60,115 bases of DNA from a virus: positions 1 through 60,115 of the IMG/VR virus record IMGVR_UViG_3300048592_000600; one strand, written 5' to 3'. Position numbers and translations under genes: made by a program. Position 1 is the stretch's first letter. Every line of letters begins with the position of its first letter. Below, in pieces: positions 1-60,115 of the stretch. A model generated the notes under the pieces. It was given only the letters and a program-made list of their open reading frames with translations. It made no database searches and had not been told where the DNA came from.

Positions 1-104
1 GTCACGATTCGTCGCCCCGCTCCGTTTGCCACTGCGTTGTCGTTGTGCCTGCAGCTTGTTGCTGCAAAACGGATCGGGGCCGCGAGTCGTGAACCCTGTC
101 GTTG
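1..104. repeat. Terminal direct repeat, left copy (circular overlap)
   Basis: These 104 bases are identical to 59990-60093. After them the two copies differ at one base and then diverge within about 20 bases. An exact repeat at both contig ends that then frays is the usual sign of a circular or circularly permuted genome assembled past its own start. A real short terminal repeat is the alternative. The repeat holds the whole inverted repeat described at 2-92. Confidence 0.85.
2..92. repeat. Long imperfect inverted repeat
   Basis: The left arm at 2-29 (TCACGATTCG then GCCCCGCTCCGTTTGC) pairs with the right arm at 64-92 (GCAAAACGGATCGGGGC then CGAGTCGTGA), with a few mismatches and one bulge. 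The centre at 51-65 can fold again (GCAGC-TTGTT-GCTGC). It lies in the gene-free control region before csrA. It could be an origin, a recombination or packaging site, or a structured leader. No T-run follows, so a simple terminator is unlikely. Confidence 0.6.
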
Positions 105-325
105 CTCGCGCGGCCTCTAAGGTTCCTGCCCCACCTTATGCCGCGCGAGCGATTTTCTTTTGCACGTTATCAGGGCAATTCATCTTTGAATCAGCATCAC
201 GGAGAAGTAGGAGCCGGAGTGACCGGCATGGGATGTTCGGCAGGAGGTTGAGCATGATGGATCGACACCTGGGGTTAGCGCGTGCTGCCCCAGCGATCCG
301 TCAATCTTTCAAAGGAGAATCTTTC
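93..325 (+). promoter_or_regulatory. csrA leader with clustered GGA motifs
   Basis: This gene-free stretch leads into csrA. Six GGA triplets fall between 201 and 261 (201, 210, 216, 231, 243, 259) and a seventh (314) is in the csrA ribosome-binding site. CsrA proteins bind GGA in RNA leaders and commonly repress their own translation, so this is a plausible autoregulatory target. A strong ribosome-binding site AGGAGG (242-247) precedes an in-frame ATG at 254, which would give a CsrA with 24 extra N-terminal residues. Confidence 0.5.
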
Positions 326-520
326 ATGTTGGTACTTTCGAGGAAGCCGAGCCAAAGCATTGTGATCAACGACGACATCACAATCACGATCGTGGAAATC
401 AGAGGCGATAAGTGCCGTGTCGGCATTGAAGCGCCCAAGGACGTATCCGTACACCGGCGCGAAGTGTGGCTCGCAATCAAAGCCGGAACACCAGTGAAAC
501 CCGCTGCCCCTGCCGCATAG
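326..520 (+). CDS. csrA: CsrA/RsmA-family RNA-binding regulator
   Basis: The 64-residue protein is a full-length CsrA homologue. It begins MLVLSRK and carries the two residues known to contact RNA in this family, Leu4 and Arg44 (in VHRREV). CsrA dimers bind GGA motifs in mRNA leaders and change translation or stability. The start at 326 is chosen because family members begin exactly here and AAAGGAG lies about 10 bases upstream. An alternative in-frame ATG at 254 has a stronger ribosome-binding site. The C-terminus (KPAAPAA) is a short Ala/Pro tail. As the first gene of the long plus-strand series, it may act on phage or host messages early in infection. Confidence 0.93.
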   Translation: MLVLSRKPSQSIVINDDITITIVEIRGDKCRVGIEAPKDVSVHRREVWLAIKAGTPVKPAAPAA

Positions 521-597
521 CTCCCGCAAGGCCGCGGCATCGGCCTATTTATTTCGACCCTGGCCTGGGTCATGGATCTTTCGATGGAGTGTAACCC

Positions 598-1278
598 GTG
601 GGTAAATCCCAAACCGCTGAATCTGTACTGGATGTTCCTTGCGAATTTTCTGCCCTCTCGATGGGCGGTGACAACACGGCTCGCCTCGGCGTCCGCATCA
701 GCAAGGAACTGCTCAAGATCAAGCAAGCCGAAGAACTCTTGTGCGGCCGGCGCTTGACTGGCTCGATCTTCCGTTGCCCGCCTGGGCAGAGCGTCGATCA
801 ACAAGTGTTTGAATGGGGCCCCGATGTAACGCAGATTGACAGCACGTTCGATGTCAAACGCTACGCATCCTCGCCCAAGTGGATTTCGTTCGGCATCACG
901 TTTGCTGCCGGCGAGATTGACAAGGAAGATCTGACGCACTTCCCGAAGACATCGGGCCGCTTCGTCATTGGCGAAGTCAAGGAGCTCGAAAAGCCCGAGC
1001 GCAAGACAGGCAAGGACAAGCCGCTGCCGGGACAGATGGGCCTCGGCGATGGCGACGATGCTTGGAAGGGCTACAAGCTCGAAAACCTTTTCAAAGGCGC
1101 ATTCCTCAAGACGCTGATTACTGCCGACCTTGTGACCTGCGGCGACGTCCAAGCGTATCTAGCCGACGGCAAGAAGAAGATCACCGATCTGCCCGGTGTC
1201 GGCGACAAGGCTGCCGAGAACTACGAGAACGTGATGGAACGCTTCTGGTTAGAGCGTCCTTGGGAGCCAACGGTGTAA
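598..1278 (+). CDS. Unknown protein with C-terminal helix-hairpin-helix (alpha-CTD-like) motif
   Basis: The 226-residue protein starts at GTG 598 with GGAG about 16 bases upstream. I do not recognise residues 1-165. Residues 171-215 form a helix-hairpin-helix-like segment, with LPGVGDKA at 198-205 followed by an amphipathic helix. It reads much like the DNA-binding end of RNA polymerase alpha-CTD, including G and K of the GxK pair. This suggests DNA binding. The position directly after csrA and before the recombination genes fits a DNA-transaction role, but the function is unknown. Confidence 0.8.
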   Translation: MGKSQTAESVLDVPCEFSALSMGGDNTARLGVRISKELLKIKQAEELLCGRRLTGSIFRCPPGQSVDQQVFEWGPDVTQIDSTFDVKRYASSPKWISFGITFAAGEIDKEDLTHFPKTSGRFVIGEVKELEKPERKTGKDKPLPGQMGLGDGDDAWKGYKLENLFKGAFLKTLITADLVTCGDVQAYLADGKKKITDLPGVGDKAAENYENVMERFWLERPWEPTV

Positions 1279-1280
1279 GC

Positions 1281-1733
1281 ATGGGTCGCCCAAAAACGGA
1301 TTTCGCAAGCTATCCAATTCCGCCGCTGCCCGATCTTGGTGTCGTTCGCATACGACATTGCGAGCAATACCCAGGTTACGCAGTGGATGAACTAGGTCGC
1401 ATTTGGTCATGCAAGATTCAGCGATGTAACGGTTTTGGTGAATGGCATTTGATTTCACTGACTAAAACCAATCGCGGTTACTTGCGTGCAACTATTCGGC
1501 ATGGCTCTTTTCGGAAAGTAAGGCTTGTACACCAATTAGTTGCGATGGCTTTTTATGGCCCTACGCCAGATGGCATGGAGATTATGCACTTAGATGGAAA
1601 CCCATCGAACGCGAATCTCTCCAACCTAAAGCATGGAACCCACTCGGAGAACATGAAGGATGCCATAAGACACGGTTCCTTAAAAGCCCCATTGAATCGC
1701 CACCTTTTGGCAAGGCTTAAGAACGCATCTTAA
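1281..1733 (+). CDS. HNH homing endonuclease (NUMOD4/HNH_3 type)
   Basis: This 150-residue protein has a NUMOD4-like start (PGYAVDELGRIWS at 31-43) and the HNH_3 signature: VHQLVAMAF around His84, then IMHLDGNPSN around His103 and NLKHGTHSEN at 115-124. Such free-standing endonucleases nick phage DNA and spread between phages. It sits 2 bases after the previous gene and its base composition is less GC-rich than its neighbours, which supports recent insertion. Confidence 0.88.
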   Translation: MGRPKTDFASYPIPPLPDLGVVRIRHCEQYPGYAVDELGRIWSCKIQRCNGFGEWHLISLTKTNRGYLRATIRHGSFRKVRLVHQLVAMAFYGPTPDGMEIMHLDGNPSNANLSNLKHGTHSENMKDAIRHGSLKAPLNRHLLARLKNAS

Positions 1734-1757
1734 ATAAATCACAGTGAAGGATCACCT

Positions 1758-2294
1758 ATGCAGAAGTCAGTTCCCTATTCGTTGCAGCGTGCCGACAATG
1801 CGGCCGTCGAGTTTGATTCAGTTCGCGCCAAGTGTGCTGATGCCAAACTGATCGTCGAGCATACCGGCACGGATTGCTACGTCTTTACCGCTCCCCGTGG
1901 GTGGCGCCTTTCGTGGTGGGCCAGTGCTGGCGTAACTGTCGGCACTGGCGCCGCCCCGAAGCTCAGCGAATACGATCGTTGCTCGCTGCTCAAGGTTGCT
2001 GAAACTCTGCGCCAGCGCGTGCTGATCGAGAATCTTGAAGATCGCCGGCGCAATCCGACAAGCGTTCAGGTTGCTTGCCCGAAGTGCCATCGCCAACAGG
2101 ACGCACGCTCCAATCACAGCAAGCACTCGCTGTACTACTGCGATTTCTGCCGCTTGCAATTTGATTCCAACACCCAAGAGAACGGTGATTTCAGTGACGA
2201 TCCGACAAAAAGAATTGCTAGAGAAGAGTCACGCACAGGGAAATCGCAGGATCGATTTGACCGGAATGCGAATCGGCCGCCTCGTCGTCCTTGA
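1758..2294 (+). CDS. Unknown protein with zinc ribbon
   Basis: The 178-residue protein starts at ATG 1758 behind AAGGA. The N-terminal 100 residues are unrecognised. A CPKCH...YYCDFC zinc ribbon lies near residues 112-136. The last 35 residues are highly charged (RIAREESRTGKSQD) and overlap the next gene by 101 bases in another frame. This suggests the original C-terminus was replaced when the downstream endonuclease gene was inserted. Function unknown; nucleic-acid binding is plausible from the ribbon. Confidence 0.75.
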   Translation: MQKSVPYSLQRADNAAVEFDSVRAKCADAKLIVEHTGTDCYVFTAPRGWRLSWWASAGVTVGTGAAPKLSEYDRCSLLKVAETLRQRVLIENLEDRRRNPTSVQVACPKCHRQQDARSNHSKHSLYYCDFCRLQFDSNTQENGDFSDDPTKRIAREESRTGKSQDRFDRNANRPPRRP

Positions 2295-2889
2295 ATATGC
2301 AGGATTATTGAGGATGCCAAGCAAAGGGATGCGATGCTACTGGCTCTGTCAGTGCGATTGCGGAAAAACAACGACCGTAGATGGGTGCTGCCTCAGAAGG
2401 GCTTCGACTACCAGTTGCGGCTGCTACGGCAGATCTAAAATCACGAAGCACAACATGTCCAGAACCAAGTCGTACAACGCATGGAAAGCAATGAAAGAGC
2501 GATGCTACAACCAGAATCTCAAATGCTACCTCCACTACGGCGCGCGTGGGATAACTGTTTGCGATCGATGGCTTAACTCGTTTGAGAATTTCCATCGAGA
2601 CATGGGGTTGCCGCCATCGCCTGACATGACCGTGGAGCGGATTGATAACAACAATGGCTACAGCCCAGACAACTGCAGGTGGGCAACTCGCGCCGAGCAA
2701 AACGAAAACACAAGGATGGCAAAACTAATAACCCACGAAGGGCTAACGCTTTCGATTGGCAAGTGGTCAAAAAGACTTGGCATCAGCAGAAAAACATTGC
2801 GTAAAAGGCTATTCAAGGAAAACTTGCCACCATCAGAGGCTTTCAATCCGCTTCGCAATGCAAGCAAAGTCCGAAAGGCGATTCGATGA
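2194..2889 (+). CDS. Zn-ribbon HNH homing endonuclease with C-terminal HTH
   Basis: From GTG 2194 the protein has 231 residues. It has a treble-clef/zinc region (LTGMRIGRLVVLEYAG, then WLCQCDCG and SCGCYG at about 50-79). An HNH-type core follows (YGARGITVCDRW at 115-126, ERIDNNNGYSPDNCRWAT at 148-165), then a nuclease-associated HTH (SIGKWSKRLGISRKTL at 187-202). This is a common phage selfish endonuclease. The start is uncertain: TTG 2215 and ATG 2266 are in frame. Most relatives begin just before the LTGxRxGRL motif. Confidence 0.85.
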   Translation: MTIRQKELLEKSHAQGNRRIDLTGMRIGRLVVLEYAGLLRMPSKGMRCYWLCQCDCGKTTTVDGCCLRRASTTSCGCYGRSKITKHNMSRTKSYNAWKAMKERCYNQNLKCYLHYGARGITVCDRWLNSFENFHRDMGLPPSPDMTVERIDNNNGYSPDNCRWATRAEQNENTRMAKLITHEGLTLSIGKWSKRLGISRKTLRKRLFKENLPPSEAFNPLRNASKVRKAIR

Positions 2890-3092
2890 TCTACGACTGC
2901 CCAGCGTGCCGCGGCGGTGAGTTTGGGCGCGGCTGCCGCGTGTGCTACGGCACTGGCGTTTACACCCCTGGCGACGAAGCATCGCCGTACTACCCGCGAC
3001 CAAGAACAGCACAGCCCACAACCAAGCCACAAGCCGATCAACAGAACTCAGCCGAACGGAACGACGAACCATGTCAGACGCCCAAGAACTAA
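2886..3092 (+). CDS. Small zinc-finger protein (DnaJ-type CxxCxG pairs)
   Basis: The 68-residue protein overlaps the previous stop by ATGA, so it is translationally coupled. CPACRGG and CRVCYGTG (residues 5-24) form a DnaJ-like zinc-binding knuckle. The rest is Pro/Gln-rich and probably disordered. Function unknown. Confidence 0.7.
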   Translation: MIYDCPACRGGEFGRGCRVCYGTGVYTPGDEASPYYPRPRTAQPTTKPQADQQNSAERNDEPCQTPKN

Positions 3093-3940
3093 TCGTGAGC
3101 AATCAAGTCGCAAGCCCGCCGTCAACTCAATTGTCGGTGGATCTTTACAGCGCGATGATGACTGCGCCCGTTGCTTTCATTGAGTCGCAGCTTGCCGAGT
3201 ACAAGGATAAGCGCATCGCGTTTCGCCGCTGGCTGCTGGAAAACATGGAGTACGGGGTGCATTATGCGTTCCCGCCTGGGTGCAATAGCAACAGCAACGA
3301 CGACTGGAAAGCAAAGCCATCGCTTTACAAGGCCGGCGCTGAATTGGTCTGCGATCTGATGCGATGGCGTGCCAGCTATGCCGCGGACCCCGAGGCGTGG
3401 AAGCAACTTGGCGGATCGGCTGGCAAGATTGTCATCAAGTGCTCGCTATACAGCCGGGCTACTGGCGAACTCATTGCTGACGGCATAGGTTCTGGCGTCT
3501 CTGGCGAAAAGAAAATGGGCGATAACTCGACGCTAAAGATGGCACAGAAGCGGGCTCTTGTTTGCGCCGTGCTCAACGCCCAGGGCTTATCCGACTTGTT
3601 CTCGCAAGACCTTGAGGACTTGCAGCCGCGCGAAAACCCCGTGGCCGACGAAGCCGCGCCGACTGCTCCGACTCGAAACCAACGGCGCGAAGCTCCGCAG
3701 GAAGCACCGCCACCAGCAGCGATGTGTACCGAGGCCAAGAAGTTGTGGAACTTCTATCGCAGTAAGTTCTCCTTTGACTCGAAAGACAAGGACGCTGCCG
3801 CCAAGGCGAGCGAGGAATTCCGTGGCATCATCGCAACGGTCACTGGCCGCAAGTTTGATGCAAAGGTCGCGGAGAACTGGCGTGAGGGTGAATTTGATAA
3901 GGTCATGGCCGAACTCAAAATGATGGAAGGTGGTGCATGA
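3071..3940 (+). CDS. Probable recombination-associated (ssDNA-annealing-like) phage protein
   Basis: The 289-residue protein contains KPSLYKAGAELVCDLM (about 80-95) and a later block TLKMAQKRALVCAVLNAQGLSDLF. This pattern recurs in phage proteins that lie beside RecB/Cas4-like nucleases and resembles the conserved end of single-strand annealing proteins. A linker rich in Pro and Ala leads to a helical C-terminal domain (230-289). A RecB-like nuclease three genes downstream supports a recombination role. The family assignment is from memory of the motif, not an alignment. Confidence 0.72.
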   Translation: MSDAQELIVSNQVASPPSTQLSVDLYSAMMTAPVAFIESQLAEYKDKRIAFRRWLLENMEYGVHYAFPPGCNSNSNDDWKAKPSLYKAGAELVCDLMRWRASYAADPEAWKQLGGSAGKIVIKCSLYSRATGELIADGIGSGVSGEKKMGDNSTLKMAQKRALVCAVLNAQGLSDLFSQDLEDLQPRENPVADEAAPTAPTRNQRREAPQEAPPPAAMCTEAKKLWNFYRSKFSFDSKDKDAAAKASEEFRGIIATVTGRKFDAKVAENWREGEFDKVMAELKMMEGGA

Positions 3941-4125
3941 TGGTCGTCGATCCGATCAAGACTGCCGAGCTTACTGCCGTCGAAGCTCTCAAAGAACTGC
4001 GCAACATGGCCGCATCGCGTGGCCTGCGCGCTGATGTCATTTGGATGAACAACTGCATTGAGGATGTCCACGCCACGGCGAAGAAGATTGAAGTTTCTAT
4101 TTCCAACCAAGAACAAGGCGAGTGA
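3937..4125 (+). CDS. Small helical unknown protein
   Basis: This 62-residue acidic, mostly helical protein is coupled to the previous gene by ATGA. No motif is recognised. Its position between recombination genes suggests an accessory role only. Confidence 0.65.
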   Translation: MMVVDPIKTAELTAVEALKELRNMAASRGLRADVIWMNNCIEDVHATAKKIEVSISNQEQGE

Positions 4126-4128
4126 ATT

Positions 4129-4626
4129 ATGAAAAACATTTCCTACAACACAATCGACAAGTCCTCGTGGCCCCGTGGCGAATGGGACAACGAACCGGAC
4201 AAGGCGCAATTCATCGACGAAGCAACGGGCTACCCATGCTTGATTGTTCGCGTCGAATGGTCTGGTCATCTTTGCGGCTATGTCGGCGTGAGCGATGGCC
4301 ACCCGACGTTTGCTCGCGACCTTAGCCGTTATGAAGAAGATCAACCAGACATTGAAGTGCATGGCGGAATCACGTTTGGCGACTTCTGCCAAGAGACAAA
4401 GAACGAATGCCGTGGCATCTGCCATAAGGTTGAAGAAGGCGAGAACGATCGCGTTTGGTGGCATGGGTTTGACTGCCATCACGCGGGCGATTGGGGGCCC
4501 AAGAGCAAACGGGAATTTGATTACGGCGGCTACAGCAGCTACCGCAATTACGATTACGTCAAGCGTGAATGCCAGCAACTTGCGCAGCAATTAAAGGCAT
4601 TGGAAACAAGTGGGGTGCCAGCATGA
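4129..4626 (+). CDS. Conserved phage protein of unknown function
   Basis: The 165-residue protein has a conserved pattern I associate with a widespread phage hypothetical family: YNTIDKSSWPRGEWDNEPDK at the start, LCGYVGV near 50, a CRGICH segment near 95-100, a WWHGFDCHHAGD segment and a C-terminal helix YVKRECQQLAQQL. Several Cys and His residues could bind metal. It lies in the recombination block next to a nuclease gene. No activity is known to me. Confidence 0.82.
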   Translation: MKNISYNTIDKSSWPRGEWDNEPDKAQFIDEATGYPCLIVRVEWSGHLCGYVGVSDGHPTFARDLSRYEEDQPDIEVHGGITFGDFCQETKNECRGICHKVEEGENDRVWWHGFDCHHAGDWGPKSKREFDYGGYSSYRNYDYVKRECQQLAQQLKALETSGVPA

Positions 4627-4844
4627 GCCTCGAAGAACTGGACAAGCAAATCCTGGGCATCGAGCGCGAGAAGGAAAAGCTCGCCCAAGATCACCTGTAC
4701 CAGCGGATCGTTCTCTGCTTGGAAAGCATTGTCGATTGGGACAACGAAGTACGCAGCAAGTTTCCAGCGGCGCGAATGATTGATCGTTCGCGCACGATGG
4801 CGATGGAACTTATCAACGAACTTAAAGAGAAGGTGAAGCCATGA
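4623..4844 (+). CDS. Small coiled-coil unknown protein
   Basis: This 73-residue protein overlaps the previous stop (ATGA) and reads as two charged helices (LEELDKQILGIEREKEKL). No domain is recognised. Coupling on both sides indicates it belongs to the recombination/replication operon. Confidence 0.65.
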   Translation: MSLEELDKQILGIEREKEKLAQDHLYQRIVLCLESIVDWDNEVRSKFPAARMIDRSRTMAMELINELKEKVKP

Positions 4845-5071
4845 GCTACGACCCAAACGACCCGCCAGAACCTACAGCCTGGGAAGAATCGCTATTCGAG
4901 AAGGACTGCGAAATATCTGCGCTCAAAGAGCAGATCGTCGAGGCACATCGACTGCTAGTGCTATCGATTACCGACGCGACCCTTGATGGCTATCAACAAT
5001 GGCGCAATGATCGCCAAGCATGGGTTGACCAAAACGAGCACATTGTGAAAGAGGCGAACAAATGCCAGTAG
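4841..5071 (+). CDS. Small acidic unknown protein
   Basis: The 76-residue acidic protein overlaps both neighbours (ATGA at 4841; 10 bases with the nuclease gene at 5062). A central helix holds heptad-like hydrophobics. Function not recognised. Confidence 0.65.
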   Translation: MSYDPNDPPEPTAWEESLFEKDCEISALKEQIVEAHRLLVLSITDATLDGYQQWRNDRQAWVDQNEHIVKEANKCQ

Positions 5072-6150
5072 ATAACCGCGACTTCACGCAAGGCCCAGAG
5101 AACGCCGCGTTCGATCCGTCGTATTCCGATGGCGAGCATGACGACCTGCCGTTCATGGACGAAGAACCGGCGATCCTCGACCGCTCCACGCTCGAACTGT
5201 GGGCCGAGTGTCCGTACCGCGCAGCGCACGCCGAACTCGACAAGGCCGATAACCTTGTGCTGGTCGCTGGCCAATTGGCTCACGACGCCATCAGCCACAC
5301 GATTGAGAACTACATCCAGGCTGGCGGCGACATGACGCCGGTGATGATCCGCGAGGACTTGGACCGCAAACTGCAAACGTCACGGCCGGATGTTCAGCCC
5401 GAAGTGCTGACCGCTGCGGGCCGGATGGTGTACTCATTCAGCTACATGCTGGCTGGCATTCATCCCGAGAACATCCTTGGCTTTGACGGCGGCGAGCGTT
5501 ACGGCAAGAGCGGGCAGTTGGCCAAGTTCTACGGCGCTTACAACGCCAAGGCCACGAGCGAACTGGACTTCCTCATGGCCGGCGATTCGCCCGAAGTCAT
5601 CGAGTGCATGGACTACAAGACCGGCTGGAAAACCTACGACTACACGGATGTGGCCAAGGCGTTCCAGTTTCAGATGCACGCGGTCCTGATCTTCGACAAA
5701 TACCCGCTCGTCAACGCCGTGAAGTATCGCGTATGGAACACGCGATCGAACGACCTGACTTATCCGGTGCTGTTCAAACGCCAGCAGTACGACGCCTTTG
5801 AAGGGCGATTGTCGGCGGCTGTGCAGAACTGGCATCGGTTCAAGGACGATCCGCCCGCGTGGCCCATCTATGAGAAGTGTTCATTCTGCCCGCTGGTGCT
5901 TTCGTGCCCCTCGGCGAATCAAGAACTGACCGAGTGCGAGAAAGATCCGCAAGCGTTCTTGAAGAACATGGCTGCGGCGCAGGCTCGGCTTGATCGGATG
6001 GAAGCGTTGGCCAAGACGTTCATCGACAAGACGGGCAAGGACCTGATCGGCGATGGCATTGGCTACGGGCGCTCGGCACCGAAGCAAGAGAAGAAATCAC
6101 CGGCGAAGTTTTACGAAACCAAGAAGTCCGCGGCACCGGCTGCGGAATGA
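5062..6150 (+). CDS. RecB/Cas4-like PD-(D/E)XK exonuclease with Fe-S cysteines
   Basis: The 362-residue protein shows the PD-(D/E)XK nuclease core, with Asp169 (ELDFL) then Asp184-Tyr-Lys186 (MDYKTG). A helix with QFQMHA follows, as in RecB motif III. Cys50 in AECPYR pairs with Cys273, Cys276 and Cys282 (CSFCPLVLSC), the four-cysteine iron-sulfur staple typical of Cas4, AddB and phage RecB-like exonucleases. It would resect DNA ends to make single strands for the annealing-type protein encoded at 3071. The Lys/Ala-rich tail is probably disordered. Confidence 0.9.
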   Translation: MPVDNRDFTQGPENAAFDPSYSDGEHDDLPFMDEEPAILDRSTLELWAECPYRAAHAELDKADNLVLVAGQLAHDAISHTIENYIQAGGDMTPVMIREDLDRKLQTSRPDVQPEVLTAAGRMVYSFSYMLAGIHPENILGFDGGERYGKSGQLAKFYGAYNAKATSELDFLMAGDSPEVIECMDYKTGWKTYDYTDVAKAFQFQMHAVLIFDKYPLVNAVKYRVWNTRSNDLTYPVLFKRQQYDAFEGRLSAAVQNWHRFKDDPPAWPIYEKCSFCPLVLSCPSANQELTECEKDPQAFLKNMAAAQARLDRMEALAKTFIDKTGKDLIGDGIGYGRSAPKQEKKSPAKFYETKKSAAPAAE

Positions 6151-6181
6151 TGACGATCCTACTTACACATGGAGTTTTACG

Positions 6182-6592
6182 ATGCGACGAAAAGGTGAGG
6201 CCGAGATTGCTGCGTTAGTTTGCCTTGGCTTTGTGGTTTTGTTCTTGATCGGCGGCGGGTGCTGGGCGTACCCCCAATACAGCGTCTATCAACAACGGAT
6301 GGCTGGCGAAGCTGAGTTGAAACATGCCGAGTCCGAGCGGCAGGTACAGATCCAAGATGCTCATGGCAAATTGGAATCGTCCAAGATGCTCGCGCAAGCC
6401 GAAGTCGAGCGGGCCAAGGGTGTCGCCGAGGCCAACAAGATCATCGGCGAATCGCTCAAAGAGAACGACGCGTATCTGCGCTATCTGTGGATCAATCGCC
6501 TGGGCGAGAACGGGCAGGATGTGATCTACATTCCAACTGAGGCGGGGCTGCCGATCCTCGAAGCTGGGCGAGTGCCGCGAAAGGATCACTAG
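6182..6592 (+). CDS. Membrane-anchored coiled-coil protein, prohibitin/SPFH-tail-like
   Basis: The 136-residue protein has one membrane segment (about residues 9-30) followed by a long Ala/Glu/Lys coiled coil (AEAELKHAESERQVQIQDA, EVERAKGVAEANKII). It ends in DVIYIPTEAGLPILEAGR. The coil plus IYIPTEAGLPI end resembles the C-terminal part of prohibitin/stomatin proteins without the Band-7 domain. Such shortened forms occur in phage genomes with unknown roles. It may organise replication at the membrane; this is inference. Confidence 0.75.
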   Translation: MRRKGEAEIAALVCLGFVVLFLIGGGCWAYPQYSVYQQRMAGEAELKHAESERQVQIQDAHGKLESSKMLAQAEVERAKGVAEANKIIGESLKENDAYLRYLWINRLGENGQDVIYIPTEAGLPILEAGRVPRKDH

Positions 6593-6594
6593 CC

Positions 6595-6843
6595 ATGCCA
6601 TCGTTTGAAATCGAATTCGAGGTTTACTGCGGAACGTGCGGCGCCCACTTGTGCGGCAACACCCAAGCCCGCATGAGCCGCAATCGTCACTGTCCGCAGA
6701 TCACGGTCGATGTCTGCGATCGGTGCCTAGACAATGCCCGCGAGGAACTACGCCGGGAGTTGGAGCAGGAGCACGAAGCGGAGATTGCCCGGCTGAAAGA
6801 AGATCACGCCGATGAGATTCGGATGCTAGAGGAAACCACATAA
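6595..6843 (+). CDS. Small zinc-ribbon coiled-coil protein
   Basis: The 82-residue protein carries a four-cysteine zinc knuckle (Cys12, Cys15, Cys41, Cys44) followed by a highly charged helix (REELRRELEQEHEAEIARLK). It starts 2 bases after the previous stop. Unknown function; a small nucleic-acid or protein adaptor is possible. Confidence 0.75.
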   Translation: MPSFEIEFEVYCGTCGAHLCGNTQARMSRNRHCPQITVDVCDRCLDNAREELRRELEQEHEAEIARLKEDHADEIRMLEETT

Positions 6844-6845
6844 CC

Positions 6846-7061
6846 ATGAACGACGAAATTCAACCCGGTGCCCGTGTTCGATTCATCCCGCCCGGCAGGT
6901 CGCGCGATAGCTGGTGCTATGGAACCGTGATGTCCACGCCCAGCTATGAACTTATCGTCGTGGCCACGCGGTCGGGTGCAACCTACGAACTGCGCCGTGA
7001 TCAACTGCAACCTGTTCTTGACCTATCACACGTTGGAGCAATCTACGCCCATGGATTCTAA
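6846..7061 (+). CDS. Small beta-rich unknown protein
   Basis: The 71-residue protein (GARVRFIPPGRSRDSW, LIVVATRSGATYEL) looks like a small SH3-type beta barrel. It starts 2 bases after the previous stop and its end overlaps the next gene start by 11 bases. Function unknown. Confidence 0.65.
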   Translation: MNDEIQPGARVRFIPPGRSRDSWCYGTVMSTPSYELIVVATRSGATYELRRDQLQPVLDLSHVGAIYAHGF

Positions 7062-7227
7062 GGAATTTATTCAACTTGTCGCCAACATGCGACACGCCCA
7101 GAAGTCTTACTTCCGCACGCACAGCAGTTCGGCACTCGAGGACAGCAAGCGGGCTGAGCGGGCCGTCGATGACGCCCTGCAAAGCATGAACGACAAACAA
7201 CCCAGGCTATTCGAGGATGAGTCATGA
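7051..7227 (+). CDS. Small helical unknown protein
   Basis: The 58-residue protein starts at ATG 7051 inside the end of the previous gene. It is helical and charged (EFIQLVANMRHAQKSYF, SKRAERAVDDALQSM). This pattern is common in small phage proteins of unknown function. The longer frame beginning at 6946 is rejected because it would overlap the neighbour by over 100 bases. Confidence 0.65.
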   Translation: MDSKEFIQLVANMRHAQKSYFRTHSSSALEDSKRAERAVDDALQSMNDKQPRLFEDES

Positions 7228-7445
7228 CGGCCGATCGAATCCCCAAACAAGAGCCCGCCGAGAAGCATGTCGTGGCTCTACTCAAGGACAACAAAGAAAA
7301 GTACCTGTTCATCTTTGATGACGCAGGCAAGGCCGAAACGCTCCGCACATTCGGGCGCTTCGCCAGCAACACCGAGCTTAGTTTTAGTTGGTACGACGCC
7401 GCATTTTTAAGCCGCAAGGTTAAAGAGATTTGCTCCCATGGCTAG
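7224..7445 (+). CDS. Small unknown protein
   Basis: The 73-residue protein is coupled by ATGA to the previous gene and overlaps the next start by 8 bases. It reads as a compact alpha/beta domain (KYLFIFDDAGKAETLRTFGRF). No family recognised. Confidence 0.65.
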   Translation: MTADRIPKQEPAEKHVVALLKDNKEKYLFIFDDAGKAETLRTFGRFASNTELSFSWYDAAFLSRKVKEICSHG

Positions 7446-8001
7446 ATCACGCAACATCAAACCCGGCTTTTTCCAGAACGAAGATTTGGCGGAACTCCCT
7501 TTGGAGGCTCGACTTCTGTTCATTGGACTATGGATGCTCGCTGACCGCGATGGCGTGCTTGAGGACCGCCCAAAGCGGATCAAGGCAGCCATCTTCCCAT
7601 TCGAGAACTACGATGTCGAGAAATTACTTGAGCAGTTGTGTGCTGCTCGCGTAATTACTCGATATTCAAAAGATGGGTTTAACTGCCTGTGGGTAAACAA
7701 GTTCAAAAAGCATCAAAATCCCCACAAAAATGAACCCACAAATAACCTCCCTCGACACCCCGAAATTGAAGAATCGAGTAATTACGCGAGCACTCGCGTA
7801 ATGCACCATACTGCTCCGGCTGATTCCCTCTTAAGGATTCCTGATTCCCTCTCTCCTGATTCCAAGGCTCCGTCTGCCAAACCGAAAAGAACCCACGTTC
7901 CCAAAAACATCAAGCCCGCAGCTTCGGTCATCGAGCAGCGGCGCGAGCAAATCCTGGCGATGGTGGCGGCCGATGAAGCCGCGAAGGCGGTGGCGAAATG
8001 A
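7438..8001 (+). CDS. Replication initiator-like winged-helix protein
   Basis: The 187-residue protein begins RNIKPGFFQNEDLAELPLEARLLFIGLW and continues ADRDGVLEDRPKRIKAAIFP. This is the N-terminal winged-helix signature of phage and prophage replication proteins that lie next to the DnaB helicase gene. The segment from 95 onward is low-complexity (Ser/Pro/Glu) and then Lys/Arg-rich. It probably recognises the origin or helps load the helicase, whose start codon overlaps its stop (ATGA). Confidence 0.85.
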   Translation: MARSRNIKPGFFQNEDLAELPLEARLLFIGLWMLADRDGVLEDRPKRIKAAIFPFENYDVEKLLEQLCAARVITRYSKDGFNCLWVNKFKKHQNPHKNEPTNNLPRHPEIEESSNYASTRVMHHTAPADSLLRIPDSLSPDSKAPSAKPKRTHVPKNIKPAASVIEQRREQILAMVAADEAAKAVAK

Positions 8002-9428
8002 GCGCACCCCGCACAAAACCCCGGCAAAACCCGGTTGCCAAGCCAGCGCCTGCCGCCGCGCCATCGCTCGAAATGCCCCGCGATGACCTCGCCGAGAAGT
8101 CGCTTTTGGGCGGGTTGCTGATCGCTCCCGAGGCGATCGACGACGTGATCGCGATCATCAAGCCCGAGGATTTCTACGACGATGCGCACCAACGGATTTA
8201 CCGCAAATTGCGGGACTTGCACGACGCTGGCCGCAAGATCGACATCACGATTTTGGTCCGCGAACTGACCAAAAGCAGCGAGCTCGAACTGGTCGGCGGC
8301 ATGAAGTACCTCGGCGAGTTGGCCACGACGGTGCCGCACGCCGCGCACTCGGTTGAGTACGCCAAGATCGTCGTCGATCGTGCCGTTGCCCGCGAAGCGA
8401 TTCACTCCGCGTACATGATCCTGCGGATGGCCGGCGACGGCGAGGACGGTGAGCAGATCCTTGGCCGGCTAGAGTCCTCGGCAAACGCTCTACGCGAGCG
8501 CCACACGGCGACCGACGAGCGGATCGTCCATGCGACCGACATCCTGCACCAAGCGTTTGAGGCGATGCAGGAGCGGGCTAACGGCAAGCCTGCCGGCATG
8601 ACCACGGGGTTCGTCGATCTGGACAAGTTCTACCTCTGGAAGCCAGGGCAATTGATTGTGCTTGCGGCGCGCCCAGCGGTCGGCAAGTCCGCGCTGGCGT
8701 TGAACTTTGCCGAGCATGTATCTCGCCAGGGCCCGGTCTTGTTTGTGTCGCTCGAAATGACATCGCTCGAGCTTGGCGATCGGCTGCTGGCCAGCGTGGC
8801 GCACGTCGATGGCAAGCGGATGATCAACGGGCAATTGAGCAACGACGAGCGCCAGCAGTTGCTCGAGGCCGCGGGCGACATCAGCGAGCATTGCAATATC
8901 GCGTTTGACGAAACCCCGACGCGTACAGTGATGCAGATTGCAGCAACGGCCCGCAAGTGGAAGCGGCGCAACAAGGGCTTGGCGATGGTTGTGGTGGACT
9001 ACCTGCAGTTGATCGAGCCGGTGGCTACAAGCGAACGCCAGAGCCGGCAGGAGCAGATCAGCGGCATCTCGCGCAAGCTCAAGATCATGGCTCGCGACCT
9101 GGGTTGCCCGGTGCTGGTGCTCTCGCAGTTGAATCGGCAGATCGAGAACCGCAGCAACAACCGCCCGCGACTGTCGGACCTGCGCGAATCGGGGGCCATT
9201 GAGCAAGACGCCGATGTGGTCATGTTTGTGCATCGCGAGGAGTGCTTTGCCAACAACGACGAAGATCGCAAGCGGCTCGAAGGCCAAGCGGAAATCATCA
9301 TTGAGAAACAGCGCGGCGGCGAGATTGGCTCGGTGCGCTGTGTGTGGCTCAAGGAGCAGACGCGATTCGCCAGCAGGGCCAAGGCTTCGCATCACGACGA
9401 GTTCAACGATTGGGGGCCCAATGCGTAA
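7998..9428 (+). CDS. dnaB: Replicative DNA helicase (DnaB family)
   Basis: The 476-residue protein has the two-domain DnaB structure. The N-terminal helical domain carries EKSLLGGLL...AIDDVI at about 31-60. The RecA-like motor domain has Walker A ARPAVGKSA (Lys230) and a Walker B/H2 region VVVDYLQLIE (Asp334), followed by LSQLNRQ and LRESGAIEQDADVVMF. It unwinds DNA ahead of the fork. No phage DNA polymerase or primase is seen in this window, so the phage probably borrows the host polymerase and primase. Coupled by ATGA to the initiator-like gene. Confidence 0.96.
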   Translation: MSAPRTKPRQNPVAKPAPAAAPSLEMPRDDLAEKSLLGGLLIAPEAIDDVIAIIKPEDFYDDAHQRIYRKLRDLHDAGRKIDITILVRELTKSSELELVGGMKYLGELATTVPHAAHSVEYAKIVVDRAVAREAIHSAYMILRMAGDGEDGEQILGRLESSANALRERHTATDERIVHATDILHQAFEAMQERANGKPAGMTTGFVDLDKFYLWKPGQLIVLAARPAVGKSALALNFAEHVSRQGPVLFVSLEMTSLELGDRLLASVAHVDGKRMINGQLSNDERQQLLEAAGDISEHCNIAFDETPTRTVMQIAATARKWKRRNKGLAMVVVDYLQLIEPVATSERQSRQEQISGISRKLKIMARDLGCPVLVLSQLNRQIENRSNNRPRLSDLRESGAIEQDADVVMFVHREECFANNDEDRKRLEGQAEIIIEKQRGGEIGSVRCVWLKEQTRFASRAKASHHDEFNDWGPNA

Positions 9429-9600
9429 GACACCTTGCCACATCCTCGACCTGATGCGGCACACCGTCACGATGCGCGTCGTGGATAGTGGCCGGTCTGT
9501 GCCGGAAGTTGAGATTGAATCAATAGCCCTAGACATGTTGGTGGAACTCGAACGCCGGCTGAGAACGGTGGACCTGAAAACAAAGGAGGCTCGTAAGTGA
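9421..9600 (+). CDS. Small unknown protein
   Basis: The 59-residue protein starts inside the end of the helicase gene (8-base overlap) and overlaps the methyltransferase start by 4 bases. It has a short beta segment and a helix (IALDMLVELERRLRTV). Unknown function. Confidence 0.65.
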   Translation: MRKTPCHILDLMRHTVTMRVVDSGRSVPEVEIESIALDMLVELERRLRTVDLKTKEARK

Positions 9601-10904
9601 GCAAGTGGCCTGAATGGAAATCGCCTGATGGAAGTATCTGGTTAATCAACGCGGACTATCGCAACGTACTGCCGTTGCTAGGCCATGTCGATGCGATCGT
9701 GACCGATCCGCCTTACGCGCTTACCGCAAACAAGAAAGGCGGTTCGGGGGTGGCAAGCGTCAATGCCGAAACGCCGTACGGTCGATCGATGATCGGCACC
9801 GGCAACGGGTCGGGCGGCTTCATGGGTATGGCGTGGGATTCCAAATTACCGAGCGTCGAAGATTTTGAAGTTTGCTTTCATGCGTTGAAGCCGGGCGGCT
9901 ACATGCTCGCGTTTGCCGCGACCAGAACACAGCACCGCATGGCCGTTAACATCGAGGACGCCGGGTTCGAGATTCGCGATATGATTGCTTGGCTTTACGG
10001 GAGCGGGTTTCCGAAGTCGTTGGATGTGAGCAAGGCGATTGATAAGGCGCTGGGTGCGAAACCAATTGACATGGGCCAATCACCTAATTGGCGGGAGTCT
10101 AAACGTGATCGAGAAAAGAGCGGAAGCATGGAAGTTCGTGGCGAGAACGCAGGAAGAATTACCGCCCCCGCTACCGACGACGCCCGCCAATGGCAAGGCT
10201 GGGGGACCGCGATTAAACCTGCCTTAGAACCGATCACCGTTGCGAGAAAGCCTTTAATCGGAACCGTTGCAGAGAATGTGCTGCAGTACGGAACGGGGGC
10301 GATGAACATTGATGGCTGCCGAATTGAACTTAACGGCGATTATAAGTGCAAAGCTAACGGGCGTCCCTCGCAGACCGGCTTGCCCGACAATTACGACCCC
10401 GAAAATGCGAACCAGCCTGACACGATTGGCCGCTGGCCCGCGAACGTGATCCACGACGGCAGCAAGGAAGTAATCGAACTATTCCCATCGGAAGCCGGAG
10501 CAACAGGGCAAGTCACAAAACGGAACGCCGACAAGTTCCGCAATTCATACGGCGAATTTAAAGGAACAACAGAGGATGCGCCTTTCTACAACGACACTGG
10601 CTCCGCTGCTCGATTCTTCTATTGTGCTAAAGCAAGCCGCGAAGAACGCGGCGAAGGGAACATTCACCCGACCGTCAAGCCAATCGACTTGATGATGTGG
10701 CTATGCCGCTTGGTTACACCGCCAAACGGAATCGTTGTCGATCCATACATGGGAAGCGGCAGCACCGCGAAGGCGTGCCACAGGCTCGGAATGAAATTTA
10801 TCGGTTTCGAGCGAGAGAAGCATTACTTCGACATTTGCGTGAACCGCATGAAAGAGGAACTGTCTCGCGTACCGCTGTTCGACCTGCCACAAGAGAGGGC
10901 ATAA
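9597..10904 (+). CDS. DNA methyltransferase, beta class (DPPY)
   Basis: The 435-residue protein starts at GTG 9597 (GTGA overlap). The catalytic motif DPPY is at 37-40 and the AdoMet-binding motif DPYMGSGST is at about 382-390. This order (IV before I) defines the beta class, which methylates N6-adenine or N4-cytosine. HPTVKP near 360 is the usual segment before motif I. The large insert in the middle (about 200-350) probably carries target recognition. No cognate restriction enzyme is adjacent, so self-protection against host restriction is the likely role. Confidence 0.92.
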   Translation: MSKWPEWKSPDGSIWLINADYRNVLPLLGHVDAIVTDPPYALTANKKGGSGVASVNAETPYGRSMIGTGNGSGGFMGMAWDSKLPSVEDFEVCFHALKPGGYMLAFAATRTQHRMAVNIEDAGFEIRDMIAWLYGSGFPKSLDVSKAIDKALGAKPIDMGQSPNWRESKRDREKSGSMEVRGENAGRITAPATDDARQWQGWGTAIKPALEPITVARKPLIGTVAENVLQYGTGAMNIDGCRIELNGDYKCKANGRPSQTGLPDNYDPENANQPDTIGRWPANVIHDGSKEVIELFPSEAGATGQVTKRNADKFRNSYGEFKGTTEDAPFYNDTGSAARFFYCAKASREERGEGNIHPTVKPIDLMMWLCRLVTPPNGIVVDPYMGSGSTAKACHRLGMKFIGFEREKHYFDICVNRMKEELSRVPLFDLPQERA

Positions 10905-10906
10905 GC

Positions 10907-11437
10907 ATGGTAATTCTCGGTCTTGATCCCGCCGACGTCGCTGGCTGGTGCATCCTCGAAGATGGCGCGATTGTCGAGTACGGCACATGGCGCTTGACCG
11001 TGAGCAGCGAAGAACATCAAGGCCATCGCCTAAGCCGGTTGGTCGAGAACCTGCGGATGCTCTGGATGAAGTTCGGCTTTGAGGCGATTGCCACGGAGAA
11101 CGCCAGCTTCGGGTCTGTGAATCAAAACACGGCCGCAATGCACAACATGAAGCTCGGCATGATCACATGGTTTGCCTCGCAGAAGGGCGGCATGAGGGTG
11201 CTGAAATATGTGCCCAGTTCGATCAAGAAGTTTTTCACCGGCAGCGGCAAGGCCGAGAAGGGCCACATGATTGCGGCGGCCATGAAGCGTTACGACCTGC
11301 CCGAGATGACCGGCGATGAAGCGGACGCGATTGCCATTGCCGCGATGGGCTGGGATGAGTTGATCAACGGCAAGGCAGCGAAGCCCACGAAGGTTAAGCG
11401 GAAGTCAGCGAAGAAGAAACGGCCCGAACTTTTTTAA
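10907..11437 (+). CDS. RuvC-like Holliday junction resolvase
   Basis: The 176-residue protein has the RuvC-type RNase H-fold catalytic set: Asp7 (GLDPADVAGW), Glu64 (IATENASFG), and Asp137 with Asp140 (GDEADAIAIAA). It would resolve branched DNA during recombination and before packaging. The Lys-rich C-terminus (KVKRKSAKKKR) suits DNA binding. It follows the methyltransferase by 2 bases. Confidence 0.9.
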   Translation: MVILGLDPADVAGWCILEDGAIVEYGTWRLTVSSEEHQGHRLSRLVENLRMLWMKFGFEAIATENASFGSVNQNTAAMHNMKLGMITWFASQKGGMRVLKYVPSSIKKFFTGSGKAEKGHMIAAAMKRYDLPEMTGDEADAIAIAAMGWDELINGKAAKPTKVKRKSAKKKRPELF

Positions 11438-11451
11438 CGGAATTGCGCACG

Positions 11452-12426
11452 ATGCAAGTTGCTGGCGATTGTCTCGAACTGATGAAGTTGATGCCCGACA
11501 ACAGCGTGGACCTTGTGTTCACTTCGCCCCCGTATGAGGACGCGCGGACGTACGGCGTTGGCTTCAAGCTGCGCGGCGAGGATTGGGTGAAGTGGATGTA
11601 CGAACGCTGCGTTGAGATGGCGCGCGTCTGCAAGGGCGTGGTCTGCATCAACTGCGAGGGCAAGACACGGGGTTTCAATTACAGCGCAACCCCGTTCCTT
11701 TTGCTGGCCGATTTGAAGCGCGCGGGCTATGCGATGCGAAAGCCGTTGGCGTTTTACCGCAAGGGCATCCCCGGAAGCGGTGGACCGGATTGGTTTCGCA
11801 ACGATTGGGAGCCGGTTATTTGCTTCCAACAGTCTAAAGGAAAACTTGCGTGGAGTGACAAAACAGCGATGGGGCACAAGCCTAGATGGGCACCAGGGGG
11901 GGCGATGAGCAATCGTCACGCCAACGGCAAAAGGGTCAATAGCGACCTCAGCAATCGCAACAAATGGGGCACAACCCCAAGCAACAATTACAGAACAAAA
12001 GAACGACGCCAAAACGGCGAGCGCGCGCTTGAGCCCAAAGTCGCTGCCGCTGTTAGTGAAGGGTTAAAGCCAGGGCAAAAGCTGCACACAAAAAACAATG
12101 GCTCCACGATGCGCGTTCAATGCTACGACGAGCCTGTGTTGGCCAATCCCGGCAACGTCATCAAGTGCATCGTCGGTGGCGGCGTCATGGGTTCACCGCT
12201 TGCCCACGAAAACGAAGCCCCGTTTCCCGAGAAGCTGGCTGAGTTTTTCATCCGCTCGTTGTGTCCTCCCGGTGGCATTGTGCTCGATCCGTTCTGCGGC
12301 AGCGGCACGGTGGCAGCAGTTGCCAAACGCACAGGGCGACGGTGGATCTGCTACGACCTGCGCCAGTCGCAGATTGACTTGACCGAGCGACGGCTGGCAA
12401 CAGTGCAACCGGAGTTACTGAGTTAA
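11452..12426 (+). CDS. DNA methyltransferase, TSPPY type (probable N4-cytosine)
   Basis: From ATG 11452 the protein has 324 residues; TTG 11443 is an alternative start. Motif IV is TSPPY at 24-28, typical of N4-cytosine and some N6-adenine enzymes. Motif I is DPFCGSGT at 279-286 near the C-terminus, again the beta class. Residues 135-215 are basic and polar and may hold the target recognition domain. This is the second methyltransferase, separated from the first only by the resolvase gene. Confidence 0.92.
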   Translation: MQVAGDCLELMKLMPDNSVDLVFTSPPYEDARTYGVGFKLRGEDWVKWMYERCVEMARVCKGVVCINCEGKTRGFNYSATPFLLLADLKRAGYAMRKPLAFYRKGIPGSGGPDWFRNDWEPVICFQQSKGKLAWSDKTAMGHKPRWAPGGAMSNRHANGKRVNSDLSNRNKWGTTPSNNYRTKERRQNGERALEPKVAAAVSEGLKPGQKLHTKNNGSTMRVQCYDEPVLANPGNVIKCIVGGGVMGSPLAHENEAPFPEKLAEFFIRSLCPPGGIVLDPFCGSGTVAAVAKRTGRRWICYDLRQSQIDLTERRLATVQPELLS

Positions 12427-12491
12427 GCGGCGCATGACGGAATGCGTGTGGATGAATTTTTGAACAACTCTAACCGCCGCGAGGCAGGAGA

Positions 12492-12821
12492 ATGAAGATG
12501 GCGAAGAAACTGACGAAGCGGCAACGCGACAAAGTTCGTGATGAAATGTGGAACATGCTCTGGCAAGCTCGGGGAGGCTGGAACCCAAGCGATATCGACA
12601 CCGATGGGCATCTTGGAATCGAGATGGGCTTGGATGAATGGTTCAAGTGGATTGAGGCGTTGCGTTTCAGATACGCACGGCATCCCGAAAACCAAAGCTG
12701 CTTTCTTCCTGACTGCCTTGAACGATTCGAGAGCTTTGAAAAGTCTCACGAATACATCCTTGAGATGATCGAAATGCAGGCGTACTACGAAGAACAAGAC
12801 GCCGCAAAGAAGTCAACCTAA
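12492..12821 (+). CDS. Unknown acidic helical protein
   Basis: The 109-residue protein starts at ATG 12492 (or ATG 12498) after a GCAGGAGAATGAAG stretch with a good ribosome-binding site. A basic start (MAKKLTKRQRDKVRDE) is followed by an acidic, aromatic-rich body (GLDEWFKWIEAL) and a helical end. No family recognised. Confidence 0.72.
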   Translation: MKMAKKLTKRQRDKVRDEMWNMLWQARGGWNPSDIDTDGHLGIEMGLDEWFKWIEALRFRYARHPENQSCFLPDCLERFESFEKSHEYILEMIEMQAYYEEQDAAKKST

Positions 12822-12871
12822 CCCAACATCGGTTGTGATGACCTAATTACCATTAACGACCAAAACGAGCA

Positions 12872-13633
12872 ATGACAACGGCAACAGATACAAAGCCAAA
12901 ACTCACGATAGCCGATTCCCTTCGCACGAAGTTCAGCGGCCAAGATTGCGCTGTGTTTTTTGAAGTTCCGAACGGGACCGGCGCACAAAAAACACGATCT
13001 GCCGATGCGATTAGCGTCGAGTTTTGGAAGTCTCGCGGCTATGCAATCACTGGCTACGAGTTCAAGGTCTCGCGGTCTGATTGGCAAAAAGAACTAGCGC
13101 AGCCAGCAAAGGCCGATGCGTTTTTTCGCTACTGCGATTTCTGGTATCTGGTCGTGACTGACTTAGCAATCGTCAAGGACGGCGAATTGCCGATCGGCTG
13201 GGGTCTGATGCTGCATAACGGTACTGGCCTGCAAATCAAAAAAGGAGCGACTAAGAACCCCGATCCGATCCTAGATCGTAATTTTTTGTGCGGGCTTTTG
13301 CGAGCGGCCTCGGCTGGCGACAAACGCGAATACGCAGCGGCGATCTACAAAGCAGAGCAGCGCGGACGAAAGGCAGAGGAAGAATCAAACGCTCGCGTTT
13401 TTGATGGGCTACGAAAATCGTTGGCCGAGAGGGATGCGCAAATTCAGAAATTCCGCGAGGGCTTCGGCGTAAGTCTCGACGGATGGGAATTTCGTCGCGG
13501 GGATGCGAAGAAAATCGGAGAGCTAGTACGGCGTGCGTTAAACGGCGAGCTTGATCCCGATACCGAACGAATGAAGCATCTGCGGCGGCTTGCTAAAGAG
13601 ATTGTAGAGAGTACAGAGGATTTTGAAACCTAG
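12872..13633 (+). CDS. Restriction-endonuclease-fold (MmcB-like) protein
   Basis: The 253-residue protein has a compact nuclease-like core: SADAISVEFWKSRG with Asp45, then GYEFKVSRSDWQKEL with Glu63 and Lys65. This D...ExK arrangement and the surrounding words match a widespread family related to MmcB-type PD-(D/E)XK proteins. Residues 150-253 are a charged helical extension. It may act in repair or on foreign or host DNA. Its closeness to two methyltransferases raises, but does not show, a restriction-like role. Confidence 0.75.
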   Translation: MTTATDTKPKLTIADSLRTKFSGQDCAVFFEVPNGTGAQKTRSADAISVEFWKSRGYAITGYEFKVSRSDWQKELAQPAKADAFFRYCDFWYLVVTDLAIVKDGELPIGWGLMLHNGTGLQIKKGATKNPDPILDRNFLCGLLRAASAGDKREYAAAIYKAEQRGRKAEEESNARVFDGLRKSLAERDAQIQKFREGFGVSLDGWEFRRGDAKKIGELVRRALNGELDPDTERMKHLRRLAKEIVESTEDFET

Positions 13634-13685
13634 TCCACTTCGCCGACCAAGACCGAACAACCCTAACCCATCACGAGGCACGACC

Positions 13686-13790
13686 ATGACCACGCAGCAG
13701 AAACCTAACTGGGATTTTTGGATCAGCGGAGCGATCATCCTCGCTATGGTCTGGTTTGCCTACAAAACCTTAATGCACGGTGGAGAATGA
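13686..13790 (+). CDS. Very small single-pass membrane protein
   Basis: This 34-residue ORF has one membrane segment (FWISGAIILAMVWFAY, residues 11-26) and polar ends. It overlaps the XRE gene start by ATGA, which supports real translation. CGAGG lies about 10 bases before the ATG. Function unknown. Confidence 0.6.
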   Translation: MTTQQKPNWDFWISGAIILAMVWFAYKTLMHGGE

Positions 13791-13996
13791 TTGACCAACA
13801 GATACTCGCTGTCCGTCTTAGACACGCACGAATAGACGCAGGCTTGACGCAGGAAAGCGTTGCCCAATCGCTTGGCATACCGAGAACCGCAGTAGTGCAG
13901 TTTGAAATGGCTAACCGATTGGTTAGCTCACTAGAGATTGCCAAACTTGCGGAGCTTTACGGGCGAACGATTGCAAGTTTTTTTGAGGAGTCCTGA
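13787..13996 (+). CDS. XRE-family helix-turn-helix regulator
   Basis: The 69-residue protein is a single Cro/CI-type HTH domain (LRHARIDAGLTQESVAQSLG then IPRTAVVQFEMANR). Such small proteins are DNA-binding repressors or switches. It has no peptidase or dimerisation domain. It lies in the middle of the early operon, so it may tune early transcription. Its operator was not found nearby; the palindrome at 59482 is one candidate, by inference only. Confidence 0.85.
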   Translation: MIDQQILAVRLRHARIDAGLTQESVAQSLGIPRTAVVQFEMANRLVSSLEIAKLAELYGRTIASFFEES

Positions 13997-13997
13997 G

Positions 13998-14216
13998 ATG
14001 CGGTACTACATCGACTGGCTTGGGCGATTGTGGAAAGGGCCGGGATGCCTCAACACTAATTGCAATTACGCCTACTTTGATGGTTTCATGCACGTTCCGC
14101 CATACGATCCGGTCTGGATTTACGCTCGCTCTGCGCCACCAGAGGACGCGGAAGAAGTGACCGAGGATCAAGCCTGCGACGCTACGCTTTTGTTTTGGCC
14201 AGACAAGATTACCTAA
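13998..14216 (+). CDS. Unknown small protein
   Basis: The 72-residue protein starts 1 base after the previous stop behind GAGGAG. It is rich in aromatic residues (MRYYIDWLGRLWKG, NYAYFDGF). No motif recognised. Confidence 0.68.
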   Translation: MRYYIDWLGRLWKGPGCLNTNCNYAYFDGFMHVPPYDPVWIYARSAPPEDAEEVTEDQACDATLLFWPDKIT

Positions 14217-14286
14217 GCCCCCTTCGGTGTCGAGGACCGAACACCCCCACCCCCAGATCATCAACTCTAACCCCAGAGGTACGACC

Positions 14287-14508
14287 ATGACCACTGTGTT
14301 CAAGGCGACAAACCAAAACGGCAGCTTTAAGACTTGCAAGTTCTGCCATGAGCGCGTTCTGTGGCACGTTATCGAACGCCGTTGGTACGAACTCGACGAG
14401 AAAACATACCATTCCGAAAACTGTAAATTGCGGCAAGAGCATTTCAGTAATCAAGCGTATCAATCACAACAAGCAAGGAGAGACGGACGATTTCCTAAAA
14501 GGGATTGA
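14287..14508 (+). CDS. Small zinc-finger protein
   Basis: The 73-residue protein contains CKFCHERVLWHV and later HSENC, a possible CCHC zinc site, with a basic tail. It starts behind CAGAGG. Unknown function. Confidence 0.68.
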   Translation: MTTVFKATNQNGSFKTCKFCHERVLWHVIERRWYELDEKTYHSENCKLRQEHFSNQAYQSQQARRDGRFPKRD

Positions 14509-14518
14509 TCGTCAAGTC

Positions 14519-15334
14519 ATGGAGCAAATCGCTAAAGAAAACAATTGGCCAGAGGAACCACAGCAGCCCCCCGCGCCCGAGGCGAGCGCCCCGAGCGTGG
14601 AGCAGCCCGCGGCATCGTTGCCAGCCAATCCACACGAAGGGCGCGTAATGAAGCCGTATGAATTTGTTCAAGCCGACGACTGGTGTGTTGACCACGAAGG
14701 AGAAACGCATCGACCGTCAGCAAGAAATGTCGTTGGAAAGTTGGTAGGCGACTTGATTGGCAACGCCGTTAAGGAGTGGCGTACATTTCGCCCCGCCGCC
14801 CAGCCAGCCCCGAGCGTGAAGCAGCCCGCGAAGCCAGTGCCGAGCGTGAACTTGGTCCGCCACGAAGTCGAGGAACTGCGGCGGGCGAACGCGGCGTTGT
14901 TGGAGTCAAACAAGATTCTTACCGGTCTAAGCAAAACTCATCGTGCCGAGCGTGACCAACTCGCGGCCAGCCTTGCCAAGATGACAGAGGACCGAGACGC
15001 GTTACGTATCAAGGAACGCGAACGAACCCAGGCGTTACTTGCGAGCATCGAAGAATGTGAGAAGCTCGATGCCCAACTCGCCGCACTAAAATCCACACCA
15101 GCGACACAGCCCGAGCCGGTGAAGTGGCGCGAGTTGACCAAGAACGACCAGTACAGCGGGCCTGGGCAGGTCACAGACGATGCGCCAGAGGACGGCGAAC
15201 AAGAATGGTTCGATGCCGTGATTATGGGAATTGATCCTAATTGCAACTATCCATTCGTCGCAAAGAGAAATCAATACAACGCATATTGCGGCTTTGAGTT
15301 TGCCCGCGTCCGCGACGACGCGGGGAGGGGGTGA
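14519..15334 (+). CDS. Unknown coiled-coil protein with Pro/Ala-rich linkers
   Basis: From ATG 14519 the protein has 271 residues. Two low-complexity linkers carry a repeated phrase (APSVEQPA, APSVKQPA, VPSVNL). A coiled coil follows (about 120-200; VEELRRANAALLESNKIL). The C-terminal 60 residues (EWFDAVIMGIDPNCNYPF) may be a small folded domain. The start is uncertain because the frame stays open far upstream, but the upstream part overlaps a better gene. Confidence 0.68.
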   Translation: MEQIAKENNWPEEPQQPPAPEASAPSVEQPAASLPANPHEGRVMKPYEFVQADDWCVDHEGETHRPSARNVVGKLVGDLIGNAVKEWRTFRPAAQPAPSVKQPAKPVPSVNLVRHEVEELRRANAALLESNKILTGLSKTHRAERDQLAASLAKMTEDRDALRIKERERTQALLASIEECEKLDAQLAALKSTPATQPEPVKWRELTKNDQYSGPGQVTDDAPEDGEQEWFDAVIMGIDPNCNYPFVAKRNQYNAYCGFEFARVRDDAGRG

Positions 15335-15337
15335 GTG

Positions 15338-15610
15338 ATGAGCGAGCAACGATATGTTTGCTGCATTACAGCAATGAAACACAACACCCACGAAGGGGCT
15401 TTGCTCCTAGACCTCTATCGTTCGATGTTCTTTGTGAACGCAAATTCCGAACATGAGGCAATCGGAATGGCATCTGTCGCAATGCAAAGAGTGTATCCGG
15501 CAAGTGGTGGGTGGTTTCGCCAGAGTTGTCTTGTGAATCACGAAAACAAATTACCGACAATAACCAATCCCGAAGAGGCATTTTTAGAAGAGGCACGCCA
15601 TGACACCTGA
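15338..15610 (+). CDS. Unknown small protein
   Basis: The 90-residue protein starts at ATG 15338 behind GGGAGGGGG, with an in-frame GTG one codon earlier. It appears to be a small alpha/beta domain (YVCCITAMKHNTHEGALLL). It overlaps the next gene by 11 bases. Confidence 0.65.
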   Translation: MSEQRYVCCITAMKHNTHEGALLLDLYRSMFFVNANSEHEAIGMASVAMQRVYPASGGWFRQSCLVNHENKLPTITNPEEAFLEEARHDT

Positions 15611-16112
15611 AGAAATTAACGCGGCTGCGGAGAGAGTGCGGCGAGTGAACAACGGCGAACGCGGCAAGGTCGTTTATGGATTTGCGAAAACCGCTGGCGA
15701 TCCGATTGAACACGACGACTACGATCACATTCAAAGCATTCTAAACCGGGATCGCAAGGTTCTTGCAGAAGCCTACCTCGCCCAGCACTCGCCCGAGTTG
15801 GAGTTGCCGGTGGATGATGCTTGGTTGCGGAGTGTGGGGTTTACCGATGAACTCCCTGCGCCAATCCGCGAAGAAGTTTACGACGGAACAATGCTCTTGA
15901 TCGTAAAAATCCCTGACCCGGAATATGAAGGCGGCGACTACGGGCAATACGTTCTTGTGTTTGATGACATGAGCGGGTCAATCTGGCTTGTCAACAACGG
16001 CCAATGTTATGGCGGCTCTACGATCATTCGCAAGACAACCACCCGCCGCCAAGTAATCCAACTCCTTGAAGCCCTTGGACTCAACCCGAAAACCCCGAAC
16101 GAAAGCGAGTGA
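15600..16112 (+). CDS. Unknown protein, conserved-looking
   Basis: The 170-residue acidic protein has a helical N-terminus (PEEINAAAERVRRV) and a beta-rich C-terminal half (LLIVKIPDPEYEGGDYGQYV). It ends with a helix RRQVIQLLEALGL. No family recognised. It overlaps its upstream neighbour and is followed 3 bases later by the next gene. Confidence 0.68.
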   Translation: MTPEEINAAAERVRRVNNGERGKVVYGFAKTAGDPIEHDDYDHIQSILNRDRKVLAEAYLAQHSPELELPVDDAWLRSVGFTDELPAPIREEVYDGTMLLIVKIPDPEYEGGDYGQYVLVFDDMSGSIWLVNNGQCYGGSTIIRKTTTRRQVIQLLEALGLNPKTPNESE

Positions 16113-16115
16113 GCG

Positions 16116-16322
16116 ATGATTGATGTTAGCAAGTTGCCTGAAGGAAACTACTTCATCAGGACAAAAGATGGAGTCGAAAAAATCGCCTACCGTCATCCGA
16201 GCATGGGAATTAGTTTCCGCTGTTTCCGCGATTGGGACGAATGGGTAAGCGACGTTATTGAGATTCGCGGCCCGATCATCTTTGACCAACTGCCCCTTAT
16301 CACGAAAGCAACCGAGCAATGA
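16116..16322 (+). CDS. Unknown small protein
   Basis: The 68-residue beta-rich protein (KLPEGNYFIRTKDGVEKIAY) starts 3 bases after the previous stop and overlaps the next start by 4 bases. Function not recognised. Confidence 0.62.
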   Translation: MIDVSKLPEGNYFIRTKDGVEKIAYRHPSMGISFRCFRDWDEWVSDVIEIRGPIIFDQLPLITKATEQ

Positions 16323-16585
16323 CCGAACCAAGCAAAGGAGCAGCATACCCCATGAGCGAACACGAAAAACCACCCACCCGCGACGAAATCCGCCAACGCC
16401 GCAGGGCTATCGCCGACTCTGCCGCGCACTACCGAGCGGAGTTTAACCGCGGGCAGATCACCGTTAAGACGTGCTTGGAGTATCTGCAGGCGGAGTGCGA
16501 GCACCCACCCGAGGCGATCACCAAGGAATACGCCGGCAGGAACTTTGTGGCAAAGTGCGGGGATTGTGGCAAGGTGATGAAATGA
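16319..16585 (+). CDS. Small zinc-ribbon protein
   Basis: The 88-residue protein is helical, with Cys residues at ECEH and CGDCGK that could form a zinc site. A second ATG with a better context (MSEHEKPPTRDEI) lies 11 codons in. It couples to the ParB-like gene by ATGA. Confidence 0.62.
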   Translation: MTEPSKGAAYPMSEHEKPPTRDEIRQRRRAIADSAAHYRAEFNRGQITVKTCLEYLQAECEHPPEAITKEYAGRNFVAKCGDCGKVMK

Positions 16586-16938
16586 GCGACCGCGATCTGC
16601 CAAAGATCGACCGCGAATTTCGCAACCTCTTGCCAAAGCACAGCGGCGACGAAATCCTGCAGCTTGAGGCTAACTTGCTGGCTGACGGCGAGGCTATCTG
16701 CCCGATCGTTGTTTGGCAGGAGGCCAACATCGTCATCGACGGCGTGCAGCGTTATTTGATTTGCGCAAAATACAGCCTGCCATACCAGATTAAGTACAAG
16801 TCGTTCGCCAGCCGCGGGGCCGCGATCAGTTGGGCTATGATGCAGCAACTAGGCCGCCGAAACCTAACGCCGCAAGAACTGGGATACCTTGAATCTTCGG
16901 TCGGACCTCGCTCGGCCGGAATCTACAAACCGTCATAG
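16582..16938 (+). CDS. Short ParB/Sulfiredoxin-fold (ParB-like nuclease) protein
   Basis: The 118-residue protein reads as the N-terminal ParB/Srx fold: ILQLEANLLADG, then PIVVWQEANIVIDGVQRYLIC, where the GxxR-type box is GVQR. The segment GRRNLTPQELGYL follows, which in longer relatives leads into an HTH region. Here the protein stops about 15 residues later, so the DNA-binding half is missing. It may be a truncated remnant or a minimal form. Confidence 0.8.
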   Translation: MSDRDLPKIDREFRNLLPKHSGDEILQLEANLLADGEAICPIVVWQEANIVIDGVQRYLICAKYSLPYQIKYKSFASRGAAISWAMMQQLGRRNLTPQELGYLESSVGPRSAGIYKPS

Positions 16939-16945
16939 GAGTGTT

Positions 16946-17332
16946 ATGTACGAAGGTTCACTAGAAAGTCCGGTTGTGCAGCGGATCTTGAACGACCTCG
17001 CCATGAAGGCAAGCGCCAAGGTTGGGATTCTCGTGCGCGAGGGCGAAGTCACTGGCGCCGTGCGAGTCATGAATGACATTCACGACGAGTACAACGACAT
17101 CATCGACAGCGTGCGAATCGATCCGGCGCGACTTCCAGTGCAGTACGCGAACCTCGACGATCAATGCCGCGACCTTTTGTTGAACCTGGGGTATTTCACG
17201 ATGGGGGATTTGCTCAAGGATTGGCCTGTAGCGATTCTGTCAAAAGAGGGTATAGACGTCGGCTATCATCAGGCAATTCACGACGCGCTCGCGGAGTTGC
17301 GACTAACCGCGACCTGCCCCGAGGATCTTTAA
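16946..17332 (+). CDS. Unknown protein with weak alpha-CTD-like end
   Basis: The 128-residue protein has a helical N-terminal half and a C-terminal segment CRDLLLNLGYFTMGDLL (74-90). This segment matches, in spacing, the helix-turn of RNA polymerase alpha-CTD. The layout parallels the protein at 46196 (helical repair-like segment, then EEIGVFTVRDFL), so the two may be distant paralogs. Residues equivalent to the DNA-contacting Arg265 and Asn268 of E. coli alpha are Gln and Asp here, so DNA binding is doubtful. Confidence 0.72.
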   Translation: MYEGSLESPVVQRILNDLAMKASAKVGILVREGEVTGAVRVMNDIHDEYNDIIDSVRIDPARLPVQYANLDDQCRDLLLNLGYFTMGDLLKDWPVAILSKEGIDVGYHQAIHDALAELRLTATCPEDL

Positions 17333-17376
17333 GAGTTGCTAATCGGTTTGGAAATTTCTGGCACCGGCTGGGACAA

Positions 17377-17400
17377 TGACAATCAAGTTGAGGATTGTCA
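17377..17400 (+). terminator. Hairpin after the early block (weak terminator candidate)
   Basis: A perfect 8-bp stem, TGACAATC (17377-17384) with GATTGTCA (17393-17400), has an 8-base loop and is followed by ATTTCGTTT. The T-run is interrupted, so termination would be weak. It sits in one of the few gaps in the plus-strand series, just before the membrane/lysis zone. Confidence 0.4.
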
Positions 17401-17423
17401 ATTTCGTTTCCCTACGGTGATCT

Positions 17424-17780
17424 ATGCCAGCGTTTACCGCGTTTAATTCCGCCGTTCAAGGCGTGCTCGATCGGGCAAATTCTTTGGCCGGCAATTCCAC
17501 GCTCAGTTGGGTGGATTTTGGGCAACTGTACGACCAGTTGAAAATCGTTGCCGTCGAGGCAGCAAAGGATCTGGCTCTGCAAGGCTACCAAAAAAAGCAA
17601 TTTGTCCTCGACGCGCTCGACAAGTTTATCGACGCGTATCTGCCGTTGCCGGCATGGCTGTTCTTTCTCCGCAGCCCTGTGAAGAAAATCCTCTTGCAGC
17701 TTGCGGACGGCGCGATTGAGGCCCTGTACCAAAAGCTCATTAAACCAACCCCGACCCAAACCCCAGAGCCCACGACATGA
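17424..17780 (+). CDS. Small amphipathic/membrane protein, possible holin-like
   Basis: The 118-residue protein has long helices and one hydrophobic stretch (YLPLPAWLFFLRSP, about 72-85), followed by an amphipathic helix and a Pro/Thr tail. It is the first gene of the zone that leads to the cysteine peptidase, and it couples to the next gene by ATGA. The position suggests lysis, but the sequence does not prove a holin. Confidence 0.6.
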   Translation: MPAFTAFNSAVQGVLDRANSLAGNSTLSWVDFGQLYDQLKIVAVEAAKDLALQGYQKKQFVLDALDKFIDAYLPLPAWLFFLRSPVKKILLQLADGAIEALYQKLIKPTPTQTPEPTT

Positions 17781-18394
17781 ACCTGGAACCGATCTTTGCC
17801 TTGGCAATAGGCGCCATTGGCGTGCATCTGTATCAACGCCAAAAGAACAAACCAGCACCGGCAGTTCGATACGAAGCGCCGGAATTGAACCGTATTACGC
17901 CGCAAGCCGCCGCACCAGTGCCAGCCGCAGTGACGGACGGTGGTACGCTGCCATGGATTGCCGTCGCGGTCCTCGGTGTTTCGCTGTGGTATTCCATCAG
18001 CAATCAGCGCGATGCGCTGAACAAGCCCGAGAGCGTTGGCATTTTGGGCAAGGCGTTTTCAACCAACGACGATCGCGCTCAGGCGTCCCGGGATGCCAAG
18101 CGGTTCGGCAAGTTGTGCGCGTCCTTGGCCGATGACATCGAGGATGACGCCAAGCTGCAGTCGCCGTTTTTTAAGACTGGCGTGCAGTTGGATGAACTGC
18201 GCCGCCGAGCTCGCATCTACATGTTCCGCGGCACCAGCTTATCGGCTAAATATCCCGGGCTACCAGTTGCCGTCGATACGCTGCTCACCGCGCGCGTTGG
18301 AACTTCTGGCGGGCCGATCGACAACGAGCAGCGGCGCAAGTGGGTTGCTGCGTTTCGCGAGCTTGCTGCGGCCGGCGAGGAGGCGAGCAAGTAA
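17777..18394 (+). CDS. Two-segment membrane protein of the lysis zone
   Basis: The 205-residue protein has a hydrophobic N-terminus (LEPIFALAIGAIGVHLY) and a second segment (LPWIAVAVLGVSLWYSI, about 58-74) separated by a Pro/Ala linker. A soluble C-terminal domain of about 125 residues follows. It could be a holin-associated or envelope protein. Its stop shares one base with the next start. Confidence 0.7.
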   Translation: MNLEPIFALAIGAIGVHLYQRQKNKPAPAVRYEAPELNRITPQAAAPVPAAVTDGGTLPWIAVAVLGVSLWYSISNQRDALNKPESVGILGKAFSTNDDRAQASRDAKRFGKLCASLADDIEDDAKLQSPFFKTGVQLDELRRRARIYMFRGTSLSAKYPGLPVAVDTLLTARVGTSGGPIDNEQRRKWVAAFRELAAAGEEASK

Positions 18395-18732
18395 TGCCCA
18401 TCTTTGCTCACGCTCTGTTTGCGATCCTAACAATCAGCGTCAGCGTATGGAATTGGTGTGAACTGCAAGCGGCACGTCAGCAAATAGTTGCTTACGAGCA
18501 GGGCTTGCGGGAGTGGATGGACTCGCATTCGCAGTGGGTTGCCAAATGCGAGACGCTGGAAATCATCCAGCGCATCAGAGACAAGCAGTTGAGCGATGTC
18601 CGCAAGGATCGGTGGCAACTTTATCGCGTGACCTGTGGCATGTACGACGGATTCAAGGGGATCTGCAACAGCCACGGAGTCAAAACTTTAGTCCTAGCCG
18701 AAACCGGCGAAGTTATTGAGGTCAACGAATGA
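18394..18732 (+). CDS. N-terminally anchored coiled-coil protein, i-spanin candidate
   Basis: The 112-residue protein has an N-terminal signal anchor (FAHALFAILTISVSVW) and then a helical domain (QAARQQIVAYEQGLREWM). It ends in a small region with Cys, Gly and beta-type residues. This layout resembles Rz-type inner-membrane spanins and it lies right before the peptidase gene, with ATGA overlap. The assignment is inference from layout only. Confidence 0.6.
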   Translation: MPIFAHALFAILTISVSVWNWCELQAARQQIVAYEQGLREWMDSHSQWVAKCETLEIIQRIRDKQLSDVRKDRWQLYRVTCGMYDGFKGICNSHGVKTLVLAETGEVIEVNE

Positions 18733-19928
18733 ACAAGATCCTGTCAAACCTTGGCGGCAAAATAGCTTTGGCACTCCTGTTTGCCGGTGCTCTGTACGCT
18801 ACTTTCCTGTGGCAGCCAGCGCCGGCTCCCGCACCTGCCGAGCAAGCGGCCCCCGGCACGTTCGCCGAAACGCCTGAGCAAATCAAGGAGTTCGGCGGTA
18901 TCCGCGAGGATGGCGAAATCAAGTTCGGCTATACCCCTCGGCCGGCTGAGTCCAAGCAATTCGTCGCGTCCCTGGCGAAGCCGTTGCTCGCGCAAGCTGG
19001 CCCTGACGTTCTCGCCAAGGCGCAGAATCAAAAGCCGGTTCTCCTGTACCGCGCGCTCTACGAAGCGTTCGCTCATTTCAATGGTGGCGAGCAATGGCGC
19101 GTTGGCAAGCAAGGCATCGGCGACTGCGTTAGTTGGGGGTGGGCGCACGGAGCCGATACGCATCTTGCCGTCATGTGGAAGAATGGCGATACCGGCGAGT
19201 GGCGGCAAGCGGCTACGGAATCAATCTACGGTGGCTCGCGCGTCGAGGCCCGCGGCGTCAATCGCGGTGGCTACTCCGATGGCTCGTACGGCGCGGCTGC
19301 TGCTAAATGGGTCAGTAAATGGGGCGTGACGTTTCGCCAGCCTTATGACCGGTTCGACCTGACCAAGTACAGTGCGAGCCGCGCCAAAGAGTGGGGCAAC
19401 TTTGGCAACGGTGGTGAGGGCGACGGCGGCGCGTTCGACGAAACCGCCAAGAAGCATCCGATCAAGGGCGTGGTCCTGATCCGTAACTTCAAGGAAGCGG
19501 CTGCCGCGATTCAATCTGGATACCCGATCCCTGTTTGCTCAGGGCAGGGCTTTAGTAGCTCGCGTGACAAGGACGGCTTCTGCAATCCTCGCGGCAGTTG
19601 GGCGCATTGTATGTGCTTCATTGGCGTACGGTTTGATCGACCTGGGTTGTTGTGCCTGAATAGCTGGGGTACGTCTTGGGTGTCTGGGCCGAAGTTTCCT
19701 GACGATCAGCCTGACGGTTCATTCTGGGTCGATGAGGCAACCGTCAACTCCATGCTGCGCGGCGAAGATAGCTTCGCTGTCTCTGGCTATGAAGGGTTTC
19801 CGTATCGCGATTTGACGCACGGCGATTGGGTGCTGACCGATCCCGCTGATGTCGAGGTTTACCTTGCTCGTCTTGAGAGGCCATCGCGCCGTCGCGAGGC
19901 TCTTGCCAGCTACTCTATTTCCCCGTAG
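18729..19928 (+). CDS. Membrane-anchored papain-like (C1A) cysteine peptidase
   Basis: The 399-residue protein has an N-terminal hydrophobic anchor or signal (residues 9-28) and a Pro/Ala linker. A papain-fold domain follows, with the full catalytic set: Gln128 (KQGIGDC, oxyanion), Cys133 (GDCVSWGWAHG), His293 (SWAHCMCF) and Asn311 (LNSWGTSW). Papain enzymes cut peptide bonds. In this position, after membrane proteins and before further small membrane genes, it is the best candidate for the lysis enzyme, since no muramidase, amidase or NlpC/P60 gene is seen. It might cut peptidoglycan cross-bridges or a surface-protein layer. Confidence 0.88.
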   Translation: MNKILSNLGGKIALALLFAGALYATFLWQPAPAPAPAEQAAPGTFAETPEQIKEFGGIREDGEIKFGYTPRPAESKQFVASLAKPLLAQAGPDVLAKAQNQKPVLLYRALYEAFAHFNGGEQWRVGKQGIGDCVSWGWAHGADTHLAVMWKNGDTGEWRQAATESIYGGSRVEARGVNRGGYSDGSYGAAAAKWVSKWGVTFRQPYDRFDLTKYSASRAKEWGNFGNGGEGDGGAFDETAKKHPIKGVVLIRNFKEAAAAIQSGYPIPVCSGQGFSSSRDKDGFCNPRGSWAHCMCFIGVRFDRPGLLCLNSWGTSWVSGPKFPDDQPDGSFWVDEATVNSMLRGEDSFAVSGYEGFPYRDLTHGDWVLTDPADVEVYLARLERPSRRREALASYSISP

Positions 19929-19936
19929 GTGAAACG

Positions 19937-20224
19937 ATGAAGATCCGCGATTACTTGCTTGTGGGGCTTTTGATCTTTGCGACCGTTTGGTTCATGCAGC
20001 CAACCAGTCCAGGCGGTGCGATCGTCGAGCGGCCGTTCCTGGCTGGCGTGGTCAAGCTGGCCAAGCAAATCGGATGGTTCTTTTTGATCCTCGACGAACC
20101 TCCCGTCGATGACTACCCGCCAGAGCCGTACATGGACCTGCCGAGTGAATTGGCGAATGAGCCGCCTACATACTCGCCCGACATTAACGGCGTGGTCAAT
20201 CTCCGTCATGCGGAGGGATGGTGA
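19937..20224 (+). CDS. Small single-pass membrane protein
   Basis: The 95-residue protein has an N-terminal membrane segment (YLLVGLLIFATVWFM) and a second moderately hydrophobic stretch (KQIGWFFLILDEPP). A Pro/acid-rich tail follows. It directly follows the peptidase gene, so a role in lysis is possible. Confidence 0.65.
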   Translation: MKIRDYLLVGLLIFATVWFMQPTSPGGAIVERPFLAGVVKLAKQIGWFFLILDEPPVDDYPPEPYMDLPSELANEPPTYSPDINGVVNLRHAEGW

Positions 20225-20340
20225 TGCGAGACGTACTTCTCGGGCTCTGCACTGTTGGCTTAACTATTGCGGCGTGCGTTGCGCGTTCGTTTCTTGTTCC
20301 TCTCGATATGGGACCATGGGAAGATGATGACAATTATTAG
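20224..20340 (+). CDS. Tiny hydrophobic protein with lipobox-like site (o-spanin-like?)
   Basis: The 38-residue ORF starts on the last base of the previous stop codon. It has one hydrophobic N-terminal segment (VLLGLCTVGLTIAACVA), and IAAC looks like a lipoprotein box. After Cys18 about 20 residues remain, ending acidic (WEDDDNY). Its size and place near a possible i-spanin would suit a minimal outer-membrane spanin partner; this is speculative. Confidence 0.5.
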   Translation: MRDVLLGLCTVGLTIAACVARSFLVPLDMGPWEDDDNY

Positions 20341-20794
20341 CAAGTTCTGGCCGCTGTTGTTGGGCTTGGGGTTGTTCCTCTTGGCTGTGTCGATTCGCTC
20401 GCACATGGCATCGCGCATTGACTTTGATCAAGTGCAAGCCGATGCGGCCGTGATGTCGGCATCGGCGAGCCTGCACAGCGCAGAGAACAAGCCCGCGCCG
20501 ACTCCTGAGCCTGATGGACGTTCGCCGGTGCGCGTGGTGCCTAAGATCAATAATGCGATGTTTGAGCAAGCTGCGCCATCGAAAACGCCATCGGCCAAGG
20601 GAGCCGATCAGGCGATGACGATCGCCAAGCCCAAGATTGATCCTGCCAAGTACAGCGCGATGCCAGATTTTTCCGTGACGGCAAAACCAGTAACTAAGCC
20701 CCGGCCGGTTGTAGTCAAGAAACCAAGTCCCGGCGTTGCACCCTCTGCTCCAATCCCCACCCCTCGGGCGCGCCGGGGCTTGTTTTTTCGCTAA
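20324..20794 (+). CDS. Membrane-anchored Pro/Lys-rich protein
   Basis: The 156-residue protein starts with two Met codons inside the previous gene. It has one membrane segment (FWPLLLGLGLFLLAVSI, about 8-24). The rest is disordered, rich in Pro, Ala and Lys, with repeated KP/KPSP phrases (SVTAKPVTKPRPVVVKKPSP). Such tails can span the periplasm, as in TonB-like or envelope proteins. Function unknown. Confidence 0.65.
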   Translation: MMTIISKFWPLLLGLGLFLLAVSIRSHMASRIDFDQVQADAAVMSASASLHSAENKPAPTPEPDGRSPVRVVPKINNAMFEQAAPSKTPSAKGADQAMTIAKPKIDPAKYSAMPDFSVTAKPVTKPRPVVVKKPSPGVAPSAPIPTPRARRGLFFR

Positions 20795-20805
20795 GGAAGA
20801 AGGTT

Positions 20806-21900
20806 ATGTCCTACGATCTTTTGCTTGATCTGCCCGGGTTCGATGTTGCCACGTCTGGCCTGCGCATCACCGTCACCAACAACGCGGACGGGACGGCATC
20901 GGTCAACATTTTCGACAAAACACGCACCGAGGGCGAGTACCAGTATTTTGTCAACGATGTGCTGACTTGGACCGAGCCTTACAACGGCAGCTTTCCGGTT
21001 GTTCTCACGATCAATGATCCAAGTCAGGCCTACAGTTTCCGCGTTGAATACTACGACGATGGGCCAACGCTCGTTGAAACCTCGAACACGGTGAGCAAGG
21101 TAATTACCGGGGACACGGACGGCGCAGCGTTTGTCGCGTATCAAGAATCGCTTGGCTACACGTTCGGAGCGGGCGAGGCTGATGCTTGGCAAAACTGGTT
21201 TGCCGACAATCGCTCTGATGGGATTTTGTCGAAGATCGCCGAAGCCGCGTTTTTCATTTTCGGCAACAACAACTACAACCGGTCGTTGCTCATCAATCGT
21301 TCTGCCGGCTCGTTTCCCGCTGGCACAGCCACGGCATCGAGCGACCGCGTGACGTTTTCGAGCAGCGGCTATTTCTCGTTTGTTCGGACTCTTGCGGGGA
21401 TGGGTTTGACTTCGAGCGGACATGGCTCGTTTGTTATTTTCCCAACATCAATCAGTGACAACAGCGGTTCAGATATTGGCGCAGTTGGCGGCGGCGGCGA
21501 GACTCGTCAGGCTTGCCGCAACACCGGAACTTTAGGTTATTTCCGCATGGGCGGAACGACAGACGGCACAAATTCATTTGAGGCCGTAAATGTCACTTCC
21601 TACACGGCGGCGGGCATGTGGGTATCGTCTCGCTCGTCGTCTAGTGTGGCGGTCGTTAAATACTACGACTGGACCACGATTTCGACAGTCGCTAGTACAA
21701 GCGGTTTCAGTGGTACAACGTTTCCGACGAACACGCTCGCGCCCTATGTTGGCGGCGTGAACACAAGCGGATCGCTCACGCAACCTACAAACCGGCCATA
21801 CACTGGCGCAGGCCAAACGCTTGACCTGAGCAGCGCAGAAATTGACCTGCTCATGGTCAACACCGAAACACTCCTTGTAGCCTTGGGGAAAATCATATGA
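20806..21900 (+). CDS. Probable virion appendage / receptor-binding protein
   Basis: The 364-residue protein has an N-terminal beta-sandwich-like part (GLRITVTNNADGTASVNIFD, EYQYFVNDVLTW). A Gly/Ser/Thr/Asn-rich body follows, typical of tail fibre or adhesin domains (SSGYFSFVRTLAG, GGVNTSGSLTQ). It has no signal peptide. It is the second-last plus-strand gene before the minus-strand virion block. I call it a structural or adhesion protein on composition; a lysis-zone secreted protein is the alternative. Confidence 0.6.
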   Translation: MSYDLLLDLPGFDVATSGLRITVTNNADGTASVNIFDKTRTEGEYQYFVNDVLTWTEPYNGSFPVVLTINDPSQAYSFRVEYYDDGPTLVETSNTVSKVITGDTDGAAFVAYQESLGYTFGAGEADAWQNWFADNRSDGILSKIAEAAFFIFGNNNYNRSLLINRSAGSFPAGTATASSDRVTFSSSGYFSFVRTLAGMGLTSSGHGSFVIFPTSISDNSGSDIGAVGGGGETRQACRNTGTLGYFRMGGTTDGTNSFEAVNVTSYTAAGMWVSSRSSSSVAVVKYYDWTTISTVASTSGFSGTTFPTNTLAPYVGGVNTSGSLTQPTNRPYTGAGQTLDLSSAEIDLLMVNTETLLVALGKII

Positions 21901-22424
21901 CGAATCTTGAAAAATCCCGACTGCGCCGCGCGTCGAAACACCCGCCGCTTTTGCAAGCCAAGATCGACGAGGACCGCGAATTTGTCGCCGCCGTCGAAGC
22001 CCGCAAGGGCGAATTGCCGCAGCGCGACCTATTGGAACTGCGCGAACTGAAAGCGCAGATCGACGCCGCACGCGCGGAAAAGCAGACCGCGAAAGAGACG
22101 CTGATTGCCACGCGGGACACCGAGCAAGTTGCAAAGGCCACGCTACAGGCCCAGCTTGACGCGGCCACAACGAAAGCCGAGAAAGACCCGATCCGCGTGC
22201 AGATCGACGAGTGCAACGCGAAGCTCGAAGCCGCACGGCTCGACCTCGAAGAGGCGGACGCAACGCTCGACCAACTGCGCCAAGCCCGTGACGAGATTCT
22301 GTTCCAGGAGCGGCTGTCGAAGGACGAGCTTCTTGAAACCGACGCACCCGAAGTCAAACGCCGCAAGGATGCCCAAGAGGCTGATTGCGAGCATAAACGG
22401 AAGTGGTTGGCGAAGCATCGCTAG
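21897..22424 (+). CDS. Long coiled-coil protein
   Basis: The 175-residue protein is almost wholly coiled coil, rich in Glu, Lys, Ala and Arg with heptad spacing. It couples to the appendage gene by ATGA. Its stop codon overlaps tail-to-tail with the large minus-strand gene (CTAG at 22421-22424). It may be a chaperone or stalk partner of the upstream protein; inference from coupling only. Confidence 0.68.
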   Translation: MTNLEKSRLRRASKHPPLLQAKIDEDREFVAAVEARKGELPQRDLLELRELKAQIDAARAEKQTAKETLIATRDTEQVAKATLQAQLDAATTKAEKDPIRVQIDECNAKLEAARLDLEEADATLDQLRQARDEILFQERLSKDELLETDAPEVKRRKDAQEADCEHKRKWLAKHR

Positions 22425-25400
22425 GCTTTTGGTTGCGCAGCCTTGGCTCTCTTTTTGGCGCGCTCGCTCAGTTCCTTGAGCAACGCCTGAATCTGCATGG
22501 CGCGCTGCTGCTTCTCTGGCGGCAGTTTGGCCAGTTCCTCTTTTGAGATGAATACCTTCTCGTAAGCCTGCCCGCCCGTCTCGCGCAGAAGATCTTGCAA
22601 GTAGCCGCGGGCCATGGCTTCTTGCGTCTTGGCTGGCACGTCCGTGACCTTCACGCCGGTGAGCGTGTTCAATGCTTTGGCTCCAATGCCCTTGCGCGTG
22701 TCGGTCAACTGCTTGATCGTCGTGAGCGGCGTGGGCGCAATGTTCATCGCCAGCGTGTCAAGCCGCTGTGTTTGCCAAGGCTCGCCGCCAAAAATGTTCG
22801 ACTTGATGCGGCCGATCACGGGGTCCATGTCGCGCAGTTCGCGGTCTTGAAACAACGATCGACCGGTGGCTGTCTCGAGCGGAGCCTTGATGAGCGGATT
22901 GAGCATCCCGGTAAACTCCGCGCCTAAGCCCGGCCGGCCAACGAGCGAACCTGCCAGCGAGCCGAGCAGCGTCATGGAATCCTCGGGCATCAGGCCCAAA
23001 CCGGTGATGTACCGCGGGTCGCCTTGATCGTTCGTGCCATACGGAATCGCTGCCGTTTGGGCAATGTGCTCGGGCAGGATTTGACCCTCGCCTTGTAGTT
23101 CGGTGATCGTGCGCAGCGTCTTGCCGAGCGGGCCGCCAGGGTTTTGCGCAAGTTGCTTGACCGTGTAGGGAACCATACCTCTCGAGAAGCTCCAAAAGGG
23201 CATCGCTCGTCTCATGACAGATCGCTCGAACTGCGAGAGATTCCCGTAGTCAACGTGCATGTCCTTGATCTGCTGGGCCAGCGTTGCCGGGTCGATGCCC
23301 TTCGACAAGCCCTCAATCCACGCCGTCAACCGGTTCATGCCTTCGACGATGTGCGAGGCTTGTTCGTTGGCTTGACTGAGAAAGAACTTGGATTCCTCGC
23401 CGCGCAGGCCACGGCTGTTCAAGGGATTCATCGTCCCGCCCTTGCGGTTCTTCCACGCCTCTTTGCCGCGAGCATACAGCGATTTGATGGCCACCCGCGG
23501 ATCGAACGACGCGTTGGCCGGCACCGAGCCAGGGATTGCTCCGAGCACTTGATTATTCTGCACGCCAATGAGGTCGGCCGCTTGCCCGGCATACCTGGGA
23601 ATGACGTCGTGCTGAAACGCCAGATCAGCAACGAATTTGGTTGCTTCCTCATCGGTCCCCTGAAAACCCATGCGTTTTGCGAGCCCTGCGATGGTGTCGC
23701 CGTTCATCAGTTCGCGCGAGCCCTTGAGGCCGAACACGCTGAACAATCCGTTCTGGGCGTTTTGGATCTGCCCGCCCGCAAGGTTGCGCACATGGAACGC
23801 CGGCCGCATCAGGGCAAACGTCTTGAAGAACGTGGTGGACTTGTCGATCGCGTTCCAGAACGCCGAGATTTCCTGGGGCGTCTTGATCGTCTCGGTCAGC
23901 CGCGCCAGGTTCTCCACAACATCGCGCGGCACCGACCAGTTCTTTGCATCGCCCACGTCGCCCACAAGCTCGCCAATGTTCTTGAGAAACCCTTCGGTTG
24001 GCTTGTTGCCCGTGGCCATGCCCAGGGCCTCGGCTGCGTCAGCCAGCGACATAAGATCGCTGTTGGTCCCGGGCTGGCCTTTGATGAGATGCTGCGGCAG
24101 AGCCTCGATCTTGGCCTTGGCGTTGGCTGCGGACTTGCCCGCGCGAGACAGCCGTTGCCCGAGCATTTCCATCGGGTTGTTGGTGAAGAATCCCAGCGGT
24201 TCGCCCGTCTCTTGAAACCGTTGCAGGTACTTGTCGCCAACATCGGTTTGCAGCCAATCGACCAAGCGACCAGCGTTGGAACGGGCTTGCTCCATCTTGG
24301 CCAGGGAATCTTTCACCGCATCGGCCGTCGCGGGATTCTGGGCCAACTGCACCAGCGCGTCGTATTGCTGCCGATCAAAGCCCTGGTAATCGTAGTTGTC
24401 GAGCAAGAAATCCGCGGCTTGCTGGCGTGCTTGTTTGAGCGCGAATGTCTGGGCTGAGTCGGCGGTGCCTGCCCCCTTGAAGTCTTGCAGGTACTTTTGG
24501 TAGGCCGCGGGATCGGGCGGATAAATCTGCGTCAAGTCTTTGCTGACAAGATTGGGATCGAGCGTCATTCTGCTCAGGTCGGTCGTGAGGGCCCCGCGCA
24601 GAATCTCCTCGCGAGCGTTCTGCGAAGCGTTGCCGCTGCCGATCGCACCGTATCGATTCATGCGGTTGGTGTACTCGTCAGCCGATTCTCCGAGGTTCTG
24701 GGCCTGCCGAGCCATGTAGCCCAGTTCATCGCCCTTGAGCGTGCGCAGGGCCGTGCCAGCGTCCTTCTCGATGAGTTCCGAGTATGGCCCCATGAGGTCG
24801 GCGTAACGCTGGGCGAAGTCCATCGGGATTTCGAGGATGTTGCCACCGGCGCCGGGAGCGATGAGCGGCAACTGCGGGCCAGCGTTTGTGCCCCCCTTCT
24901 CCACGAAGTCCGAGAGCAAGTCTTGCAGCGGGATCGAAGTTTGCACTTCGGTCGGCATCGCTTCCCATTCGCGGATCAAATCGCCCAGCGGGCCGCGCGT
25001 GGCGGCTTGATACTCGAGCTCCTTGGCCGTGGCGTTCTGCGAGGTGATCTGGCCAACTGCATCTCGGAATCCGCGCGAGGACTTTTGGAACGCGGGCGCA
25101 AGGTAGTCGCGCACCGGGTTGACATCCCAGCGCCACGACGTCGGGTTGTAAACGGCATCGGTTGGCGGTGGCGTTACCGTGGCTGGCGGCACGACTGCGG
25201 GGCTGCCGAGTTGGCTGATGTCCGGCGCGCCGTCGAGTTCGGTCTTGAGGATGTTCGCGTTGCCGTAGTCCTGCGGTTTTGTTTGCCCCCAGCTTTCCGG
25301 CACCCAGCCGAGCCAGTTGCCATAACGGAACGTGTCGGCAAAGTTGTCGAGGCTCTTGGCCGCTTCGACGCCGCCTAGGTTAATGCCGCGCTCGCCCCAA

Positions 25401-26068
25401 CTCAGCCGGCCAACGCCAGCACGCAACGGCTCATCGACAAAGCCGCCTTGGCCTACGGGCAAGTTAAGTCCTTCATCGACGGCCTTGAGCAGATCATCGC
25501 CAAACCGCTCGCCGGTGACTTTGCTGGTGACACTCTGGATCCACCCGGGTTTAGATTGCTGGGCCGCCGTGCGAATCTTGGCCAGATCATCCGTGCTGCC
25601 CATGGCAATGTCGCGCAAGGTCTTGGACGATCCGAGTTCGGCCGCGCCCTGCACGAGCTTCGAGCCAGCGCGTACGGTTTCTGGCAGCGTGCCGGCTGCC
25701 TTGGCAATCTTGCCGCCCTTGCCCAGCGCCGAGGCTCCCAGCGTGAGGTAGGTCAGCGGATCAAACAGGATTTCGGTGCCGATGCCCGCAATGTCATCGC
25801 CCCAGGAATCGGGGTTGTCATCGACGCCGGCGAGTTCCTTGCCCGATACCCGCTGCGATGGATCGAAGATTCCGCCGAAAGCTCTGCCGAAATTGCCCGA
25901 GGCGATGCCGCGGATGAACGACCCCGGCGTGTCGAGGATGTTCCCAAGCGTGCCGAGCGCACCCAGGCCAACGTCGCCAAGGTACGAGAGAATCCCCTGA
26001 TCTTCTTCATCCTCGGGGAGTTGGTAGTCCTGAAAGATTCGCGGCGCGTTGAGGTAGGGATTGACCAT
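22421..26068 (-). CDS. Very large internal-virion/ejection-type protein
   Basis: The 1215-residue protein is the last gene of the minus-strand virion block. It is mostly helical, with a Gly/Leu-rich amphipathic N-terminus (DVGLGALGTLGNILDTPG). A central conserved-looking region TTFFKTFALMRPAFHVRNLAGGQIQN at about 770-795 recurs in large internal proteins of podovirus-like phages. Its size, helical content and place after the tail genes suit a protein ejected with DNA or forming a trans-envelope conduit. No lytic transglycosylase motif is seen. The Lys/Arg-rich C-terminus fits DNA contact. Confidence 0.78.
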   Translation of the reverse strand: MVNPYLNAPRIFQDYQLPEDEEDQGILSYLGDVGLGALGTLGNILDTPGSFIRGIASGNFGRAFGGIFDPSQRVSGKELAGVDDNPDSWGDDIAGIGTEILFDPLTYLTLGASALGKGGKIAKAAGTLPETVRAGSKLVQGAAELGSSKTLRDIAMGSTDDLAKIRTAAQQSKPGWIQSVTSKVTGERFGDDLLKAVDEGLNLPVGQGGFVDEPLRAGVGRLSWGERGINLGGVEAAKSLDNFADTFRYGNWLGWVPESWGQTKPQDYGNANILKTELDGAPDISQLGSPAVVPPATVTPPPTDAVYNPTSWRWDVNPVRDYLAPAFQKSSRGFRDAVGQITSQNATAKELEYQAATRGPLGDLIREWEAMPTEVQTSIPLQDLLSDFVEKGGTNAGPQLPLIAPGAGGNILEIPMDFAQRYADLMGPYSELIEKDAGTALRTLKGDELGYMARQAQNLGESADEYTNRMNRYGAIGSGNASQNAREEILRGALTTDLSRMTLDPNLVSKDLTQIYPPDPAAYQKYLQDFKGAGTADSAQTFALKQARQQAADFLLDNYDYQGFDRQQYDALVQLAQNPATADAVKDSLAKMEQARSNAGRLVDWLQTDVGDKYLQRFQETGEPLGFFTNNPMEMLGQRLSRAGKSAANAKAKIEALPQHLIKGQPGTNSDLMSLADAAEALGMATGNKPTEGFLKNIGELVGDVGDAKNWSVPRDVVENLARLTETIKTPQEISAFWNAIDKSTTFFKTFALMRPAFHVRNLAGGQIQNAQNGLFSVFGLKGSRELMNGDTIAGLAKRMGFQGTDEEATKFVADLAFQHDVIPRYAGQAADLIGVQNNQVLGAIPGSVPANASFDPRVAIKSLYARGKEAWKNRKGGTMNPLNSRGLRGEESKFFLSQANEQASHIVEGMNRLTAWIEGLSKGIDPATLAQQIKDMHVDYGNLSQFERSVMRRAMPFWSFSRGMVPYTVKQLAQNPGGPLGKTLRTITELQGEGQILPEHIAQTAAIPYGTNDQGDPRYITGLGLMPEDSMTLLGSLAGSLVGRPGLGAEFTGMLNPLIKAPLETATGRSLFQDRELRDMDPVIGRIKSNIFGGEPWQTQRLDTLAMNIAPTPLTTIKQLTDTRKGIGAKALNTLTGVKVTDVPAKTQEAMARGYLQDLLRETGGQAYEKVFISKEELAKLPPEKQQRAMQIQALLKELSERAKKRAKAAQPKA

Positions 26069-26202
26069 GTTTAAGAATCCAAGAAGTGCGGGAAAACGGC
26101 AATTTCCTGAATCTTTATCGTCGCAGGCTATTTGCTTTTTTGCATTTTCGATTCGCAGCGATTACGATGCTGGCGTCCGAAGAAAACCCGAGAGGGCGCG
26201 CA

Positions 26203-26307
26203 ATGAAGAAGAATTACGAAAAAGAGCAGCGCGATCGCGAGCAAGTGTGGGCGGCAATCTTGTGGATTGCGGCGATACTTCTGGTTGCTTCGCAGCTTTC
26301 TAGATAG
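26203..26307 (+). CDS. Tiny membrane protein, plus-strand island
   Basis: The 34-residue ORF starts at ATG 26203 behind GAGAGG. A charged start (KKNYEKEQRDREQ) is followed by a membrane segment (VWAAILWIAAILLVASQL). It lies on the opposite strand in the 460-base gap between two large minus-strand virion genes. An in-frame upstream ATG at 26167 would add 12 residues. Confidence 0.55.
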   Translation: MKKNYEKEQRDREQVWAAILWIAAILLVASQLSR

Positions 26308-26317
26308 GCAAAAACTG

Positions 26318-26563
26318 ATGGACGAGAACAAGTCGGTTGTCACATTTCTTTCAGATGCAGCACCGTATCTGTTCACGGTGTTTGCTTGCGTTCTAACGGG
26401 CGTCATCATAACGCTGAGCAATCAGCAAGACCCAATGCGGCAACTGGAAGAATCCACCTTGCCGGCACGGGTCCGCGAGCTAGAGAAACGCATCAAGGAG
26501 CTACAAAGCCAAGGCCGTACGTCCGTTGTCACCAACCGTCGGTTGTCGGTGCCGGGCGTGTGA
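26318..26563 (+). CDS. Small membrane-anchored coiled-coil protein, plus-strand island
   Basis: The 81-residue protein has one membrane segment (YLFTVFACVLTGVIITL, about 17-33) followed by a coiled coil (LPARVRELEKRIKELQSQ). It starts 10 bases after the tiny membrane protein, so the two look like one small operon. Its end overlaps the end of the minus-strand gene at 26529 by 35 bases, tail to tail. The layout is Rz-like, but the function is unknown. Confidence 0.6.
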   Translation: MDENKSVVTFLSDAAPYLFTVFACVLTGVIITLSNQQDPMRQLEESTLPARVRELEKRIKELQSQGRTSVVTNRRLSVPGV

Positions 26564-28349
26564 ATGTTCGTTTCTTGGCATACCACTCTCCAACTTTGGC
26601 GGCGTCAATGGCTGGATACCTTGCCCGCAGCACAGCGGCTAATTTGCTTGCGTTATTCATAAACGCACCTTGGCCGCCGACATTCGCGCCATCCGTCAAA
26701 CGCCCGCCTTCGATGCTTTGCAATGCTGGCAGCACTTCGTTCAATACGAACTTGTCATCAAATTCGCCAGTCTGATTGAATTCATCAACTGACAGAAGCC
26801 CTTGCTGCGGGTCCCATGGAACAAGCGAAGATTCGCGTTCGGCTTGCTTTGTTTTGGTTGCTTCATCGATCATGCCCGTTGGTGTGGTTTTGTTTTTATC
26901 CTCAATTCTCTGTGCGGACTCCTTTTCGAGAACACCAATCTTACGATTTTCAATCGCGCCTTGCTGGGTAATTTCGGTTTCCTTTAGTTTGTTGCTGGCT
27001 GCGGCCTGCGCAGCCTGCGCTTCTAATTGCTTTACAAGCAAAGCAGTCCGGTTCGCGTCGGCGGCAGCATTGTTACGCAATTGCTCCAACTGCAATGCAA
27101 GCTGGTTGTTGCCTTGCTGTCGTGCAAGTTCCGCCTGAGTCGCAAACTCCTTGGCGCGGAATTCCGCAGCCTTCATCAGCCCATCGGCGCGGACATGCTC
27201 TTGCAGCAATTCCGGCCCCATCATAACACCAGCGAGCAACGAGTTCGTGGCAATCGGGTTGCCGACATTCTCGCGCGCAGTGGCCAGAGCCATGTTCGGG
27301 TCCATGCCGTTGCGAGCCAGCGCGCGAGCCTGAGCCAAGCCGGTGTTCGCACCGTTGTTCTTGTTTGGATCAAAGCCGCGTGCCGCCTGCCGTTCGCGCT
27401 GGGCTTGCATCGCAGCTTCGTAGCGGCCCATCGCCTCGGGGCTGTTCGGACCATTAACCGGCGTGAGGCCGGGCGACCACTTTGGTTCGTTCGGATCGCG
27501 CGGCAGCGCTTTGTCATTCTTTGCCCACATGACACGCCCCATGTGATCTTTGACTTGATTCGATTCGCCAGGAGCAAGGGCATCAATCAGCGTGAGCGGT
27601 TTCGCTGCGGGCATGACTTGCTCGACGGCACCACCGCCAGGACCGCGACCGCTCTGCTTGAATCCCCCGCCGAACTGGGCGAGGAATTCGTCGTTGCTCG
27701 TCGATGGCTTGTTGCCCGAGTAGAACGTCGTTTGATTGCCCTGAGCTTGCCACCACGGCATACCCCCGGCGATTTGCTGCTGAGCGGTCATCTCTTGCCG
27801 CGCGGCTTCGCTGGCTGCGCCGGATTCGGCCATGCCCATGCCGGGTTGGATTGCGGCCGATGCTGCGCGGCCACGGTCGGCCATCTGTCCTCGCATGGTT
27901 TCGAGGTTGGCGTTCTTCTCGGCATCGAGGCCAGCAATGATGCGAGCGGCGTTGCCCGGGATCGGAGCCCGCGACGGATCGCCTTGCTGCATCGCTTGCC
28001 GCGCTGCCCACATCGGCATGTCGGGCATTGCCGGTTCGGTCGGACCATCGCCGGCTGGCAGAACATCGAGCAGCGACGGCGCACGAGCACCCGCGGCCCG
28101 AGCAACAAGCGGAGAATCGTCGGCACGCGACGGCGAACCCATGCTGCCCATGGATGGAGCGGTGGCCTCGAATGGCCGATCTTGCGGTTGGGGCGTGACG
28201 CTTCTGGGCTTGAGTTCAAGGTCCGCGGCGTCATACCCCTGGCCGCCCCAGCGTCGTGGGTCCGAAAACATAAACGATTCGGTATCATCCTCGGGCGAGA
28301 GTTCGCTGAGCAAAGAACGCCGGCGCATTGGCAATAATTCGTATGGCAT
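26529..28349 (-). CDS. Internal-virion-type protein, helical and Ala/Gln-rich
   Basis: The 606-residue protein has a disordered Pro/Gly/Met-rich first half. A long helical segment follows (RAKEFATQAELARQQG, QLALQLEQLRNNAAADANR, QLEAQAAQAAASNKLKE) and then a compact C-terminal domain. It lies between small Gln/Asn-rich proteins and the 1215-residue protein in the virion block. This composition is typical of ejection or core proteins of podovirus-like phages. Confidence 0.72.
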   Translation of the reverse strand: MPYELLPMRRRSLLSELSPEDDTESFMFSDPRRWGGQGYDAADLELKPRSVTPQPQDRPFEATAPSMGSMGSPSRADDSPLVARAAGARAPSLLDVLPAGDGPTEPAMPDMPMWAARQAMQQGDPSRAPIPGNAARIIAGLDAEKNANLETMRGQMADRGRAASAAIQPGMGMAESGAASEAARQEMTAQQQIAGGMPWWQAQGNQTTFYSGNKPSTSNDEFLAQFGGGFKQSGRGPGGGAVEQVMPAAKPLTLIDALAPGESNQVKDHMGRVMWAKNDKALPRDPNEPKWSPGLTPVNGPNSPEAMGRYEAAMQAQRERQAARGFDPNKNNGANTGLAQARALARNGMDPNMALATARENVGNPIATNSLLAGVMMGPELLQEHVRADGLMKAAEFRAKEFATQAELARQQGNNQLALQLEQLRNNAAADANRTALLVKQLEAQAAQAAASNKLKETEITQQGAIENRKIGVLEKESAQRIEDKNKTTPTGMIDEATKTKQAERESSLVPWDPQQGLLSVDEFNQTGEFDDKFVLNEVLPALQSIEGGRLTDGANVGGQGAFMNNASKLAAVLRARYPAIDAAKVGEWYAKKRTFTRPAPTTDGW

Positions 28350-28353
28350 GAGA

Positions 28354-28956
28354 CTAAATTCCCAGGAGTGCCGAAAGGAGTGTCATGGCTTGCTGGTTGT
28401 ACCCAAGCTGCCGTTGTTGATTGTTGGTGTCGATGCCGCTGCCGATGGCTCCCCATCCCAGGGCTTCATTCTCGCGAGCAGCCTGCCCTTGCAGCATTTG
28501 CTGCGCATTGGCCGCCGCATCAGAGAACGGAATCTCCGCTTGTGCCTGAGCAGCCTGTGCCCGCGCCTGCATCTGTGCGGGCATGATGTTGCGAGCCGTG
28601 GCCGCGCCGCGCGAAACGCCAGGACGATCAAGCTCTTTGGCCAGCGAATAGGCGTTGCCTTGGCTGTACGCGTTGGCAACTCCCTGATTCTTGGCGTAGG
28701 CCGTCTGCTGCGAATTGTAGATCGGCTGCGGGTTGATCGAGGTTGTGGCGTTGATCTGCTGCGATGGCTGTTGCTTGCCGACCATCGAGGACCAATCGAA
28801 CGAATAGTCCGGTGTTTGGTACTGCTGCGGCTGCGCGTACTTTTGCTGATACGCCATGGGGTTGAACGACGACGGAGCGGCCATGACTTGACCGTTCCGG
28901 CTCGACCACGACGAATAGCCGGGGACCATGCCAGATCCCCAAGGTCCGTTGTTCAT
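28354..28956 (-). CDS. Gln/Asn/Ala-rich virion protein, paralog of the next upstream gene
   Basis: The 200-residue protein begins MNNGPWGSG and ends NQQAMTLLSALLGI. It shares start, PSSFNPMAYQQKYAQ block and end with the gene just upstream (PSSFRPMTYQQAYGQ; NNQVMTLLRALGGF), so the two are tandem duplicates. Composition (Gln, Asn, Ala, Ser) suggests a flexible minor virion or ejected protein. Confidence 0.72.
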   Translation of the reverse strand: MNNGPWGSGMVPGYSSWSSRNGQVMAAPSSFNPMAYQQKYAQPQQYQTPDYSFDWSSMVGKQQPSQQINATTSINPQPIYNSQQTAYAKNQGVANAYSQGNAYSLAKELDRPGVSRGAATARNIMPAQMQARAQAAQAQAEIPFSDAAANAQQMLQGQAARENEALGWGAIGSGIDTNNQQRQLGYNQQAMTLLSALLGI

Positions 28957-29501
28957 TAGAAACCACCTAGTGCTCGTAGGAGCGTCATGACTTGATTGTT
29001 ACGCTGCAATTGGAGTGCGTCGTTGCTTGCCGAGTTCTGCATCGCCTGTTGGCCCCAGCGCATGCCAGCGCCCGCGCGAGCGGTTTCTGACGCGAGTTGG
29101 TGCTGCGTGTTGGCTTGCGACATCGATCGATCGGTGCCGAGGCGTGCTTGGCTCGAGTATTGGCCGTAGAGAGCATTGGCCGTGGGGTTGTTTGTCTTGG
29201 GCTTCATCGCGCCGTAGCGACCGAGGGCACCCGCGACTTGACCTTGATTGTAGATCGGGCCTGCCGTGATCCCGGTCGTGACGTTGGCTGTTGGTGCTTG
29301 CCCGCCCTGGCCAAACATCGAACCCCAGTCGATCGCATCGTTGTTCTGCGCGGATGGTTGCTGATTCTGCCCGTAGGCTTGTTGGTAAGTCATCGGCCGG
29401 AATGACGATGGGCCGAACATGACCTGACCGCCAGCGATGCCGCTGGGGTTCCATTGAGAGTAACCGTGATTGCCGTTGCCCCAGGGGCCGTTGGTGATCA
29501 T
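28956..29501 (-). CDS. Gln/Asn/Gly-rich virion protein (tandem paralog)
   Basis: The 181-residue protein begins MITNGPWGNG and shares its N-terminal, middle (QQAYGQNQQ) and C-terminal blocks with the following gene, which it overlaps by one base. GGAAA precedes the ATG. Likely a small internal or minor virion protein. Confidence 0.72.
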   Translation of the reverse strand: MITNGPWGNGNHGYSQWNPSGIAGGQVMFGPSSFRPMTYQQAYGQNQQPSAQNNDAIDWGSMFGQGGQAPTANVTTGITAGPIYNQGQVAGALGRYGAMKPKTNNPTANALYGQYSSQARLGTDRSMSQANTQHQLASETARAGAGMRWGQQAMQNSASNDALQLQRNNQVMTLLRALGGF

Positions 29502-29509
29502 GAGATTTC

Positions 29510-29992
29510 CTAGTAGCGGCGTAATGGTTGGCGGCCAAGTGACGGGACATTGGCAGGGCGAGTGCCGGCGTAGTTCGGGTTGACGCCGGGATACATGTCA
29601 CCGGCAGGATCGGGCTTTCCGTTGGGGAGCATCTTCTGGCCTTGGCCGTAGCTCACGCCCGCGCCGTAGTTGGTCGTGATGCCTTTGAGTCCGCCCCCGC
29701 TGCCGCCGCCGAACAGCGCAGCGAGCAAAGGCGCGACCGCTTTGAGCCGTTGATTGGCTCCTTGCTGACGCGCCATCTCGACGTTGTACGGCACTTGGTT
29801 GGCCATGTTCGCGCTGCTAAACGCATTGGCTTGAGCGAAGGCGTTGCCGATGTTGCTGCCCAGATTGTTCATGGTGCCCATCGCCGAGCCAATCAGGCCC
29901 GCGCCGAAGCTGGGCTGATTGCTGCGCATCATGTTGTTCATGCCCTGGTTGTAGCGAGACAGGGCATCGAAATAATCGTAGGGATTTGCCAT
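29510..29992 (-). CDS. Small Asn/Gly/Met-rich virion protein
   Basis: The 160-residue protein (ALSRYNQGMNNMMRSNQ, GLIGSAMGTMNNLGSNIGNA) has glycine-zipper-like hydrophobic repeats and a helical segment RLKAVAPLLAALFGG. That segment resembles the end of the two downstream paralogs. Glycine-zipper segments can insert in membranes, so an ejection-pore role is possible. Position supports virion membership. Confidence 0.68.
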   Translation of the reverse strand: MANPYDYFDALSRYNQGMNNMMRSNQPSFGAGLIGSAMGTMNNLGSNIGNAFAQANAFSSANMANQVPYNVEMARQQGANQRLKAVAPLLAALFGGGSGGGLKGITTNYGAGVSYGQGQKMLPNGKPDPAGDMYPGVNPNYAGTRPANVPSLGRQPLRRY

Positions 29993-30076
29993 AAATTCGC
30001 TCGCTGAAAGAAGTGTGGACTACCCATTTATTTGAACGCAAGCCCACGGGATTTCGCAAAGACGATTCGCAAGCGG

Positions 30077-31327
30077 CTATGCCGAATTATCCAGGCGTTC
30101 GATCCAGATCAGGCCAAACCATTCGGGTTCGATCGTGGCTTCATCGCCAGTAAATGTGCCGGAACCGCTGCCGCCGCTTAACGAGCCGCTGGCGGTATGG
30201 CTGTGATTCCAGTCCGAAAGGTCGAACTCTGCGTCGGTGCTAAAGGACGATGCGCCAGCAAACGTAGCAGTGATCGGATTCCCCAACGAGTCAACGTGCG
30301 AGAGGATATTGTCACCAGGGGTGTACACTAATGCCCCTGATGTGTCGAACGTGCCTTGGTTCGCCAGATCAGTTACAACTCGCAGCGTTCCACTAGTGTC
30401 ATCCGTTAATGCGCTGCCAAGCGTGTAGTTGTGGTAGTGGTCTGCATGGTCGTCAATGTCGATGTTATCCGATACGAGCGTGGACATATCCAAATCCACA
30501 CTCACGGTTGCCGTGCCACTGTAACTATGGCTATCAACCGTGACACTCACCGTTCCCGTTACGCTGCTAATAGAAACGCTCCCCTCGGGCGTGTAGCTAT
30601 TGCTACCGCCCGTGGTGCCAGGCGTTTCGTGATACTTGAATAACCGCGTGCCGGGATTTAATCCAGAGCCGCCGTTGCCCGAGGAGTTACCCGTTCCGTT
30701 GAACAGCCCCCAGCCAGAGGGAATCGACCCAGCCGACAACGCCCATGCCTTGACCGTGCCGATCTTGTCGTCGAGGTAATCGCCCGTACAAACGCGCGTG
30801 CCGTTGCGCGTCAGGCCAAACGGCAACACGGCGTTGGCAATGACGTTGGGATCACCGGGCTTGGTGCGAGGCAGATAGACGTTGAACGCCGCGCCTGCCG
30901 CGTTTGCCCCGGTATCGTCGTCGCACTCTTGGCAGGTCACATAGGGACGCCCGGCACCTTTGCTCCAGTTGGCCGTAGCCTTGGCAAAGCGAACCGCGCC
31001 ATTCACCGGCTGATTGAATATCACCGGCCCGCCAAACCACATCGGGCCATGAACGGCACCGGCAAACCCGCCGAGAATCTTGTCATCGACTTGCCGGCCC
31101 GCTGAGATGAGAGTCAATGATGCCGCGGGATAGCCTTCTGCGGGAACGCCCGTGTCGCCGATGGTGTATTCGGCATCAGGCGTGTTGACGTTGATCGTTG
31201 TCGCCCCACGGTGTTCGAGGGCTTGCGAGCAATTGCCCAGCATGGCCAGCATGATTTCCGTGACGCGCGGATTCATGCCGGCATCATTGAGTTGCGCAGC
31301 AAATTGCGAGGCTTGCAGGGTGAACAT
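30077..31327 (-). CDS. Collar-domain tail fibre/needle-like protein
   Basis: The 416-residue protein has a phage tail collar motif (AWALSAGSIPSGWGLFNGTG at 194-213) and then Ser/Thr/Gly-rich repeats. Histidine clusters follow (DDHADHYHNY at about 292-301 and DWNHSHTASG near 375). HxH clusters often bind metal in trimeric fibre tips. N-terminal residues 1-190 include two Cys pairs (CQEC). It directly follows the large tail protein with a one-base overlap. Confidence 0.82.
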   Translation of the reverse strand: MFTLQASQFAAQLNDAGMNPRVTEIMLAMLGNCSQALEHRGATTINVNTPDAEYTIGDTGVPAEGYPAASLTLISAGRQVDDKILGGFAGAVHGPMWFGGPVIFNQPVNGAVRFAKATANWSKGAGRPYVTCQECDDDTGANAAGAAFNVYLPRTKPGDPNVIANAVLPFGLTRNGTRVCTGDYLDDKIGTVKAWALSAGSIPSGWGLFNGTGNSSGNGGSGLNPGTRLFKYHETPGTTGGSNSYTPEGSVSISSVTGTVSVTVDSHSYSGTATVSVDLDMSTLVSDNIDIDDHADHYHNYTLGSALTDDTSGTLRVVTDLANQGTFDTSGALVYTPGDNILSHVDSLGNPITATFAGASSFSTDAEFDLSDWNHSHTASGSLSGGSGSGTFTGDEATIEPEWFGLIWIERLDNSA

Positions 31328-33945
31328 TATTCGACGGAATTGAGGATCAGGTCGTGAATGACAATCGGCTGCGCCAACTGAAACCCGCGGAATTCAAACG
31401 TGCAGAACCGATCGCCGAGCATGGGCGCAACGCGATGGCCGCCAAACCGCCACGCCACAAATCCCGCCTGATTGGCCTGGGTGTACCGATCCCGTCGCAT
31501 GTCCACGACCGTATCGGCCGAACCAAGCTCCGTGCGCAAGTAATCGCCCCGTGATTCCGAGACGTAATCGCATGTGACAGGCGACGTGTCTTGATCGAGA
31601 TACCGGCGAATGTCGAACGTCGAATCGTTGCTCGTTGGCGTGAAGATCACGCGCATCGCCTGCAGGGTGGCGTAGTTCGCATCCTGACCACGCCCGCCCA
31701 GCGTCATGATGCCCGTCTTGAATTGCCACGGTACGGCGCCGACCGCGTAAACACTTGTGGTGTCAGGATCGGTTGTCCAAGCGGTGCCGACCGTGAGTTC
31801 CGTGGTTGATCGCGCGGTTATGGTCCGCGTTTGCCCTTTGCCGGTTCCCGAGATGATGGATACCGGAGCATCGAGTAGAGCGTCGGTAAATGTGGCGGTA
31901 GAGTCCGAGAGCGTCGTTGACGTGGCGGATGTGACGGTTCCCGTGACCAGCGTGCCATCGTTGGTATTCCCTTCTTGATCGACAAGGATGCGACGATTCA
32001 AACCACCATAGTACGTTCGTTGCTGATACTGCCCGCGCGGCGCGTGCATGACACCATGCCCCACGCCGGGATCATAGTACCCGCTGACCCACAACTGTTT
32101 GTTGGGCCAATACTCAAACCAGCGAGTCGGCAATGCCAGGGCCGAGGATTCGGTCGCCAGCGTCAAGTGAAACCGCACATAGCCGAGCGTCTGATTGGCC
32201 ACGGCAAAGTCGAGCCGCCCCTTGCCGGTCCAAGTGCTGCTCCGCACAAAGTCATTGATCGCTTGATCGATCGGCTGCGCGCCGTCGCCTTGCAGCATGT
32301 AGATGCCGTGCGCGTCGCGGATGTAAAGCGCGCTGCCGTATCGTACCCAGGAGCGGTTGTTGATCATGCCGCGATTGGCGATGAGCGATGGCTGGGCATC
32401 GATGTCCGGTTGCCGAAAGAACCGCAGCGCGAACAAGTGATGATTCTGGCCAACGATCAAGGCTGTCTGATTCGGAGCCAAGCCCGTGATTTCGTCGGGT
32501 TGTTCGTGGCTCTCCTGCAGGATGATTTCGTTGTAGAGCGGCACCGCCTCGGGCGAATCGACTTCACTGAACCGCACCTTGTTGCGATTGTCGTACGGCG
32601 GACTGATCGCGTAGGCGAGCCCAGACGACGTATTCGCGGCCGGCAGATCGATTGTGACCTGCGTGGTCGAAGTGAAGCCCGTGATCGTGTAGCCCACATT
32701 TTCGCCGGCGATGTAGATACGCCGGCCAACCATCGTCGAAAGCCAGGACGTTCCCGTGCCGGTGATCGTCGTGGATCCGGCCGTCGTCGCCACGGTTCCC
32801 TCGGTGTAATGCACCATGCCCGCGAAGAACAGCCGGTCTTGCAGGAACGCCACATAGGGCATATCGCTTGGCGGCGGTACAAAGCGGTTCGCAATGTCCT
32901 TGCGCCCGTCCGGTGTGATGAAGCTCATGTCCTGCAACTCTTGCAAGTCATCGTCGCTGATGCCGTCATTGACGCAACCTGTCAGCGTCCAAGTGCCCGA
33001 GGCGTTGCTGCTGTAGTTGACGTCGGTTGTCACCGTCGTGGCCGTGACAGCCGTTACCGTGTGGGCACCGGCGTAAGTCCCCGAGGGAACGCTGAACGTG
33101 GCGTTGACCGCAAGCCCGTGTCCGGTGGGCATGGTCATTTGCACTTTGCCGCCACTGTCCGCTGCTGCCGAGAACGTGCCCGAGCGCGCGAGGTATGTCT
33201 GGGCTGCGCCGCCTGGGCCGGTGAATTCGAGGCGATAGTACACGCGTTCATCGCCGGCCGCCGTGCGCCAAAACTCGACCTTGCGCACGCGAGCGATTGC
33301 CGCGCTGACATCGATCGCCCAGGTAAACTCGTCGTTCGCCGCGGCCGTCGCGGTCTGCACTGGCGAAAAGCTCGAGGGAATCCCGCTGCCGGTGCCCGTA
33401 TTGAATTCGTCGTACTCGACATCATCATCGAGGTAGCGGAACGCGAGCAGGTAATCGCCGGCCGTGAGACTTCCACCCGTGGGCGTGGTGATCGTTGGCG
33501 CAGCGGCAGGGGCCGGAATCCCGAGCGGTTCCAGCGCGGCCGTCATGCCATCCCAGCGGAACGGAGCGTTCAATCCGTTGACGCCGATCAGCACGCCGGT
33601 GCGCGTCTGGGCAAAGCAGATCGGTTGGAATGTCGAGTAGCCGGTGCCAAGCGTGGTTGGGCTGCCGGTGCTGCCGACCTTGATTGCTTCGACGTTGCCG
33701 AGCGCGTCCTGCCACACAAACCAGTCCGCATCAGGCCGGTTGAACTTGTAGAGCGAGATGATATTGCGGGTGCTCGATCGCGTGACGCCGTAATCCGTGA
33801 GTCCGTTGCGGACTTGCAGTTCTCCCGCGCGGCGAACCTGCATGTTCTCTTGAACCTGCATCGCACCGGGGGGTAAATCAAAAGGATCGGCATTGCTGAC
33901 GATCCCTTGAAACTGCGTAATCGGTAGTGTGAATTGGGCATCCAT
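31327..33945 (-). CDS. Large tail nozzle/tube protein (gp12-like)
   Basis: The 872-residue beta-rich protein begins with ITQFQGIVSNADPFDLPPGA and VRRAGELQVRNGL. This N-terminal pattern is typical of large podovirus tail proteins that sit under the adaptor. Many Thr/Gly-rich beta repeats follow (DYLLAFRYLDDDVEYDEFNT and others). It is coupled to the 385-residue adaptor-like gene by overlap. The role by position is the tail nozzle. Confidence 0.8.
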   Translation of the reverse strand: MDAQFTLPITQFQGIVSNADPFDLPPGAMQVQENMQVRRAGELQVRNGLTDYGVTRSSTRNIISLYKFNRPDADWFVWQDALGNVEAIKVGSTGSPTTLGTGYSTFQPICFAQTRTGVLIGVNGLNAPFRWDGMTAALEPLGIPAPAAAPTITTPTGGSLTAGDYLLAFRYLDDDVEYDEFNTGTGSGIPSSFSPVQTATAAANDEFTWAIDVSAAIARVRKVEFWRTAAGDERVYYRLEFTGPGGAAQTYLARSGTFSAAADSGGKVQMTMPTGHGLAVNATFSVPSGTYAGAHTVTAVTATTVTTDVNYSSNASGTWTLTGCVNDGISDDDLQELQDMSFITPDGRKDIANRFVPPPSDMPYVAFLQDRLFFAGMVHYTEGTVATTAGSTTITGTGTSWLSTMVGRRIYIAGENVGYTITGFTSTTQVTIDLPAANTSSGLAYAISPPYDNRNKVRFSEVDSPEAVPLYNEIILQESHEQPDEITGLAPNQTALIVGQNHHLFALRFFRQPDIDAQPSLIANRGMINNRSWVRYGSALYIRDAHGIYMLQGDGAQPIDQAINDFVRSSTWTGKGRLDFAVANQTLGYVRFHLTLATESSALALPTRWFEYWPNKQLWVSGYYDPGVGHGVMHAPRGQYQQRTYYGGLNRRILVDQEGNTNDGTLVTGTVTSATSTTLSDSTATFTDALLDAPVSIISGTGKGQTRTITARSTTELTVGTAWTTDPDTTSVYAVGAVPWQFKTGIMTLGGRGQDANYATLQAMRVIFTPTSNDSTFDIRRYLDQDTSPVTCDYVSESRGDYLRTELGSADTVVDMRRDRYTQANQAGFVAWRFGGHRVAPMLGDRFCTFEFRGFQLAQPIVIHDLILNSVE

Positions 33946-35102
33946 TAGGAATCCGGCAAAGTAACGGAGTCGATGATTTCTTCGCCGGGCGGCGAGATGA
34001 TGAACGGCGTGCCAACCTGATCCATGCCCGCGACTTGATCGGCTTCCATCGCGCGAATCAACTCCTCGTTAAAGAGTCGCTGAGCGCGGCCAAGCGCGGC
34101 ATCCGACTTGTTGTTCATGATGGCGAGCTCGTATTCGACCGCGCGTTTGATCGCCGGAATCATGCAATCCGCAGCGTCAACCGCATCGCTCACGCGGAAC
34201 TTGGCTCCTGAGTAAGCAGACACCGCATTGGACGCCAGGGTGATTGCCGTCGCGCTGGATCGGGCCGAGATGACAAACTCCTCGGTATATGGCTCCAAGC
34301 CGCCGAGTCCCGAGGGAACGCTGGTACCATCGGTCACGCGCAACACACTGCCGACCATCCGCGCCGTGAACAGTGTGTTCGTTCCCGTGACGTCCGCTGC
34401 TCCTGCGCTTACCGCGATCGTGCCGGTGAACGCGGCAGTTTCTTGGCCGCTGTAGCGCATCTCGCGCGGTGTTCGCCGCATGAGGAATTCGAGCGGTTCG
34501 CTGGACGTGGGAGCGGGGTAAACGTGAATCGCCTTGCGGCCGTAGGTGCTGGCGTTGTTGTCGCCCAGCACGGTCCAGTATTGCGGCGCGCCGGTAGCTC
34601 CCTGCGTGCGCTGCATGGTGAACCACTGCTCGGGCGTGACGTATCGCTGAAACCAGTTGCTTTGTGCCTCGATAATCAGCACGTCTTGGAAGTCAGCCGG
34701 GAGCGGATAGATCGACTGGAAAATCTCGTACGTCGTCGAACTGATGTTGGCAGTTGGCGCGTTGGCTTCCTTGAGCACGATCGCCGTGTCGCTTGTGCGG
34801 CTTTCGACTTCATAGATCAGGCTGTTAATCCGCACTTCACCCAGCGCGGCCCAGCTTGGCCAAGCGCCATCGCTCAGCGTGAGCGTGCGCGTCGATGCCG
34901 TGTAAGCGACGGTGCCGGTCGAGTACAGCGCGTTGAGATTCACCCGCGCGCGGCGGATGTAATACCGCCATCCGCGCGGGTGATACGCGATGCGCTGGAA
35001 CGCGTTGAACACGGCGCGACGAATGAAAGACTGCTCGCGGTTGTCCGCGGCACCCCCCAGGTAATCAACGGCGTGTTCGATCAAGTCGCTGTAGGTCAGC
35101 AT
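33945..35102 (-). CDS. Head-tail adaptor / tail tubular A-like protein
   Basis: The 385-residue protein begins LTYSDLIEHAVDYLGG and has PRGWRYYIRRARVNLNALYSTGT. Later beta-rich parts follow (AFTGTIAVSAGAADVTGTNT, a typical inserted Ig-like repeat). It ends with AIKRAVEYELAIMNNKSDAALGRAQRLFNEEL, a helical end found in adaptor-type proteins. Its place between the portal region and the nozzle fits this role. Confidence 0.8.
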   Translation of the reverse strand: MLTYSDLIEHAVDYLGGAADNREQSFIRRAVFNAFQRIAYHPRGWRYYIRRARVNLNALYSTGTVAYTASTRTLTLSDGAWPSWAALGEVRINSLIYEVESRTSDTAIVLKEANAPTANISSTTYEIFQSIYPLPADFQDVLIIEAQSNWFQRYVTPEQWFTMQRTQGATGAPQYWTVLGDNNASTYGRKAIHVYPAPTSSEPLEFLMRRTPREMRYSGQETAAFTGTIAVSAGAADVTGTNTLFTARMVGSVLRVTDGTSVPSGLGGLEPYTEEFVISARSSATAITLASNAVSAYSGAKFRVSDAVDAADCMIPAIKRAVEYELAIMNNKSDAALGRAQRLFNEELIRAMEADQVAGMDQVGTPFIISPPGEEIIDSVTLPDS

Positions 35103-35455
35103 TACGAGCCTCGGAACGGCCGCATCGAAGCGGTCACGTTATTGGTAAACCGAATTTGAATGAATGGCGTGTGAGCGCAGTACACCGGAGCGGGCACCCA
35201 GGACGCCGCCGAGAAGCCAACCGGCACCGTGACTTGCGAGCCGGTCGTGGGATCGATCAGCGGCTTGAACGTTCCAGTGCGAGTGCGACAGCCGTAAAAC
35301 AACAGCGCGCCGGTAGCTCCGCTCGGTTCTTCAAAGTCAAAGCCCAGGATCACTGCTTGACCACGATTGATCACGGCCGATGAACTGTCATTGGTAATGG
35401 TGATTGCTTCCGTCTCCATCTCGTGAGGACGGCAGATTTCTTGTCCTTTTGGCAC
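35102..35455 (-). CDS. Small virion-block protein, possible head-tail joining
   Basis: From GTG 35455, immediately after the previous stop and behind GGGAG, the protein has 117 residues. It is beta-rich (ITITNDSSSAVINRGQAVILG, VGFSAASWVPAPVYCAHTPF). It may be a decoration or joining protein. The longer frame that starts at 35665 is rejected because it overlaps the neighbouring gene fully. Confidence 0.68.
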   Translation of the reverse strand: MPKGQEICRPHEMETEAITITNDSSSAVINRGQAVILGFDFEEPSGATGALLFYGCRTRTGTFKPLIDPTTGSQVTVPVGFSAASWVPAPVYCAHTPFIQIRFTNNVTASMRPFRGS

Positions 35456-35457
35456 GG

Positions 35458-36036
35458 CTACTCTCCCTTGTATGCGTATTTGGCCACGACCGCTTCTTTG
35501 ATTTCCCGCTTGGACTTGCGGGCCAGCGAAGGGTTGGCGGCCAATTCTTCGCGGGTGTATTTGGTGAGCAGCGACTTCGACAGAAACGGCTTCTGCTTCT
35601 TCTGCTCGGGGATGTTTCGTTGACGGTTGTAGGCCCCGCGGCACGACGTGTTGCGCTCCTCGCATACCGTTCGCACATGAGCCAGGGCATCGCTGCCCGA
35701 GGACACAAACGCAGCCGGATCGCCGGGGAATTTGGCCAGCGTCGATTCGTAAATGTCGGTGTGCTTGGGGTTGTATCCCTGGCGCTGGGCTTGCTTCACC
35801 AAGTAATTGAGTTGCCGCTGGCCGACCTCGCCAGGGAATTGCTGCTCGAGCGTGCCTCGCCCTCGCGTGTAGTTATCGGTCGTGACGGCGCCCGGCGCGC
35901 GTTGCGATTGCAGAATCTCGCGCAGTCGCGATTCACGCTTGCGGCGTTCGGGATTGGCTTCGCCGACGATTTTGCCGTCAGGCGTGCGCTCGACCAGTTT
36001 GCCGTTCTCGATTTTGGTGATGGTCTTGATTCTCAT
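35458..36036 (-). CDS. Unknown basic protein after portal
   Basis: The 192-residue protein is very rich in Lys, Arg and Gln (RRKRESRLREILQSQRAPG, QRNIPEQKKQKPFLSKSL), with a predicted helical core. It overlaps the portal stop by ATGA. The position suggests a virion or morphogenesis role; no family is recognised. Confidence 0.7.
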   Translation of the reverse strand: MRIKTITKIENGKLVERTPDGKIVGEANPERRKRESRLREILQSQRAPGAVTTDNYTRGRGTLEQQFPGEVGQRQLNYLVKQAQRQGYNPKHTDIYESTLAKFPGDPAAFVSSGSDALAHVRTVCEERNTSCRGAYNRQRNIPEQKKQKPFLSKSLLTKYTREELAANPSLARKSKREIKEAVVAKYAYKGE

Positions 36037-37988
36037 GCGAGCATTCCTAATGGGCCTTCAACGGGTGGTGCGGACGGGTCTTGCGGTGGTTGCTCAGCGC
36101 CCGGCTGCCCAGGGCCAGGAGCCGGCATTGGTGGCGGTGGCGGTGGTGGCGGAATAAACATTTCGCTCGGGTCAAAGTCGTTGGCTTCACCCCACTGGCG
36201 AATCATCGCATTAAGCGGGCCAGGATTACCGCTAGCCATGGTGTACTGCTGCAGGAACGGCAGGAACATTTGCATCGCTTGCGTGATGTTGGCCACGTCG
36301 CGATCTTTGTTCGGCTTCCGTGCGGTGCCGGCTTCGATGGTCATTTGGGTGTCGCGCAGCACATCCTCGATCGGACGCGACATGACCAAGGATTGCCAGA
36401 GCATCGCGCCCACTTCGCCCAGCACAGGGGCCACGTCTTGCGGACGAATGAACACCTGCGTGCAGAGGTTTTCCATCGAGGCAATCTGGCTCTGCCAGTC
36501 CTCGACTTGGCTAGCGAAGTAATCCGGCCGCACCGAGAGGCTTTGCCGCTTGATCGCAGCGTCCTCAGCAGTCCGCGAGGCAGCGCCAGGGTTGTTGCCA
36601 TACATCAGATCGGACAGCCCCACGCGTTTGTCAAACGCATCGGCAACGGCATCCATGATCCGCCAGTAATCCATGTTCATCGGCGGATGCTGAATGAACT
36701 TGATCACATCCTGGCCGGCGAATTCCTGCGTTACTCCAAACACGCCCAGGTCGTTCAACTCATCCATCACCGTTTGCACTTTGTCGCGCAGAGCTTCGGG
36801 GGCTTGCACGAAGTCGCGCAACGACGTGACCATGCGATTGCAGGCATGGCTCATCATCACGTTCATGAACATGAGTTCGCCTAGCCCCGGCTGCAGCGGG
36901 GCGATTGGCCATGTCGAGCCGGGCCGCGGATAGAAGTCGAGGAACGCCACGGGCCACTTGCCGTCTTTGTAGTACGGGATTGGCCAAGCGAACCGCCGCT
37001 TGATTTCTTCTTCGGGGGCCGACATCAGCACGGCGCTCGGCATGTTGAGCGGTTCCTTGCTGTCGTCGCACTCGGCTACGCAGATGCAAGCAAAATCGCC
37101 AACGATCTGATCGAGCGTTTGCAATTGGGGAATCTGCTTATCGGTGTCCTTGAGTCGAACGCCGACGCCACCCTTTGAGTAAATCCGCCAGTACGTCATC
37201 GAGTCGAACGTCGAGCCGACAACGCGTTCACCCTTGGCGTTGTAAACCGTGCCGTTCTCGGCTTGCCCGCCATAGGTCGAAGTGCGGGAATAGTCCTTGA
37301 ACGTGCCCGGTTCAACGCCAAACATCCGCTCGACTTCCCAGGTTGGTTGCGTGTAGCGCACGGCAATCCACTTGGCGTCCCAGGTACTATTGGCATCAGG
37401 GTCGATCACGACGTCGTACGGATGAACGTAGAACGATCCCGTCAGCAATCGCTCGCTGCCAGGATAAGAGTACGGCCGAACCTCGAGACAGCCGCGGCCC
37501 TTCACAAGCGCGTCCGTGATCGCGAGCATCGAGTGCATCTTGAGCCCGCCACCCGCGTTCTCGCCCGGCGTGTAGTTTAGCCAGCCGGAAACGAGTTGTC
37601 GCGTGAGTTCGACGGCATACTGCTCCTGCACACCGCGCTGATGCACGATAGCCGCTTGGGCTTGAACCTCGGGCGGCAAGAACGGCAGCATGTCCGGCGC
37701 GAGCGTGATTTGCTGGCGCGACTTAAACGTGCGAATCGGATTGCGCCAATAGAGCGACGGGCCAAAGATCGCGACGAACTCAAACGCTTTCGCGATGGTC
37801 ATCTGAAACTTGGGCGCGTACTTCGGCAGCTTGAGCTTCGTGCGGTATTTGTCGTCCCACATGAAACCGCAAGCCGCGGCGTAGAACATCTCACACTGCT
37901 CGGCCACGTCGTACCAGCCTTGCCGGTGCTTGATGGCAGCATTGATCTTTTCTTTCCACGCCGTGCAGATTGGCCGCAAGATTTCCAA
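36033..37988 (-). CDS. Portal protein
   Basis: The 651-residue protein starts at TTG 37988 (GAGGT upstream, right after the previous stop). It has the length and feel of podovirus portals: N-terminal KYAPKFQMTIAKAFEFVAIFGP, then YVHPYDVVIDPDANSTWDAKW and FLDFYPRPGSTWPIAPLQPGLGE. It ends with a Pro-rich tail (PPPPPPPMPAPGPGQPG). It forms the ring through which DNA enters and leaves the head. It follows TerL by one small gene, which is the usual order. Confidence 0.9.
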   Translation of the reverse strand: MEILRPICTAWKEKINAAIKHRQGWYDVAEQCEMFYAAACGFMWDDKYRTKLKLPKYAPKFQMTIAKAFEFVAIFGPSLYWRNPIRTFKSRQQITLAPDMLPFLPPEVQAQAAIVHQRGVQEQYAVELTRQLVSGWLNYTPGENAGGGLKMHSMLAITDALVKGRGCLEVRPYSYPGSERLLTGSFYVHPYDVVIDPDANSTWDAKWIAVRYTQPTWEVERMFGVEPGTFKDYSRTSTYGGQAENGTVYNAKGERVVGSTFDSMTYWRIYSKGGVGVRLKDTDKQIPQLQTLDQIVGDFACICVAECDDSKEPLNMPSAVLMSAPEEEIKRRFAWPIPYYKDGKWPVAFLDFYPRPGSTWPIAPLQPGLGELMFMNVMMSHACNRMVTSLRDFVQAPEALRDKVQTVMDELNDLGVFGVTQEFAGQDVIKFIQHPPMNMDYWRIMDAVADAFDKRVGLSDLMYGNNPGAASRTAEDAAIKRQSLSVRPDYFASQVEDWQSQIASMENLCTQVFIRPQDVAPVLGEVGAMLWQSLVMSRPIEDVLRDTQMTIEAGTARKPNKDRDVANITQAMQMFLPFLQQYTMASGNPGPLNAMIRQWGEANDFDPSEMFIPPPPPPPPMPAPGPGQPGAEQPPQDPSAPPVEGPLGMLA

Positions 37989-37990
37989 GG

Positions 37991-38305
37991 TTATTTGACC
38001 TCGCTAGGGTGCTTCCACGACGGAATGTTCTTGTTCCAGTTCGGGAATTCTTCGTAGCCTGGATCGTCGGCGTGCCGCGCGCCATCGACGAAGTGCATCA
38101 CGGACGACATGGCCTCGCGCTTGAAAACATGTAGTTGCAAGATGCGGTTGCCCATGACGCGATGCACGATGGCCGGCGTTGGGATTTCGCCGTGCCGATC
38201 GTTCTTGTTGTAGAAGTACACCGTGTCGCCGATACGCAAGCTATCGCGCGGGTCAGGCTCTTTTGCGGCGGCCGGCTTAGCGGCGGGTTTAGTTGCTTCT
38301 GCCAT
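37991..38305 (-). CDS. Small protein between TerL and portal
   Basis: The 104-residue protein starts with an Ala/Lys/Pro-rich segment. A beta domain follows (RIGDTVYFYNKNDRHGEIPT, AIVHRVMGNRILQLHVFK) that looks like an SH3-type fold. Small proteins of this type occur in phage packaging blocks. Function unknown. Confidence 0.7.
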   Translation of the reverse strand: MAEATKPAAKPAAAKEPDPRDSLRIGDTVYFYNKNDRHGEIPTPAIVHRVMGNRILQLHVFKREAMSSVMHFVDGARHADDPGYEEFPNWNKNIPSWKHPSEVK

Positions 38306-38308
38306 GTT

Positions 38309-39958
38309 CTACGATCCTGAGTTGGGGGAAACGGGACCCAAGAAGAATTGGCTCTTGCCGGGATCTTTCTTGGATTTGAAAAGGTTTTGGAATCGCCAGA
38401 ACGCGGAATCCCTGTTCACGGGGGGCTCGGGTTTCGCGTAATAAGGCCGAAAAGCAATCAAATACTCCAGCGCGTTACAGGCGTGGTTGTGCAAGGCAAT
38501 CGGCTTATCTCCGGCGTGTTTTCCGTACAAAACGCGCTTCTTGAATAAACTGAATTCTCGCACAAGGTCAGCGCAATTTTCCAATACGATTCGCAACCTT
38601 GGCCCCCCCTCATCCCGGCTTGCAAGGCACTCGCGAACCATGCCGGCACGCCCGAGCACGTCATCGGTCCCGGGCACAAAACCAGAATTCGTGTTCTTGC
38701 TCTTGATCTGGCGAACCTCGAGCGCCCGTGAATACTGCGAGCGAATCGTGACACCGGCGCCCGCCTGAGTCACGCGGGAACCGTGATCGTCGATGATGAA
38801 CGCCTGGAATTGTTGATCGCCAATCTCGCGAGCAACAGCCTCGCCAAAGATTGCGGCCGAGCATTGTTTCAGGTAGAGCACCCGATAAACCACGATGTAG
38901 TCGCCAATCTCGGGCGGGGGAATCGCAGCGAACAAAACGGCGGCCACGGTATGCCCAGGGTCAACGGACATGTACCGCGTCCAGTCCCGCGGAATGACGC
39001 CGTTCTTGCAGATTTCCTCGAGCATGTCAGGCTCGGTAGAACCGAACCGCGGCAGGCCGTGGATCTCCTTTTTGAACGTCGGATACATCAGCACCGAGTC
39101 GGTGACATACTCGCCCAGGTCGCGCGCGCGGCGTTCGGTTTCCGACCAGCCCTCGATGCGTTTGCGCTTCTCGTCGGGATCGATGTGCGGATTGTCCGAG
39201 TATGTCAGGATGAACTCGGCAACGTCGGGATTCTCGCGGCCGACCTGTTTCTCGGCACGCTCCGATAGATTCACCAGCGCGTCGTTCTTCAAGAGCGGAA
39301 ACGCACACCACCACATTTTGCCCTTGCGGTCAGACAGCCGCGCTTCCATTTCTGTTGCCCAGGCTTCGTTGTCGATGTCCTCATCGATCATGACAATATC
39401 GACGGGATCACCCATCGCCGGCTCCGACTTGGAACCGAACGCACGGATTTCCGTACCATTCTTGAGCCGGCAGACCGAGAACACCCGCTCTGCCTTGTTC
39501 TCCCACGCCCAGCCGCTCTCGTCGATTTCCTCGGGGGGAATCATTGGCGGCGCAGGCTCGCTCTCTTGGTATCGCTCCTGATCGGACTTGTACCACGGCC
39601 GGAACGCCCGCCACTCGCCGGTTGTCTCGTCTTGGATGATGCGGTAAGAGCCTTGCTTGAACAGCAAGCGATACGCCACACGACCCACGGTGTCGAGGTC
39701 ATAGCCCACGATGTAAATCAGGAGCGGCCGATCGACAGGAAACTTCTTGTGCGGATCGAGGCGGCGAGCAGCACGCGCCAACTCAATAAAAGAACTCAGC
39801 GATTTGCCCGAACGGTTGCCACCGCGGACGATACGAATAGATGCCCTGCTGGCGAAGAATCGTTCTTGCGCCTGCAGGGGTTCGTAGAGCAAAACAGTGT
39901 CTTTAAGACGCCGCTTCTTCTCCGCTTGGAGTTGCTGCAATCGTTTGATCTTGTCCAT
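38309..39958 (-). CDS. terL: Terminase large subunit
   Basis: From ATG 39958 the protein has 549 residues. The ATPase domain has Walker A GGNRSGKS (46-53) and Walker B VDIVMIDED (186-194). The RNase H-like nuclease domain has Asp333 (SVDPGH), Asp390-Asp391 (IIDDHG) and a later HNHACNALEYLIA helix. It pumps and cuts DNA into heads. It overlaps the small-terminase candidate by 56 bases. Residues after 520 form a Lys-rich tail. Confidence 0.95.
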   Translation of the reverse strand: MDKIKRLQQLQAEKKRRLKDTVLLYEPLQAQERFFASRASIRIVRGGNRSGKSLSSFIELARAARRLDPHKKFPVDRPLLIYIVGYDLDTVGRVAYRLLFKQGSYRIIQDETTGEWRAFRPWYKSDQERYQESEPAPPMIPPEEIDESGWAWENKAERVFSVCRLKNGTEIRAFGSKSEPAMGDPVDIVMIDEDIDNEAWATEMEARLSDRKGKMWWCAFPLLKNDALVNLSERAEKQVGRENPDVAEFILTYSDNPHIDPDEKRKRIEGWSETERRARDLGEYVTDSVLMYPTFKKEIHGLPRFGSTEPDMLEEICKNGVIPRDWTRYMSVDPGHTVAAVLFAAIPPPEIGDYIVVYRVLYLKQCSAAIFGEAVAREIGDQQFQAFIIDDHGSRVTQAGAGVTIRSQYSRALEVRQIKSKNTNSGFVPGTDDVLGRAGMVRECLASRDEGGPRLRIVLENCADLVREFSLFKKRVLYGKHAGDKPIALHNHACNALEYLIAFRPYYAKPEPPVNRDSAFWRFQNLFKSKKDPGKSQFFLGPVSPNSGS

Positions 39959-40592
39959 CGATAAGCTCCATGCCTTCCACGCCCAGGAGTTCACGCAAGG
40001 ATTTCACGGTTTCCCCAGTCGGATCCTCGGCAATCAGTTGCAAAATAATCTGCACGCGCTCGAGTTCCAGTTCCGTGTCGGACAGACTGGTGACATCGGG
40101 CGCTGACTGCCGGTGAATCGTGGATTCCTTGACCAGTCCCGTGATCTGGCGGTAAGCCTCAAGAACCCGTTTGCTTCCCGGCGCGTCGGTTTCGGCTTTG
40201 CGCAGTTGGTAAATGTGCTGCTCCACCAGCCGCTCGAGCCCCCCCATTTTTCGCACGAACGCGTCGGTGTACTCCGTGATGTGCGGGGCTTGCAGTTCCG
40301 GCGCCTTTCTTACGCCCAGTGCCGCGTCCCCCTTTCGCTTGACGATCTGCTCCATCAGCTTCTTGGCCCCCGCTTTGCGCAGGCAGTCCGAGCAGATCCG
40401 CTTGCCCCGATGCCTGTTCCCGAACGCCGACAGCGGCAGGGCTTTGAGGCATTCCAGGCAGGTGAGGCGATCCGTTCTCGGCACTATGTCGGAGGGCATC
40501 GGGAATGATGCCTCGCTTGACGTCGATGTAGGCTCGGACTTGGTTTCGACGCAGGTTTCGGGTGACGCCTTCGTGGAATTTGTTTGCGACAT
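39903..40592 (-). CDS. Probable terminase small subunit with zinc ribbon
   Basis: From ATG 40592 the protein has 229 residues: a Ser/Thr-rich disordered start, then a zinc ribbon (TCLECLKALPLSAFG and CSDCLRKAG). A helical core (GGLERLVEQHIYQLRKAE, VLEAYRQITGLVKEST) and an acidic end follow. Position directly before TerL and helical content fit a small terminase. ATG 40499 (MPSDIV) is an alternative start that would cut the overlap with the upstream glycosyltransferase to the non-conserved tail of that gene. Confidence 0.72.
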   Translation of the reverse strand: MSQTNSTKASPETCVETKSEPTSTSSEASFPMPSDIVPRTDRLTCLECLKALPLSAFGNRHRGKRICSDCLRKAGAKKLMEQIVKRKGDAALGVRKAPELQAPHITEYTDAFVRKMGGLERLVEQHIYQLRKAETDAPGSKRVLEAYRQITGLVKESTIHRQSAPDVTSLSDTELELERVQIILQLIAEDPTGETVKSLRELLGVEGMELIDGQDQTIAATPSGEEAAS

Positions 40593-41358
40593 AATCAGGC
40601 CCAATCAATCGAGGTTTCCGCACGCAGTAGGGTTTCCAATGCCCTGCCCAGGCATCCCAATTACAGAACACCGGGTTGTAGCCCAGCTTTTGAATACCCA
40701 GCAGCGAGAGGTCCCGAGTCTGCATGACATCCTCGGTGCCGCCCTTGTTGGCCGCGTAATGATCGTCCCACGCGTAATAGAACCATGGGTCGTCTTGATC
40801 GTCGCGCGGCTCGCCCAGTTCAAAGCAGCGCATGTCGTACATGATCAACCCGGTGGGCAGCGCGGCAGCCGGGGCAATGCCCGTCATGTTTGCCGCGACG
40901 TTGCGTGGCACCATCTCGAGCTTGAAGTCAGGGTCGGCTGATTCGCTGCGTTTATTGAACCACTCGAACACATAAACCACTTCGTTCGGTGGCGGGCCGC
41001 AGTACGGGGCGCCGATGCACACCGGGCCGCGATCGTAGTGCTTGTAAAGAAAGTCGAACGACGTGTCGAAGAACGGCTTGCCGTCCTCCTCGGAGTCGGG
41101 GGCCATGTCGGAATCGACCATGATCAGCACATCCGCGCGCATCTCGCGGGCCGTGAGCACCGCGCGATTACGGGTCATGGTGATCGGGGTATCCGCCAAG
41201 TCGAAGTGAAAGATTTCCTCGATGCGAGGATCCTTCTTGGCGGCAAGAACGGTGTCGAGCTTCCAATCTCCGACTTCGGGAACTTGCGACTTGATGCCGC
41301 CGTTGCCGCCGTAAGAGAATGTGGCAATACCGACACGCAGCCGGCGAGGCTGAGCCAT
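40159..41358 (-). CDS. GT-A-type glycosyltransferase-like protein with overprinted tail
   Basis: From ATG 41358 (AGGAG upstream) the frame encodes 399 residues. Residues 1-288 look like a GT-A glycosyltransferase domain found in phage head/packaging blocks: TITMTRNRAVLTARE, a DxD motif Asp82-Ser-Asp84 (VDSDMAP) and GTEDVMQTRD. From residue 256 the frame overlaps the small-terminase candidate. After about 288 the translation becomes Gly/Ala/Arg-rich shadow-like text. The true protein may end earlier, for example by a frameshift, or keep this tail. Confidence 0.8.
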   Translation of the reverse strand: MAQPRRLRVGIATFSYGGNGGIKSQVPEVGDWKLDTVLAAKKDPRIEEIFHFDLADTPITMTRNRAVLTAREMRADVLIMVDSDMAPDSEEDGKPFFDTSFDFLYKHYDRGPVCIGAPYCGPPPNEVVYVFEWFNKRSESADPDFKLEMVPRNVAANMTGIAPAAALPTGLIMYDMRCFELGEPRDDQDDPWFYYAWDDHYAANKGGTEDVMQTRDLSLLGIQKLGYNPVFCNWDAWAGHWKPYCVRKPRLIGPDYVANKFHEGVTRNLRRNQVRAYIDVKRGIIPDALRHSAENGSPHLPGMPQSPAAVGVREQASGQADLLGLPAQSGGQEADGADRQAKGGRGTGRKKGAGTASPAHHGVHRRVRAKNGGARAAGGAAHLPTAQSRNRRAGKQTGS

Positions 41359-41423
41359 AGAAACGCTCCTGGGAAAACGGGGTGGGGAACAACTGGGGAG
41401 CGGTGTGCAACGGATTTTTTGGG

Positions 41424-41458
41424 AAAAAAACCCCATGCCGGTATGACCCGGCATGGGG
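41424..41458 (-). terminator. Strong rho-independent terminator (minus strand)
   Basis: On the minus strand CCCCATGCCGG (plus 41448-41458) pairs perfectly with CCGGCATGGGG (plus 41431-41441) round a 6-base loop, and a run of seven T follows. It lies between the capsid-associated gene and the glycosyltransferase gene. It would therefore end the scaffold-capsid transcript. Confidence 0.9.
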
Positions 41459-41496
41459 ACCCGTTTGGGGTGCGCACCTTTCCCACGCTTCAAAAG

Positions 41497-42156
41497 TTAG
41501 TTCCGCGGAATTTTGACATGCACGCGGAGGGCGGTGTTCGTGGAGTTGGTGAGCGCGGCACTCATGGCGATGCCGAAGCAGTTGCGGTTGTAGGACAGCG
41601 CCGTTCCGTCCGTGGTCTGAGTCGCGGTGAACGACGCAGGGTACTTGGAAACCTTGCCGGCCGTGTTCGTCACGTTGGTGGTCGTGGCGTTGACTGCCGC
41701 ATCGGTGGCCGCGATCAACGGATCACGCGCGGCGAAGTCCGTCGCTTGGTTGGACTTGTCCGTGACCAGATCGACCACCCCTTCTTCGATCAGCCAGAAC
41801 AAATCGCCGTCGCGCACGCCGGTCGAGCCCAGGAGCGGATCGACCACGCCCGCGACTTCGGTGGCCAAGGTGCGGGCATAGCCGTCAACTCGCTTGAGCC
41901 GGTGTCCCGTGGCGTAAGTCACGAGACGCGAGCCAATGAGCGTCACGCCCGAAGTGTTGCGCACGAGACGCGCCTTGACGACATCGCCCGAACGCGGGGC
42001 CGAGTTTGGCGCGCCGACATTGACGAGCACATCGTCAAACGTGCCTTCGAGCCCTTCCAGGCCGATGCCGCCGACATTGGCGTAAGAACTGCTGACGTCG
42101 ATGGACTGGGTGCCGCCGTAAAAGGTTTTGCCGAGTCCGAATGGAGGACAGAACAT
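41497..42156 (-). CDS. Capsid-associated (decoration-like) protein
   Basis: The 219-residue protein is beta-rich and Thr/Val/Ala-rich (GIGLEGLEGTFDDVLVNVG, ATTTNVTNTAGKVSKYPASF). It lies right after the major capsid gene and before a strong terminator. Position and composition suggest a head decoration or accessory capsid protein. The only other view is a head completion protein. Confidence 0.7.
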   Translation of the reverse strand: MFCPPFGLGKTFYGGTQSIDVSSSYANVGGIGLEGLEGTFDDVLVNVGAPNSAPRSGDVVKARLVRNTSGVTLIGSRLVTYATGHRLKRVDGYARTLATEVAGVVDPLLGSTGVRDGDLFWLIEEGVVDLVTDKSNQATDFAARDPLIAATDAAVNATTTNVTNTAGKVSKYPASFTATQTTDGTALSYNRNCFGIAMSAALTNSTNTALRVHVKIPRN

Positions 42157-42224
42157 GATATTTTTGAACCTCGAAAACTGGTGAAATTGGATTGTGGCAG
42201 AACGCTAGTGACGGCCGCCCATGA

Positions 42225-43328
42225 CTAAGCGGCGTAGTTCTTGAGCTTGAACTGGGCTTTCGGGTTGAACTTGAGATTGCCGTAGTGGCCAATCTTGTAG
42301 GTGTACCCGTTGCTTTCAGGGCTCCATTCGGGGCCGTGGTTGATGTAGAACTGGCCGCCGAGGATGCGGTATTCCATTTCCATGATGTTGAAGCCGTAGC
42401 ACGAATTGACGGGCACGCCGTATTCGTAGGCCAACGTCATGCCCTCGAAGTTGAGGGTGTCGGCAAAGCCCAGGTCCTCGGCTTCGCTGTGCGGCACGAC
42501 GATGCGCGACTTGGACGATTGCTTGTCGCCGAATTCGCGGTACATCTTGCCGGTCATGACGGCGAGTTCCGGCACGCCTTCGATGCCCGAGGTCGAAGCT
42601 GACCAGATCCGCGCCTGACGCAACGCGACTTCGCAGTTGCCGAGCCACGTTTGAGCCGACGTGCCCCAACTGGAACTGGACCAGTTGACGAGCTTCGGCG
42701 TGATGTAGTCGTACGACACCGAGCCAGAGCCTTCCGGCCAGTCGGTCGCAACCGCGGCATTCGGCTTGGTCGTGAGGTCAGCCGACCACGACCCACCTTC
42801 GGACCCGAGCACGGTGCTCTTGCCGGCGTAGTTATCGCTAGGCTGAGCAATCAAGTCAGCGGCGACGGTCGTGCCAGTGCCCGAGAACGAATCAAACCCA
42901 TTGAGCTTGAGTTCGTTGCCCGCGGCGTAACCATCGACGTAGAGCTCGCCGTTGAGCAATTCGTCGAGGCGCGTGACCATGTTTGGCATGATCTGGGTGT
43001 AGCGGTTGACGATCGCCGCGGTGCCGGCGTTCATCAGCGTGTCTTTTTCCGACATGAAATCGGTGGAGAAGTATTCCTTCCACTCGAGTTCCAGTTGGCG
43101 ATAGCAATCGCTCGCCGTGAAATTGACCTGCGTGCCGGAACTGCGTGCGCCAGCCGGAGGCTGATCGAACATCACATCCCAGACCACGCTTTTACCGTAG
43201 CCACCCGTGGTGACACGGCCGCGCTTCTTGGCCATCGCCAAGAGAATACGCTTGCGCAGAGTTTGGTTCTCGGCGCCCTTGAGGAACTGCGAAGTGGTCG
43301 TCTGAACGATACCGATCCATTCTGGCAT
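42225..43328 (-). CDS. Major capsid protein
   Basis: The 367-residue protein has the length and position of an HK97-fold major capsid protein. It shows IVNRYTQIMPNMVTRLDELLNGELYVDG (P-domain-like helix), later ASTSGIEGVPELAVMTGKMYREF and YGVPVNSCYGFNIMEMEYRILG. AAGGA lies upstream and the scaffold gene ends 13 bases before it. No protease gene is seen, so a cleaved N-terminal domain is unlikely. Confidence 0.88.
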   Translation of the reverse strand: MPEWIGIVQTTTSQFLKGAENQTLRKRILLAMAKKRGRVTTGGYGKSVVWDVMFDQPPAGARSSGTQVNFTASDCYRQLELEWKEYFSTDFMSEKDTLMNAGTAAIVNRYTQIMPNMVTRLDELLNGELYVDGYAAGNELKLNGFDSFSGTGTTVAADLIAQPSDNYAGKSTVLGSEGGSWSADLTTKPNAAVATDWPEGSGSVSYDYITPKLVNWSSSSWGTSAQTWLGNCEVALRQARIWSASTSGIEGVPELAVMTGKMYREFGDKQSSKSRIVVPHSEAEDLGFADTLNFEGMTLAYEYGVPVNSCYGFNIMEMEYRILGGQFYINHGPEWSPESNGYTYKIGHYGNLKFNPKAQFKLKNYAA

Positions 43329-43341
43329 GGAAGTTCAATCC

Positions 43342-44571
43342 TTATGCAAGTGGCTTGAGTTGGCTAATGCCGTTGGTGGAAATGCCGAGCTTTGCCATCT
43401 CGGCTTGGGCGATCGCCCAGGGGCTTGTCGGGTTGGTGGCGGGAACAACAGCGCCGGCTGCGGACGGGACCGACGCGCCGTTCTGGGTGGGAGTGTGAAG
43501 TGCCTGCGCGAGTCCGTTTGGTGGAACGGCCGCGAACGCTGCGGCACGATCCTCGGCGGATGGTGGCGCCGCTTTCGCGCCGCGACCGATCATGCGGAGC
43601 GCGAGCGCATTGAGCTTTTGGGTTTCGTGCTCGGGGATGCCGGAATCGACGAGTTCTTTGACAGCCTTCGCGTAGGCCATGCCCTCGACGGTCAACATGC
43701 GTTGGCCATTGGCGGCAATGAGCGGCTGGCCAGTCGCGTCACTGGCGTAGAGCCAATCGCGATTCGATTCGATGACTTGATTGAGCGTTTGCTGCGAAGT
43801 CTGCGCAAACTGCTGTTGCTCGAAGTGCTGGATGGCTTGTTGAACAGCACGGGATTCCTGGGCTTTTAGCCGTTCATCCAGGCGCTGCTCGAGGATCTTC
43901 CACATCGTTTCCTCGGGATTCTGCATGAATTCCCGTTGAAACTTCTGTTGATAGGCCGCGCGTGCATTGACCTTTTGCACGATGGTCGGATCGACGGCGC
44001 CGGGGACGTTGGGAACGTACGCGCCGGTTTGGCTGTCAAAGCGAACATGCTGCATCCACTCGGGGTCGAATTCCGGTGGATTCCAAGCCTTTTGCGGCCC
44101 GGCTGGCAACTGTGGCGAGGCAGTGCCAGCCGGGCTTGCCGCGTTGAATTGCGGATTTGGCGAAGCACCGGAATACAACTGCTGCTGCAACGCGGCAAGT
44201 TGCTGCTCGTACTGAGGCAGCATTTGCACGGCATGTTGCGCTGCATAGGCGGCTTGGCCAAAGTAGTCGATGATCTGCTGCGTCGATTGAAACTGCGAGG
44301 GATCAACCCCGTATTGCTCACGCAGGTGAGTCGCAATCGCTTGATCGAGCGAGGATGCCGGCGCGGCAGGCGGTGCTGCCGGATCGGTGCCAGACACTCC
44401 GCTTGGAGCCGCGGCCGATGCTGCGCTGCTCGGCGCTGGACCGCCAGCCGAAATTGTGGCCGACGATGTTGGCGATGCAGATGGTGGTGGCGAACTGTTC
44501 GACGCAGGCGCAGCGCTAGCTGGTGCTGCGGATGGTTCACTCGGAGCGGCGGATGGAAGTGTGTCAGGCAT
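43342..44571 (-). CDS. Scaffold-like protein
   Basis: The 409-residue protein starts with about 70 residues of Pro/Ala/Ser low complexity. A helical Gln/Ala-rich middle follows (QYEQQLAALQQQLYSGAS, QKFQREFMQNPEETMWKILEQRLDERLKAQESRAVQQA) and then another disordered segment. Such composition and the place just before the capsid gene are typical of scaffolding proteins, which guide head assembly. Confidence 0.8.
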   Translation of the reverse strand: MPDTLPSAAPSEPSAAPASAAPASNSSPPPSASPTSSATISAGGPAPSSAASAAAPSGVSGTDPAAPPAAPASSLDQAIATHLREQYGVDPSQFQSTQQIIDYFGQAAYAAQHAVQMLPQYEQQLAALQQQLYSGASPNPQFNAASPAGTASPQLPAGPQKAWNPPEFDPEWMQHVRFDSQTGAYVPNVPGAVDPTIVQKVNARAAYQQKFQREFMQNPEETMWKILEQRLDERLKAQESRAVQQAIQHFEQQQFAQTSQQTLNQVIESNRDWLYASDATGQPLIAANGQRMLTVEGMAYAKAVKELVDSGIPEHETQKLNALALRMIGRGAKAAPPSAEDRAAAFAAVPPNGLAQALHTPTQNGASVPSAAGAVVPATNPTSPWAIAQAEMAKLGISTNGISQLKPLA

Positions 44572-44730
44572 GATTCACCACTGGGAAAAACGGGGGCGAA
44601 GCAAAACGGGGGTTTTCTTCTGGTATGTCCCGTTTCCCAGAAAATCGCAGTTGCGATTTGCAGCAGTGATCGCGCGTGATCGTAGATAATCGCGTTTGAT
44701 CTTTTTTGATCGGCCTGAATAATCAGGTTT
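44572..44730. promoter_or_regulatory. Divergent intergenic control region
   Basis: This gap separates the minus-strand head operon from the plus-strand 44731 operon, so it must hold two outward promoters. It contains iterated TGATCG words (44667-44712), and the imperfect hairpin CTGGGAAAAACGGG (44581-44594) with CCCGTTTCCCAG (44629-44640). A small hairpin CCTGA-ATAA-TCAGG (44714-44727) lies just before the plus-strand gene. No clear -35/-10 pair was assigned. Confidence 0.55.
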
Positions 44731-45024
44731 ATGAGCAGCAAATACTCATCGCACCCCGAATACGAGACACGCTTCATCCTGCGCCAAGCGCCGCGCGAGT
44801 TCATGAAGCACTTCAAGTACAAGCTGAAATCTCTGCCCACGCTCCGTCGCTACATCAACGGCGTGCAAGTCTCTGGGCTCAGCGGAGAAATCGTGCGATT
44901 GCCGTCAGTGATGATGCCCGGGCGAGTCCGCGCGTTCAGCATGAAAGACTGGGAGGAGTTCGGCGTGTTGCTGAACGATGCTTACGGGCGCGCGTTGAGC
45001 AACAAAAGAAAGGCGAGAGCATGA
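44731..45024 (+). CDS. Unknown small basic protein
   Basis: The 97-residue basic protein (ETRFILRQAPREFMKHFKYK) opens the plus-strand operon and couples to the epimerase gene by ATGA. No family recognised; DNA binding is possible from its charge. Confidence 0.68.
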   Translation: MSSKYSSHPEYETRFILRQAPREFMKHFKYKLKSLPTLRRYINGVQVSGLSGEIVRLPSVMMPGRVRAFSMKDWEEFGVLLNDAYGRALSNKRKARA

Positions 45025-45944
45025 ACATCCTGATCACTGGCGGCGCCGGCTTCCTCGGCAGTCATCTCGCGAAGGCGTTGCTCGACGAAGGGCACGAAGT
45101 CTTTGTCGTGGACAATCTCTCGACAGGGCGCACGGCCAATGTCGATCAGCGCGCGGAGTTTCACGCCGGCGATATTCGCTGTCTCGACGACTGGGACACC
45201 CCGCTCGATCGCATCTATCACTTGGCCTGCCCAGCAAGCCCGCCGAAATACCAAGCTGATCCGATTGGCACACTCGAAACGTGCTTTATTGGCACACAAA
45301 ACGTGCTGAAAATCGCGGAATCCTGCGGTGCACGCGTGCTTTTCACGAGCACCAGCGAGGTCTATGGCGACCCCGAAATCACGCCACAACCCGAGAGTTA
45401 CACCGGTTCGGTGCACACGATCGGCCCGCGGGCGTGCTACGACGAAGGGAAGCGCGCGGCGGAAACGCTTTGCTCGGAATACGCCAATCGCCGCGGCGTC
45501 GATGTCCGCATCGCGCGGATCTTCAACACTTACGGCCCGGGCATGTCGCCGCACGACGGCCGCGTGATCACCGAATTCGTCAAGGCAGCAAAGCACGGCC
45601 GACCCATGCTGATCAATGGCGACGGCCGGCAAACGCGTTCGTTCTGCTATGTCAGCGATACGATCCGCGGGCTGATGATGCTCATGGAGAGTGACGTCAA
45701 AACGCCAGTGAACATCGGCAATCCCAATGAAATGAGCATCAACGACCTTGCCGCGCTGGTTGCAAGAATCATGGGGGCACCGCCGAGCACCGTGCATCTC
45801 ACGGGATTGACCCACGATCCCAAGCGGCGTTGCCCCGATGTGACGCTGGCCGTCGAAAAACTCAAGTGGGCCCCGCAAGTTTCGATCGGCAAGGGGCTGA
45901 CGCTGACGATCGATTCGGTTCTCAAGACTGCAGAGGCGGCATGA
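45021..45944 (+). CDS. NAD-dependent epimerase/dehydratase, UDP-xylose-synthase-like
   Basis: The 307-residue protein has the extended SDR fold: GGAGFLGSHL (7-16) for NAD binding, the family phrase YHLACPASPPKYQADP (66-81), STSEVYGD (110-117) and the catalytic Tyr140-x3-Lys144 (GPRACYDEGKR). The phrase ACPASPPxY..DP is typical of UDP-glucuronate decarboxylase (UDP-xylose synthase). It would make a nucleotide sugar for the glycosyltransferase-like enzyme or for changing host surface sugars. It is coupled to both neighbours by ATGA. Confidence 0.88.
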   Translation: MNILITGGAGFLGSHLAKALLDEGHEVFVVDNLSTGRTANVDQRAEFHAGDIRCLDDWDTPLDRIYHLACPASPPKYQADPIGTLETCFIGTQNVLKIAESCGARVLFTSTSEVYGDPEITPQPESYTGSVHTIGPRACYDEGKRAAETLCSEYANRRGVDVRIARIFNTYGPGMSPHDGRVITEFVKAAKHGRPMLINGDGRQTRSFCYVSDTIRGLMMLMESDVKTPVNIGNPNEMSINDLAALVARIMGAPPSTVHLTGLTHDPKRRCPDVTLAVEKLKWAPQVSIGKGLTLTIDSVLKTAEAA

Positions 45945-46189
45945 TCAGCGAACGGCGGCCCGCTGTTGAACCGCACGCAATGCGGCATGACTCGACGACC
46001 ACGGATTTGACACCGGCACTTATTCGCGTCGATGACGTTCGCGCTGGCGATGGTTCGATCTTAATGCGCGAAATCAGTGCCAGCCGCATGAACGGACTTG
46101 GCGAATGGGTCGAACAACGTGTGGCCGTCTATGGCAATAACCCTGAATTGACCCGCCGATTGGCGATGGCTCTGCAAAATCTCTACTAG
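45941..46189 (+). CDS. Small unknown protein
   Basis: The 82-residue protein (LTPALIRVDDVRAGDGSILM, SRMNGLGEWVEQRVAVYGNN) is coupled by ATGA to the epimerase gene. No motif recognised. Confidence 0.65.
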   Translation: MISERRPAVEPHAMRHDSTTTDLTPALIRVDDVRAGDGSILMREISASRMNGLGEWVEQRVAVYGNNPELTRRLAMALQNLY

Positions 46190-46195
46190 GCTCCC

Positions 46196-46879
46196 ATGGA
46201 ATTTGAACCACAATTCGCCGGCCCCAGCCAGGGCTTGCAACTCGACAACACCAATGCCATCAACGCCAAGCAGGCACGCTCCAAGAAAATGCGCGCCGAG
46301 ATTCTTGCGCTGGGCCCGGTGGTGAACAGCGGCATTTTCACAAAGTTGTCCAAGCGATTCGGCGTCACCTCGCACCGCGTCTCGGTCATTCATCGCGAAT
46401 TGTTTCCCGGCGTCGAGCGGCAAGTCTTGAACAAGCGCAGCGAACAGCCGGATTTGACCAAAGCCGACGTGGATCCTGAATTCCTTGACGAGCAAGGCGA
46501 GCGATTCCGCGCAGCATTGCCAAGACAGGTTCTTGAACGACTGGGCTGGCAGAGCCGGCGCGTGATGATGCTCATGCAAACCGGCCGATTCGACCTCGCG
46601 CGGCGGCAACTCGACGAGTGCGAGCGGCAACTGCAGAACGTCGAGAGCGAGCAAGATCTTGAGGATACGCTGATTGCGGACCTCGAGCACCGCAGTTCGA
46701 TCCGCTGGGGCAATGCCCTCGAGGAAATTGGCGTGTTTACGGTCAGGGATTTTCTCGAACGCCGCAAAGAGGAAATCATCAAACTGCCCAACTTCGGGCC
46801 CACGACGTACCAGCAAATTTCTGATGCGTGCTTCAAAGTCATGCAACGCCGCGGCGAATCATCAGTGGTGAAGTCGTAA
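46196..46879 (+). CDS. Regulator-like protein with RNA polymerase alpha-CTD-like domain
   Basis: The 227-residue protein has an HTH-like N-terminal segment (GIFTKLSKRFGVTSHRVSVI, 46-65) and a helical middle (RLGWQSRRVMMLMQTGRFDL). Its C-terminal domain (166-216) matches E. coli RpoA alpha-CTD in order and spacing. Arg170 and Asn173 match Arg265 and Asn268, EEIGVFTVRDFLERR follows, then LPNFG with Gly201 matching Gly296. Those residues contact UP-element DNA in E. coli. I infer a phage transcription factor or RNAP-associated protein. The residue equivalent to Lys298 is Thr. Confidence 0.8.
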   Translation: MEFEPQFAGPSQGLQLDNTNAINAKQARSKKMRAEILALGPVVNSGIFTKLSKRFGVTSHRVSVIHRELFPGVERQVLNKRSEQPDLTKADVDPEFLDEQGERFRAALPRQVLERLGWQSRRVMMLMQTGRFDLARRQLDECERQLQNVESEQDLEDTLIADLEHRSSIRWGNALEEIGVFTVRDFLERRKEEIIKLPNFGPTTYQQISDACFKVMQRRGESSVVKS

Positions 46880-46884
46880 TTCAC

Positions 46885-47136
46885 ATGTTCACTTTCAATC
46901 CTGCCGCCGTGGAAATCCAGCAACTTGAAATGCTGCGCGGGGCAAAATTTGCCGTTCAAGAGGGTGACGCAACCGAAGGCCGCACGATTTACGTCTCGCC
47001 GGAAATGTACGATCAGATCAAGAACGCCGATGAAGCTCAGTTAGAGTATTTGCTCAAAAATATACCGATTCGACGAATTCCCGTATTGAAGCAGTTTTCT
47101 TTCCCATCCCCGTTTGAAGGAGTTTCGCATGGATAA
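46885..47136 (+). CDS. Unknown small protein
   Basis: The 83-residue protein starts at ATG 46885. It is acidic and compact (RTIYVSPEMYDQIKNADEAQ). It overlaps the next start by 8 bases. The longer start at 46828 would overlap the previous gene. Function unknown. Confidence 0.62.
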   Translation: MFTFNPAAVEIQQLEMLRGAKFAVQEGDATEGRTIYVSPEMYDQIKNADEAQLEYLLKNIPIRRIPVLKQFSFPSPFEGVSHG

Positions 47137-47452
47137 TTACGCTCGAGTCTTGCTGCCCGGCACAGCACCGCAACCCGTTTCACCACCAAAGCATCGCGAG
47201 CGAAAGCTGGAAGTTGCCGTGCATGAACTGCGGCAGATCAATGAGATTCTTTTCGGAGCAATGGAAAGGCTCGAAACAGCATGTGGTCGTATTTTCGGCA
47301 ACCTTCCACAGCCAGCTTTTGACGGCGATCAAAACGGCATGATTCACGGCGAACCAACGTGTCAACTGGACATGTTGCGGGCAACGATGCAGCAAACAAA
47401 GCATCGCGCATTACAGGTCCAGCACTTCGCCTCGGTCCTCGACGACCTGTAA
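47129..47452 (+). CDS. Unknown helical protein
   Basis: The 107-residue protein starts at ATG 47129 behind GAAGGAG. It has a basic linker and then helices (RKLEVAVHELRQINEILFGA, QLDMLRATMQQTKHRALQVQ). It is the last gene before a structured intergenic element. Confidence 0.65.
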   Translation: MDNYARVLLPGTAPQPVSPPKHRERKLEVAVHELRQINEILFGAMERLETACGRIFGNLPQPAFDGDQNGMIHGEPTCQLDMLRATMQQTKHRALQVQHFASVLDDL

Positions 47453-47535
47453 TCCCCCATTACATGTACGAGATTCCGTGAACTTTCTTGCAAACAATCT
47501 GTCTTTTTTTCAAAACAGCGAGTAAAACATTGCAT

Positions 47536-47592
47536 AAACCCCTGGTAATGCCGCAAAGGTCGGGAGCCCCGAGCGAGCTTTACCAGGGGTTT
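47536..47592 (+). terminator. Branched hairpin element, terminator-like
   Basis: An outer 13-bp stem pairs AAACCCCTGGTAA (47536-47548) with TTACCAGGGGTTT (47579-47591). Inside it an inner hairpin TCGGG-AGC-CCCGA (47560-47572) forms, and a T-run follows the outer stem. It may simply terminate transcription after the 47129 gene. The nested inner hairpin with unpaired purine-rich flanks (CCGCAAAGG, GCGAGC) is more elaborate than a normal terminator. Confidence 0.65.
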
Positions 47593-47615
47593 TTCGCGCG
47601 CTGGGGGAAACAAGC

Positions 47616-47894
47616 ATGACAAAGCGATACCTTTTGTTCGCATTTGCCTACGAAGCGATGGGCGGATTCAACGACCTGCAAGGGGAGTTCGACACCCTTG
47701 AAGAAGCCAAGGCGGCGATTTACAAGATTGACCAGTTTTCGGGCCTGGATGACGGGCACATCGCAGACATGCAGCAACGGCGGATTGTTTGTTATTTCGG
47801 CCGGCGCAGCGATCCCTCGAGCGGAAAGTACACTGCCATGAAACCTTGGCACATTTCAGACGCCGACGACCAATTATCGGAGTGCAAAACATGA
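47616..47894 (+). CDS. Unknown small protein
   Basis: The 92-residue protein (KRYLLFAFAYEAMGGFNDL, TLEEAKAAIYKI) looks like a small alpha/beta domain. It couples to the next gene by ATGA. No family recognised. Confidence 0.68.
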   Translation: MTKRYLLFAFAYEAMGGFNDLQGEFDTLEEAKAAIYKIDQFSGLDDGHIADMQQRRIVCYFGRRSDPSSGKYTAMKPWHISDADDQLSECKT

Positions 47895-48112
47895 GCATGA
47901 AACAACACCACCTGCGGATGGCCAAGAAACGCTATCAAAACCGCATACGCGCCCGCCGCCGCAGCAGCTTTCCGCAAGACATCAGCAATTTGAAAACGGG
48001 CGAAATGCAACGCTGGCACGGCCCGGGCCCCTTACCCCCGGCAGGCTGGGCCTACTACGACTCGCTTTGCACACGATACCAATTGCTCAATGACATTGTG
48101 CGCAACCACTAG
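47891..48112 (+). CDS. Small basic unknown protein
   Basis: The 73-residue protein has a very basic N-terminal half (LRMAKKRYQNRIRARRRSSF) that suggests nucleic-acid binding. It ends with a compact aromatic segment. It is the last gene before about 1 kb of non-coding DNA. Confidence 0.62.
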   Translation: MSMKQHHLRMAKKRYQNRIRARRRSSFPQDISNLKTGEMQRWHGPGPLPPAGWAYYDSLCTRYQLLNDIVRNH

Positions 48113-49117
48113 CGGTAGTATCGCGACGCCGAACGCACCACAAGATATAGAACGCAAAGAATCTCATTGACGGCTGTGCCTCTTTACGGAAATTCTCAGG
48201 AAAAGCCCCCATTTCACCCCGTATTTCACGGCATTTCTGCTTATCCGCGGCACGCGCAAAGAATCTCAATCGTCTCTGAAAACCTGCATTTTCTCGGTGA
48301 TAATCGCATTAGGATCTGAAACTACCTGTAGGCTAAAGTAGCGTTTGTCGTCCACGGGATGCCGGCGACATTCAACAGCCCCAGTTGGCAGCGGCAACCC
48401 TTCGATCGTCGAGCAACGGGTCGGAATGAGGCTCCCACAAAGCACCGGGCCTCGACGATGACACCCGCGTGACCTCTGAAAAATCACGCATTTCCCCGGG
48501 AAAACAGCAAAAACCGCTGTATCCCGCATGGGGAGGGGTCTGTCTGTGATGAGTCCAAAACGCTTCGCCAACGGCGTGATCGTGACTTCGAACATCCTGG
48601 GGCGATTCTTTCGAACACGCTCTGCAAGGCCATGGCTGCACCGAGCATTTCCACCGAAAAACGCCGGCAAAACCGCACGATCTGCGAGATTTCCCGGGAT
48701 GCTTTTTTGGTGAAAAATTCCGCGAGGGGAAGGTAACTAATACTGCTGGCTCGCTGGGGACTCGACCCCCCGCCGACCTTTGCCGCAAGTCGTTACATAG
48801 CAACGGCTTGCGACGCTCACTATGGGAAAATCGGTCGTGTGGCTCCGAAAATCCCCCTAGTTTTTATGCATCCGAGCATCGAATTCAGCGCATCCCCCTG
48901 CTCAATTCTGCCGGGAATTGTGGCGAATTGGCCAGGGCTTGCCGTGCTCGGTCTGCTGCCGATCAATTGCCGATCTGCTTTGCGGCATCGATGCGAAGCG
49001 CGGCCGCCGATCTGCTGGAATTCAGCCCGAGCACTTGCCGCGCTCCGAATAACTTTGTTGCGGTCCGAGATTGTCTCGGTCCGATCTGCTCCCCAGTTTT
49101 TTCCTTATGGTGTTCCG
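48113..49117. other. Non-coding region with direct repeats, hairpin and CCGATCTGC repeats
   Basis: No convincing gene is seen in this 1-kb stretch; the open frames here have shadow-like composition. It holds the direct repeat CGCAAAGAATCTCA (48153-48166 and 48255-48268). It also holds two similar phrases CTCTGAAAA...GCATTT (near 48275 and 48474), an 11-bp hairpin at 48784-48812 with a possible tRNA-type arm beside it, and from 48970 the first CCGATCTGC nonamers. It may contain a control or attachment region. Confidence 0.5.
48749..48812 (-). other. Possible tRNA 3'-end fragment plus hairpin (attachment-site-like)
   Basis: On the minus strand GGGG-GTCGAGT-CCCC (plus 48756-48770) looks like a T-arm and is followed by AGCGAGC then CA, as in a tRNA acceptor strand. 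No matching 5' half is present, so it is not a functional tRNA. Next to it CGCAAGTCGTT (48784-48794) pairs with AACGGCTTGCG (48802-48812). Tyrosine recombinases often use tRNA 3' ends as attachment cores, so this could be an attP. The T-loop starts with G instead of T, which weakens the case. Confidence 0.3.
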
Positions 49118-49357
49118 ATGCTAAATCCCTTGTTTGATTCTGGTGACGTTGAATTCCCTGCCCGCGCTCGGTCCGGCGCTGCTGCGGTCCGTGTTAACGG
49201 CAGTAATGCCGTGTTCCTTGCCGGTGAATATGGTCTGCCGATCTGCTGCCGTGGTGAGCACGTGTCGCAAGCCGAGCTATCTATCGACGATCTGCCGGAT
49301 TGCTACACTTACGCGCCATCGTGGGTAATCCGTGATTCTGGCATTTTCACCAGCTAG
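49118..49357 (+). CDS. Small unknown protein within the repeat region
   Basis: The 79-residue frame starts at ATG 49118. It reads as a compact protein (FDSGDVEFPARARSGAAAVRV, then LSIDDLPDCYTYAPSWVI). Upstream lies a T-rich segment like those of the later leaders, but no good ribosome-binding site. The longer frame from 48839 is rejected because its first part has shadow-like composition. The repeat CCGATCTGC lies inside it. Confidence 0.55.
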   Translation: MLNPLFDSGDVEFPARARSGAAAVRVNGSNAVFLAGEYGLPICCRGEHVSQAELSIDDLPDCYTYAPSWVIRDSGIFTS

Positions 49358-49382
49358 CCGTGTTCGGTCTGGTGTTCCCGGG

Positions 49383-49457
49383 TTAAGTGGAATTTAGTTT
49401 GTTTTGCGGTCCAAAGTTTTTCCCGTTTTTTCATCCCGTTTTTTGGAGTGCTCCCCT
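49383..49457 (+). promoter_or_regulatory. Accessory leader copy A (variant)
   Basis: It begins TTAAGTGG (49383) and continues through a T-rich middle to GGAG (49445) and ATG 49458. It is the most divergent copy, with TTTTTTGGAG in place of CTCTCACA-GGAG. It does not abut a stop codon. Confidence 0.55.
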
Positions 49458-49901
49458 ATGTCGAACAAGAATCATGCTCCCCTTGCTTCTGCTGCTGCTG
49501 CTGCTGCTAACGTCCAAACTGGCATCGATGCCGATAAAGCACGGCGAATCATGGATGCCATGGGAATCCGTTGTTTCGCAAGTTTGGCCGCTGCTGCTGC
49601 GAAGCTCGAACCCGCCGAATTGAAAACCATCGGTGAATTGTTGGCCGATGGCAAGCAAACAGCCAAGTCACAAGGCAAGCCGAAAACGCGCCCCGACTAC
49701 GCCAGCAAAAAACAATTGCTGGCATCGATGCAACCGATAACCGTGAAGATCGCCGGTGTTGAATCGCAGCTGCGGCCGCGCAGTTTCACAACCGGCAGTA
49801 TCGGCTACAACGATAACCGCAAGATCGAAATCGATGGCGTTACGTACCAAGTCACGGCCAACATCACAGCCGTGGGCAGCAAGGAATTGCCTGCCGAATA
49901 A
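49458..49901 (+). CDS. Unknown protein with Ala-rich helices
   Basis: The 147-residue protein starts at ATG 49458 behind GGAG. Its N-terminal half is Ala-rich and helical (LASAAAAAANVQTGI, RCFASLAAAAAKLEPAE). The middle is basic and the C-terminal half is beta-rich (QPITVKIAGVESQLRPRSF, RKIEIDGVTYQVTANITAVG). No family recognised. A strong terminator follows 27 bases after its stop. Confidence 0.72.
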   Translation: MSNKNHAPLASAAAAAANVQTGIDADKARRIMDAMGIRCFASLAAAAAKLEPAELKTIGELLADGKQTAKSQGKPKTRPDYASKKQLLASMQPITVKIAGVESQLRPRSFTTGSIGYNDNRKIEIDGVTYQVTANITAVGSKELPAE

Positions 49902-49927
49902 GGGCAGACACAATCCGAGACGCGCTA

Positions 49928-49960
49928 ACTCGGTCCGAGCAATTCGGACCGAGTTTTTTT
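49928..49960 (+). terminator. Strong rho-independent terminator
   Basis: ACTCGGTCCGA (49928-49938) pairs perfectly with TCGGACCGAGT (49944-49954) round a 5-base loop, followed by T-run 49954-49960. The stem uses the same CTCGGTCCG word that recurs through the surrounding region. Confidence 0.92.
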
Positions 49961-50687
49961 GTGCGCCGATCTGCCGGCGCTTTGCGGTCCGCGCTGCCGT
50001 GCTCGGTCCGCGCTCTTCTCATTCCGCGCTGCCGATCTGCCGGCGCTGGCAATCCCGAGCACCAGCAAGCGCCGGCGCTGCGTCTCGGTCCGATCTGCTG
50101 CCGATCTGCGCCGGCGCTGCCGTGCTCATTCTGCCCGCGCTGCTGCGTCTCTGCGCGTCTCGGTCCGAGCACCGAGACAACGGCGCCATCGTTCGCGCTG
50201 CGTCTCTGCTGCGTCTCTGCCGTGCTCATGGCCGATCTGCTGCCGTGCTCGGTCTGCTGCTGGCGATCTGCTGCCGTGGCGCTGCCGTGCTCGGACCGAG
50301 CACCAGCAAGTTAAGCGCGGTCTGCCGTTGTTTGCCGTGGCGCTGCGCCATCGGTCGCGCTTATTCGGTCGCGCTGCTGCCGATGTTTTCCCGTGGATTC
50401 TCTGCCGTGCTCGGTCCGTTGTCTCAATTGCCAAACTGTCCAACAAGAAATTTGCTCGGTCCGATCTGCTGCCGTGGCCGATGGCCGGCGCCCCGCGCCC
50501 CGCCGATCTGCCGGGCATAGGTAATAGGTAATAGGCTAGCCGGCTGCCGCCAGCGCCCCATTGCAAGGCCGCGTCTCTTGACGTGCCGCCGATGGGTGCG
50601 TACGCGCTGACACCATGTTCCCGGCGTCGGCAAATTGGCCCTCGCGATGCTCACTTAATCCGCGCTCTGCTGTTCGCGGCTGCCGGG
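49961..50687. other. Non-coding GC-rich repeat-word region
   Basis: This stretch has no credible gene. Its open frames are rich in Arg, Cys, Ala and Ser with no folded pattern. It is built from a small vocabulary (CCGATCTGC, GCTCGGTCCG, GCTGCCGTG, CGTCTC). A leader-like fragment TTAAGCGCGG...GTTGTTTG at 50311-50332 shows that a gene unit may once have stood here. An iterated GGTAATA lies at 50519-50533. Confidence 0.6.
50311..50332 (+). promoter_or_regulatory. Remnant of accessory leader element
   Basis: TTAAGCG (50311) followed by GCCGTTGTTTG repeats the start and middle of the leaders at 51808 and 55917. It is preceded by CAAG, as in those copies. No ORF or ribosome-binding site follows, so this looks like an orphan or decayed copy. 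Confidence 0.45.
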
Positions 50688-50761
50688 TTAAGCGGAGTTT
50701 TTTGTGATTTGCAAGCCGATTTTTTCGGCGTGGTTTCCCTCTGGTCCCAGGAGTACGGCAC
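50688..50761 (+). promoter_or_regulatory. Accessory leader copy B
   Basis: It begins TTAAGCGG (50688), passes a T-rich middle with a small GAT-T-run segment, and ends CCCAGGAG before ATG 50762. No gene ends at its TAA. Confidence 0.6.
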
Positions 50762-51046
50762 ATGGTCACGGCTGTGAAGCGTAAGGCACGCATGTTGGTT
50801 GTTCGGCTCGCCTCTGATGAGTGGGGTCACGAACTGATGTGGAAGGTTGCTCGCGACACGATGGACGCGGACACGACGCTCGACGCTGTGCATGTGATCG
50901 AGCATGGCGGCTGGCATTTGATGTTTAACCGTGACGGGCTGGTTGTCGGTACGGCCAATGACAACTGCCGGTTGTCGGAGCGTGTTCTGCAATGGGGTGC
51001 TGGTTTCTCAGGCATCGAGTATGTCGGCTCGGTGTCCCGCGATTAA
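50762..51046 (+). CDS. Unknown small protein
   Basis: The 94-residue protein (MLVVRLASDEWGHELMWKVA, TLDAVHVIEHGGWHLMFN) looks like a compact alpha/beta domain. It starts behind CAGGAG and its TAA stop lies in the next leader's TTAAGCGG. Function unknown. Confidence 0.72.
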   Translation: MVTAVKRKARMLVVRLASDEWGHELMWKVARDTMDADTTLDAVHVIEHGGWHLMFNRDGLVVGTANDNCRLSERVLQWGAGFSGIEYVGSVSRD

Positions 51047-51102
51047 GCGGGAATCGCGTTGTTTTGAAACCTGATTTTTTTCTCTCTCACAACGGTGGTC
51101 CC
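51043..51102 (+). promoter_or_regulatory. Accessory leader copy C
   Basis: TTAAGCGG (51043) contains the previous stop codon. GCGTTGTTTTGAAA and a T-run follow, then TCTCTCACAACGGTGG and ATG 51103. This is one of the clearest copies, though its ribosome-binding segment is GGTGG rather than GGAG. Confidence 0.65.
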
Positions 51103-51423
51103 ATGAGTGATTGGCAGCATAGTCGTGACTGTAATTGGTACATCGAGAACTGGTGCATCAAGGTAAACAAGCCGTGGCGAGCGTTTCTCGGCGAAGGCGC
51201 CCCCGAGACGGTGTGCGAGATGAACAGCAGTTTGTCCCCGCAGGAGACGTGCGACAACGCCCAGTTGATTATCGCTGCTCCCAAGTTCCTGCGGATCGTC
51301 AATGCGATTCTCGATGGCGCTGAGCGTATGGGTGCTGATCTGCGTTCGACGCTGGACCTGTCCGATGACGACTTCGAGACGCTGCAATCACTGGCAGCCA
51401 TGCGGACACCAGCAGCAAGTTAA
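51103..51423 (+). CDS. Unknown small protein
   Basis: The 106-residue protein has an aromatic and Cys-containing start (HSRDCNWYIENWCIKVNK) and helical remainder (AQLIIAAPKFLRIVNAILDG). The phrase APKFLRIVN resembles the APELLKACK phrase of the gene at 55042, so the two may be related. Stop codon lies in the next leader. Confidence 0.7.
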   Translation: MSDWQHSRDCNWYIENWCIKVNKPWRAFLGEGAPETVCEMNSSLSPQETCDNAQLIIAAPKFLRIVNAILDGAERMGADLRSTLDLSDDDFETLQSLAAMRTPAAS

Positions 51424-51496
51424 GTGGAATTCGCGTTCGATTGCTAAGCAAAGTTTTTCAAATCCCGTTGGTCCATCTCTTAACCGGAGAGTCGTC
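51420..51496 (+). promoter_or_regulatory. Accessory leader copy D
   Basis: TTAAGTGG (51420) holds the previous stop. The middle reads GCGTTCGATTGCTAAGC and AAAGTTTTTCAAATCC, and the end is CTCTTAACCGGAG before ATG 51497. Confidence 0.6.
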
Positions 51497-51811
51497 ATGA
51501 GCAAGCAAGCGTTGAAGCGTGTCCGCAAGCATCTCGGCCTCGAAGTCTGCCGCAAGCCGTTGCCCAAGTACACGTCGGTGGGTTGTTACCCGCTGCTGTA
51601 TGTGTTCCGCGATGGTGGCTGCATCTGCGCCGACTGTGTGAATGACAACATCGAACTGATCGACAACGCCAACCGCGAGAAGCCCGGCCGCTGGCATAAC
51701 TCGCACGGTGGCTGGGCCGTCGATGCCCACGACATCAATTGGGAAGATCCCGAGCTTCACTGTGACCACTGTGGCGAGCGCATCGAGTCGGCGTATGCGG
51801 AGCCGGATTAA
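51497..51811 (+). CDS. Small zinc-finger protein
   Basis: The 104-residue protein has Cys pairs CICADC (near 46-51) and CDHCGE (near 89-94) that could bind zinc. The start is basic (SKQALKRVRKHLGLEVCRK). Such Cys pairs recur in this accessory block. Function unknown. The stop lies in the next leader. Confidence 0.72.
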   Translation: MSKQALKRVRKHLGLEVCRKPLPKYTSVGCYPLLYVFRDGGCICADCVNDNIELIDNANREKPGRWHNSHGGWAVDAHDINWEDPELHCDHCGERIESAYAEPD

Positions 51812-51925
51812 GCGAAAAGCGCGGTTGTTTGAAAAGCAAAGTTTTGAATCGGTTTCCCCTCCGGTTCCGTGCTGCCACGGGATCGGGGCTGGTAATCGCT
51901 TCCCTCTCACAACATGGAGCACGAT
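51808..51925 (+). promoter_or_regulatory. Accessory leader copy E
   Basis: TTAAGCGA (51808) holds the previous stop. GCGGTTGTTTGAAAAGC and AAAGTTTTGAATC follow. The end is CCCTCTCACAACATGGAG before ATG 51926. This copy is longer because of a GC-rich insert (about 51850-51890). Confidence 0.65.
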
Positions 51926-52429
51926 ATGGGCTACAGCTACACACGAGACGGCAAACTGTGCTGCGACATTTGCGGCGACAGTGGTGGGGTTCGCAAACAG
52001 AAGTGCCCGCAGAACTGGTGTCAGCCATACGCTTGCTGCCAGTCGCCTGAGTGCCGAGCCAAATTGGCACAGCATCGCAAAGAAGTCTGCGCCGTCCAGT
52101 GCAAAGAGCACAGCGAACATGCAAGACAGCGCGATGCTCGCGAAGCAGCGATGCTCGAAAAGGGACACGCGATTCGCTGCTCGGCTTCGACGATGACGCC
52201 GGATTACAAGGACTGCGTGAAGGTCTGGTTCTCACGCAATCCCCGTGGTGGGCATGTGAAGTGCGCCAACGTCCCAGCGCACCGGATCTGCTGCGTTGCT
52301 TACATGGCCACCGAGACGTACCGAGCCATCCCGCTGCTGGAACCGGCATCGATCATCGACTACGCAAGGCATGGCGAAGTGTCTCCGTGGCCAAAGGAGT
52401 TCGCCGTTTCCCAACAGAGTGTGGCATAA
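51926..52429 (+). CDS. Cys-rich unknown protein
   Basis: The 167-residue protein has many Cys residues in its N-terminal half (LCCDICGDSGG, WCQPYACC, PECRAKL, VCAVQCKEH), suggesting two or more zinc sites. The C-terminal half is alpha/beta (KCANVPAHRICCVAYMATET). Function unknown; nucleic-acid binding is plausible. Confidence 0.72.
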   Translation: MGYSYTRDGKLCCDICGDSGGVRKQKCPQNWCQPYACCQSPECRAKLAQHRKEVCAVQCKEHSEHARQRDAREAAMLEKGHAIRCSASTMTPDYKDCVKVWFSRNPRGGHVKCANVPAHRICCVAYMATETYRAIPLLEPASIIDYARHGEVSPWPKEFAVSQQSVA

Positions 52430-52430
52430 G

Positions 52431-52537
52431 TTAAGCGGAATTTCAGTTGATTTTGAAAGCGAAAATTTCCAAATCGCCAGCGCCTCACATCGCTGGCCCC
52501 TTGGTGGTTTTCCTCATCCCTCTCAAGGAGTTGTTAC
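52431..52537 (+). promoter_or_regulatory. Accessory leader copy F
   Basis: TTAAGCGG (52431) lies one base after the previous TAA stop. Then come CAGTTGATTTTGAAAGC and AAAATTTCCAAATC. The end is CCTCTCAAGGAG before ATG 52538. Confidence 0.62.
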
Positions 52538-53542
52538 ATGGGACACGGTTTCACGAGTACCGATAGCGCGGTGTTTGCTGGCCAGCGTGCTTGGCACGGC
52601 CTGGGCAAAGTGGTGGTCGAAGCCCCGACGCCAATGGAAGCCCTCAAGATGGCGGGGCTTGATTGGGAAGTCGAACAGTGGCCGCTTTCGGCCGTCAACG
52701 AAGGCAAGGCCCGTCTGCCAGTGACGAGCCATGTCTGCAATATTCGCAGCGACAACATGACGCAACTGGGCGTGGTCGGCAACGGCTATCGTCCGATCCA
52801 GAACCGGGAACTGGCCGAGTTCGCCGAGGCTCTGGGTAGCGGGGGTGATAACGTGCTGGTCGAATCGGCGGCGTCGATCAACGAAGGCCGGCGTGTGTGG
52901 TTCCTGCTCCGCGGCAATTCGTTCATGGTCAAGGGCTTCGACGATGCGGTTCACCCGTATCTACTCCTGGCCAACGGGCACGACGGCGGGCTGGCGTTCC
53001 ACGTTCGACCAACGTCGATTCGGGTTGTCTGCAAGAACACGCTCTCGATGAGCATGGGCGAGAAGTTGGAAATGGCCGTGCGGTTCCGTCACGAAGGCGA
53101 TATGAAAGCCAAGCTCGACGAAGCCAAACGGGTGCTGGGCATGTTCGATCGCACGACCGAAGTGTTCCGCGAAAAGGTTCAATACCTGAGCGACAAGGAC
53201 GTGAGCCGCGAAACGCTGAATGAGTTCTTCATGCAAGCGTACTCCGAGGCTTACGAGCAGATCCCGGTCAATCCGACTACCGCCAAACAGCGGGAAGCCC
53301 GCGAGCAAGCGTTCTATACGATGTATCAGTGGAATCGCAAGTTCCAGATCGACAGCGAGAAGTTTGGCTCGTCGATGTGGACCGCACTCAATGCCGCGAC
53401 GGATTGGATGCAGCATGATGACAAGGTGCGCGGCAAAGACGCGGCGACCCGCGAGCAGAACCGTTTGAAGTCGCAAATCTTTGGCGCGATCGAAGAACGG
53501 ACCAACGCTGCGGCACGGGTGGCGATGGCCTTGGCTGGCTAG
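52538..53542 (+). CDS. DUF932 family protein
   Basis: The 334-residue protein matches the DUF932 / phage-plasmid-like protein family. It has FAGQRAWHGLGKVV near the start, VVGNGYRPIQNRELAEFAEAL in the middle, VHPYLLLANGHDGG and the later FRHEGDMKAKLDEAKRVLG. This family is common on phages and conjugative elements; its biochemical role is not established. It directly follows a leader copy and is followed by a small hairpin. Confidence 0.9.
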   Translation: MGHGFTSTDSAVFAGQRAWHGLGKVVVEAPTPMEALKMAGLDWEVEQWPLSAVNEGKARLPVTSHVCNIRSDNMTQLGVVGNGYRPIQNRELAEFAEALGSGGDNVLVESAASINEGRRVWFLLRGNSFMVKGFDDAVHPYLLLANGHDGGLAFHVRPTSIRVVCKNTLSMSMGEKLEMAVRFRHEGDMKAKLDEAKRVLGMFDRTTEVFREKVQYLSDKDVSRETLNEFFMQAYSEAYEQIPVNPTTAKQREAREQAFYTMYQWNRKFQIDSEKFGSSMWTALNAATDWMQHDDKVRGKDAATREQNRLKSQIFGAIEERTNAAARVAMALAG

Positions 53543-53555
53543 TGGCTCCATACAA

Positions 53556-53580
53556 CCTGCCGTCAGTGTGAGACGGCAGG
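53556..53580 (+). terminator. Hairpin after DUF932 gene
   Basis: CCTGCCGTC (53556-53564) pairs with GACGGCAGG (53572-53580) round a 7-base loop. No T-run follows, so it may be a stabilising hairpin or part of the next leader rather than a terminator. Confidence 0.5.
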
Positions 53581-53609
53581 CTTATGGATTCTCTACCAAG
53601 GAGGTTTTG

Positions 53610-54098
53610 ATGGCTAAGACGCATCGGCGTGTGTGCGCTAAATGCTTGAAAAGAAAGTCGCTCGACGAGTTCAAGCCGCGGCCCAATGGGACCGTGAGCT
53701 ACTGCTACAAGTGCGAGATTGGTTACTACCGCGAATACAACGCCAAGCGTTACGCCTCGCCCGAGGCTCGTGCGGCAGAGTTGAAGCGGACGAAGGAACG
53801 CTACCATGCGGTCAGGAAACCATTACGCCACATGCGGAAATTGGAGCTTATCGCCTTGATGGGCGGCAAGTGCCAGCGATGCGGATATGCGAAGTCAGTG
53901 GCCGCGCTCGACTTCCATCACCGCAAGCCCGTGGACAAAAAAAGAACAATCAGCCACCTACTCCCCATAAACCAACCGTGGGCGTGGGAGGCATTGCTGA
54001 AAGAAGTCAAGAAGTGCGATTTGATTTGCTCGAACTGTCATCGTGAACTGACCTACCCAGGTTGGGAGATATTTCACCTGCCGAAGATCGACTTTTGA
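53610..54098 (+). CDS. HNH endonuclease with N-terminal zinc ribbon
   Basis: The 162-residue protein has an N-terminal zinc ribbon (Cys9, Cys12, Cys32, Cys35) and an HNH core with Cys88, Cys91, DFHHRKP (101-107), Cys140 and Cys143-His144. It starts behind a perfect AAGGAGG. A terminator follows. It has no TTAAGCG leader, so it may have been inserted into the array separately. Confidence 0.88.
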   Translation: MAKTHRRVCAKCLKRKSLDEFKPRPNGTVSYCYKCEIGYYREYNAKRYASPEARAAELKRTKERYHAVRKPLRHMRKLELIALMGGKCQRCGYAKSVAALDFHHRKPVDKKRTISHLLPINQPWAWEALLKEVKKCDLICSNCHRELTYPGWEIFHLPKIDF

Positions 54099-54111
54099 TC
54101 CTGTGAGAGGG

Positions 54112-54160
54112 TCCGCCCGAATAGCGCTATCGTGCTTCGCAACACGACGGGCGGAATTTT
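54112..54160 (+). terminator. Terminator after the HNH gene
   Basis: TCCGCCCG (54112-54119) pairs with CGGGCGGA (54148-54155), followed by ATTTT. An inner hairpin TCGTG...CACGA (54130-54134 with about 54143-54147) lies within the loop, so the structure is nested like the one at 47536. Confidence 0.65.
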
Positions 54161-54186
54161 GTTGCCACTTTTACCCAGGAGCCATC

Positions 54187-54546
54187 ATGCCAAAGTACGA
54201 AGTCAGAGCGATTGAATCGCGGGAGTACATCGTCACATACCATGTCGAAGCGATCGACGAAGCCGAGGCCCGCTGCATGATCGAGGAAGGGACTGGGCAC
54301 GGCGTGCAAGTCGATTGGAAGCCGCTCGACGACAGCGAGCAGATCGAGTTCATCGACAGTTGCGAGCAAATCGACAGCACCGAGAACGGCGAGCCATGCG
54401 GCGTCATCAATCACTACCGCTGCCCCGAGTGCCAAACTGAGTGGACCGACGAATGGGACTGCGCTTGCGATGACAAGTGCCCTGAGTGCGGCTGCCGGAA
54501 CATCAGCCCCTACGACAGCGTGAACAGTGTGGAGTCCACAGGTTAA
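54187..54546 (+). CDS. Acidic zinc-ribbon protein
   Basis: The 119-residue acidic protein has a zinc ribbon near its end (YRCPECQTEW and KCPECGCRN) and a beta-rich start (KYEVRAIESREYIVTYHVEA). CAGGAG precedes ATG 54187. Its stop lies in the next leader. Confidence 0.75.
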   Translation: MPKYEVRAIESREYIVTYHVEAIDEAEARCMIEEGTGHGVQVDWKPLDDSEQIEFIDSCEQIDSTENGEPCGVINHYRCPECQTEWTDEWDCACDDKCPECGCRNISPYDSVNSVESTG

Positions 54547-54597
54547 GCGAGAAACAGTTTCTTTTTCAAATCCCAATTCTCATTCACGGAGTTATTC
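54543..54597 (+). promoter_or_regulatory. Accessory leader copy G
   Basis: TTAAGCGA (54543) contains the previous stop, followed by AACAGTTTCTTTTTCAAATCC and TCATTCACGGAG before ATG 54598. This is the shortest copy. Confidence 0.62.
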
Positions 54598-54981
54598 ATG
54601 TTTGCCAAGCAAGAGACGTTCGACAGGGTGGTATCGCACTTGCGACAGCAAGGCGAGCCAGCATTCACCGTTAAAGCCTCGGGCGTGAGCTGCCGCTACC
54701 GCTTGCCCCGCGGCGATAAGGTTTTGGCCTGCGCCGTTGGCTGCCTGATCCCCGATGACCAATACCTAGAGGACATCGAAGGTGCTGGCGTCAAATACGT
54801 TATGGCCAACTTTAGCTTGTCCTTGCCTGCGATCTATGAGCACGACATGAATCTGCTCGAAGATTTGCAGTCAGCGCATGACTGGTGGGCAGGCAGTGCC
54901 GTCCTGCGGAATGTTGAAGAACAACTCGAAAGCGTGGCTAGGAAGCACGGCCTGACCTACACGCCGCCAACCCCAAGTTAA
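54598..54981 (+). CDS. Unknown protein
   Basis: The 127-residue protein has an alpha/beta N-terminal half (AKQETFDRVVSHLRQQGEPA, KASGVSCRYRLPRGDKVLAC) and a helical C-terminal half (NLLEDLQSAHDWWAGSAV). The layout is like proteins of a common phage accessory family, but I cannot name it. Stop codon lies in the next leader. Confidence 0.72.
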   Translation: MFAKQETFDRVVSHLRQQGEPAFTVKASGVSCRYRLPRGDKVLACAVGCLIPDDQYLEDIEGAGVKYVMANFSLSLPAIYEHDMNLLEDLQSAHDWWAGSAVLRNVEEQLESVARKHGLTYTPPTPS

Positions 54982-55041
54982 GCGAGAAATCCCCTGATAT
55001 GAAACGCAAGATTTTTGTTTTCTCTCACATGGAGTTGTTTG
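54978..55041 (+). promoter_or_regulatory. Accessory leader copy H
   Basis: TTAAGCGA (54978) holds the previous stop. The middle reads CCCTGATATGAAACGC and AAGATTTTTG. The end is TTCTCTCACATGGAG before ATG 55042. The segment CACAUGGAG is close to the known CsrA consensus ACARGGAU. Confidence 0.65.
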
Positions 55042-55380
55042 ATGAACAAGCGCAAATGGTCCATGTCGGCTCGGCTGCCGACAGTAGATGACATTGAAAT
55101 CTACGATGACAACAGCGACAACCGCGACGTGATTGCATCGGTCCATAAGACCGGCGATGAGTCGTATGACCTTGAAGTTGTCTATCCCGTTGCGAAGTTG
55201 ATGGCATCGGCTCCCGAACTGCTCAAAGCCTGCAAATCGCTGGCCCATGTGCTCCGCTGGCATTTCTTGCCAATGGTCGAGAGCATGATCGGCAAGCCAG
55301 CAGCGCATGCCAAAGATGCCGAGATTGAGCAAGCCCTGGTGTTGCTGGAAACGCTGGGCGTGAGTCGTGAATCTGTTTAG
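55042..55380 (+). CDS. Small unknown protein
   Basis: The 112-residue protein has an acidic start (TVDDIEIYDDNSDNRDVIAS) and a helical end with MASAPELLKACKSLAHVLRW, a phrase typical of small phage proteins beside recombination genes. Function unknown. Confidence 0.72.
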   Translation: MNKRKWSMSARLPTVDDIEIYDDNSDNRDVIASVHKTGDESYDLEVVYPVAKLMASAPELLKACKSLAHVLRWHFLPMVESMIGKPAAHAKDAEIEQALVLLETLGVSRESV

Positions 55381-55454
55381 CAGAGGGGCCGAGCGAAAGC
55401 TCGGTTAATGCGCTGCCCACTTCGGGCAACGGTCCCAAGCCCGTGAGGAGAACC
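55381..55454 (+). promoter_or_regulatory. Structured leader with GAAA tetraloop hairpin
   Basis: CCGAGC-GAAA-GCTCGG (55389-55404) is a 6-bp stem closed by a stable GAAA tetraloop. A second small hairpin GCCC-ACTTC-GGGC (about 55415-55427) follows. Then CGTGAGGAG leads to ATG 55455. It replaces the TTAAGCG-type leader at this gene. Confidence 0.6.
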
Positions 55455-55835
55455 ATGAAACTGACATCCCGAGAATTGGCAACGGTCCTGGCTGCGCTGC
55501 GTTACTGGCAAAACGATCTTGATGATGACCCGGAAATGTTTGAGAACCTTCCCGGCTCTGGGCACTTCGAGCAAGAAACGCCACTTAACGGAGATGAGAT
55601 TGACCGCTTGTGCGAGGAGTTGAACTGCTGCCCTTGTGCAAACACTCTGTTGAGCGACCGCACAGCAAAGGACCGCGAGTTGATCGAAGCCGCCGAGGAC
55701 ATGCTGACCGATCACTTCAACTACAACGACGTGACGGTGCATGAGGATGCAGAAATCACCTACACCGATGGCGGCGCATGGGTCGATTGTCAAATCTGGG
55801 TTGCCGATGACGACATCACCGAGGAGGACGACTAA
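55455..55835 (+). CDS. Acidic unknown protein
   Basis: The 126-residue protein is very acidic (LDDDPEMFENLPGSGHF, VADDDITEEDD). It is helical at the start, has a Cys pair CCPC, and shares one base with the next start. Acidic small phage proteins can mimic DNA, but nothing here proves this. Confidence 0.72.
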   Translation: MKLTSRELATVLAALRYWQNDLDDDPEMFENLPGSGHFEQETPLNGDEIDRLCEELNCCPCANTLLSDRTAKDRELIEAAEDMLTDHFNYNDVTVHEDAEITYTDGGAWVDCQIWVADDDITEEDD

Positions 55836-56071
55836 TGCAACGACGCCTATTCACCGGCATGGACTGCCTGCCGGGCCAGCAAGACCTGTTCGACACCGAT
55901 GGCTTCGATCCGCAAGTTAAGCGGGCCGCGCCGTTGTTTGAAGTTCCCAATTTTTCCTCTCACGAAAGCGAATCATGCAACCACAATCACTCCGCGACAT
56001 CATCGGTCAACCCATCGTCGAGCACTTGCAACGCTATGCCGCCAACCCCCACCCAAACTGCTTTCTTCTAA
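55835..56071 (+). CDS. Small protein with read-through tail
   Basis: The frame gives 78 residues. The first 27 (RLFTGMDCLPGQQDLFDTDG) read like a real short protein. The rest overlaps a leader and the AAA+ gene, with low-complexity His/Ser/Pro composition. The leader TTAAGCGG at 55917 would supply a TAA in another frame, so an indel may have removed the natural stop and extended the frame into the next gene. Confidence 0.55.
   Translation: MQRRLFTGMDCLPGQQDLFDTDGFDPQVKRAAPLFEVPNFSSHESESCNHNHSATSSVNPSSSTCNAMPPTPTQTAFF
55917..55974 (+). promoter_or_regulatory. Accessory leader copy I (inside preceding frame)
   Basis: TTAAGCGG (55917) is followed by GCCGTTGTTTGAAGTTCCC, AATTTTTCC and CTCTCACGAAAGCG before ATG 55975. 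Unlike the other copies its TAA is out of frame with the gene before it, and its ribosome-binding segment is GAAAG rather than GGAG. Confidence 0.6.
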
Positions 56072-56622
56072 GCGGGCCACCGGGCACGGGCAAGTCGGCC
56101 ACGGCTCGGGCGCTCGCTGCGGATCTTGGCTGCCCCGATGAGTTCTCGGGCTTCCTGACAATTTCTTCGGCAGACCTGACCGCCGACAATATCCGCGAAT
56201 ACTTTGGTCACAAGTTGCGGCTTCGCCCGCTGACCGGCTCGGGTTGGAAGTGCCTTTTGATTGAAGAACTCGATGGTGTTACGAGCAGTCAAGCAGAACG
56301 GCTCTTGAAAATTGCCTTGGACAAAAACAACTTGCCGGCCAAGACAACAATCATCGCCACAAGCAATAACGTGCTTGGCATTCCCCTGGCGCTCCGCAAT
56401 CGGTTCCGTCATGCCGAATTCAGCAATGGCCCCGAGTTTCGCAAGGCTTGCCTGGAACACTTGGCCCAACGCTGGCAGAAAGACGCGCCGGGCGAGCCAT
56501 TGCCGCGCACGTTCTGGCATTTCGGGCAATGCGGTGACGGCTTCTCGATGCGCTCGGCGTGCGATGAATACGCCCAGTGCCTTGAAATGCTGCAATCCTC
56601 TTTTACGCGAGGGCAGCAATGA
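55975..56622 (+). CDS. AAA+ ATPase, clamp-loader-like
   Basis: The 215-residue protein begins QSLRDIIGQPIVEHLQRY. It has Walker A GPPGTGKS (34-41), Walker B LLIEEL (94-99), sensor 1 IIATSNN (126-132) and RNRFRH (141-146). This is the order of clamp-loader or RuvB-like AAA+ domains, but the C-terminal collar is short. It may load a host clamp or act as a regulator. It has a leader copy upstream and an HNH gene coupled downstream (ATGA). Confidence 0.88.
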   Translation: MQPQSLRDIIGQPIVEHLQRYAANPHPNCFLLSGPPGTGKSATARALAADLGCPDEFSGFLTISSADLTADNIREYFGHKLRLRPLTGSGWKCLLIEELDGVTSSQAERLLKIALDKNNLPAKTTIIATSNNVLGIPLALRNRFRHAEFSNGPEFRKACLEHLAQRWQKDAPGEPLPRTFWHFGQCGDGFSMRSACDEYAQCLEMLQSSFTRGQQ

Positions 56623-57140
56623 AATACAAGCGACACGGAGAAAGCCGGACTAAGCTGCATCGCGTTTGGGTCCACATGAAATGGCGATGCGCAAACCCAA
56701 ATTGCCCCGGTTACATCAATTATGGTGGGCGTGGAATTGTGGTCTGCAAAGAGTGGGAGGACGACTATTCGGCGTTTAGGGATTGGGCTATCGCGAATGG
56801 CTACTCCGAGGGACTGCAAATCGACCGCAAGAACAACAACAAGGGCTACTCGCCAGAGAATTGCCGTTTTGTAACCCGCTCACAAAACAACAAGAACCGG
56901 CGCGCTAGAAAAAATGGATCGTCACGATTCAAGGGTGTAAGTTACATGCGAACCCGCAAAAAGTGGCTGGCCTGCATTCGTCATGACGGAAGAACAAAGA
57001 ACCTTGGCCATTACGCAACAGCCCTTGCAGCGGCGTTAGCCTACGATGATTTCGCTTACGATCATTACACTGAATACGCCGGTTTGAATTTCCCTGAGCG
57101 CAAGAAGAAGAATTCCATGCACACCCAAGAAAGGAAATAG
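56619..57140 (+). CDS. HNH homing endonuclease with AP2 domain
   Basis: The 173-residue protein has an HNH-type core (YINYGGRGIVVCKEW at 32-46; DRKNNNKGYSPENCRFVT at 69-86). A C-terminal AP2 DNA-binding domain follows (SRFKGVSYMRTRKKWLACIR, ALAYDDFAYDHYTEYAGLN). AP2-HNH proteins are selfish endonucleases in phages. It couples by ATGA to the AAA+ gene. Confidence 0.92.
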   Translation: MKYKRHGESRTKLHRVWVHMKWRCANPNCPGYINYGGRGIVVCKEWEDDYSAFRDWAIANGYSEGLQIDRKNNNKGYSPENCRFVTRSQNNKNRRARKNGSSRFKGVSYMRTRKKWLACIRHDGRTKNLGHYATALAAALAYDDFAYDHYTEYAGLNFPERKKKNSMHTQERK

Positions 57141-57142
57141 TC

Positions 57143-57481
57143 ATGGCTGGGCCTGCTGATGGCAAATACTACATACTCGATGGCCTAAAGCCCGTTGAGT
57201 GTGAGTTTGTAACTTGGATGGAGTGGTCCAACGAAACGGGCGGCTCTGGCTTCGAGGTTGCCAGCACGCGCGTTCGTGATCCCAATGGCAAAGAGTACGG
57301 CATCATCACGGCGTTCCGCGGCATCGGCAATTCGCTGTATGCCACCGTGATCTTTCCCAATCATGAGTGCGCCAAAGACATGGGCACTTACAACACGCTG
57401 ATCGATGCCAAGCACGGGCATCAAGAGCATGTCATTCGTCTTGTGCGCTCCGGTGTTTTTCAACTCGTCGATCAGGAATAG
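57143..57481 (+). CDS. Unknown protein, modification-type beta domain
   Basis: The 112-residue protein (YYILDGLKPVECEFVTWMEW, NSLYATVIFPNHECAKDMGT) appears to be a compact beta-rich domain. It starts behind GAAAGG, 2 bases after the endonuclease, and lies just before the recombinase gene. Function unknown. Confidence 0.7.
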   Translation: MAGPADGKYYILDGLKPVECEFVTWMEWSNETGGSGFEVASTRVRDPNGKEYGIITAFRGIGNSLYATVIFPNHECAKDMGTYNTLIDAKHGHQEHVIRLVRSGVFQLVDQE

Positions 57482-57483
57482 TC

Positions 57484-58509
57484 ATGGCTAAGAAGAAGCT
57501 CCCAAAGCCAACAACCCTCGCACTTCCCAGCGGTCCCGTCTGCCATCTCTACGGCCGCGTTTCCGCCGAAGATCAATTGCTGGGCATGTCGCTCGAAAAG
57601 CAAGTGTACGAAGGCTGGCGGTTCTACGATTACAAACTCGAGCCGGAAGGCATCGCGCGCGGCGAAGCGTTCCAAGAGCGTGCCGTCAGCGCGTACCGGG
57701 TGGACTTTCTCAAGCGGCCCGAGGGCTCACGCATCAACTTGGCTCTGCGCCCCGGCGATCACGTTGTCATCCTGCGCTTCGACCGTGCGTTCCGTAACGT
57801 GCTCGACTTCCTCAATGTGTGGAAAGCCTGGGAGATACGCGACATCGTTCTGCATGTGCTCGATCAGCCGATGTTTGACATGAGCACGGCGCAGGGGGTG
57901 GCCAACGCGCAGATGATGGCCGTGTTCGCCGAGCACGAGTCTCGCATGAAGTCGCAACGGCTGCGCGAGATGGCGCATTTCAATCGGATGCAAGGGTTCC
58001 CGGCGATCAAGACCCGCCGCGGCCGCGCTTGGGATTTCCCGGGCATTAAAATGCGTTACACCGCCAAGGGCAAATCGTATCCCGAGTTCGAGCCAAAGTC
58101 GTTTGCCACCTATCGCTACATGCTGCAGATCATGGCCACTGGCAAGTACTCCTGGGATGAAGTTCGCGAGAAGTGCGAGAAGTACATGTGTGATCTGCTC
58201 GGCGTGACCTACATGCAATCGGCGTTTCACGTTCGCCGCTGGATCACGGAGTCCTCGATGCACCACTACTACATGCGCCGCAAAGAGCTCATCCCCATGT
58301 ACGAGCGGATGGGCCTGGACTTTCCCGAGGGGCTGCTCGAAATGCCCGAGCGGTACAACTACTTTGACCGCAAGCGAGCCAAGTGCCTGCATGACATGGA
58401 GCGCAAGCTGCCGAGTTATCTGCGCAAGGGAAAGCCGCTCACGCTGCCGGGCCATTATGCTGCTCAAGGCGAAACAGAACCTCGCAGGCCGGCTTCTGAG
58501 AGCCAGTGA
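57484..58509 (+). CDS. Serine recombinase
   Basis: The 341-residue protein has the resolvase/invertase N-terminal domain: YGRVSAEDQ with nucleophile Ser27, and LRFDRAFRNVLDFL (98-111) with the conserved Arg-x-Asp-Arg. AVFAEHESRMKSQRLREM follows. The C-terminal part (about 165-341) is basic and helical, shorter than in large serine integrases and without a zinc ribbon or coiled coil that I can see. It could integrate, invert or resolve DNA. It ends tail-to-tail with the tyrosine recombinase, overlapping by 71 bases. Confidence 0.9.
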   Translation: MAKKKLPKPTTLALPSGPVCHLYGRVSAEDQLLGMSLEKQVYEGWRFYDYKLEPEGIARGEAFQERAVSAYRVDFLKRPEGSRINLALRPGDHVVILRFDRAFRNVLDFLNVWKAWEIRDIVLHVLDQPMFDMSTAQGVANAQMMAVFAEHESRMKSQRLREMAHFNRMQGFPAIKTRRGRAWDFPGIKMRYTAKGKSYPEFEPKSFATYRYMLQIMATGKYSWDEVREKCEKYMCDLLGVTYMQSAFHVRRWITESSMHHYYMRRKELIPMYERMGLDFPEGLLEMPERYNYFDRKRAKCLHDMERKLPSYLRKGKPLTLPGHYAAQGETEPRRPASESQ

Positions 58510-59335
58510 CGCGAGGATCCAGGTAGTGCTTGCGCGTCACCTTTCGATCGCTGTGTCCAAGCAACTCCGTTGCATCCCCGCCACCAGCTTCATAGAACGA
58601 TGCCACGGTGCGGCGGATGCGATGGAACTTGGACCGCGGGCCAGCATCTACGCCAGCGGATTCAAGCAGCTTGCCGTACTTTAGCCAGAGATATGTTTCG
58701 CTATACGGCCACGGAAAAACAATGCTCCTGGCCGTGACCTTCTTTATCTCGCGCAGCAATCCAACTGTTTCGGCCGATAGCCGAAACGCTTTATCTGACC
58801 GTTTGCCCTTGCGCAGCTTGGCCGGCACCTTGAGCCAGCTACGTTTCAGGTCAACGTGCTGCCACTCAATGCCGCGCACGGCGCTGATCCGCTCGCCTGT
58901 GTCCCAGATCACCAGCAGCAAGGCTTTCCACCAAAGGTTGCACGGCACTCCCTCGAAGCGGCCGTAGATTCGATCACACGCCGCGAAGATCGCGCGTATC
59001 TCCTCCTCCATCCAGGCCATCGGAATGACCTCGGGTTCCGTTTGCGCCGGCACATCAGGCCAGCGATCGACATAACCCTTACGAGCCGCATAATTCCACA
59101 TGGCCAGTAGATTTGACCGCTCTTTGTTGATTGTGTACGGGCTCAATTCTCGGTCGCGCAAGTACGATAGGAAGCGATTCACGGTCAGGTCGCTCAGGTC
59201 ATCTAGCGTTGCGGACCTGCCTAGAAATCGCTCGAACGCACGAATCGTCGAGCAATAAAGCTCTTTTGTCCTGGGAGAGCTCGAGCGCAGCTTCATCACT
59301 GCGTACAGATCGCGGTAGAAATCTTTTAGTTGCAT
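58439..59335 (-). CDS. Tyrosine recombinase / integrase
   Basis: The 298-residue protein has a SAM-like core-binding domain (SPRTKELYCSTIRAFERFL, SPYTINKERSNLLAMWNYA) and a complete catalytic set: Arg149 (DTGERISAV), Lys near 176-178, His238 and Arg241 (KFHRIRRT), His261 (LLGHSDRKVT) and Tyr271. No N-terminal arm-binding domain is obvious. It is convergent with the serine recombinase. It may integrate the phage or resolve circular multimers. Confidence 0.92.
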   Translation of the reverse strand: MQLKDFYRDLYAVMKLRSSSPRTKELYCSTIRAFERFLGRSATLDDLSDLTVNRFLSYLRDRELSPYTINKERSNLLAMWNYAARKGYVDRWPDVPAQTEPEVIPMAWMEEEIRAIFAACDRIYGRFEGVPCNLWWKALLLVIWDTGERISAVRGIEWQHVDLKRSWLKVPAKLRKGKRSDKAFRLSAETVGLLREIKKVTARSIVFPWPYSETYLWLKYGKLLESAGVDAGPRSKFHRIRRTVASFYEAGGGDATELLGHSDRKVTRKHYLDPRVTGSQKPACEVLFRLEQHNGPAA

Positions 59336-59481
59336 GGATTGGTGCCCTTTGATGGGAGCCTAGCACTCACGGGCATCCATGCAAGAAAATAGTTGTTTTG
59401 CCCGGTTTTCCAGATTCTTACTTAAATCCTGTCCTCCCCGCTTTTGCCTAAGTTGCGTATTTATCGCAGCTTTAGGAGATG

Positions 59482-59499
59482 CACGAACTATAGTTCGTG
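59482..59499. promoter_or_regulatory. Perfect 18-bp palindrome, likely operator
   Basis: CACGAACTA and TAGTTCGTG form a perfect inverted repeat without a spacer. Such sites usually bind a dimeric HTH repressor. The place between integrase and excisionase-like genes suits a lysogeny or integration switch. The phage XRE protein (13787) or a host regulator could bind it. Confidence 0.65.
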
Positions 59500-59538
59500 A
59501 TAATCCATTGTCAATGTTTTATTCATTTTTACAGGAAA

Positions 59539-59607
59539 GATTGCCGGAGCGCCGGGAAACCGGGGGCTTGCCTTTGAGCCTACTGCTAACGCTCCGGCGA
59601 TCTTTTC
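59539..59607 (+). terminator. Branched RNA element, terminator-like
   Basis: An outer 13-bp stem pairs GATTGCCGGAGCG (59539-59551) with CGCTCCGGCGATC (59590-59602), with one G-T pair, and TTTT follows. Inside are CCGG-GAAA-CCGG (59552-59563) and GGCT...AGCC (59565-59568 with 59577-59580), making a three-way junction. It is more complex than a simple terminator. It may attenuate transcription into the excisionase-like gene. Confidence 0.6.
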
Positions 59608-59644
59608 GCTTGAAACTATAGCAGCATCGACTAGTATTAGGAAC

Positions 59645-59848
59645 ATGAGCATGGCACTCGGGAATTTTCTGACAACCGCTGAAACAGCGAAAGCGCTCGA
59701 CCTTTCAATCTGCCGAGTGCATCAATTCGTGTCTAAGAAACGATTGACGCCTGCACAAAAGGTCGGCTCGCTTCTTTTCTTTGACAAAGAAACCGTCGAG
59801 GAATTCAAGAAAACCCCGCGTAAACACGGGCGTCCAAAAAAATCTTGA
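59645..59848 (+). CDS. Excisionase-like small HTH protein
   Basis: The 67-residue protein has a winged-helix fold of the MerR/excisionase type: LTTAETAKALDLSICRVHQF then LLFFDKETVEEFKK. A Lys/Arg-rich tail follows (TPRKHGRPKKS). Proteins of this size next to integrases act as recombination directionality factors or helix-turn-helix regulators. ATG 59651 is an alternative start. Confidence 0.8.
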   Translation: MSMALGNFLTTAETAKALDLSICRVHQFVSKKRLTPAQKVGSLLFFDKETVEEFKKTPRKHGRPKKS

Positions 59849-60115
59849 AAATCTTTTCAACAACCTATTGAAAAAGATAGAAGCCCTTTCTATATTTTCC
59901 TCCGTTGATCGACAAGTCGTTTAGCAGCGACCTGATCAGCAAAGCAAAGGCACTTCTTCGCGGACTTCTCCGCTAGTCGTGCAAGTTTCGTCACGATTCG
60001 TCGCCCCGCTCCGTTTGCCACTGCGTTGTCGTTGTGCCTGCAGCTTGTTGCTGCAAAACGGATCGGGGCCGCGAGTCGTGAACCCTGTCGTTGGTCGCGC
60101 GGGCGCGAAGGGTAC
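59849..60115. other. Non-coding end region joining the csrA leader across the circle
   Basis: No gene is seen. The last 126 bases (59990-60115) repeat the window start, exactly for 104 bases. On the circle this region and 1-325 form one control region of about 0.5 kb that carries the inverted repeat and csrA leader. Bases 59849-59989 hold no clear structure. Confidence 0.7.
59990..60093. repeat. Terminal direct repeat, right copy
   Basis: This is the second exact copy of bases 1-104. The bases after it (60094-60115) carry several mismatches to 105-126, which looks like a low-quality contig end or a diverged repeat edge. Confidence 0.85.

Follow-up and report, generated by a model that had tools for sequence, protein, structure and literature searches.

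A rigid 40-nt block precedes nine accessory genes of a circular phage genome and is a candidate gene-by-gene promoter

Several viruses carry repeated sequences close to the starts of their genes. In cluster K mycobacteriophages, the start-associated sequence (SAS) is a 13-bp sequence (GGGATAGGAGCCC) lying next to the start codon and the ESAS is a 17-bp inverted repeat; about half of the SAS have a second, longer upstream element, and the function is not settled (PMC3203893). In the halovirus HF2, the class I and class II repeats are intergenic sequences of 29-58 bp that combine conserved blocks with variable positions, and the nine repeated intergenic sequences that were tested all proved to be active promoters in their native orientation (PMC8707807). 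Finally, the L5-type stoperators of cluster A mycobacteriophages are 13-bp repressor-bound sites (GGTGGMTGTCAAG), asymmetric, found genome-wide in short intergenic spaces and oriented with transcription (PMC9283540).

Here, we describe a 40-nt element, unrecorded before, that belongs among the known phage start-associated repeats. It opens a leader present in nine copies within one 6.6-kb accessory-gene stretch of a circular phage genome (the window, meaning the whole 60,115-nt stretch of DNA analysed). All copies are on the + strand, each 55-118 nt upstream of a start codon. The nine TTAAG[C/T]G sites listed by the first-pass annotation were all located at their positions and on that strand, and its observation that the preceding gene's stop lies inside TTAAG was verified for five copies (51043, 51420, 51808, 54543 and 54978). 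The features are as follows, with bits giving the block-A profile score.

254-520: CsrA homologue (phrog_9500, E 5e-20).
46196-46879: protein with an RNA-polymerase alpha-CTD domain.
49383-49457, + strand: leader copy 1, 44.6 bits; block A at 49383-49422, 75 nt to the ATG at 49458; follows a noncoding repeat-rich stretch.
49458-49901, + strand: leader gene 1, 147 aa, no family match.
49927-49955, + strand: intrinsic-terminator-like hairpin, 13 pairs then a T run, directly 3' of leader gene 1.
50688-50761, + strand: leader copy 2, 38.1 bits; block A at 50688-50727; first leader past the terminator-like hairpin.
50762-51046, + strand: leader gene 2, 94 aa, no family match.
51043-51102, + strand: leader copy 3, 43.5 bits; stop of leader gene 2 within TTAAG; CTCTCTCACAACGGTGG ahead of the ATG at 51103.
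51103-51423, + strand: leader gene 3, 106 aa, weak phrog_1273 match.
51420-51496, + strand: leader copy 4, 44.5 bits; stop of leader gene 3 within TTAAG.
51497-51811, + strand: leader gene 4, 104 aa, phrog_18452; its annotation as a DNA ligase is doubtful, as the protein has only about 100 aa.
51808-51925, + strand: leader copy 5, 46.8 bits; stop of leader gene 4 within TTAAG; hairpin-forming insert from block A to the CTCTCACAACATGGAG block.
51926-52429, + strand: leader gene 5, 167 aa, phrog_11293, unknown function.
52431-52537, + strand: leader copy 6, 46.3 bits, 5' of the DUF932 gene; upstream stop just before TTAAG (TAAGTTAAG); hairpin-forming insert from block A to the CTCTCAAGGAG block.
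52538-53542, + strand: leader gene 6, DUF932 protein, 334 aa (PF06067, E 5e-46).
53610-54098, + strand: HNH endonuclease gene (phrog_2255, E 3e-29), leaderless, breaking the leader series.
54187-54546, + strand: leaderless gene, 119 aa, with a folded intergenic region upstream.
54543-54597, + strand: leader copy 7, 39.9 bits; the shortest, 55 nt; stop of gene 54187-54546 within TTAAG.
54598-54981, + strand: leader gene 7, 127 aa, phrog_17693, unknown function.
54978-55041, + strand: leader copy 8, 40.0 bits; stop of leader gene 7 within TTAAG; CTCTCACATGGAG.
55042-55380, + strand: leader gene 8, 112 aa, phrog_1273.
55455-55835, + strand: leaderless gene, 126 aa, with a twister ribozyme upstream.
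55917-55974, + strand: leader copy 9, 38.2 bits, 5' of the clamp-loader-like gene; the upstream frame reads through it; heads four packed genes (55975-58509).
55975-56622, + strand: leader gene 9, clamp-loader-like ATPase (phrog_168, E 4e-18).
57484-58509: serine recombinase, adjoining the leader array.
58439-59335: tyrosine integrase, also adjoining the array.

In each leader, block A is followed by a variable spacer and then by block B, a pyrimidine/SD block (CTCTCACA-N-GGAG). Block A is a rigid, T-rich 40 nt (TTAAGYGRRA...TG.TTTG[A/C]AA..C.AA.TTTTTC; GC 0.37 vs 0.54-0.60 in genes), with a slip of at most 1 nt among the nine copies. While this internal spacing is fixed to within 1 nt, the distance from block A to the start codon ranges from 15 to 78 nt. 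Outside TTAAGYG the copies are about 50% alike, and adjacent copies are no more similar than distant ones. Block B is specific to leader genes: CTCTCA occurs at most 40 nt from the start codon in 5/9 leader genes vs 0/73 other genes (p = 5e-6), and CTCT or TCTC lies near the start in 8/9 vs 10/73; the copy at 49383 is without the CTCTCA block. The upstream gap also differs, with a median of 100 nt for leader genes vs 3 nt for other same-strand genes.

As a motif, TTAAGYG is weak on its own (16 occurrences across the window vs 8.6 expected), and the proposal of a recurring leader would have fallen had the copies shared nothing past TTAAGCG and a ribosome-binding site. Conservation was found to extend well past both, far above chance in shuffles, profile scans and CTCTCA counts. 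Indeed, column information over positions 8-50, anchored on TTAAGYG, amounts to 23.9 bits vs 9.6 +/- 1.1 in shuffles (0/2000), and gapped pairwise scores summed over the leaders reach 348 vs 210 +/- 12 (0/150). With the block-A profile, the nine copies reach 38-47 bits; the next independent site in the genome scores 19.1 and shuffle maxima are 9.6-21.7. In leave-one-out scoring every copy stays close to the highest rank, also when the TTAAGYG columns are dropped. The profile scan found no copy outside the stretch in the 60 kb. The first-pass annotation also counted one remnant, which it did not name: the sole candidate, at 50311 (TTAAGCG...GTTGTTTG), falls below the 9 bits from which sites were listed and is indistinguishable from chance.

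The leader thus described resembles the cluster K elements in being repeated, asymmetric, in one orientation (mostly so for SAS) and directly before unrelated genes (small genes for SAS), but it is a 40-nt asymmetric block lying 15-78 nt from the start. In the window, the SAS sequence has 11 matches with up to 3 mismatches vs 12.2 expected, none of them at a leader. Like the HF2 repeats, it has conserved blocks at fixed spacing, is intergenic and is gene-oriented. The HF2 repeats are archaeal TATA-box promoters, spread genome-wide and kept in related viruses, whereas the leader belongs to a bacterial virus, is confined to one module and has no known relative.

The leader is unique to this virus: no relative carrying it was found in IMG/VR, in INPHARED or in 2.9 Mb of related DNA. 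When two leader patterns were searched exactly in IMG/VR, one yielded 5 and the other 30 single hits, which we rejected as chance matches because no fetched locus held more than one copy by the block-A profile, the best scoring 24 vs 38-47. Neither the module nor the consensus leader gave anything meaningful by blastn against INPHARED, related-locus searches with the DUF932, serine recombinase or clamp-loader gene as single query returned one distant relative or none, and scans of genome contigs for relatives returned none. The relatives identified at the level of the terminase (40-48% identity) share structural genes and the serine recombinase; they have neither the module nor the leader, no other k-mer recurs at their gene starts more than in shuffles, and of the genes that follow leaders they possess a single one. 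This shows that the region is accessory, and does not by itself show that leaders are exchange points. As no second genome with the leader was found, there is no genome pair in which an ORF swap could be seen.

The first-pass annotation described each unit as a leader plus one unrelated ORF. The ORFs that follow leaders are indeed mutually unrelated, with no similarity between cassette proteins at E<0.1 and no BLASTP confirmation of kinship between the two phrog_1273 genes. The one-to-one arrangement did not hold throughout, since the genes at 53610 (HNH), 54187 and 55455 are leaderless and the last leader heads four packed genes.

As already suggested by the first-pass annotation, we infer that block A may be a promoter. 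The explanation that we consider best, and on balance probable, is that block A is a putative per-gene promoter and block B the ribosome-binding site. RNA polymerase would start a separate transcript at this DNA element for each downstream gene, and the pyrimidine tract and GGAG of block B would form the ribosome-binding region of each transcript; the messages of the 6.6-kb accessory module would then be nested, each with its own start, and all would depend on one common factor. Both initiation at the leader and the location of the start site are what we infer from the arrangement, and the reader of block A could be an alternative sigma factor, a phage-encoded factor or the apparatus of a divergent host promoter type. 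All nine copies share one orientation immediately upstream of genes, and a fixed block A at a varying distance from the start codon is what a DNA-binding site ahead of a 5' UTR would show. The T-rich, GC-poor make-up of block A, the wide gaps upstream of leader genes, the lack of RNA structure in the leaders and the precedent of HF2 speak for a promoter as well. Moreover, the terminator-like hairpin at 49927-49955 would shield the leader at 50688 from transcription coming from upstream, and since the interval between hairpin and leader holds no ORF, transcription of gene 50762 should begin somewhere from 49955 to 50762. Counting against a promoter are the conservation of block B, which it does not explain, the lack of a -35/-10 pair and the negative search for a phage sigma factor or polymerase.

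The leaders carry no sigma-70 consensus. The best match to TTGACA, 16-18 nt and TATAAT in the 150 nt 5' of each leader gene is 5-7/12, and no sigma-70 promoter was found on the + strand between 49.3 and 56 kb. The scanned phage proteins, many of which lack an assigned function, revealed neither a sigma factor nor a single-subunit RNA polymerase. A 1215-aa protein (22421-26068), considered as an RNA polymerase, was rejected: it has no PDB or Pfam match and is also present in leaderless relatives. Of 48 DUF932 loci in other viruses, 21 have a sigma-70 promoter (at least 10/12 consensus bases) dedicated to the DUF932 gene, vs 2.5 expected from shuffles, and such promoters are repeated before neighbouring genes in three loci (L188, 8/19 genes; L189, 6/16; L172, 6/20; <1 expected), as units of GGGGTTGACTTT..TATAATG, a spacer, CACGAAAGGA and ATG. 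As in the leader array, a promoter-like block, a spacer and a conserved SD block stand before successive small genes including DUF932; these repeats are near-perfect sigma-70 promoters (TTGACA/TATAAT), whereas the leader is without such hexamers. They support the promoter explanation by analogy between distant viruses, and not as homologues of the leader.

Control at the RNA level is the main rival. The leader, as a 5' UTR or intercistronic region, would govern translation or stability, for example through GGA motifs bound by a protein of the CsrA type, or by loading ribosomes at an unstructured, U-rich site. This appears rather unlikely to us, even if several observations speak for it: the phage has a CsrA homologue, GGA is enriched in the leaders (13 vs 6.7 +/- 2.3 in shuffles, 5/500), [CA]-N-GGA lies near the start in 5/9 leader genes vs 3/73 others, block B is restricted to leader genes, and in five cases the leader contains the stop of the upstream gene, which would suit a polycistronic message. 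A CsrA target is expected to carry three or more binding sites as well as A(N)GGA at the SD (PMC4066749). A(N)GGA occurs in only 4/9 leaders, and a leader contains two GGA at most; GGA is missing from the 5' part of four copies, the invariant TTAAG and TTTTT are not CsrA sites, and two relatives have CsrA yet no leaders. A spacing fixed across 40 nt is also unexpected for single-stranded protein sites. Finally, the leaders show no RNA structure, so the RNA element allowed for by the first-pass annotation is not borne out as a structural one: Rfam gave no match, no consensus base pair spans the leaders, and no leader folds better than its shuffles (z -1.6 to +2.0).

An operator or stoperator role of block A, in which a phage repressor would halt accessory-gene transcription in the lysogen at an asymmetric site of a single orientation, seems improbable to us. 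The phage is probably temperate, as it has a tyrosine integrase, and L5-type sites are likewise asymmetric, in short intergenic spaces and oriented with transcription (PMC9283540). However, those sites are 13 bp and genome-wide vs 40 nt in a single module here, their consensus is not enriched in our sequence (33 matches with up to 3 mismatches vs 26.6 expected), and a stoperator has no need for a dedicated SD block.

A recombination site, at whose TTAAG a site-specific recombinase would add or remove ORF cassettes in an integron-like manner, in line with the ORF exchange that the first-pass annotation thought possible, seems very unlikely. Unrelated ORFs are flanked by leaders, five of them end exactly in the leader TAA, and serine recombinase and integrase genes adjoin the array. 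Yet the serine recombinase is conserved in 12/12 whole relatives examined, all leaderless, and active, homology-driven exchange would keep the copies more alike than they are. No swapped pair was found, and the SD-block conservation and one-way placement before genes fit expression. In integron-like arrays, every ORF is followed by an attC-type site bordered by RYYYAAC and GTTRRRY, and an integron integrase is present. GTTAAGY precedes six or seven leaders, the base before TTAAG not always being G, and the conserved element sits 3' of GTTAAGY and 5' of the next ORF. As for chance, T-rich intergenic DNA next to an ordinary ribosome-binding site would account for the T-richness of the element and the mild enrichment of TTAAGYG alone, but it is refuted by the shuffles (0/2000), the profile gap (38 vs 19 bits) and CTCTCA (5/9 vs 0/73), and we give it practically no weight.

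If block A is indeed a promoter, it could even, as a bold and doubtful extension, represent a new bacterial-virus promoter class, read by a phage-encoded or phage-modified transcription apparatus (the alpha-CTD-domain protein, for example) that activates the module gene by gene, the leader also providing the stop of the preceding ORF and, with it, a ready site for new genes to land. Taken singly, the accessory genes of phages mostly have no known role; a start element common to several of them shows which are expressed as a group and gives a lead on the timing. A promoter outside the sigma-70 consensus would point to an unrecognised transcription factor in the virus or its host, and leaders that carry the stop of the preceding gene would show how small genes join a phage genome without disturbing their neighbours.

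As the first-pass annotation had proposed, TTAAGYG stands on the + strand at nine sites, each followed by a gene (49383, 50688, 51043, 51420, 51808, 52431, 54543, 54978 and 55917), and conservation extends beyond this heptamer and a ribosome-binding site. When the copies are aligned on TTAAGYG, the information in columns 8-50 comes to 23.9 bits, while shuffles reach 9.6 +/- 1.1 (0/2000 as high). Block A of this leader is 40 nt long and consists of TTAAGYG, purines, TG.TTTG[A/C]AA and then C.AA.TTTTTC; its spacing is fixed except in leaders 51043 and 52431, which have one additional middle base each. A motif model of block A built from the nine copies gives them 38-47 bits, and no other site in the genome, on either strand, exceeds 19.1 bits. 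Block B, CTCTCACA-N-GGAG, lies near the start codon and is specific to leader genes, CTCTCA being found within 40 nt of the start codon in 5/9 of them against 0/73 others. The spacer between the blocks is variable, with a hairpin-forming insert in 51808 and 52431, and block A lies 15-78 nt from the start codon. Since the copies are only ~50% alike outside TTAAGYG and adjacent pairs are no closer than distant ones, the conserved columns look like constraint, not recent duplication.

The first and last ~75 bases of the 60,115-bp IMG/VR record overlap, bases from position 27 on recurring at its end, so that the contig probably forms a circle or has terminally redundant ends. Judging by its genes for terminase, portal, major head protein, DnaB-like helicase, RuvC-like resolvase, methyltransferases, serine recombinase and tyrosine integrase, it is a tailed phage, probably temperate. 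Most of the 82 genes placed by our home-made gene caller are tightly packed (median same-strand gap 3 nt), and leader genes lie a median of 100 nt from the preceding gene. In these gene calls the TAA of TTAAG is the preceding gene's stop codon in five cases, as already noted from the sequence. The noncoding stretch 48900-50500 is full of GATCTGCTGCCG- and GTGCTCGGTCCGAGC-type repeats, direct and inverted.

Leader genes are small, mostly of unassigned function and without mutual similarity; two of them, 54598 and 51497, have homologues in Caulobacter, Sinorhizobium, Klebsiella and other phages. The idea that each unit joins one leader to one unrelated ORF thus stands for the unrelated ORFs but does not hold throughout for the pairing, as three genes of the stretch are leaderless:

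53610: leaderless gene, HNH endonuclease
54187: leaderless gene
55455: leaderless gene
53543-53609, + strand: folded leaderless intergenic region, z -2.84
54099-54186, + strand: folded leaderless intergenic region, z -2.07
55379-55444, + strand: type-P5 twister self-cleaving ribozyme, 53.9 bits (gathering 37.6)

The HNH gene may have been inserted into the leader series. Upstream regions of 53610, 54187 and 55455 all fold better than shuffles (z -1.79 for the last), and Rfam gave no match for the first two. The twister lies between genes 55042 and 55455, precisely where a leader is absent, and its self-cleavage would separate the two in the message.

A 13-pair terminator-like hairpin (49927-49955) lies 3' of leader gene 1, the gene at 49458..49901, and solely noncoding repeat DNA separates it from leader 50688. 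Given this arrangement, the message of gene 50762 probably starts between hairpin and gene, with leader 50688 as the obvious candidate start point. Leaders match the sigma-70 consensus at only 5-7/12 positions. In the 120 nt upstream of each of the 82 phage genes no strong sigma-70 site was present (0/82), so host promoters may themselves deviate from this consensus.

The main rival to reading the leader as a promoter is that it acts via RNA control, for instance through the CsrA homologue encoded at 254-520 (+), whose true start is probably the internal MLVLSRK. GGA is enriched in the leaders, and we retain this rival since it would explain block B; however, the leaders fall short of published CsrA-target criteria (PMC4066749), and CsrA homologues are also encoded by G009 and G027, two relatives without leaders. 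An RNA control element in the form of a conserved structure was not borne out, no leader folded singly being more stable than shuffles past z -1.6 and the alignment containing no consensus base pair. A protein-DNA site would fit better than an RNA fold, because a rigid 40-nt block stands at a variable distance from the start codon.

The comparison took in 12 genomes, whole or nearly so, of terminase-level relatives (40-48% identity). They have structural genes and the serine recombinase in common with the window phage, whereas the sole leader gene among them is one clamp-loader-like gene in one genome; none of the 12 has the leader, nor did k-mers reveal a recurring substitute. At this distance, the leader module is therefore accessory and variable. 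A closer relative, in which genes might be seen to be swapped at the leader, turned up neither among 2.86 Mb of retrieved DNA nor in pattern scans of the whole collection. Another phage protein, of 227 aa (46196-46879, +), carries an RNA polymerase alpha C-terminal domain (PF03118, above the gathering cut-off); no homologue of it was found among INPHARED phages or the 12 relatives.

The nearest known kinds of element are found in cluster K mycobacteriophages, as start-associated sequences (PMC3203893), and in halovirus HF2, as intergenic-repeat promoters (PMC8707807). The leader resembles both in layout but differs from both in sequence, and from the former also in defining motif; it resembles L5 stoperators in asymmetry and placement but not in motif. 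It would belong, as a variant, among phage start-associated intergenic repeats, its function being inferred.

Leader 52431 precedes a DUF932 gene, and we compared 48 DUF932 loci of other viruses. A sigma-70 promoter (at least 10/12) lies within 150 nt upstream of DUF932 in 21/48, against 2.5 expected. In each of three loci (L172, L188 and L189) 6-8 of the 16-20 genes have such a promoter in front, the repeated units being nearly identical and including a conserved SD block of their own:

L172, L188, L189: repeated promoter cassettes of the form GGGGTTGACTTT..TATAATG, upstream of many small genes

These cassettes often lie behind ACGACTTACGG repeats and GC-rich stretches, and at least two drive tRNA-like genes. 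The promoters at 21 loci, repeated in three, suggest that gene-by-gene expression around DUF932 recurs among phages; the leader sits in the equivalent position with a different sequence, by analogy and not homology.
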